Origin: a virus
Direction: 5' to 3' (one strand)
Virus record (IMG/VR): IMGVR_UViG_3300027782_000376
Location: 1 to 23,246 of that record
Length of the DNA: 23,246 bases
A model generated the notes under the pieces. It was not told where the DNA came from, searched no databases, and saw only the letters and a program-made list of their open reading frames with translations. The translations under genes and the position numbers were made by a program. The number at the start of each line of letters is the position of its first letter. Position 1 is the first letter of the stretch. Of the stretch, positions 1 through 23,246 are shown piece by piece.

Positions 1-186
1 TATGTAACCGAACAACGGATATGGCCCAGTGGCCGTGATTGCGGCCCTAATTAGGTCATTAATGGCCGCGACTGTTTTGCCTGCTCTACGGTGGGCCACT
101 AGACACGCCCAACGCTCCGTTCGGTTGTGGAACGGCAGAAACTGTTGCCTAGGGGCATACTGGATAACTATTGGGGGGGAAGCCAC
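1..186 (-). CDS. Terminase large subunit, N-terminal fragment (cut by window edge)
   Basis: This is the N-terminal part of the phage packaging motor ATPase/nuclease, which pumps DNA into the prohead and cuts it. Translating the minus strand from GTG at 186 gives 62 residues that are still open at position 1. They contain an RQQFLPFH segment at residues 13-20 and a Walker A-like HRRAGKT at residues 32-38, typical of the start of large terminases. The frame is open back to a TGA at 208-210. GTG at 186 is the only sensible start, because an in-frame ATG is absent. It overlaps the end of the small subunit gene by 19 bases, as is usual for a terminase pair. The Walker B and nuclease domains lie outside the window, so integrity cannot be judged. 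The family call is firm; the start codon is less certain. Confidence 0.85.
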   Translation of the reverse strand, partial: MASPPIVIQYAPRQQFLPFHNRTERWACLVAHRRAGKTVAAINDLIRAAITATGPYPLFGYI

Positions 187-578
187 GACACCACCAGTTC
201 TTTTCCGTCAGCGCCACTAAGTTCGTGTTTCTGAATTTCAGACCAACGCATTTGGGTCTTGCTCCACCAGATAGCAGCAGTGGTGTCGCCAGCCATCGCT
301 TTCTGAAACAGGGTTTTGCCAACTTGCCCATTGGCTTTGGCTTTGCCGGATAACAGTTCTGTGCTGAAGTGAGCGCGGAGCGTGTCAACGTGAATGCCAT
401 CACGCACCAACACGGCAATCTGATCGATTGGCAGACCGTAACCGCTTAATGCTTCTACCTGCTTGCGCTCTGCATCGGTTGGCTCAAAGGCTGGCCTTCC
501 CGCACCTGGCCGAGCGCCGCCTTTTGGCTTTGTCTTTTCAAGCGTTGGTTTTTCAACGGATTGGTTGTTGTTTGTCAT
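168..578 (-). CDS. Terminase small subunit (HTH-type DNA recognition)
   Basis: A 136-residue protein expected to bind the packaging site and recruit the large subunit. The N-terminus is basic with a GGARPGAGRP segment (residues 20-29). A helix-turn-helix-like region follows (about 37-72, around LPIDQIAVLVRDGIHVDTLR), then an Ala/Lys-rich helical part with AAIWWSKTQMRW (101-112). This arrangement is familiar from small terminases annotated in many proteobacterial phages. ATG at 578 is chosen because it makes an ATGA overlap with the methyltransferase stop; the open frame extends further upstream only inside that gene. The large subunit starts inside its 3' end, which strongly supports the role. 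DNA recognition specificity cannot be predicted from the sequence. Confidence 0.85.
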   Translation of the reverse strand: MTNNNQSVEKPTLEKTKPKGGARPGAGRPAFEPTDAERKQVEALSGYGLPIDQIAVLVRDGIHVDTLRAHFSTELLSGKAKANGQVGKTLFQKAMAGDTTAAIWWSKTQMRWSEIQKHELSGADGKELVVSWLPPQ

Positions 579-1789
579 TTTGCAATCTCTGCAAACGGTG
601 CGCCGGTTTCCGCGTGAACTGCAGTTTTGCCTGTAAAGTTTTGCCAGCGTTTGACGATGACATCGCAATATTTTGGGTCAAGCTCCATCAGCCGTGCAAT
701 GCGACCATTCTTTTCGGCAGCGATCAGCGTGGTTCCAGAGCCGCCAAAGGAGTCCAAAACAATATCGCCGCCCTTTGTGTTGTTGAGCAACTGGTACTCA
801 AACAAAGCCACTGGCTTCATGGTTGGGTGTTCGCCGTTTCTGGATGGCCGATCAAACTCCAGAATAGTTGTCTGCTTTCTGTCGGTTGCCCAAAGGTGGC
901 CAGCGCCTTCCTTCCAGCCATACAAGCAAGGTTCGTGCTTCCAATGGTAATCCTGTCGGCCCATGACCATCGAGGACTTCTTCCAGATCAGGCACTGACG
1001 GACTTTCCAGCCAGCATCATGAGCTGCGCCACGGAAGTTGTAGCCTTCTGAGTCTGCGTGCCAGATGTAAAACACTGCACCAGGCTTCATGACCGTGTCC
1101 GCTGAAACGTAAGAGTCTCGCAAGAACTGACGGAATTGCTCGTTGCCCATCTCGTCGTTTTTGATCTTGAGAGCCTCCTTGGTCTTGCCTTCATAGGCCA
1201 CGTTGTAAGGCGGGTCTGTCAGCCACATATCGACCAGCTGGCCATCGGTAAGTTTTTCCAAGTCGCTGACGCTGGTTGAGTCGCCGCAAAGCAGACGGTG
1301 CTTTCCCATGATCCACACGTCACCAGAAACTGTAATGGAGGTTTCTTGAACTGCCGGCGCATCGTCTGGGTCGGTCAGGCCAGGCTTAATCTGCTCAGGT
1401 GTCAGAGCTGCGATCTCCTCGGCTGTAAATCCAGTCAAGTCAAGGTCAAACCCCAGATCACCCAGCTCGCCCAGCTCTAGCGCCAGCATTTCATTGTCCC
1501 AGCCAGCATTTAAAGCCAGCTTGTTGTCCGCAATAACGTATGCGCGTTTCTGCGACTCCGACAAATGGGCAAGACGGATAGACGGAACTTGTTCGAGGTT
1601 TAACTTGCGAGCAGCTAATACGCGACCGTGACCGGCAATAATTCCGTTTGCTTCGTCTACTAAAACAGGATTAGTAAACCCAAACTCTTTAATGCTGGCC
1701 GCAATTTGGGCCACTTGAGCATCGTTGTGCGTTCTGCTGTTTTTCGCAAATGGGATCAAGGTAGCGATCCCAACTTGTTCAATTTGCAT
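575..1789 (-). CDS. ParB-like domain fused to DNA methyltransferase (N6-adenine/N4-cytosine type)
   Basis: A 404-residue protein. Residues about 1-130 form a ParB/Srx-type N-terminal domain with GIIAGHGRVLAA at 49-60. The rest is an S-adenosylmethionine-dependent amino-methyltransferase with catalytic DPPY at 192-195 and the cofactor-binding DSFGGSGTT segment near 347-354. Catalytic motif before cofactor motif is the beta-class order. No endonuclease gene is adjacent, so it looks like an orphan phage methyltransferase, possibly protecting phage DNA from restriction or marking DNA for packaging; that purpose is inference. It sits directly before the terminase genes, with an ATGA overlap to the small subunit. 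The ribosome-binding site upstream of ATG 1789 is weak. The ParB-like half may bind DNA or nucleotide; target sequence unknown. Confidence 0.92.
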   Translation of the reverse strand: MQIEQVGIATLIPFAKNSRTHNDAQVAQIAASIKEFGFTNPVLVDEANGIIAGHGRVLAARKLNLEQVPSIRLAHLSESQKRAYVIADNKLALNAGWDNEMLALELGELGDLGFDLDLTGFTAEEIAALTPEQIKPGLTDPDDAPAVQETSITVSGDVWIMGKHRLLCGDSTSVSDLEKLTDGQLVDMWLTDPPYNVAYEGKTKEALKIKNDEMGNEQFRQFLRDSYVSADTVMKPGAVFYIWHADSEGYNFRGAAHDAGWKVRQCLIWKKSSMVMGRQDYHWKHEPCLYGWKEGAGHLWATDRKQTTILEFDRPSRNGEHPTMKPVALFEYQLLNNTKGGDIVLDSFGGSGTTLIAAEKNGRIARLMELDPKYCDVIVKRWQNFTGKTAVHAETGAPFAEIAK

Positions 1790-1820
1790 TACTTTTCAAC
1801 ATCTTTTTGTGTACCGAAAA

Positions 1821-2297
1821 TTAACGCCCGTAGGGGTTCATCGTGCGCGGGATTGCTTTTGATTCAAATTGCGGGGTTGTGCCGCGAGACATCATCATCC
1901 CTACAGGGGGGCGGTTTGGTGGTATCTGACCCACCCCCTGCATTCCACCTTGCATTCCCTGCGGCATCTGTGGCGGCGTAATCTGGCGCTGCATACCCTG
2001 CGGCATTCCTTGTGGCATTCCCTGACCCATCTGGCCTTGCAATGGCTGCGCTGGCATAACGTTGAAGTCGGGGATGCCGGCCTGCGCTACTTGTGTCTGC
2101 GGTTGATCATATCCGTGCGGTCTTGGGCCAGTAAATCCCGTGGGGGAGAATCCCCCAATAGAAAGCGTTGCTGCATCAAGCGACCGCTGTTGATCAGGAT
2201 TCAAAGCAGTCATAGGCGCGGCCATCGGTTTGCCCATCGGCATTGTGCCGCGAGCCTGCAATGCACCTATCAATGCCTGTCGTTGTTTTGCGTCCAT
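1821..2297 (-). CDS. Met/Pro/Gln/Gly-rich hypothetical protein
   Basis: A 158-residue protein of unknown function. The N-terminal 60 residues are mixed, while the C-terminal half is low complexity with repeated MPQGM and MQG units (about residues 88-125) and a PPNRPPVGMMM segment. No enzyme motif, membrane segment or signal peptide is visible. ATG at 2297 is preceded by AGGGG about five bases upstream, and the gene starts 8 bases after the Dps-like stop, so it is co-transcribed with the genes on either side. The repeated MPQG codons also form short direct repeats in the DNA. Flexible proteins of this composition can be virion or scaffold associated, but nothing in the sequence proves that. 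Confidence 0.75.
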   Translation of the reverse strand: MDAKQRQALIGALQARGTMPMGKPMAAPMTALNPDQQRSLDAATLSIGGFSPTGFTGPRPHGYDQPQTQVAQAGIPDFNVMPAQPLQGQMGQGMPQGMPQGMQRQITPPQMPQGMQGGMQGVGQIPPNRPPVGMMMSRGTTPQFESKAIPRTMNPYGR

Positions 2298-2305
2298 TTC
2301 TGCCC

Positions 2306-2683
2306 CTAATGCAAGAATCGTAGTTTGTACAACGTGCTGTCGATTTGATCGACAATCTCGTCAATGATGTTCTGCAAGGCGCTATCGTCCGGCAAGTTTT
2401 TGCGGTGAGCGTCAACGTACCGCTTGATGGTCTTAAGGTAATCAATTGGGTCTTTGGCTACCGCAAAATCGTTTGGGTATGCGCTGATCGGGATTTGATC
2501 GTATGCGCCGATGTACGCTTCTGCCCAACGGTCTGCCAGGTCAATGATGTTGTCGTAGTATTCGCCAAGCGCAACGTGCTGTGCGTAGGACTTGGTTGCC
2601 AAGTGCTGAAAATGCGTGACCGTGGACGAATGCAAAAGCACCGCCACAAATTGCGCCGCAGCCTTTTCGTATTTTTCAGCCAT
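2306..2683 (-). CDS. Dps/ferritin-like (miniferritin-type) protein
   Basis: A 125-residue, largely helical protein. The pattern H24, H36, D51, E55 has spacings of 12, 15 and 4, which match the ferroxidase ligands of Dps proteins (His31, His43, Asp58, Glu62 in Listeria Dps, from memory). The residue after H24 is aromatic, and DRWAE at 51-55 resembles the DEIAE helix of Dps. The position equivalent to Asp47 is Gly40, with Glu41 next to it. The protein is shorter than a usual Dps of about 150-170 residues. Related small ferritin-like proteins are known in some phages. It could bind iron or DNA, or be a degenerate structural relative. ATG 2683 has AAGGA upstream. It is the first gene of the unit leading to the terminase. 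Fold confidence is moderate; activity is inference. Confidence 0.7.
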   Translation of the reverse strand: MAEKYEKAAAQFVAVLLHSSTVTHFQHLATKSYAQHVALGEYYDNIIDLADRWAEAYIGAYDQIPISAYPNDFAVAKDPIDYLKTIKRYVDAHRKNLPDDSALQNIIDEIVDQIDSTLYKLRFLH

Positions 2684-2709
2684 GATAGTCCTTGCGTCAA
2701 CTACATCAG

Positions 2710-2738
2710 ATCATACTTGTCTGTCAACATGACCGCAA
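2710..2738 (-). promoter_or_regulatory. Candidate promoter for the Dps-like/methyltransferase/terminase unit
   Basis: On the minus strand, TTGCGG (2738-2733) is followed after 17 bases by TATGAT (2715-2710), a one-mismatch -10 box. An overlapping TTGACA at 2727-2722 offers an alternative -35 with a weaker -10, TGTAGT. The site lies in the only gap in this part of the leftward operon, 27 bases before the Dps-like start and just after a hairpin. Position and boxes agree, but no experimental support is available. Confidence 0.45.
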
Positions 2739-2745
2739 GAAATAG

Positions 2746-2768
2746 TTGGGCGGAAAGTTTTCGCCCAA
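2746..2768 (-). terminator. Hairpin directly after the nuclease stop (terminator-like)
   Basis: TTGGGCG at 2746-2752 pairs with CGCCCAA at 2762-2768; the stem can extend inward through G·T and A-T pairs. It begins one base past the nuclease TAA. In the leftward direction the downstream sequence is CTATTTCTT, only moderately T-rich, so termination may be partial. Confidence 0.5.
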
Positions 2769-3089
2769 TTATCTTTGCGGCAGTGCATCCCGAATAAGCG
2801 GCATTGCGTCCGACAATTTCATCATCAGCAGCCATTCCTCCCCATCGGCTCGCATGATGACGATGGGCAAATGCTGCGGCCCTGCTGATTTTTCGGCCTG
2901 CGCCATGAACTCATGCTGCACCATCAGCTTTTTGCGTCGCTTCACCTCAATACGAAACTGCGCGATCTCGATATCAAATCCACCGTCACGCGATTGCGAG
3001 AGGTTGCGCTTTACTGCCCATCCCAGTTCTTGGTTGAGTATTTCGCACACCTCACGTTCGCCGTTAGCGCCTTTACGTCTGCTGTTCAT
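2769..3089 (-). CDS. PDDEXK-type nuclease (Holliday-junction-resolvase-like)
   Basis: A 106-residue protein with the compact signature of Hjc/VRR-type PDDEXK nucleases: a basic start with RRKGANGERE (E11 or E13), then D39 in GGFDIE, then E48-V-K50 in IEVKRRKK. Such enzymes cleave branched or recombining DNA using a metal at the D/ExK site. A role in resolving replication or recombination intermediates before packaging fits its place between replication and packaging genes. ATG at 3089 is chosen over an upstream start at 3134 because AAGGGA precedes it and because the protein then begins just before the conserved motif. It overlaps the upstream gene by 17 bases. The exact substrate cannot be told from the sequence. 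Confidence 0.75.
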   Translation of the reverse strand: MNSRRKGANGEREVCEILNQELGWAVKRNLSQSRDGGFDIEIAQFRIEVKRRKKLMVQHEFMAQAEKSAGPQHLPIVIMRADGEEWLLMMKLSDAMPLIRDALPQR

Positions 3090-3288
3090 GTGTTCCCTTT
3101 TCGTTATGTTTGTCGCAAAACTCTCTCGCCTCATCTGGGCTGTTACTTACGCCCAAACATTGCGTCACAACCTTTGGCTGCACGAACCAAGCCGTGTACG
3201 ACCATTTGCCGTCAATCTGGGTTGCGCTGATTGAGTACAAGCCACAATCACTCAGCCAGTGATAGCGGCTCATTTTGGTAAACTTCAT
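3073..3288 (-). CDS. Small hypothetical protein (71 aa)
   Basis: A 71-residue soluble protein with no recognised family. The N-terminal half is rich in aromatic residues (YHW, Y, W, YTAWF) in a beta-like pattern, and the end is acidic/helical (SPDEAREFCDKHNEK). The overall form, a compact strand-rich domain followed by an EAREFCDKH helix, is common in small phage accessory proteins. ATG at 3288 gives MKFTKMSRYHW; a GTG at 3303 would add five residues, but neither has a strong Shine-Dalgarno sequence. It overlaps the nuclease start, so the two are probably translationally coupled. No function is proposed. Confidence 0.6.
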   Translation of the reverse strand: MKFTKMSRYHWLSDCGLYSISATQIDGKWSYTAWFVQPKVVTQCLGVSNSPDEAREFCDKHNEKGTHEQQT

Positions 3289-3333
3289 ACGACAATCGCC
3301 CACGCCGATTTAAGACCTTGAGAGGGTGACCCA

Positions 3334-3353
3334 CTACCCCTGTAGCGGGGTGG
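3334..3353. other. Intergenic hairpin after the loader-like gene
   Basis: CTACCCC (3334-3340) pairs with GGGGTGG (3347-3353) through six Watson-Crick pairs and one wobble, with a six-base loop. It lies immediately after the stop at 3355 of the leftward gene. No T-tract follows on either strand, so it may be an mRNA-processing or 3'-end-stabilising structure instead of a terminator. Confidence 0.3.
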
Positions 3354-3354
3354 C

Positions 3355-3831
3355 CTAGAAAAAGTCTTCATCGGCTTGAGCGACGGCTGCAGAGCGATTG
3401 GCAGTGAGGTTTCTCAGTTCAGCGTCGCACCGATCAACACAACGCTTGTATGCCTCACGGTATTCGTGGCTGTCTGCTGTGCATCGAACGGAGAGGCGAG
3501 CGAGGTATGCGGCCTTGAACTCAACCCAGTATTGTTCTGGATTGCTCTGTCTCAATTGCTCCCAATTCTGCACCGTGTGCTTTTCGCTTGCGTCGAGTCC
3601 TGCAGTGTCCTGATGCAATCTCTTTTCGTCCTTGGGTCGCAGCTCCGCAGGTTTCGGGAAAAACTTTCCGTAACGGCAGTGGGATTTGGCGCAAGCCTCA
3701 ACAATTTCCCAAGGTTGATCCTTCAGCGCGACCCAATAGCTTTTCTTCATGAGGTCGGTGACCGGCTTGCTGAACGTCTCGCCCAACCGTTCCATCAGTT
3801 CGTCAAAGTTTCGTTTGTCAGGGCTATGCAT
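3355..3831 (-). CDS. Helicase-loader-like (P-type) replication protein, putative
   Basis: A 158-residue protein located immediately downstream of the winged-helix initiator, where lambda-like phages carry gene P. The N-terminal part (FDELMERLGETF, VTDLMKKSYWVALKDQPWEIVEACAKSHCRYGKFFPKPAELRP) resembles the helical domain with a terminal FFPxPxE segment seen in phage replication P proteins and related helicase-interacting factors. The C-terminal half is helical and charged, ending in DEDFF. It would recruit the host replicative helicase to the origin; that is inferred from position and weak similarity. ATG at 3831 is fixed by AGGAGG six bases upstream; it overlaps the initiator stop by 8 bases. 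A start at 3849 is open but lacks this site. Confidence 0.55.
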   Translation of the reverse strand: MHSPDKRNFDELMERLGETFSKPVTDLMKKSYWVALKDQPWEIVEACAKSHCRYGKFFPKPAELRPKDEKRLHQDTAGLDASEKHTVQNWEQLRQSNPEQYWVEFKAAYLARLSVRCTADSHEYREAYKRCVDRCDAELRNLTANRSAAVAQADEDFF

Positions 3832-4549
3832 CGTCGTCCTCCTGTTCAAGCCAGGTTGATTTAAGTTTTACGGGTTGAGGTTTTTCGGGCAACGGAAACG
3901 GCCCACGCCATAGGCCAGAGCGAAAGAACTTGGCAGGCGATGTGATGAACTGCGTCCCAATGCGTCCCATTGCCAATTGTTGGTCAGCGTATTGAGTCAC
4001 AGCGGCCAGAATCGTCTCCGGTGTCTCGCCTTCCTCAAGCAACTGGTTGCAGGCGCGTTCTGCGTCCATCCATGCAACACCGGCATACGTCCCTCTTGGG
4101 TATGCAAGTTTCAGTGCGACAATGTCCACAACCTCGCGCACGCTCTGTGTGTTCAATGATGGTTCAGATTGATGGTTATATGATGGTTGGAGGGCAGCTG
4201 GCGCCCTACCATAGGGCACTTGGCGCCCTACCTCTAGGGCATCTGGCGCCCTACCGTAGGGCACGTCCTGCCCTAGTGCATTTGGCGCACTAGTAGTCGG
4301 ATGCACCAAATAACGGGTTGTGCGGTTCGGATTACCTGGGTCTCTGCTCACACATTGAAACCCTTCCAAGTCAGCCAATGCGTCCGTCACAGCACGTCTG
4401 CTCAAACTGGTTTTGGCGGTAATTGTGGTTAGCGACGGCCAACAAATACCCTCATCACTTGCGTTGTCAGCCAGCGCCAGCAACACCAGTTTCTGTGTCG
4501 GCGTTAGGTTCTGCATTGCCCAAACCGCTGTCATCAATTTGATGCTCAT
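3824..4549 (-). CDS. Winged-helix replication initiator (lambda O-like), origin within gene
   Basis: A 241-residue protein. Residues about 12-85 form a winged helix-turn-helix domain: LTPTQKLVLLALAD, CWPSLTTITAKTSLSRRAVTDALADLE, then a wing ending TTRYLV. This is typical of phage replication initiators that bind origin repeats. A Gly/Ala/Pro-rich linker (about 94-131) follows and is encoded by the repeated DNA. The C-terminal domain (about 135-235) carries an AKFFRSGLW segment common in initiator C-termini, where it may contact the loader. ATG 4549 is chosen; a TTG at 4561 is open but less likely. The C-terminus is acidic (EQEDDDA). The arrangement of DNA-binding domain, iteron-coding linker and partner-binding domain parallels lambda O. 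The family call is fairly firm; the origin claim rests on the repeats. Confidence 0.8.
   Translation of the reverse strand: MSIKLMTAVWAMQNLTPTQKLVLLALADNASDEGICWPSLTTITAKTSLSRRAVTDALADLEGFQCVSRDPGNPNRTTRYLVHPTTSAPNALGQDVPYGRAPDALEVGRQVPYGRAPAALQPSYNHQSEPSLNTQSVREVVDIVALKLAYPRGTYAGVAWMDAERACNQLLEEGETPETILAAVTQYADQQLAMGRIGTQFITSPAKFFRSGLWRGPFPLPEKPQPVKLKSTWLEQEDDDA
4157..4188. repeat. Three TGATGGTT repeats, possible DNA-unwinding element
   Basis: TGATGGTT occurs at 4157-4164, 4170-4177 and 4181-4188, spaced 13 and 11 bases. The stretch is A/T-richer than the flanking gene and lies 10 bases from the iterons, downstream in gene direction. In lambda the A/T-rich unwinding region has the same relative position within gene O. 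Confidence 0.5.
4199..4264. repeat. Three iteron-like repeats inside the initiator gene (candidate origin)
   Basis: Copies start at 4199, 4221 and 4244. Each begins TGGCGCCCTACC and ends TAGGGCA, so each contains the inverted pair GCCCTA/TAGGGC. Copies 1 and 3 differ at one base over 21; copy 2 has one extra base in the spacer. Start-to-start distances of 22 and 23 bases place them on roughly the same DNA face. A degenerate half-copy TGGCGCACTAG begins at 4283. Copy 2 is out of frame with the others. Confidence 0.75.
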
Positions 4550-4629
4550 GGGCCACCACAAAAACAGGTCGGGTGGTAAGCACCCGTCATGCCTTTCTGT
4601 TGGGGAAGGATTGATTTCGCGTTATTCAT
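4546..4629 (-). CDS. Candidate 27-residue leader/small ORF between Zn-ribbon and initiator genes
   Basis: ATG at 4629 overlaps the end of the Zn-ribbon gene, and the TGA at 4548-4546 makes an ATGA overlap with the initiator start at 4549. The product has a Tyr-His-Pro segment and then CFCGGP at its end. The ribosome-binding site is weak (GGGCG). The perfect fit between both neighbours suggests a coupling ORF, but it may be a chance frame. Confidence 0.3.
   Translation of the reverse strand: MNNAKSILPQQKGMTGAYHPTCFCGGP
4560..4586 (-). terminator. Terminator-like hairpin in the leader of the initiator gene
   Basis: On the minus strand CGGGTG, a five-base loop CTTAC, then CACCCG (4586-4570) is followed by ACCTG and five Ts (4564-4560). 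This is close to an intrinsic terminator, but placed 11 bases before the initiator ATG, so it could attenuate transcription or mask the ribosome-binding region. Confidence 0.4.
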
Positions 4630-4885
4630 TCGAGGTTCGCCCGAGGCTCGCCCCAAGTGCAGCCAACGCAGCCACCGCACGCGCCTGAACTTCAGGTGTT
4701 TGGAAAAGCCTTTCCATCTCATCGCGCACCCGCTGATTCCTTTCCTTGGCAGCGTCAGAAACGCACTTGACACACAAGCCACTTTTGGTGTAACGCAAGC
4801 CTCCATGACTGCGCTTGCATTCTAACCCTTTGTATTTAGGCAGCTTTTTCTGCGCTGCGGCTAGCCTTTTTTGGTCAATCTTCAT
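4622..4885 (-). CDS. Small Zn-ribbon-like protein (87 aa), possible regulator
   Basis: The first gene of the leftward operon. The 87-residue product has C23-x3-H27 and C38-x2-C41 around the segment GGLRYTKSGLCVKC, a pattern that suggests one bound zinc and is seen in short phage proteins of unknown role. The N-terminus is strongly basic (MKIDQKRLAAAQKKLPKYK) and the C-terminal half is an Ala-rich helix. DNA or RNA binding is plausible but not shown. ATG 4885 is preceded by AAGG nine bases upstream, and the gene lies 95 bases from the divergent rightward operon. As the promoter-proximal gene beside the control region it is a candidate regulator of replication genes. Confidence 0.65.
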   Translation of the reverse strand: MKIDQKRLAAAQKKLPKYKGLECKRSHGGLRYTKSGLCVKCVSDAAKERNQRVRDEMERLFQTPEVQARAVAALAALGASLGRTSNE

Positions 4886-4908
4886 TGCAAAAAACCTTTA
4901 AAAAATGC

Positions 4909-4936
4909 TTGACAGGCGCAGAGTACAGCGTATAGT
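4909..4936 (+). promoter_or_regulatory. Strong sigma70-like early rightward promoter
   Basis: A perfect TTGACA (4909-4914) and TATAGT (4931-4936, one mismatch to TATAAT) are separated by 16 bases. The first rightward gene starts 45 bases downstream with a CGGAGA ribosome-binding site. This is the clearest promoter in the window and probably drives the whole 4981-9210 operon using host RNA polymerase. Confidence 0.8.
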
Positions 4937-4948
4937 TTCCGACATCAA
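4920..4948 (-). promoter_or_regulatory. Possible divergent leftward promoter
   Basis: On the minus strand TTGATG (4948-4943) and TACTCT (4925-4920) are separated by 17 bases. The boxes overlap the rightward promoter. A leftward promoter is needed here for the replication genes, but this box pair is weak and others are possible. Confidence 0.3.
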
Positions 4949-4965
4949 GTCACCAAAACTACTTG
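4946..4965. promoter_or_regulatory. Operator-like inverted repeat after the early promoter
   Basis: CAAGT (4946-4950) and ACTTG (4961-4965) form a five-base inverted repeat separated by ten bases, just downstream of the expected start of rightward transcription. It could be an operator for a dimeric regulator; five-base arms also arise by chance. Confidence 0.3.
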
Positions 4966-4980
4966 TTACGGAGAACAAAA

Positions 4981-5244
4981 ATGGCAAAAGTAGAAATTCT
5001 GGAATGCTTCGGGGAGCGCACGCGGCTGGTCTCGTTTCACCGGACGCGCGACCGTGAAATTGCGTTAGCTCGCGCGTTGCGGCTCAATTTTGGCCGCAAA
5101 GCGCACCTGCACGTTGAGCAGAGCATTAGTCACGGGACGGGTAATGACCGCGTGCTGTATGGTCAAATCGGGGTTCCGGTAAAAGGTCAGCCGCGCGTAG
5201 CGACCCTGATCACCGGTCGCGTGCGGGTGGATGTGAGCGTATGA
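4981..5244 (+). CDS. First gene of rightward operon, hypothetical (87 aa)
   Basis: An 87-residue basic protein of unknown function. It has an Arg-rich first half (FHRTRDREIALARALRLNFGRKAHLHVE) and a beta-rich second half (DRVLYGQIGVPVKGQPRVATLITGRVRVDVSV). No known family motif is recognised. ATG 4981 is set by CGGAGA seven bases upstream; a TTG at 4963 is open but inferior. It is the first gene after the strong promoter, a place where phages often put host-takeover or regulatory proteins; that role is a guess. Its stop overlaps the next start by ATGA, showing translational coupling. Confidence 0.7.
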   Translation: MAKVEILECFGERTRLVSFHRTRDREIALARALRLNFGRKAHLHVEQSISHGTGNDRVLYGQIGVPVKGQPRVATLITGRVRVDVSV

Positions 5245-5429
5245 ACAGCGCATACCGAAAGACGCTTCGCAGTCAGAAACGAGCCAGCGCCATGTTAGGC
5301 CTGTGTGGGGCTGCGATTGTTGCGATTGTTGCGATTGCCGCTGCGGTCGCCTTCATCCACCTGATTGCCACAATGCCTTCCGGCTGGTGGCTCCCTGTTG
5401 CCCAACGCCCGTTTGGAGGTGCGCTGTGA
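5241..5429 (+). CDS. Small single-span membrane protein (62 aa)
   Basis: A 62-residue protein with a basic N-terminus (MNSAYRKTLRSQKR) followed by one long hydrophobic segment (about residues 18-44, rich in AIVAIVAIAAA) and a short polar tail. It should insert once in the inner membrane with its N-terminus inside. It joins the previous gene by an ATGA overlap and the next by GTGA. Small membrane proteins early in phage operons may affect superinfection or host physiology, but nothing here identifies the function. Confidence 0.65.
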   Translation: MNSAYRKTLRSQKRASAMLGLCGAAIVAIVAIAAAVAFIHLIATMPSGWWLPVAQRPFGGAL

Positions 5430-5722
5430 TTTATTGTGACGACGACTTCCCCTGCGAACTCGATGTCGAATGGACGCACGGCGGGAACTTATTTCGCATG
5501 ACTTGCGACGACTTTATTTACGAAGATTTTGGCCGGATCAAATTGTTTGTTTATTTGCCGCTGTCGCTGGATGGCACCGCTGGCCCGTGGGTTGAGCTGC
5601 AAACCAACGAAAACTTTGCGGAAGACTTCTGGGACAAGGGCATGGCACTTGCCAATGAGCATTGGGAATGGCAACGCGATGAAGCCACATCCGCAGCCGC
5701 TAACGATGCGTCGGGGTGCTGA
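5426..5722 (+). CDS. Acidic hypothetical protein (98 aa), GTG start
   Basis: A 98-residue acidic protein beginning MIYCDDDFPCELDVEW. GTG at 5426 is chosen because GGAGG lies seven bases upstream and the GTGA overlaps the previous stop. The frame is open further upstream, but that part overlaps the membrane-protein gene and reads as a Cys-rich artefact. The protein is rich in Asp, Glu and Trp, with an N-terminal strand-rich region and a C-terminal helix (FAEDFWDKGMALANEHWEWQRDE). No family is recognised. Strongly acidic small phage proteins sometimes mimic DNA or inhibit host enzymes; this is only a compositional remark. Confidence 0.6.
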   Translation: MIYCDDDFPCELDVEWTHGGNLFRMTCDDFIYEDFGRIKLFVYLPLSLDGTAGPWVELQTNENFAEDFWDKGMALANEHWEWQRDEATSAAANDASGC

Positions 5723-5723
5723 G

Positions 5724-5930
5724 ATGAACCGCGAAATACGCCCTTTCCCCACCCTGCGGCTTGTCGACAAATCAGTCAGCGATGCCCTCGCAGTGCGCCA
5801 GGCAGCTGCGGCACAAGCTATAGGCCGTCGCTACGCGTTCCACCCTGACAATGACGTGCGCCGCTCGACTAACACGGTTTTGGAACTGATTGAGTACGTC
5901 AACGCTGGAGGCGACTTGAATGCGCTCTGA
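5724..5930 (+). CDS. Small hypothetical protein (68 aa)
   Basis: A 68-residue protein starting MNREIRPFPTLRLVDKS, with an Ala-rich helix and a short C-terminal helix (TNTVLELIEYVNAGGDLNAL). ATG 5724 is chosen because it follows the previous stop directly and makes a compact product; an in-frame ATG at 5706 overlaps the previous gene. No motif or membrane segment is visible. It overlaps the following start by 11 bases. Function unknown. Confidence 0.55.
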   Translation: MNREIRPFPTLRLVDKSVSDALAVRQAAAAQAIGRRYAFHPDNDVRRSTNTVLELIEYVNAGGDLNAL

Positions 5931-6147
5931 TTCCTTAAAGTTTGCCGTGATCGCTGGCCGGTCATTTGAGATGCGCCGTCAGGCCATGCGTGAGGCTCGC
6001 GCTTGCACCTATGCCGACATCCGCAGCCGTTGCGTTCAGCAGGCACGGTTTTGCAACCGCATGGCTCTGGAGTACCTACAGCTTGCAAGGCAGGCCCAGA
6101 AACACGAACACATCCGAATAACAACAGAGGTGACTTATGAAGCGTAG
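5920..6147 (+). CDS. Small basic helical protein (75 aa)
   Basis: A 75-residue, largely helical, Arg/Ala-rich protein (MRRQAMREARACTYADIRSRC, then FCNRMALEYLQLARQAQKH). Two cysteines are present, but not in a zinc pattern. ATG 5920 has GGAGG about ten bases upstream. It overlaps the preceding gene by 11 bases and the ERF gene start by 11, so it is probably co-translated with the recombinase. No family is recognised. Confidence 0.55.
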   Translation: MRSDSLKFAVIAGRSFEMRRQAMREARACTYADIRSRCVQQARFCNRMALEYLQLARQAQKHEHIRITTEVTYEA

Positions 6148-6781
6148 TGATGCCATCAACGAAATATCATCAGCCTTGGCAAAAGCCCAAGCGGAAATGA
6201 AAAACCCCGGTTTTGACTCAACCAACCCGCATTTTCGCAACAAGTTTGCAAGCCTTGCATCAGTGCGAAATGCTGTGATTCCTGTTCTTGCGAAACACTG
6301 CATTTCTTTGACGCAAGAACTGACCAACACAGAGTCAGGGGTAAATTGCCTGACCATCATTAGCCACGCATCAGGGCAATGGATGGAGTTTGGCCCTTTG
6401 GTTATGCCAGTTGGCAAAAACGATGCTCAAGGATTTGGTTCGGCATCCACCTATTGCAAGCGTTACAGCCTTATGGCTGTTTGCGGTGTTGTCGGCGATG
6501 AGGACGACGACGCAGAAGCCGCTCAAGGGCGCACTGGCATCAACCCTCGCGGTGACATGGGGCTGACCATCACACCGGCGCAGCGTGATCCCATCGTTGC
6601 TGAGTTTCGCGCAGCCCTCGACCTCGATGCTGAAGAACATCAAATCGCATCAGCGGTTTACGCGATCCATGACCGCATTCGCATGAACCCTGACCTTTAC
6701 GTTGCGGTCAGCGATGTGATGACCAGCAAAGAGCGCAGTGCGCTTAAAGCATTTGTGAAAATGGCAAAGGAAACCAAATGA
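6137..6781 (+). CDS. ERF-family single-strand annealing recombinase
   Basis: A 214-residue protein of the ERF family, which anneals complementary single strands and promotes phage recombination or genome circularisation (P22 Erf being the known example). Visible signatures are NPHFRNKFASLASV (30-43) and GFGSASTYCKRYSLMAVCGVVGDEDDD in two parts (99-110 and 111-125), including the conserved Thr-Tyr, Arg-Tyr and acidic cluster. The C-terminal 80 residues are a less conserved helical region. ATG 6137 has GAGGTGA just upstream. The next gene begins with an ATGA overlap, and an SSB-like gene lies two genes on, so this looks like a small recombination module. An ERF-dependent phage commonly uses circular or terminally redundant DNA, consistent with the wrap-around inferred from the window edges. 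Confidence 0.92.
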   Translation: MKRSDAINEISSALAKAQAEMKNPGFDSTNPHFRNKFASLASVRNAVIPVLAKHCISLTQELTNTESGVNCLTIISHASGQWMEFGPLVMPVGKNDAQGFGSASTYCKRYSLMAVCGVVGDEDDDAEAAQGRTGINPRGDMGLTITPAQRDPIVAEFRAALDLDAEEHQIASAVYAIHDRIRMNPDLYVAVSDVMTSKERSALKAFVKMAKETK

Positions 6782-7035
6782 ACAAGAAAAAATCTGTTAA
6801 GAAAAAATCTTCCGTTAAAAACAAAACTGCAAAACCACCATCAGCAGATGATCTTCTTTGCGATGCTATTGCAAGCAAGCTTTTTGAAAACTTTTGGGAT
6901 GCAGGCCAATTGATCGAATTAAACAATGATCAATTTCTTGTTTTTGGAAAACATGAATTTACCAACTGTTGTGCTGTTTCTGCTCGTCAAATTACAGATG
7001 CTGTTTTTGCTGGTTTCGACATTAAAAAGGGGTAA
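6778..7035 (+). CDS. Lysine-rich hypothetical protein (85 aa)
   Basis: An 85-residue protein with an extremely lysine-rich N-terminus (about residues 3-19) followed by a compact domain (SADDLLCDAIASKLFENFWDAG, then a strand-rich part). The basic tail suggests contact with nucleic acid. The gene is visibly more A/T-rich than its neighbours, which may reflect separate origin. It starts in an ATGA overlap with ERF and stands before the SSB-like gene, so a recombination accessory role is possible but unproved. No family is recognised. Confidence 0.65.
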   Translation: MNKKKSVKKKSSVKNKTAKPPSADDLLCDAIASKLFENFWDAGQLIELNNDQFLVFGKHEFTNCCAVSARQITDAVFAGFDIKKG

Positions 7036-7038
7036 ACA

Positions 7039-7287
7039 ATGGAATACGACAACAGCAACCGTGGAATGTTGATGCGTACGCGAGACAAGCTAAGCGAAAA
7101 ACATCCAGATTATTTTGGCACTTTGAATGTTAACGGCGTGGAGTTTGAATTGTCCGGCTGGAGCAAAGTTAGCGCCAAAGGCAACAAATATATGAGCCTC
7201 ACCATCAAAGAACCGTTCAAGAAAACCACGAAAGTTGCAACGCCTGCGGTTGAGCCTTTTGAAGATGATTTGGAGGTGCCGTTTTGA
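7039..7287 (+). CDS. SSB-like small protein with acidic C-terminal tip
   Basis: An 82-residue protein. The central strand-rich part (FGTLNVNGVEFELSGWSKVS, then KGNKYMSLTIKEPF) resembles DUF736/OB-like small proteins in which a GW segment precedes a KGxKYxSLxIK strand. The C-terminus, FEDDLEVPF, ends in acidic residues followed by Pro-Phe, like the tip of bacterial SSB (DDDIPF) that recruits partner proteins. Together with the ERF gene 258 bases upstream, this suggests a phage single-stranded-DNA-binding protein. The fold and the tip function are inferred. ATG 7039 follows GGGG by about seven bases. Its stop overlaps the next start (7284). Confidence 0.6.
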   Translation: MEYDNSNRGMLMRTRDKLSEKHPDYFGTLNVNGVEFELSGWSKVSAKGNKYMSLTIKEPFKKTTKVATPAVEPFEDDLEVPF

Positions 7288-7601
7288 TCTCTGACGAACG
7301 CGCAGAGCAAGCCTTGCACTACCTCGCAGCGACTGATGAGTCCTGCGGGGCAGCCAAGGCCCACCAAGAGCGCATGGAATACAAAGCCAAGGCAGTGCGT
7401 CAGCAAGTGTTCCTCATTGAGGAAGGTACTGTGGCCGAGCGACAAGCCAAAGCTGAAGTAAACCATGACCATCAGACCATTCTTGAAAAGTATTTTGCCG
7501 CAATGAAAACCTACAGCGCCATTGCTAACAAGCGCGAGACAGAACGCATTGTGTTGGATACCTGGCGCACCGTACAAGCTAACCGGAGATCTGGAGCATG
7601 A
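7284..7601 (+). CDS. Helical hypothetical protein (105 aa), conserved next to phage SSB/ERF genes
   Basis: A 105-residue, almost wholly helical and charged protein (AEQALHYLAATDESCGAAKAHQERMEYKAK, given here only to position 30). Its charged heptad-like pattern may form a coiled coil. Similar short proteins are familiar beside recombination genes in proteobacterial phages, but I know no assigned function. It overlaps the SSB-like gene by four bases (start 7284, stop 7287) and the HTH gene by ATGA at 7598-7601. The context suggests a recombination or replication accessory protein. Confidence 0.65.
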   Translation: MISDERAEQALHYLAATDESCGAAKAHQERMEYKAKAVRQQVFLIEEGTVAERQAKAEVNHDHQTILEKYFAAMKTYSAIANKRETERIVLDTWRTVQANRRSGA

Positions 7602-7777
7602 AAACGGGCAGACCGAATCGACTTACAACGCAGCAGATTGAAGAACTCAAAGCAATCTCTGTGGAACACAAACGACTGCAAGCATTGGCAGACGCAGCCA
7701 GTCCTGCGGCATGGGCAAAGGCTAACAACATTCCTCGCAGCACCCTTGCACGGTATTTGAAGGATTCCCATGTCTGA
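7598..7777 (+). CDS. 59-residue helix-turn-helix protein
   Basis: A short gene between 7601 and 7770. It starts at ATG 7598 in an ATGA overlap, with GGAG just upstream, and its TGA at 7775-7777 overlaps the next gene. The product opens MKTGRPNRLT, an AT-hook-like GRP, followed by a helix and a helix-turn-helix with WAKANNIPRSTLARYLKD at about 39-56. It probably binds DNA as a small regulator or recombination-directionality-type factor; the function is inferred from the fold only. Its overlaps on both sides support it being a real gene. Confidence 0.7.
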   Translation: MKTGRPNRLTTQQIEELKAISVEHKRLQALADAASPAAWAKANNIPRSTLARYLKDSHV

Positions 7778-8021
7778 AAGAGCATTGTGGTGCGCCGTCA
7801 TCATTGAAGCAATCCGCGACTTAGGCGACAAGCATTTATCAGTTCGCGCAGCCGCTAAACACTGGATATTGTCGGATGTAATGGAAATTGGTTCGTTTGC
7901 TTGGATTTGTTCTCACCTTGATTTGGCCGAAACAAAAATACGCAACATGAGCCTTACCCGACACGGCAGGAAGCTGTTGCTTAAGAACAAAGCAAAACCA
8001 GAGGTAGAGAGTTATGACTGA
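7770..8021 (+). CDS. Conserved phage hypothetical protein (83 aa)
   Basis: An 83-residue protein of a widespread uncharacterised phage type, recognisable by the opening ALWCAVIIEAIRDLGD, an Arg/Ala-rich helix ending in W, and a WICSHLDL segment with a basic C-terminus. The latter half resembles a small helix-turn-helix (FAWICSHLDLAETKIRNM), so DNA binding is possible. ATG 7770 overlaps the HTH gene by 8 bases. No biochemical role is known to me. Confidence 0.65.
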   Translation: MSERALWCAVIIEAIRDLGDKHLSVRAAAKHWILSDVMEIGSFAWICSHLDLAETKIRNMSLTRHGRKLLLKNKAKPEVESYD

Positions 8022-8235
8022 CAAACATGGCGGCTTTGCATTTCCGCAGAGCAATCCCGACGTTGCCTATAGCGATTACATCGGTGGCGGCATGACCCTG
8101 CGCGATTGGTTTGCGGGACAAGCGTTGGCGGGGGCTCTTGCCGATTCCACCCGCGATTTATACGCGTATGAATATGCAGAGTCTGCGTACGAATGCGCCG
8201 ACGCAATGCTTGCAGCGCGTGAGGTAAAGCCATGA
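8014..8235 (+). CDS. Conserved phage hypothetical protein (73 aa)
   Basis: A 73-residue protein of a common phage/prophage family recognisable by GGxAFP near the N-terminus and GMTLRDWFAGQAL, followed by an Ala/Tyr-rich helix (YAYEYAESAYECADAML). These small proteins are common in early operons and lack an assigned function. It overlaps the preceding gene by 8 bases and the next by ATGA. ATG 8014 has AGAGAG upstream. Confidence 0.7.
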   Translation: MTDKHGGFAFPQSNPDVAYSDYIGGGMTLRDWFAGQALAGALADSTRDLYAYEYAESAYECADAMLAAREVKP

Positions 8236-8450
8236 CCCGCGATGAACTGGACAAATTGTGGCAGCAGGCGCTGCAAACATCTGTTGCTGCCGGTGAGGAG
8301 TTTATTCGGTATCACTTTGCCGAACTGGTTGCCAAGGCCGAACGTAGGGAATGCGTGATTGCCTGCGAAGGCGTAGAGCAGGCTACCGAGTCTCAATCTT
8401 GGGTTGTGGCAAATTGCGTTGCAGATATTTTGGCGAGGGACAAGATATGA
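8232..8450 (+). CDS. Conserved phage hypothetical protein (72 aa)
   Basis: A 72-residue helical protein with the pattern FIRYHFAELVAKAERREC, in which a helix precedes an AAAERE/C-like segment; such genes recur next to the GMTLRDWF family in phage operons. No enzymatic or metal-binding motif is evident. It starts and ends in four-base ATGA overlaps, so it is tightly coupled. Function unknown. Confidence 0.65.
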   Translation: MTRDELDKLWQQALQTSVAAGEEFIRYHFAELVAKAERRECVIACEGVEQATESQSWVVANCVADILARDKI

Positions 8451-8644
8451 GCCCGACCAAACAACACAGTGTTGAGCTGCTGCAAGAACGCATCAAGTCA
8501 CTGCGCGAGTCAGTAGACAGGGCAGATGCACTAGCCAGCGTACAGGCCAGAACAATACAGGTGCTGGAAGGCTCTCTAGCGATGTATGACGAGCGATTGG
8601 CTGAATTGGCTACGCAGGTAAAGATTATGCGGGAGGCGCTGTGA
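8447..8644 (+). CDS. Small coiled-coil protein (65 aa)
   Basis: A 65-residue protein predicted to be a single long coiled coil (VELLQERIKSLRESVDRADA and LEGSLAMYDERLAELATQVK). ATG 8447 is chosen because AGGGA lies upstream and it overlaps the previous stop by ATGA; the open frame upstream is in the previous gene's shadow. There is no membrane segment, so a spanin role is unlikely. Function unknown. Its end overlaps the YbcO GTG start (GTGA). Confidence 0.6.
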   Translation: MSPTKQHSVELLQERIKSLRESVDRADALASVQARTIQVLEGSLAMYDERLAELATQVKIMREAL

Positions 8645-8928
8645 AAGACCTCAGAAAGCTAGCCAAGGGGCAACCGTGTCAAGTGCGGCTGTTTGGGGTC
8701 TGCAACCATAACGACGAAACAACTGTGCTGGCTCACGTTCGCATTGCCGGAATCAGCGGCATGGGCATGAAGTCGCCAGACCTGATAGCAGCCTGGGCTT
8801 GTTCTAACTGCCATGACGCAGTGGATCGCAGGGGCTATATGAAACTTGACCGCGACGAAGTGCGATTGGCCCACCTAGAAGGCATGGCCCGAACCATCAA
8901 CGAACTCTACAATTTAGAGGTGCTGTAA
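8641..8928 (+). CDS. YbcO-like putative nuclease (DUF1364)
   Basis: A 95-residue protein closely matching the YbcO/DUF1364 family of lambdoid phages: MKDLRKLAKGQPCQVRLFGV, VLAHVRIAGISGMGMKSPDL, ACSNCHDAVDRR and LEGMARTI. Likely metal ligands and catalytic residues are C13, C21, H32, C54, C57 and H58. The family is described as putative HNH-fold nucleases found in recombination/late-regulation (nin-like) regions. The start is GTG 8641, in GTGA overlap with the coiled-coil gene. The role in this phage is probably DNA processing or recombination; the activity is inferred from the family. Confidence 0.88.
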   Translation: MKDLRKLAKGQPCQVRLFGVCNHNDETTVLAHVRIAGISGMGMKSPDLIAAWACSNCHDAVDRRGYMKLDRDEVRLAHLEGMARTINELYNLEVL

Positions 8929-9210
8929 ATGTTCTGGAAATTGTTTCGCAAGTACGACCCGCAGACCAGCGCAGATGCCGCTGAGAGCCTAAACGTCACT
9001 GAATTGGAAACCACAGTCTATGAAGCTATTAAAACTTTTGGGGTGCGGGGTTGTATTAGTAACGACGTCCTTGTTCTTTTGCCTGATATTGGCTACGGCA
9101 GCATCACTCCTCGCTATCGAAAACTTTTGGAAAAAGGATTAATTGAAGTCACCGGAGAGACGCGCCGCGCTGTCTCTGGCCGCTCACAAAGAGTGATGCG
9201 AGCGGTGTGA
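8929..9210 (+). CDS. Winged-helix DNA-binding protein (93 aa)
   Basis: A 93-residue protein. After an N-terminal Trp/Phe-rich start (MFWKLFRKYDP), residues about 26-88 have the spacing of a winged helix: helix TTVYEAIKTFG, the GCISNDVLVLLPDIGYGSIT segment, recognition helix TPRYRKLLEKGLIE, then a wing with RRAVSGRSQRVM. Similar phage proteins act near replication or late-gene control. Its ATG follows the YbcO stop with no gap. It is the last firmly supported gene of the rightward operon, a position that would suit a late regulator; that is inference. Confidence 0.7.
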   Translation: MFWKLFRKYDPQTSADAAESLNVTELETTVYEAIKTFGVRGCISNDVLVLLPDIGYGSITPRYRKLLEKGLIEVTGETRRAVSGRSQRVMRAV

Positions 9211-9353
9211 TGTACCGGCTTAACCGGTCGGGAGGCCGTGGGGCGCAGGTCTTTTGCGCCTTCATCACTGGAGCGGAGATTGCCTTAGATTTCGGGACTA
9301 ACCCTTCAGCTCCCTTCCAGCCACTGCCCGCGCACCGGGCCAGACATCACTAG
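9210..9353 (+). CDS. Candidate 47-residue small protein at the operon end
   Basis: ATG 9210 overlaps the preceding TGA (TGATG), and the frame stays open for 47 codons to TAG at 9351-9353. The product begins MYRLNRSGGRGAQVFCAF and has no recognised motif. The ribosome-binding site is poor, and two hairpins lie within the frame, so it may be chance. Confidence 0.3.
   Translation: MYRLNRSGGRGAQVFCAFITGAEIALDFGTNPSAPFQPLPAHRARHH
9214..9228. other. Short hairpin at the end of the rightward operon
   Basis: ACCGG (9214-9218) and CCGGT (9224-9228) are inverted around CTTAA. It starts four bases after the winged-helix stop. The stem is short and lacks a T-tract; it may act together with the next hairpin. 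Confidence 0.3.
9242..9260. terminator. Hairpin in the convergent region, possible terminator
   Basis: GGCGCA (9242-9247) pairs with TGCGCC (9255-9260) around the seven-base loop GGTCTTT. It lies between the rightward operon and the leftward lysis genes, where termination is needed. No run of Ts follows, so it is not a textbook intrinsic terminator. The rest of 9261-9376 holds another GCCCG/CGGGC hairpin (9326-9340) and nothing else I recognise. Confidence 0.35.
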
Positions 9354-9376
9354 ACTCCTTATACCACTTGTGAACG

Positions 9377-9865
9377 CTAACCCGAAGACCGGCCATACAT
9401 CCTCAGTTCATCGTTGCGGCGATTTACCAAGCCTTTTAGCACTTTGCCGCCGCCCTTGGTAAACTTGAGAAACTCTTTTGCAGCACCGTCATAGTCGCCG
9501 CGATTGAACTTGGCCCGAAGGGTTGAGCGTTGAAGCGTCCCTAAACCCACGTTAAATGAGAAACTCACCAGTGCGTCAAAGCGCCCTTGATGACTGCTAG
9601 CAGAAGAACACATTCGGGCCACGCCCTGCTCAAACCGCGCAAGGTCTGAGCGAAGTAGTGCATCCACCTCGTCCTGCAACCATGCGCGATTGTCGGCATC
9701 CTTGAGTGCATACCCTCGGCGATCCTCTAGCTTGAGCCTGCCTTGGTCAAGGTACAGGACGTGGCCCACGCCCACAGTCCACAACAGCGCCGGGCAACGG
9801 TAAGGCTTAAACCTCACGCCCTCATGGTGCTTGATAGTGCGAATAGCCTGCGGGGACACGTTCAC
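9377..9865 (-). CDS. Endolysin, GH24 lysozyme
   Basis: A 162-residue muramidase of the T4/P22 lysozyme type that cleaves peptidoglycan glycan strands at lysis. The N-terminal catalytic block HHEGVRFKPYR...TVGVGH has E15 as the acid. The position of T4 Asp20 is Cys24 (nine residues later), followed six residues on by T30. An E-C-T variant is known in phage lysozymes, and a T4 D20C mutant is reported to be active, so activity is likely. The C-terminal lobe has ALVSFSFNVGLGTLQRSTL and GLVNRRNDE, typical of the family. There is no N-terminal signal sequence, so export depends on the holin. The start is GTG 9865, in GTGA overlap with the holin stop. Confidence 0.92.
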   Translation of the reverse strand: MNVSPQAIRTIKHHEGVRFKPYRCPALLWTVGVGHVLYLDQGRLKLEDRRGYALKDADNRAWLQDEVDALLRSDLARFEQGVARMCSSASSHQGRFDALVSFSFNVGLGTLQRSTLRAKFNRGDYDGAAKEFLKFTKGGGKVLKGLVNRRNDELRMYGRSSG

Positions 9866-10377
9866 TTACCAAACGCCCTCCCGCCGAAATGAAAGGCGAT
9901 GATCGACGCAAACAGCGCCTGGGTGTCGTTGTCCCACAGCAGGTCGGCCAGCGTCTTAAAGTCAGTGTCACGGTTCCAGCCATAGAAAAACAATCCTGCA
10001 TCAATGGCTACCAGCAGGAAGAAGAAGCCAAAGGTAATGACAGGACGCACCAACGCACGGCAGTTCTTCACCCAGGTTGACGTACCTTCTCCAAGGCTTG
10101 TGTCATGGGCATAGAGCGCCTGCATCTCAGCCTGCTGTGCGTTGATAAGGGTTTGCTTGTTCTGCGCCTCAGACTCGATCTGAAGCTGTTCTGTGTGGAT
10201 ATGCTCCACCCGTTCTTGTGCCTCAAAGCCTGCCTTGCGTAATTCCAACTCACGCTCAGTCTGCATCCGAGCCAGCGCCAGCTCATGCGACTTGTCGGCA
10301 CGGTCTTGGAAGAAATCCAAAATCTTGGGCAGACCACCCATAAGGAATGAGATTACGGTCGAGAGCAAAGTCATCAT
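9862..10377 (-). CDS. Holin of the 3TM family, putative
   Basis: A 171-residue protein with a hydrophobic/amphipathic N-terminus (about 3-20), a long charged helix (24-90), a clear membrane segment at about 110-132 (PVITFGFFFLLVAIDAGLFFYGW split around residue 120), and a final hydrophobic helix (152-165). The form matches the three-TM holin family found in phages and gene transfer agents. It would form holes in the inner membrane to release the endolysin, the next gene, with which it overlaps by GTGA. Start ATG 10377 overlaps the preceding stop (ATGA), with GAGGA upstream; an ATG at 10374 is also possible. Timing of lysis cannot be judged. Confidence 0.75.
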   Translation of the reverse strand: MMTLLSTVISFLMGGLPKILDFFQDRADKSHELALARMQTERELELRKAGFEAQERVEHIHTEQLQIESEAQNKQTLINAQQAEMQALYAHDTSLGEGTSTWVKNCRALVRPVITFGFFFLLVAIDAGLFFYGWNRDTDFKTLADLLWDNDTQALFASIIAFHFGGRAFGK

Positions 10378-10601
10378 GGGGAGTCATCCTCATCGTCATG
10401 GGAGAGTTTTACACCAGCCAACAGACCTATGAAGCCGCCAACGACTGTCTGGAACGCAGGCGAAATGAGTTTGAATATCTCTGTGTTGTCAACTCGTTGG
10501 TCAAACAGCCCCATCATCAACGTTGCGACCATTGCAAAGATAACAAGGCACAGCGTCGCACTGACCATCAACGTGACGTAGAAAGTGAGCTTGGCTTTCA
10601 T
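10374..10601 (-). CDS. Two-span membrane protein with acidic tail (lysis cassette)
   Basis: A 75-residue protein with two hydrophobic segments (about 5-30 and 48-66) and a strongly acidic C-terminus (HDDEDDSP). It lies between another small membrane protein and the holin, with ATGA overlaps on both sides. That position suggests a holin partner, such as an antiholin or second holin, but no family match is recognised. It does not carry a lipobox, so it is not an outer-membrane spanin. Confidence 0.65.
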   Translation of the reverse strand: MKAKLTFYVTLMVSATLCLVIFAMVATLMMGLFDQRVDNTEIFKLISPAFQTVVGGFIGLLAGVKLSHDDEDDSP

Positions 10602-10813
10602 TTGGTGGCTAAGTGCGCCAACAACAAGATGATTGCGCCTGCACTACCAATGAAAATGGCTTCAATACGCTTGAGCCTAGCGTTCATGCCGCGCATCTGC
10701 ACTTCAATGCCCTCATACCGGACAGCGCAAATGTCCACATGAGCATCTATTTTGGCGTCTACATCCACAACGCAAGTGCGCTTGACGACAGGCTTTTTAA
10801 CAGGCTTAACCAT
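10598..10813 (-). CDS. Tail-anchored small membrane protein, XhlA-like (71 aa)
   Basis: A 71-residue protein with a basic N-terminus (MVKPVKKPVVKR), a charged amphipathic helix (about 36-51, MRGMNARLKRIEA), and one C-terminal membrane segment (52-68, IFIGSAGAIILLLAHL). This layout resembles the XhlA/haemolysin-type proteins that anchor at the membrane beside holins. It begins the membrane-protein part of the lysis cassette; its stop overlaps the next start by ATGA. The role is inferred from topology and context. Confidence 0.6.
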   Translation of the reverse strand: MVKPVKKPVVKRTCVVDVDAKIDAHVDICAVRYEGIEVQMRGMNARLKRIEAIFIGSAGAIILLLAHLATK

Positions 10814-10816
10814 TTT

Positions 10817-11116
10817 TTACACCGCAATTGAATTGATAAAATTGGGCTGCGCCATCACCCACGCATAACATTTTATTAAAAAGTTTTCGCCTTGTTGTGC
10901 TTCAACTTCAGTCAACGGTGCATATAAACGATGGAAAGCAACTTCCCGCACATCATCATGCGTAGGGCGTGTGGCGTAGCCAATAACATCTACCATCACA
11001 TTGAACCGATCATCGGCGTTTCTCGTACGCGACACAGACGCAGTTGCGATACGAAAATATGCTTCCGCAAAAGCAACGCCGTACTGTGATTCCTGCAAAT
11101 CAATTTGAATAGCCAT
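10817..11116 (-). CDS. Hypothetical protein between tail fibre and lysis genes (99 aa)
   Basis: A 99-residue protein beginning MAIQIDLQESQYGVAFAEAY. It has a strand-rich first half (FRIATASVSRTRNADDRFNV, MVDVIGYATRP) and a helical second half ending AQPNFINSIAV. No signal peptide or membrane segment is visible. ATG 11116 has AAGGA upstream. It follows the tail fibre by only nine bases. Small proteins in this position may be fibre chaperones or virion components, but I recognise no such family, so the function is left open. Confidence 0.65.
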   Translation of the reverse strand: MAIQIDLQESQYGVAFAEAYFRIATASVSRTRNADDRFNVMVDVIGYATRPTHDDVREVAFHRLYAPLTEVEAQQGENFLIKCYAWVMAQPNFINSIAV

Positions 11117-11125
11117 GTTTTTTCC

Positions 11126-14100
11126 TTATGCGTAAGTAACTTCAGAAGTTTGAAGTGTTGCCACCCAGCGGATGTTCGTTGCCGCTGCGCCCGTAGCTGT
11201 AACAGTTAACCCACCATTGGTAGTATCTGCCGACAACGCTAGCGTCCACGCGGGTACGTTGCTTATTGCGGTAACTGTGCTGGCAACCAACGTGGTTGAA
11301 GCCGCAGTGCCTTCGCGTCGAATCAAGCCTTGCACTGTCCACGCTGCGGAGGCAGTACCGCCAGCGGCTTGCTGACGGGCAACCACTGTGCCTGTAAAAG
11401 ACATTGCGGTGCTGTTTGGCAAAATAAGTTGGTTGGTGCTCGCCCCTACCGCGCCATCTGACCCAAGCGTAGAAGCTGTTGCATCTGTAGTGGCGCGACG
11501 AAGTACCAAAAGACCAGCTTGTGAACCGCCTTGAACAAATGCGCCGTCTGATCCAAAAGCAAACTTACCTTTAATTGTTGGAACGTACGCACTGTCGCCG
11601 ATTGCAACTGAATTTGTCGCCGCTGCCGAAGCGCCAGTGCCGGTAGATCCACCGCCAATAGCAACGGAACCATTTCCCGTCGCGGTAGTAGCTAATCCAC
11701 CAATAGCAATTGATTTACTGCCAGTAGCTTTAGAACTCTGGCCTATAGCAATGCTGTTTGCGCCTTGAGCACCATAAGTACTGGTGTTGTTAACACTTGC
11801 GGCTGCGAACGAATCGGTACCGGACGCATACGACCCGCCAATAGCCGTCGCGCCAGCACCTGTAACAGCATTTGAAGCATCAGCAGCTGAGTTTGAGCCT
11901 ATAGCAATTGCAGAGTTGCTAGTAGCTTGTGCATCAACATTACTTGATGTACCTATCGCAATTGAATGAGATCCACTAGCTGTTGCGCCGCCAGACCTTG
12001 CGCCTATAGCAATTGCTGCTGTACCTGTAGCCTTAGCTCCAGCGGCCTGCACGGTGTTTCCACCAATTGCAACGGTACCCTCTGCGGTACTTTGTGAATA
12101 CATTCCGATTGAAACAGACCCACCGCCACTAGCAATTGGCCTTGTTGCTGAAGCAACGCTTACGTTTTCAGCGTAAGAACGCATTGTCTTTTTAGCGCCG
12201 GTCGCCCAGTTTGTACCATCACAAACAATTTCAGTACCTTCACCAGCACGCAAAATAAGCGTCGCCACGCCGTCAATAGTTTCAGCGGCGTTGGGGTCAA
12301 TGGTTATTGCGCCAGTGCCGGTATTCCAAACCCAGCAATTAAAGCCTGAGCCAAGCGTCGCCGCAGCAGTCAACGAAACGCTAAACGTGCCAGTAGTGCA
12401 GTTAATGACGGTCGCCAAATCGCCTGCAATGACGGTGTATGCCGCAGTTTTGTTGCTTAGCGTATAAGTGGATGATCCGCCCGACGCAGCAATAGTGATG
12501 GTTCCCGCGCCGTTGGTAATGGTGACGTTGCTACCGGCGGTCAATGTTGACTTAGCCAGCGTATTGCCAGTGCTGTTGCCAATTAAAATTTGGCCGTCAG
12601 TGTAAGTCGTCTGCCCCGTACCGCCGTTTGCAACCGGCAGCGTACCCGTCACACCCGTGCTAAGAGGCAGTCCAGTGGCGCTGGTAAGGGTTCCGCTTGA
12701 GGGAGTGCCTAATGCACCACCATTAACGACAAATGCGCCAGCAGAGCCGGTATTGACTCCCAGAGCCGTGACGACACCGGTTCCAGTTGTTACGGTTGCA
12801 GGAGCCACGCCAGCGCCGCCGCCAACAACAAGAGAATTCGCGGCAAGGGCAGCAGAAGTTGCCCAGGTTGAAGCGCTGCTAAAATATGGGATGCCGCCGC
12901 TAGTTCCGGCCACGGTCAGCGCCAGTGTGCCACTAGTGGTGATTGGTGAACCTGCAACCGAGATCAGACCGCCGGTAAAAGTCTGGCCGACAGAGGTGAC
13001 CGTGCCACCACCGGCAGTTGATGCGATGGTGATTGTTCCAGCGCCGTTGGTGACCGTAATACCGCTACCCGCCGTGAGGGTAGTTTTTGCCAACGTGTTG
13101 CCGGTAGAGTTGCCGATGAGCAATTGACCGTCAGTGTAGGTTGTCTGACCCGTACCGCCGTTGGCGACAGGCAATGCGGTTCCAGACAACGAGACGGCCA
13201 ACGTGCCGCTGGTCGTGACAGGACTGCCAGCGACAGATAGGAACGTCGGAACCGTCATACCAACCGATGTGACCGTGCCGCCACCAGCAGTGGACGACAA
13301 TGTGCCGGTTGAGAAACTTAACCCACTGCCAACCGTGACGTTAGAAAACCCGCCAGCACCGTTGCCGTACAAAATCGAACTGCCACTGGTCGCAGGCGCA
13401 TAGTCTGTGCCAGAGCTGGCCGCGCTAATTGCCGTGCCATTGCCTTTGAGCAATCCGGTTATAGAGGTGGACAGCGTAAGTGCAGGCGTTGCGCCGCCGC
13501 TAGAGGATCCGGCAAACCCGTTTGCACTGACCACCGATACCGCTGTGACCGTGCCGGAACCCTTGCTGTTAAAAGTCGTCCAGTCAGTGCTTGAAAGGTA
13601 GCCATTGACGCTGCCCGTCGCCACAGGCATTGAAATAACTGGCGCAGTGCCACCCGTAGAGGCTACCGGAGACGTTGCAGTAACCGCTGTGACCGTGCCG
13701 CCGCTACCCGTTGCCGCAATGGTAATCGTGCCGCCACCGTTGGTGATGGTCACGCCACTACCAGCAGTTAACGTGCTTTTGGTCAACGTATTGCCAGTAG
13801 TGTTCCCAATCAGCAGTTGACCGTTGGTGTAGCTACTTTGGCCCGTACCGCCACTAGTGACCGCAAGCGGGTTGGTCAAAATAAGGCTGGTCTTGCTGTT
13901 GCTGTTTAAGACTTGGAATCGAGTCCCGTCGTAAACAATCAGAATCTCTGATCCGGCTACCAAATCGCCAGCCACCAATGCCGTCGATCCATCGCGGGTA
14001 AGTGCTTTTGCGCCCAGGCCGTCGATGTTCAACGTGCAAGAGGTCGTGTTGGTGTTAGGAACGACAAACGTAAATGCGTTTCCAGTGCCGTATGCGGTCA

Positions 14101-14413
14101 ATGCAGGCGACATCGTGCCGGTATAGGTGTCAGTGCCGGTGACCGTGACAACCGTCGCAGCGCCGTTCTGAAGCTGTCCCAAGCGCACCGCATCCGTTGC
14201 GGCAGTACCTGCGGCAAGGTTGGTGACTTTAAACGTGTTCAGCGAGATGTTGGCCGTAATTGCAGTTTGACCATCTTTGGTAATGCAGGTCGATAAACCG
14301 TTGGCAAGGTCTGAGGTAAGCGCGTTAAACGTCGTTGAGGAAATGACCGTGCCAGCAACTACCGGCTGACCAGTCGAATTGATGTTAAAAGTACCGGAGC
14401 CGTTAAAACTCAC
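11126..14413 (-). CDS. Tail fibre with repeated modules and YadA-like head repeats
   Basis: A 1095-residue fibre that should bind the host surface. The N-terminus (MSFNGSGTFNINSTGQPVVA, then STTFNALTSDLANGLSTCITKDG) is typical of phage fibre attachment domains. Residues about 185-640 contain three copies of a module with NGGTGQxxYTxGQLLIGN followed by TLTAGS and TITNGxGTITIA, a beta-helix-like shaft. Residues about 765-950 carry many SIAIG/SVAIGG turns as in trimeric autotransporter (YadA-type) head domains. The C-terminal 140 residues are strand-rich and may hold the receptor tip or trimerisation site. The start is GTG 14413, with GGGAGA six bases upstream; the ATG five bases earlier is out of frame and stops after two codons. 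Receptor unknown. Confidence 0.88.
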   Translation of the reverse strand: MSFNGSGTFNINSTGQPVVAGTVISSTTFNALTSDLANGLSTCITKDGQTAITANISLNTFKVTNLAAGTAATDAVRLGQLQNGAATVVTVTGTDTYTGTMSPALTAYGTGNAFTFVVPNTNTTSCTLNIDGLGAKALTRDGSTALVAGDLVAGSEILIVYDGTRFQVLNSNSKTSLILTNPLAVTSGGTGQSSYTNGQLLIGNTTGNTLTKSTLTAGSGVTITNGGGTITIAATGSGGTVTAVTATSPVASTGGTAPVISMPVATGSVNGYLSSTDWTTFNSKGSGTVTAVSVVSANGFAGSSSGGATPALTLSTSITGLLKGNGTAISAASSGTDYAPATSGSSILYGNGAGGFSNVTVGSGLSFSTGTLSSTAGGGTVTSVGMTVPTFLSVAGSPVTTSGTLAVSLSGTALPVANGGTGQTTYTDGQLLIGNSTGNTLAKTTLTAGSGITVTNGAGTITIASTAGGGTVTSVGQTFTGGLISVAGSPITTSGTLALTVAGTSGGIPYFSSASTWATSAALAANSLVVGGGAGVAPATVTTGTGVVTALGVNTGSAGAFVVNGGALGTPSSGTLTSATGLPLSTGVTGTLPVANGGTGQTTYTDGQILIGNSTGNTLAKSTLTAGSNVTITNGAGTITIAASGGSSTYTLSNKTAAYTVIAGDLATVINCTTGTFSVSLTAAATLGSGFNCWVWNTGTGAITIDPNAAETIDGVATLILRAGEGTEIVCDGTNWATGAKKTMRSYAENVSVASATRPIASGGGSVSIGMYSQSTAEGTVAIGGNTVQAAGAKATGTAAIAIGARSGGATASGSHSIAIGTSSNVDAQATSNSAIAIGSNSAADASNAVTGAGATAIGGSYASGTDSFAAASVNNTSTYGAQGANSIAIGQSSKATGSKSIAIGGLATTATGNGSVAIGGGSTGTGASAAATNSVAIGDSAYVPTIKGKFAFGSDGAFVQGGSQAGLLVLRRATTDATASTLGSDGAVGASTNQLILPNSTAMSFTGTVVARQQAAGGTASAAWTVQGLIRREGTAASTTLVASTVTAISNVPAWTLALSADTTNGGLTVTATGAAATNIRWVATLQTSEVTYA
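12485..13862. repeat. Three diverged direct repeats in the tail fibre gene
   Basis: Blocks of about 150 bases at roughly 12485-12632, 13020-13168 and 13710-13861 encode the same NGGTGQ...TITIA module. They share long near-identical stretches, for example around CCCGTACCGCC at each left end in fibre sense. They could recombine to change fibre length. Confidence 0.7.
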
Positions 14414-14431
14414 TGCATTTCTCCCGTTAAA

Positions 14432-16213
14432 TTACTGTTGCCCAGCATTGGCAGCGTTCATTGCTGCTAGTGCTGCGGCCAATTGATCGCGGTTCATGCC
14501 GGTAGTTTGCGGCAGTTTGCCACCACGCATCAGAGCTGTTGCCATGCGATTAGGCAAACCGGCAATTTTTCCAGCGCCATATGCCGCCTCGCCCATCAAC
14601 CGTGGCGATGTCATCGCCAGCATCGGCAATGCTTTTGCGCTTAAAATCCCAGCCAAGCCAACGCCCGTAGCAGAATTAATGCCCGACATTGATCGCGGCA
14701 TCATTGAATTAAGCGCCTGCCCCGCCAATGCCGGATACAACGTAGTTGCGCCTTTACCGGCCAGTATTTGGCCCAACTCATCGCGCCGCCCGTAATTGGT
14801 TTGTACATTGTTACGCAACAATGATTGAAGTTTACGCAGCGCCGTATCTGCTTGTGCTTTGTTGCCAAGCGACAACGCGCCTTCCATCTGCGATATCAGT
14901 TCGCTTGCATCCGTGTAGTCGCGCATTACTTTGGAATAAGTAGGCGCTTGGGCCGCAATCTGTTCTTTAACAGCGTTGTAGACTTCTTTTGCAGCATTGT
15001 ATGAAGGCGTTCCAATTTGCTGCGAGTCGCGTATGTCGCCAATGCGCTGTTTGAGCGCATCAAGTCCTTCTGGCGTATGAAAGTCTGCCGGGTTTGAAGT
15101 ATTCCAGTCTTTTACAGCAGCATCAATTTCTTCCCATGTTTTTGAGGCACTTTCGTTTTTGACTTTGCCTTTAAAAATGCCGCGATTTCTTACCTCGTCT
15201 ACTTTGGCAAGAATCGGTTTCATATCCAACACGGTTGCATCTGATTTGATGTCAACCATGCCCGAGTTATACGCCTTTGCCCTGTCAGCTCTGATTTCGT
15301 TTAAGGCGCTTTTTGCCTCATTTACAACGTCAAGCGAGTTTGCGCGGTCAGAGATGTTTGCTCTAAAAGCCTCTGCCGTTTTGCCGCCAGTAAAGCCTGC
15401 ATTTGCAGCCTCTTTGATTGCCTTGCCGCCTGCGCCGGTTGTAAAGCCCAAGATGTTAGCGGCCCCACGCGCAACGGGACGCGTTAGCGTACCTGGACTG
15501 CCTACGCCAATGCCCGTGGCAAGCTCCGCAGCCAACTGCGTGCCTTCGCCGCCGCCACCCTGCCGCACCGCTTCACCAGCCGCAGGCGATGCTGCGCCCA
15601 CGGCAAGCTGCGTGCGCGGGGCAGTGCTTAATATGGACGCCAGCCGCTGTAGCATGGGCGATGCAGCACCAGAAAGCGCCTGACCACCGCCAAGCCCCGT
15701 CGCAGTGCCGGCTACGCCTTGAGTGACGGCAGAAAGCATTTTTTCATCGTCACTAGCAGCCCTCGGCAGTCCTGTTTTATCTAAGCCGGATTGCAGCAAC
15801 TGTTGCGTGCCGCCGATATACGGCAATTGCGGGGCATTGCGGCCAGTCAATTTGTTGTAGCCGGTTGTTGCCGCGTTGTGCAAAGCGGTCAGCGGCGTTG
15901 TTGCCACATCGACTGCAAGCGATGGCAACCCGGCAGCGCCTGTAATTAGATCGCGTGCGCCAAGCCCCATGCCGCGCAAGATTCCTTCTCTGCTGAACGA
16001 ATCTTGCTCAACAGCCGGCGCTTGTGTTGCCGATTGCTGGTGAGTCATTGCCGCAGCGGATTGGCTTTCCGGTGAAATTTTTGCAGCGGCGGGCCTTGCG
16101 CCAAATTGCTGCGCCGCACGCGCATCTGCCTGCTCTTGGGTTACGTTGTCCGGCACATTGTCGTAAGTGTGCAGCGAGCCATCAGGCAATCGCGCTGTGA
16201 TGGATTTTGCCAT
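14432..16213 (-). CDS. Putative internal virion/ejection protein (593 aa)
   Basis: A 593-residue protein. The N-terminus has a short module (ITARLPDGSLHTYDNVPDNV followed by TQEQADARAAQQFG) found at the start of many phage virion proteins. Then comes an Ala/Gly-rich region with several hydrophobic stretches (about 85-270), a helical charged middle, and a hydrophobic C-terminal part (ATGVGLAGILSAKALPMLAM). Such amphipathic large proteins in short-tailed phages are ejected to form the channel for DNA entry. The position between another ejection-type gene and the fibre fits. ATG 16213 is chosen: TAATG overlap with the preceding stop and AGGAG upstream; TTG 16219 is less likely. No lytic transglycosylase motif is seen. 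Confidence 0.65.
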   Translation of the reverse strand: MAKSITARLPDGSLHTYDNVPDNVTQEQADARAAQQFGARPAAAKISPESQSAAAMTHQQSATQAPAVEQDSFSREGILRGMGLGARDLITGAAGLPSLAVDVATTPLTALHNAATTGYNKLTGRNAPQLPYIGGTQQLLQSGLDKTGLPRAASDDEKMLSAVTQGVAGTATGLGGGQALSGAASPMLQRLASILSTAPRTQLAVGAASPAAGEAVRQGGGGEGTQLAAELATGIGVGSPGTLTRPVARGAANILGFTTGAGGKAIKEAANAGFTGGKTAEAFRANISDRANSLDVVNEAKSALNEIRADRAKAYNSGMVDIKSDATVLDMKPILAKVDEVRNRGIFKGKVKNESASKTWEEIDAAVKDWNTSNPADFHTPEGLDALKQRIGDIRDSQQIGTPSYNAAKEVYNAVKEQIAAQAPTYSKVMRDYTDASELISQMEGALSLGNKAQADTALRKLQSLLRNNVQTNYGRRDELGQILAGKGATTLYPALAGQALNSMMPRSMSGINSATGVGLAGILSAKALPMLAMTSPRLMGEAAYGAGKIAGLPNRMATALMRGGKLPQTTGMNRDQLAAALAAMNAANAGQQ

Positions 16214-17577
16214 TACCAATTGCTCCTTGTGCCGCCGCCTCTTCCATACGCCGCATTGCGCTCAGCAATTGAATCATTACGAATGCCAGTTTCACGATCA
16301 TAGATTTCTTGCAAACGTCGCAATCCTGACGTGACAATGTTGCGATCATTCATGTTGTCAAGAATCTGTTTTTGCGCTCTACGTGCGTCTTGATCTGTTT
16401 GCGGCCCTTTAGCAAGGTTTAGAACAGCATTGACTTGCTCGTTTACAGCTCTTTCAAGTTCAAAATATCGCGTTGTTGCGTCAGATGCAGCAGGCAACCC
16501 CATCACGCCGCTAGTAGCTTGATTGGCTCTATAAATTGCAATTTTGGTTGCGCTCAAAGGCAATTTAGGATTGTCGCCTGACAAATCATCAATAAAACCT
16601 TGCAACATATCTTTGTTGCCTTGCAGGCGTTTTGCATCGCCAGCGTCAGAAATGTTGGCAGACAACATACTTGGCGGCATTGCCTTAACCGCGTTGGGAT
16701 CGTTGGGGCCACCGGGCACAAACTCATAATCATTGCCATCTTTTGTATACCTAAAGCCAGGCGGAGGCTTTGGCCTATCAGCAGCTTGGCCTGCTTTTGA
16801 TTGTTGGAAAGCCAATCGTTTTCTATCAATCTCAAGAGTTTGTGCTTGAAACGGTGTAAGAGTTTCAGGCGGCTTTTCTTTAGATGCCAGACGGCTAACA
16901 TCAGGTGTTCTGCCAGCCGCAATGTCTGCTTGAAGCGATTTCAGGCTTTCCGAAGTCAGTTTGTCAGGGTCAAACTTGCCGAGGTAATCCATTGGATTTA
17001 CGGTTTTGTTTGCCGCTTCATACTTGGTCTGAGCCAACGCACGAACCAACGGGTTGTCGCTGAAAATACCTTCTTCTGAACGGCGCATTTGATCTTGGCG
17101 ATTCAATGGCCCACCAACTTGCATCTGCATAGGCTGGTCAAGTGACGCAACAGGGCGAGCGTTTGGCATTGCCGTGACGCTTGGGGCTTGATAGCTAACT
17201 TGACCGTTGTTGCCAACTTGCGGCATCGGCAACTGATTGACCGCAGCCTCACCCATGCCGATTGTTTTCTGCTCTGGGTTGAACGACCGCAAGTAATCCA
17301 GCGCCTCGCTGCGAGCGCCTTTTTCTGTTTCGCTTTTTTGCTTGCTAATATCGGCTAACTGTTTGCCGCCCATGTAGGCTTGCAACATTTTGGCAAGGCC
17401 AAGTACCGGAGAGGTGGGAACAACCATTCCACCAGGTGCAACCTGCGACTCTAGCGGCTGCAATGCCTGCTGTTGCAGCATCTCTGCCATCTGCTGACGA
17501 CGCTTCATTTCCTCAATCTGCTGCTCGTAAGGAGATTGAGTCTTGAACATGCTGACGTTAGTTGTCGAATTAGCCAT
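16213..17577 (-). CDS. Putative virion/ejection-associated protein (454 aa)
   Basis: A 454-residue, Gln/Met-rich helical protein. The start, SPYEQQIEEMKRRQQMAEML, followed by QQQALQPLESQ and a TSPVLGLAKMLQAYMGGKQL segment, is a pattern known from podovirus genes in this position. A long disordered Pro/Gln/Asn-rich middle (about 95-280) leads to a helical C-terminus (YFELERAVNEQVNAVLNLAK). No enzyme motif is visible. ATG 17577 is supported by GGAGGT nine bases upstream, which lies in the last codons of the preceding gene. It probably acts with the flanking large proteins inside the virion; no direct evidence for function. Confidence 0.6.
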   Translation of the reverse strand: MANSTTNVSMFKTQSPYEQQIEEMKRRQQMAEMLQQQALQPLESQVAPGGMVVPTSPVLGLAKMLQAYMGGKQLADISKQKSETEKGARSEALDYLRSFNPEQKTIGMGEAAVNQLPMPQVGNNGQVSYQAPSVTAMPNARPVASLDQPMQMQVGGPLNRQDQMRRSEEGIFSDNPLVRALAQTKYEAANKTVNPMDYLGKFDPDKLTSESLKSLQADIAAGRTPDVSRLASKEKPPETLTPFQAQTLEIDRKRLAFQQSKAGQAADRPKPPPGFRYTKDGNDYEFVPGGPNDPNAVKAMPPSMLSANISDAGDAKRLQGNKDMLQGFIDDLSGDNPKLPLSATKIAIYRANQATSGVMGLPAASDATTRYFELERAVNEQVNAVLNLAKGPQTDQDARRAQKQILDNMNDRNIVTSGLRRLQEIYDRETGIRNDSIAERNAAYGRGGGTRSNW

Positions 17578-17580
17578 GAC

Positions 17581-20520
17581 TTAACCTCCGAATAAACCTT
17601 TACCAATCGCACCACCCATTGGGCCACCAAGCGCCATGCCTGCCATCCCAAACAACCCACTAGTTAACGAATTGGCCCCAGTCTGTGCTGCGTTGTAACG
17701 CTGCATTGCGGCCTGATCCTGCGCCTGTGCGCCTTGCATGATCGGTGCGGCTGCGACGTTTGCGCCCGTATATCCTTGGAACTGCGGCATTTGAACCTGA
17801 CTGCCTGACATTAGCGCCGCAATCTGGTTTAGCGGCTGGTTGTACAACGACAATTGCTGCTGCAATGATTGCTGTGCTGCCGTGTTGCCAAACTGTGCGC
17901 CCTGCAAGGCTTGGTTGAACTGCTGCGCCTGTGCAGAATTCTGGGCCTGTTGCTGCTGAAGTGCCGCATTCTGGTTTTGCGCGACCGCTTGGTTTTGCAA
18001 GCCAGCAACGCCCATCAATTGGCTGTAAATCTGTTGCGCGGCTTGGTTTTGAGCCTGTGCCGCCGTCAACCCCATAGCCATGTTTTGCTGAACGGCTTGG
18101 TTGTAAGCCGAGGTCGCAGCTTGACCTTGCTGGAAGTTTTGTGCAATTGCTTGGTTGGCAAAATTACCTGCACCCATAGCCTGTTGATAGTTCTGCGCTG
18201 CGGCTTGGTTCTGCATTTGTGTTGCAGCCTGACCTTGAGCAAAATTAGCTGCGCTAGCTTGATTCTGGGCTTGCTGGTTTTGCAGGTTGGCGTTAAAACT
18301 TTGCAATTGAGCCTGATTGCCAAACTCGCCAGCCTGTACGCGTTGTTGAAACGCCTGTTGTTCCGTGGCATTTCCCTGCTGCGCCGCTGCCATTGCTTGC
18401 GCGTAGTTTTGCTGCATGGCTTGGTTTTGAGCCTGAGTCGAGGCTTGCGCTTGACCAAAGTTCTGACCAATTGCTTGATTTTGAGCTTGCTGGTTTTGTA
18501 AGTTGGCGCTAAATGATGCCAATTGAGCTTGATTGCCAAACTCACCGGCTTGCACACGCTCTTGGAACCGCTGTTGTTCTGCTGCGTTGCCAGATTGAGC
18601 CGCAGACAACGCTTGAGCGTAATTCTGCTGCATGGCTTGGTTCTGAGCCTGCTGTGCAGATTGAGCTTGACCAAAGTTCTGACCAATCGCTTGATTCTGC
18701 ATCTGCTGCGTTTGCAGATTTGCATTGAACGATGCCAACTGTGCAGCGTTGCCAAACTCTCCGGCCTGTACACGCTGCTGAAATGCTTGCTGTTGAGCCG
18801 CATTACCAGACTGCGCGGAAGCCAATGCTTGAGCATAGTTCTGCTGTGTCGCTTGATTGCCAGCCTGTTGACTCTGAAGGTTTGCATTAAACGACGCAAG
18901 CTGCGCCTGATTGCCAAATTCACCCGCTTGAACGCGCTGCTGAAATCTCTGCTGCTGTGCTGAGTTACCCTGCTGAGCTGAAGCCAACGCCTGCTGATAG
19001 TTCTGCTGCATCGCAACGTTCTGTGCCTGACTTGCTTGCTGACCAGCACCAAATTGAGACAGCGCAGCCTGATTGCCAAAGCCACCCAACGCCTGCTGTT
19101 CGCTCAATCCCTGCTGACGCGCCGACATATCAACATTGATGCCCTGCAATGCGGCTTGAGTCAGCAAGTCGTTTTCCTGCTGCTGTTCTTCTTGAATTGC
19201 AGCGTTATATGCCTGGCCCCCACGCACCAGACCCTGATTTGCCAATTGCGTCTCAAGCTGCGCCCGTTGCCGCTGAAGTTGCGGCTGCAAGCGACTCATA
19301 ATTGCATTTTGTGCGGTCATACCAGCGTTGACTGGCATTGCGGCAAGGCCAGAGGTATCGAGTTTCTGCTGCAATTGAGGGCCAGTTGGCCCACCCTGTG
19401 CTGTGCCGTATTGGCCCATTGTTGGGCCGCCGCTTACGTCGCCACTGGTATCAATGGATTTTTGCAAAGTCGGGCCAGCGACGTTGCCTTGAGCCATTCC
19501 GTACTGGCCCATTGTCGGGCCTGCATTGATTTGACCGCTTGTATCAAGCGTCTTTTGCAAAGTCGGGCCAGCGACATTGCCGCTTGCAAGCCCAAACAAA
19601 CCCGCAGCAGGGCCACCACCAGCCAACCCATATTGACCCATTGAAGGGCCACCGCTAATTTGCGTGCTGGTCTGCAAAGCGTTTTGCAACTGTGGGCCAG
19701 CGACACCACCTTGCGCCGTACCACCCGCAGGGCCACCCTGTGCATAACCGTACTGACCCGCTGAAGGGCCATAGTTAAGAGCGTTGCCCTGAGAAACCTG
19801 CCCCTGCAATTGAGGGCCGCTTACCCCACCTTGTTGATACCCATACTGACCAGCGGAAGGGCCACCTTGCGCGTTAGCGTAGCCGAGGCTGCCTTGCGCC
19901 ATGCCGTACTGATCTGCCGCAGGGCCGGTCTGAGCGTACCCATACTGACCGGACATAGGGCCATAATTGACCCCTTGTGCGCCGACATTCGCGCCTGCCA
20001 TGCCGTAAGCGCCAAGATTTGGCCCTTGTGCAATCTGGCCGGTATTGCCCAGGTTGGTCTGGATGTCCGGCCCTTTAAATTGGAACGTATCGCCAATAAC
20101 ACCTTGAGTTTTTTCCGCAGCTTGTTTGCCTAGATTGGCAAGCGCCAAAGACACATCTTGTTGCGCCTCAAGCGTTTGCTTAGGCTTTTCATACAATGTC
20201 TGCGTGACGGTCGGAGTGTCAGCGTCGCTAGTGAACTGAGCCAGAGTAGGCGCTGCAGACCCGGTATAAGTGACGTTGCCAAACTCATCGTATTGCGGTT
20301 GCTGATTAGCACCACCGGCAGCGTTGTAATTGGCTAATGCCTTGTCATAGCCAGCCTGATCGACCGTGCCGTAAGTTACTCTCTGGGTTCCAAGGGGGCC
20401 AATAATGTTGGGGTTAGACAGCTTTGCGGTAGCCCGAGCTGCCTCAAGATTTGCCGCCCCCTGCTGTAGCGCAATCCCGCTGTAATCAGGTGTCGGAGGT
20501 GCTGCAACGCTTTTGCCCAT
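17581..20520 (-). CDS. Large Gln/Ala/Asn-rich repeat protein, putative ejection/virion protein (979 aa)
   Basis: A 979-residue protein whose N-terminal 150 residues (PTPDYSGIALQQGAANLEAA and following) match the start of virion proteins in many podoviruses. Residues about 165-400 are Gly/Gln-rich with repeats of the GPTMGQYGMAQG and GPTLQKxLDTSG type, 31-43 residues long. Residues about 480-785 have a second repeat containing QQRVQAGEFGNQAQLASFNA and NLQNQQAQNQA, predicted to form a long helical stalk. The C-terminus has Gly-rich hydrophobic runs (LFGMAGMALGGPMGGAIGK) that may insert in membranes. The expected role is an ejected internal virion protein; this is inference from composition and order. 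ATG 20520 has GGGAG upstream, inside the GNAT gene, which it overlaps by 35 bases. Confidence 0.7.
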   Translation of the reverse strand: MGKSVAAPPTPDYSGIALQQGAANLEAARATAKLSNPNIIGPLGTQRVTYGTVDQAGYDKALANYNAAGGANQQPQYDEFGNVTYTGSAAPTLAQFTSDADTPTVTQTLYEKPKQTLEAQQDVSLALANLGKQAAEKTQGVIGDTFQFKGPDIQTNLGNTGQIAQGPNLGAYGMAGANVGAQGVNYGPMSGQYGYAQTGPAADQYGMAQGSLGYANAQGGPSAGQYGYQQGGVSGPQLQGQVSQGNALNYGPSAGQYGYAQGGPAGGTAQGGVAGPQLQNALQTSTQISGGPSMGQYGLAGGGPAAGLFGLASGNVAGPTLQKTLDTSGQINAGPTMGQYGMAQGNVAGPTLQKSIDTSGDVSGGPTMGQYGTAQGGPTGPQLQQKLDTSGLAAMPVNAGMTAQNAIMSRLQPQLQRQRAQLETQLANQGLVRGGQAYNAAIQEEQQQENDLLTQAALQGINVDMSARQQGLSEQQALGGFGNQAALSQFGAGQQASQAQNVAMQQNYQQALASAQQGNSAQQQRFQQRVQAGEFGNQAQLASFNANLQSQQAGNQATQQNYAQALASAQSGNAAQQQAFQQRVQAGEFGNAAQLASFNANLQTQQMQNQAIGQNFGQAQSAQQAQNQAMQQNYAQALSAAQSGNAAEQQRFQERVQAGEFGNQAQLASFSANLQNQQAQNQAIGQNFGQAQASTQAQNQAMQQNYAQAMAAAQQGNATEQQAFQQRVQAGEFGNQAQLQSFNANLQNQQAQNQASAANFAQGQAATQMQNQAAAQNYQQAMGAGNFANQAIAQNFQQGQAATSAYNQAVQQNMAMGLTAAQAQNQAAQQIYSQLMGVAGLQNQAVAQNQNAALQQQQAQNSAQAQQFNQALQGAQFGNTAAQQSLQQQLSLYNQPLNQIAALMSGSQVQMPQFQGYTGANVAAAPIMQGAQAQDQAAMQRYNAAQTGANSLTSGLFGMAGMALGGPMGGAIGKGLFGG
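18170..19080. repeat. Tandem repeats coding the helical QAGEFGNQ units
   Basis: Anchors of the EFGN coding segment occur near 18329, 18538, 18751 and 18916, spaced about 209, 213 and 165 bases, i.e. about 70, 71 and 55 codons. The copies are diverged but clearly homologous, and they generate long open frames on other phases that are not genes. Confidence 0.75.
19340..20030. repeat. Repeats coding the Gly/Gln-rich GQYG units
   Basis: The coding segment for GPxxGQYG recurs near 19411, 19504, 19633, 19753 and 19848, spaced about 93, 129, 120 and 95 bases. Unit length varies in whole codons, as expected for a repeat that grows and shrinks without frameshift. Confidence 0.7.
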
Positions 20521-20926
20521 AACGATCTCCCAAGAATCGGCACTTGTCGCGTGCCATCGTCAGAATAATGATGTCTCCATTGGGTGCGGCCCCTGTAATC
20601 CGCGATTCCTCATTGAAGCCGAGTTTACCAACAACGCGCAACGCTTTCACGTTGTCGCTGTAAATTGGCGCAATAATCTTTCGGACATTTAAGTCCACAA
20701 ACGGATACCGAAATACCAAATGCATGAATAACGGTGTCAATCTGCCCAAAAATGCAATGTGGCAAACAACCGAAGCCTGATTCCAGTTTTCGTAAATCAC
20801 ACCCGCAATCAGTTTGCCGTCCAACTCCAGCCCAATAGCCTGCGACTTTTCTGCGAAATATGAGCCACCGGATTGCGAAGCAACCCAATGACCCACATCA
20901 TCGCCAGCGACTATATTCCGGCCCAT
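20486..20926 (-). CDS. GNAT-family acetyltransferase
   Basis: A 146-residue acetyl-CoA-dependent N-acetyltransferase. The fold is visible as strands AIGLELDGKLIAGVIYENW (30-48) and VVCHIAFLGRL, the YPFVDLNVRKIIAPIYSDN segment (74-92), the acyl-CoA helix ALRVVGKLGF (95-104), and a C-terminal DIIILTMARDKCRFL (118-132). Phages often carry this GNAT type within the tail/ejection gene cluster; its substrate is unknown and could be a virion protein or host target. It starts inside the tail nozzle gene (16-base overlap) with no clear ribosome-binding site, and overlaps the next gene by 35 bases. These overlaps suggest tightly coupled expression with the tail proteins. Confidence 0.8.
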   Translation of the reverse strand: MGRNIVAGDDVGHWVASQSGGSYFAEKSQAIGLELDGKLIAGVIYENWNQASVVCHIAFLGRLTPLFMHLVFRYPFVDLNVRKIIAPIYSDNVKALRVVGKLGFNEESRITGAAPNGDIIILTMARDKCRFLGDRYGQKRCSTSDT

Positions 20927-22476
20927 CCGGTCTGAAACACTACGTCAGTTGCCGCCCACGCAATCTGAAGGCCACTGCTGGCGCTTTTAAATTGAATACC
21001 ACCCGCATAACCGATTCCAGTAATGCCTTGCCATTGATTCTGAATCGCAATACCAGCGCCCCACGTTGAATTGTCCCATGTGCCGCTATCCCATGAACCA
21101 GGCGGGACACCGATATAGGACAGCGCCGCAGCATTGTCTACCACCTGAAAATCAATCTTCATGCCTACAAAAATTGCTGGCTGGCCGTCTGTAAAAATAC
21201 TGGGCCGAGCGCGAGTAAAGTACTTTTTCACGCCGCTGGAACCAAAATAGTTGAAGGCTTGCAGTGCGTTGGTTTGGATGTTGGACAGGTTGTCTTGATA
21301 GGTGTTGTCCCACGCAATCGCAACGTATCCATCGCCGCCAAAATAGGGGTCATCTTCGTAGATTTCCCAACAATTTGCCGCCCAGCCGGTGAAATTGCAC
21401 CAACTGGTTGTGATGGTGTTCATCACATATTGCTGTTGCTGGCCCACCTCAACCGGCACATTTATCCATACAGCATTGTTCTTTGCGCTGTATATGATCT
21501 GCCAGCCGACCGCAGCGTGATTGCCTCCGTAGGCAGTGGTTGCAGCAGCAATAGCGCCCTGGATTTTGTTAGACAATGCCACCCGAGGGTCTAGGCGAGA
21601 GGATTGCAGGGACTGCGCCAACGGCAACAACCCGTCATATGTAAGGATCAGCAGGTCACCGGCCCATTTGAGCATTGCTCTAGTGCCAATGGGACTGCCA
21701 AGTTTCCAAACACCAGCCAATGCCCACGTTGCGGCGCTTGACGGATCGGTTCCGCGATAAACGATTACTTCACCGTTGCTGGTCATAAACACAAGGTTAT
21801 CGTCAACGCCGTAGCCAGCGTCAATTGTCCATGTGTCCAAATCCACAAGATGGCCGCCAAATCTTGCAATGCTGCTTAAATCCAACACCTCTGCCGCACC
21901 GCCAACGCTTGAGGTCGGCAAGTACCACGCTTTCAGCGAATCTTTCTCCAAAAACCATACGCGGTTTTTGAATAGCGCAATGTTTGACAGTTTGGTGGTC
22001 GTGATGCCGGTAATGGCAATGGTCGAGCTTCCATCAACCCGTAGCCATGTTGTGCCATCAAACAAGATTGGCTTGTCTACGCCGTTGACCGCATACAAGT
22101 AATTGCCACCGGCTGTGGTGACGTTGATGTATTCCCATATTGCATTGGTCAAGCCAGTGACTTGTGCCGCACCTACCGGCCCTGCCGTTGTAACGTCGTA
22201 CAACGACAATGATATTGACGCAATCGCATACAGTTTTTGGTCATTGCCAGCCGAATACGTCATGAGCGTCTGAACCTGACCACCTAGGCCAGTCGCGTGT
22301 TTTGTGTACCCGCCGCGCATAACAACGCTGGAAATGGTTGGAAATAGGTTCTCCAGCACCACAGCGTCTGTGGGTTCCATGTTGGCAATCGAGTCTCGCG
22401 CATTCCAGCCACCAACAGGGGCCGGAAGCGAGGCAACATTAGCCGCCGTTTTCTGTACAAGGTTACCCAGAGCCAC
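20911..22476 (-). CDS. Tail nozzle/packaged-DNA-stabilisation-like protein (521 aa)
   Basis: A 521-residue, strand-rich protein with repeated short Gly/Trp turns. The start (LPAPVGGWNARDSIANMEPT, then DAVVLENLFPTISSVVMRGG) is a hallmark of podovirus tail proteins that act as tail nozzle or DNA-stabilisation factors, functionally like P22 gp10 or T7 gp12. Repeated segments such as LYAVNGVDKPILFDG and WALAGVWKLGSPIGTRAM suggest a beta-propeller. It closes the tail channel below the adaptor, whose gene ends two bases upstream. ATG 22476 is used; a long open frame without alternatives. The functional name is by analogy. The C-terminus is Trp/Gly-rich (GSWDSGTWDNSTWGAG). Confidence 0.75.
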   Translation of the reverse strand: MALGNLVQKTAANVASLPAPVGGWNARDSIANMEPTDAVVLENLFPTISSVVMRGGYTKHATGLGGQVQTLMTYSAGNDQKLYAIASISLSLYDVTTAGPVGAAQVTGLTNAIWEYINVTTAGGNYLYAVNGVDKPILFDGTTWLRVDGSSTIAITGITTTKLSNIALFKNRVWFLEKDSLKAWYLPTSSVGGAAEVLDLSSIARFGGHLVDLDTWTIDAGYGVDDNLVFMTSNGEVIVYRGTDPSSAATWALAGVWKLGSPIGTRAMLKWAGDLLILTYDGLLPLAQSLQSSRLDPRVALSNKIQGAIAAATTAYGGNHAAVGWQIIYSAKNNAVWINVPVEVGQQQQYVMNTITTSWCNFTGWAANCWEIYEDDPYFGGDGYVAIAWDNTYQDNLSNIQTNALQAFNYFGSSGVKKYFTRARPSIFTDGQPAIFVGMKIDFQVVDNAAALSYIGVPPGSWDSGTWDNSTWGAGIAIQNQWQGITGIGYAGGIQFKSASSGLQIAWAATDVVFQTGWAGI

Positions 22477-22478
22477 GA

Positions 22479-23246
22479 TTAATTCCCATACCCGGAGTCA
22501 GGAATGTTGTCGTAGCCGATCAGCACCGTGCCCGGTCGCGGAGCAAACGACAAATTAGCCGCGCTGGTGTCCTGCGCGATTGCCGTGTTGAGTTCTTCCA
22601 TGTAATTGCGATACAACGCAGTGGTGTCAAAGCCCTTGGCCTCAAAGTATTTGAGTTTGGTGCTGAGAACCATTACACGGTCTGGAAAAATGCAGGTATC
22701 CGTGTCAGCGGTAAAACTGTTCTGCACATCTCCGGCTGACGATTCTGCCCAGCCCTTGCTGCGATACTCGTAAGACAGCAACTCGTTGGTTGAGGTGCCA
22801 GGCCAAATCTGGAACGTCTTGCCAAGCAACCGCCAGCGAATGCGAGGGCCGGTTGAGATATAGCCTGATAGCAACCATTCCCACTGCTGTGCGCTTTCTG
22901 GGCCTAACAACTCCCAACGCTTGCTCTTGTCCCACATCGTGCGCGGCACAATCGCATCGTAATCGGTGGGCAAGTCGTATTTGACCTGCTGGAAATAGAC
23001 CGTCGCGTTAGTGCCACCGGCTTGCGTAAAGTCTTGGTTAACGGTCACCTGATTGGGGCCGTCAACGCTTGTGATATATGTCGCGTTACCAATACCGACA
23101 CCCTGCACCTGATAGGACGTATCAAGTCCCGTGGTTGAAGGGATGCCGGTAATGGTACGCGCCGCAGTCGTCCAGTTCCCTGTCGTCGTAACGTATTGGG
23201 TGTAGAACTGATAGACCTTGGTCAGCTCACGCCAGTCAGCACGACG
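22479..23246 (-). CDS. Head-tail adaptor/tail-tubular-A-like protein, C-terminal part (cut by window edge)
   Basis: The frame is open through the right edge, so the gene starts outside the window. The visible 255 residues begin RRADWRELTKVYQFYTQYVT and include DLPTDYDAIVPRTMWDKSKR, WRLLGKTFQIWPG and FPDRVMVLSTKLKYFEAKGF. This is the common podovirus protein found just before the nozzle gene, thought to be the adaptor between portal and nozzle. Internal GTG codons such as 23108 are not the true start. Its stop is followed after two bases by the nozzle ATG. The family recognition is good; the structural role is inferred from order and length. Confidence 0.75.
   Translation of the reverse strand, partial: RRADWRELTKVYQFYTQYVTTTGNWTTAARTITGIPSTTGLDTSYQVQGVGIGNATYITSVDGPNQVTVNQDFTQAGGTNATVYFQQVKYDLPTDYDAIVPRTMWDKSKRWELLGPESAQQWEWLLSGYISTGPRIRWRLLGKTFQIWPGTSTNELLSYEYRSKGWAESSAGDVQNSFTADTDTCIFPDRVMVLSTKLKYFEAKGFDTTALYRNYMEELNTAIAQDTSAANLSFAPRPGTVLIGYDNIPDSGYGN

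Follow-up and report, generated by a model that had tools for sequence, protein, structure and literature searches.

The window analyzed here, a stretch of 23,246 nucleotides (positions 1 to 23,246 of the IMG/VR virus record IMGVR_UViG_3300027782_000376), encodes a large protein in which two dissimilar repeat arrays follow each other, raising the questions why one polypeptide carries both and what such a protein might do in the virion. The gene is an ATG-initiated minus-strand ORF that runs from 20520 down to 17581 (ORF list and translation), in agreement with the 979 residues reported in the initial annotation. The order of parts proposed there, a Gly-rich array followed by a Gln/Ala/Asn-rich one between a conserved N-terminus and a Gly-rich hydrophobic C-terminus, holds as well, with a conserved core intervening between the arrays (Table 1).

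Table 1. Features of the 979-aa protein gene and of its neighborhood in the window.
Feature	Coordinates	Strand	Evidence
Podoviral virion protein of the phrog_6121 type, two repeat arrays locked in length, 979 aa	17581..20520	-	ORF, translation, phrog_6121
Conserved N-terminal block, aa 1-142	20095..20520	-	invariant columns in alignment A1, AlphaFold elements
Gly-rich (Gly/Gln) array, about aa 166-394	19339..20025	-	Tandem Repeats Finder, translation, length tracking the helical array
Conserved core, aa 395-488	19057..19338	-	invariant columns, AlphaFold block pLDDT, presence in short homologs
Gln/Ala/Asn array, aa 466-897	17830..19125	-	unit ladder; 67/67 measurable spans 2 mod 18; mostly helix in AlphaFold model
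C-terminal block, aa 898-979, Gly-rich hydrophobic end	17584..17829	-	S74-type domain here in 26/68 family proteins
GNAT acyltransferase-like gene, P22 gp14 / T7 internal virion protein A slot	20486..20926	-	phrog_4470, E=3e-34
Nozzle / P22 gp10-like tail protein, 521 aa	20911..22476	-	phrog_5107, E=3e-122; annotated homologs
Head-tail adaptor, open at window end	22479..23246	-	phrog_6013, E=1e-34
454-aa downstream gene, ejection-protein slot	16213..17577	-	position alone
595-aa downstream gene, ejection-protein slot	14432..16219	-	position alone

The main family comprises 68 distinct proteins, namely, the window protein and its relatives (L008, open at the 3' end, was dropped from all span counts), and the invariant columns were taken from alignment A1, which covers 28 of these 68. 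The N-terminal block is modeled by AlphaFold as a helix, short strands and a helix. The Gly-rich array is built from two kinds of module, short ones (S; GPxxGQYGxAQG, about 12 aa) and long ones (L; GPxLQxxLDTSG, about 19 aa). The core is a predicted helix-turn-helix with the turn motif NQGLxxGGxAYN, is conserved also in short homologs and reaches block pLDDT of 81-87 over aa 411-450. The Gln/Ala/Asn array is an unbroken ladder of 18-residue units, either single (with N at position 6) or joined in X-Y pairs. Tandem Repeats Finder reports a 216-bp array at 18257-18846 (2.7 copies, score 574), where 216 bp corresponds to 72 aa, that is, 4 x 18, and, also inside the gene, a 93-bp (31 aa) array at 19406-19581 (1.9 copies, score 226).

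The lengths of the two arrays are tightly linked. The helical span, measured from NQGL of the core to N[EQ][IV]xA[LI], equals 2 modulo 18 in all 67 measurable proteins and takes 17 distinct values between 218 and 794 aa; the comparison of repeat numbers among relatives recommended in the initial annotation thus yields 12 to 44 units rather than a constant count. The Gly span is a linear function of the helical span (slope 0.590, r=0.9998, residuals within 4 aa) in 60 of the 67 proteins, with 24 distinct span pairs; the relatives share kinship, so that such counts are not independent events. Seven proteins without the N-terminal anchor (L029, L046, L049, L051, L053, L063 and L071) were left out of this fit and of the close-pair comparison described below. 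The earlier end anchor and the earlier Gly anchor each measured 41 proteins, and the end anchor was later widened.

Only the main family has the 18-residue phase in common; 18 of the 27 divergent homologs nevertheless lie within 4 residues of the main-family line, with r of 0.996 among all 27 (their anchors were set by eye, with the line already known). For the six homologs with helical span 49, the line predicts a Gly span of 72.0 and 73 is observed with the consistent anchor (the first anchor gave 81 vs 78.0); L094 is predicted at 116.3 and observed at 115, and L095 at 169.9 and 166. The nine homologs that are off the line by more than 4 residues are L120 (-31.5), Mx8 (-12.7), L115 (-10.6), L119 (+8.6), L107 (+8.5), L116 (+7.6), L114 (-6.0), ctMlz233 (+5.6) and L117 (-4.8). 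The divergent fit left out L105, L121, L089, L090 and L123, the last of which departs from the line by +43 and contains a low-complexity insertion; the re-extraction did not cover L102, L103, L111 and L113. In addition, L093 is truncated, and L096 lacks the N-terminal anchor.

A linear law would also be expected if each array separately measured a third component, for example, a dimension of the tail or head, and the two covaried without contact. Such a ruler, however, does not predict the order of the modules. Read outward from the core, a single helical unit stands opposite 148 of the 150 short Gly modules, against a base rate of 254/642. One-unit shifts reduce the count to 27 and 37, reversal of the order gives 105, and gap shuffles average 104.5 with a maximum of 119, none of the 5000 reaching 148; under partner swaps, the fraction averages 0.72 and does not exceed 0.84, compared with 0.987 for the true partners. 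This test excluded short modules past a gap exceeding 70 residues, and those mapping beyond the last units were dropped. The subtypes of X-Y pairs and long modules are associated as well: R-type faces N-type in 16 of 18 cases and E-type faces D-type in 46 of 54, with 24 of the 96 distinct pairs outside the two classes, the class rules written after examples had been seen, and long modules without an X-Y pair within 0.8 unit dropped uncounted. Neither this association nor the mirrored indel sites described below follow from a third-component ruler. Moreover, neighboring genes show no trend with array length by inspection (where listed in relatives, the nozzle is 518-525 aa and the next gene mostly 389-555 aa). 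We regard separate measurement of a third component as very improbable.

Comparison of close relatives reveals how the lengths change. In 238 close pairs, the arrays either both differ, and then in proportion, or both stay the same: the 129 pairs with equal helical span show a Gly change of 0 (128 pairs) or 1 (one pair), and each of the 109 pairs with unequal helical span has the corresponding Gly change (for instance, 30-33 for 54 aa, or 95 for 162). The initial description of two unrelated repeat families therefore stands for the sequences of the arrays but not for the arrays as independent elements, given that they change only together and are mirror-ordered. Exactly one gap per array, in 9 event classes, is found in 62 of the 125 close pairs of unequal length, and the gap positions mirror each other about the core (r=0.994). 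From the other 63, two pairs were inspected: L059/L080 has several small gaps with no clean pair, and L005/L044 has two matched gap pairs. Fast change of length by whole codons, also anticipated, is borne out by L040 and L061, which differ by 9 helical units while their nozzle DNA is identical over 1530 bases; the unit of change among relatives, however, is the whole coupled module.

The main blocks of the L040 and L061 genes for the 979-aa protein homologs are only 87-91% identical, so that recombination is involved, apparently by replacement of the gene. The same observation fits a non-functional coupling, whereby the arrays are co-inherited or co-exchanged and the mirrored order is left over from common ancestry. 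The conserved core stands between the arrays, so that no single duplication can alter both; the coupling recurs at several sites (the 9 event classes and the two matched pairs of L005/L044), and the length law holds in divergent homologs with different module sequences, all of which makes a mere relic highly unlikely. Slippage of identical copies, or fresh duplication, finds no support in the relatives studied: 12 extra segments from 5 genes share only 45-67% identity with their closest other copy within that gene.

Steps of 18 residues, a common length law, a mirrored order of modules and coupled indels are observed directly in the sequences, and their best explanation, which we consider likely, is a modular antiparallel hairpin rod in which an extended Gly strand lies beside a helix. 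The chain would go out as the extended Gly-rich strand, turn at the conserved core and run back as a long and almost straight alpha-helix, built from 18-residue units of 5 helical turns each. A short Gly module (about 12 aa) would lie beside one helical unit and a long one (about 19 aa) beside an X-Y pair, a facing that would require equal physical length and mirror-image order of modules, and selection would remove unmatched changes. Side-by-side antiparallel packing of the arrays is very probable; the strand and the helix could come from one chain or from neighbors in an oligomer, and the S74-type domain carried by relatives suggests a trimer, which we favor to a modest extent. A straight, uninterrupted helix would give the window protein a rod of about 70 nm, and straight helices would put the main family at about 33-119 nm. 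In the virion, it would belong to the penetration apparatus of the short tail, probably as a needle-like or ejected rod, with the reach tuned through gain or loss of whole matched modules.

A more specific version of the hairpin rod, in which two complementary arrays zip antiparallel with a type-matching code and coupled indels at mirrored sites set lengths from about 7 to about 120 nm, appears plausible on balance; such a self-measuring rod, if real, would be a new principle of protein architecture. The coupling, read from sequence alone, strongly constrains how the family folds, where two structure predictions performed poorly, and opens the architecture to direct tests. The natural range of lengths could further be used to ask what reach means for short-tailed phages that cross an envelope, and the coupling may provide a blueprint for length-programmable protein rods. 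Tape-measure proteins, YscP and nebulin-type rulers likewise count length in repeats, but they measure another structure, whereas in the present family each array of the chain appears to be the measure of the other. Paired arrays of this kind were not found among the literature matches listed, which does not imply absence from print.

The two predictions are low-confidence AlphaFold monomer models of the window protein and L094 (mean pLDDT 48.6 and 62.3), built with alignments A1 (28 of the 68 proteins) and A4 (20 divergent ones). Most of the Gln/Ala/Asn array is modeled as helix, in keeping with the helical nature initially ascribed to it, and the Gly array mostly as coil. The window model is broken at about aa 489-537 and 782-806, and briefly near 586-591, 658-663 and 730-735, so that it does not depict one continuous helix. 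AlphaFold thus backs the helix only, and the proposed pairing of the arrays derives from the sequence comparisons. Searched by fold against PDB, the L094 model gave nothing below E 0.001; against viral predicted structures, it matched mostly uncharacterized phage proteins, many of them named for a chaperone domain.

Family membership suggests that the protein is part of the virion. It matches phrog_6121, 'virion structural protein' (E=4.2e-12), as do L022 (4.3e-47), L027 (3.7e-24) and phiGT1_17 (5e-121); relatives include L002 (100% identical) and L003 (93%), and a contig scan found one relative among 111 stretches. Searches of the phage collection by tblastn gave nothing with the 979-aa protein or its N-terminus, and with the longer relatives L107, L115 and L022 gave short homologs or S74-only matches but no long-array isolate. 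The short phrog_6121 members, annotated as virion structural proteins, are phiGT1_17, Mx8p54, pCB2047-C SUBG_00009, RHEph18 'peptidase_S74 domain-containing structural protein', EPV2 gp27 and ctMlz233. These six share with the window protein the N-terminus, the core, the C-terminal block and the slot after the GNAT gene, but are 303-342 aa long with helical spans of 49-70, whereas the window protein has a large array on each side of the core. The order adaptor, nozzle, GNAT, 979-aa gene is found in the window, where the GNAT-like gene (slot naming as in the relevant part of PMC10386132) overlaps the start of the 979-aa gene, and the named homologs occupy the same slot. For the adaptor, an SU10_adaptor match (209-aa ORF tested) fell slightly under the Pfam cut-off; the 454-aa and 595-aa genes have no family match among PHROG and Pfam profiles.

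The window protein itself lacks Peptidase_S74 (no Pfam match, motif absent from the translation). The VMADE and SDRRLK motifs of the S74-type domain mark 26 of the 68 main-family proteins, all 26 keeping SDRRLK, and Pfam S74 matches were obtained in all three long forms tested, one above the cut-off. An S74-type end is present in 5 of the 6 named short members (above the Pfam cut-off in phiGT1 and Mx8, below it in EPV2, by annotation in RHEph18 and by eye in pCB2047-C). This distribution fits an external needle or tail fibre, in which a trimeric rod would stick out from the tail as the P22 gp26 needles do. The short-family profile points in the same direction, matching in PDB mainly S74-domain proteins, including human MYRF, two phage tail fibres and a neck appendage (the phage proteins over the S74 domain), where the window protein had no match at E 0.1. 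Two further weak PDB matches of this profile are apparently unrelated.

As described in the relevant part of PMC3741392, P22-like needles also vary in length (220 to 320 A, 11-16 heptads of coiled coil) and resemble the proposed rod in the long helical shaft, the whole-repeat length variation, the exchangeable C-terminal domain and an N-terminal segment that folds back on the shaft. That account has heptads and a 27-residue fold-back, in contrast to the 18-residue units and the proposed full-length matched strand. Against a needle or fibre, the far end of the modeled hairpin ranks with the best-conserved parts of the protein, which does not suit a receptor-binding tip; the gene follows the GNAT gene, which is not the slot of the P22 needle; and gp26 does not match family profile A2 (hhalign probability 0.1). 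We give this possibility somewhat less than an even chance and lean slightly towards a penetration rod over a receptor fibre.

An ejected trans-envelope conduit, raised for the helical part in the initial annotation, is a more tentative reading; after ejection, the helical arrays of several copies would form a Gln/Asn-lined helical barrel through the periplasm, coated by the Gly strands. The operon neighborhood, following the adaptor, nozzle and GNAT-slot genes, is that of T7 gp14/gp15/gp16 and P22 gp7/gp20/gp16. In phiGT1, the genes downstream of the family member are annotated as putative internal virion/injection proteins, and in H6/1 and RHph_Y1_10, the slot protein, similar to the family over the S74 part only, carries the name ejection or S74 structural protein, with ejection/injection genes after it. 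The phrog_4287 'DNA ejection protein' family matches 3 of the 5 short homologs scanned, two over the S74 part only, but the same homologs also match tail fibre families. T7 gp14 and P22 gp7, the two of these six proteins compared, show no profile similarity to the family (hhalign probabilities 0.1 and 0.2). The expected helical length, about 7 to 119 nm, varies more than envelope thickness, whereas an envelope crossing should be fairly fixed, which argues, though not decisively, against a fixed-length conduit. For a phage genome of 35-45 kb, the top end of the rod range is probably longer than the head. The phiX174 H tube, as presented in the relevant part of PMC7354561, has long Gln/Asn-rich helices with such residues in its lumen and serves in DNA delivery, but is a decameric 170-A tube for which that part mentions no paired array. 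The 'internal virion protein D' MW202675, not counted as a fusion of the family because its N-terminus is not clearly homologous, has, by eye, an S74-like part followed by a transglycosylase-like stretch.

The window is a viral record of 23,246 bases. The two repeat arrays noted in the initial annotation are confirmed in the 979-aa ORF, one on each side of the conserved core. The interpretation given there, including a protein length that may change rapidly, is partly supported. Length varies (12–44 helical units), but the arrays do not vary separately: they are coupled in 238 close pairs of relatives, and, as judged from the sequences, this coupling is the real finding. A scan of viral contigs gave 147 candidate stretches, reduced to 139 relatives; the best 80 of the 139 comprise 68 distinct proteins including that of the window (the main family), 67 of them with measurable spans. 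The nearest relative, L003, is 93% identical, with array spans equal to those of the window protein; the last C-terminal stretch differs. In one scan of genome contigs, the sole relative was L095, a divergent 584-aa member with an S74-type end on a contig of a Gammaproteobacteria MAG (the same as L099 in IMG/VR). In many relatives, including L047 and L051, the N-terminal block carries an extra variable stretch between the SNPN motif and the N-terminal anchor (these two are 58–217 aa apart in the 41 proteins measured); the stretch lies outside the spans analyzed below.

Features of the window and coding regions of two relatives
Sequence	Position	Strand	Feature
Window	575-1789	minus	404-aa protein, ParB-like N-terminal part and N6/N4 DNA methyltransferase part
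Window	4191-4264		Tandem repeat AGGGCACCTGGCGCCCTACCAT, 22 bp x 3.3 copies
Window	6137-6781	plus	Erf-type ssDNA annealing protein
Window	7039-7287	plus	Small SSB-like protein
Window	8641-8928	plus	YbcO-like nuclease
Window	11126-14413	minus	1095-aa tail fibre
Window	20520-17581	minus	979-aa ORF with two repeat arrays
L003	4869-7775		Nearest relative
L095	7935-9686		Divergent member

Profile searches place the 979-aa gene in an operon downstream of genes for an adaptor, a P22 gp10-like nozzle and a GNAT protein, the last overlapping its start; on its 3' side come two genes that match no family, then a tail fibre gene. The 979-aa product was assigned to phrog_6121 (“virion structural protein”); Pfam gave nothing at E 0.1. 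Short homologs of 303–342 aa occupy the same slot in annotated podoviruses (phiGT1_17, Mx8p54, RHEph18, EPV2 gp27, pCB2047-C and ctMlz233) and share with it the N-terminus, the core G[IL]xxGSxA[YW] and, with variants, the C-terminal block N[EQ]IxAL. In sequence, the window protein may be viewed as this short form plus an array on either side of the core.

The helical span, measured between the core and the C-terminal block, equals 2 modulo 18 in all 67 measurable proteins, with 17 distinct values between 218 and 794 aa (26 units in the window). Eighteen residues make five turns of a straight alpha-helix. The commonest residues across 1336 units form only a loose consensus, [QA]A..Q.[FY].Q.[LMV]....[AF].N. 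AlphaFold predicts mostly helix for this array at low confidence, both in the window protein and in L094; the window model has breaks at about aa 489–537 and 782–806 and short ones near 586–591, 658–663 and 730–735. The Gly span, measured from an N-terminal anchor to the core, follows the helical span linearly (slope 0.590, r = 0.9998, residuals of at most 4 aa; 24 distinct pairs in 60 of the 67 proteins); with one consistent anchor, the line fitted to the main family alone is G = 0.5897H + 43.15. Among 27 divergent homologs (20 distinct pairs, spans 49–650), whose anchors were picked by eye with the line already known, 18 fall within 4 residues of it, including six of span 49 with a Gly span of 73 compared with 72.0 expected; a fit to the 27 alone has r = 0.996 and slope 0.538. 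The nine misfits lie below (L120, -31.5; Mx8, -12.7; L115, -10.6; L114, -6.0; L117, -4.8) or above the line (L119, +8.6; L107, +8.5; L116, +7.6; ctMlz233, +5.6). L123, outside this set, is off by +43 and carries a long low-complexity insertion.

The coupling extends to individual changes. Of 238 pairs of close relatives (sharing 25% or more of their 16-mers, both spans measured; non-independent because members recur), 129 have equal helical spans, with a Gly difference of 0 (128) or 1 (1); in the other 109, a helical change is matched by a Gly change every time: 54 aa with 30–33, 108 with 62–63, 144 with 83, 162 with 95, 180 with 104, and 198 with 113–114. Exactly one gap per array was found in 62 of 125 unequal-span pairs, defining nine event classes in which the gap sites of the two arrays are mirror images around the core (r = 0.994); on average they differ by 0.58 unit, against 3.87 under permutation (0 of 20,000 as close). 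L005 and L044 differ by two matched gap pairs within one gene; L059 and L080, by several small gaps with no clean matched pair. Fresh slippage appears unlikely, given that 12 extra segments in five genes are just 45–67% identical to the best other copy in their own gene; from these comparisons, whole-module loss or exchange fits the length changes better. Recombination is indicated by L040 and L061, which share identical nozzle DNA over 1530 bases while their three main X-gene blocks are 87–91% identical; their helical arrays differ by 9 units.

The order of modules is mirrored as well. The Gly array consists of short (S, ~12 aa) and long (L, ~19 aa) modules, and the helical array of X-Y pairs and of single units, which have Asn at position 6. 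By eye, the window Gly array reads L S L S L S S L S S L S from the core outward, and the pairs and singles follow the same order; the doubled S, after the fourth long module in L016, the third in L018 and the second in L041, is likewise matched by eye in each helical array. In a scripted test (fixed short-module pattern, 10.55 residues per unit, pattern and constants set after inspection of the window and several relatives), 148 of 150 short modules fell on single units, compared with a base rate of 254/642 (26 distinct patterns, 67 proteins). Shifted mappings gave 29/150 (-2), 27/150 (-1), 37/150 (+1), 31/146 (+2), 38/129 (-4) and 68/138 (+4); the higher scores at -3 (95/129) and +3 (100/146) are those expected of a three-unit rhythm. 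Gap shuffles averaged 104.5 (maximum 119; 0 of 5000 reached 148), reversed order gave 105/150, and swapping helical partners among proteins gave a mean of 0.72 (maximum 0.84) versus 0.987 observed. A code between facing modules, in which the N or D state of one long-module position goes with X-Y type, is possible from the sequences: under class rules drawn up after examples were inspected, R-type pairs face N-type modules in 16 of 18 cases, E-type face D-type in 46 of 54, and 24 of 96 are unclassified (Fisher p = 2e-8, ignoring kinship of sequences); for individual X-Y columns, mutual information is as high as 0.59 of 0.88 bits (the maximum in 500 shuffles was 0.24).

The simplest reading would be an antiparallel hairpin, with an extended Gly strand along a nearly straight helix and the core as the turn. 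At 1.5 Å per helical residue, 0.59 strand residues per helical residue imply a strand rise of ~2.5 Å; checked by hand, the stretch between the turn and the first short module comes to 34 x 1.5 + 25 x 2.54 = about 114 Å on the strand side and 74 x 1.5 = 111 Å on the helix side. Predicted rods would measure about 70 nm for the window protein, 33–119 nm across the main family and about 7 nm for the short homologs; strand and helix might be supplied by different chains. Our guess of a trimer comes from S74 proteins, which are trimeric in the known structures. The hairpin fold and a penetration role are both proposals.

Gene position and the annotation in phiGT1 speak for a part in the penetration or ejection apparatus; the S74 domain and great length favour a projecting rod. 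Passages of the phiGT1 paper call the GNAT gene IVPA, and IVPB and IVPD other internal virion proteins (PMC10386132); we infer that IVPB is the phrog_6121-slot gene. The “DNA ejection protein” family phrog_4287 matches three of five short homologs scanned, several of which also match tail fibre families, chiefly over the S74 part; in H6/1 and RHph_Y1_10, an S74 protein in the same slot adjoins ejection/injection genes, with similarity detected over the S74 part only. In behaviour, the best analogue is the P22 needle, described in part of one study as trimeric, 220–320 Å long with 11–16 heptads, its N-terminus folded back on the shaft and its C-terminal domains exchangeable (PMC3741392). Profile comparison with P22 gp26, P22 gp7 and T7 gp14 gave no match, and we therefore class the protein as a long phrog_6121 variant rather than a needle or ejection protein.

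The C-terminus of family members takes one of two forms, a hydrophobic Gly-rich tail or an S74-type domain, so it is apparently swapped as a whole. S74-type motifs occur in 26 of the 68 proteins, all 26 with SDRRLK; L005, without the domain, stops just short of the position of the SD motif in L022. In known S74 proteins, the domain is cleaved off, and, by analogy, the Gly-rich hydrophobic end of the window protein would be equivalent to the mature C-terminus if S74 is cut at the SD-motif site.

The tail fibre is the second strongly repetitive protein of the operon, with repeated GGTGQTTYTDGQLLIGNSTGNTL-type segments (phrog_31660, three stretches) and a YadA-head repeat. The ParB/methyltransferase protein matches phrog_498 (E = 1.5e-174) and PF01555 (E = 1e-24), with ParB_N slightly under the cut-off. 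The Erf-type, SSB-like and YbcO-like genes are encoded on the opposite strand from the virion genes, and the 22-bp tandem repeat contains, by eye, a short inverted repeat.
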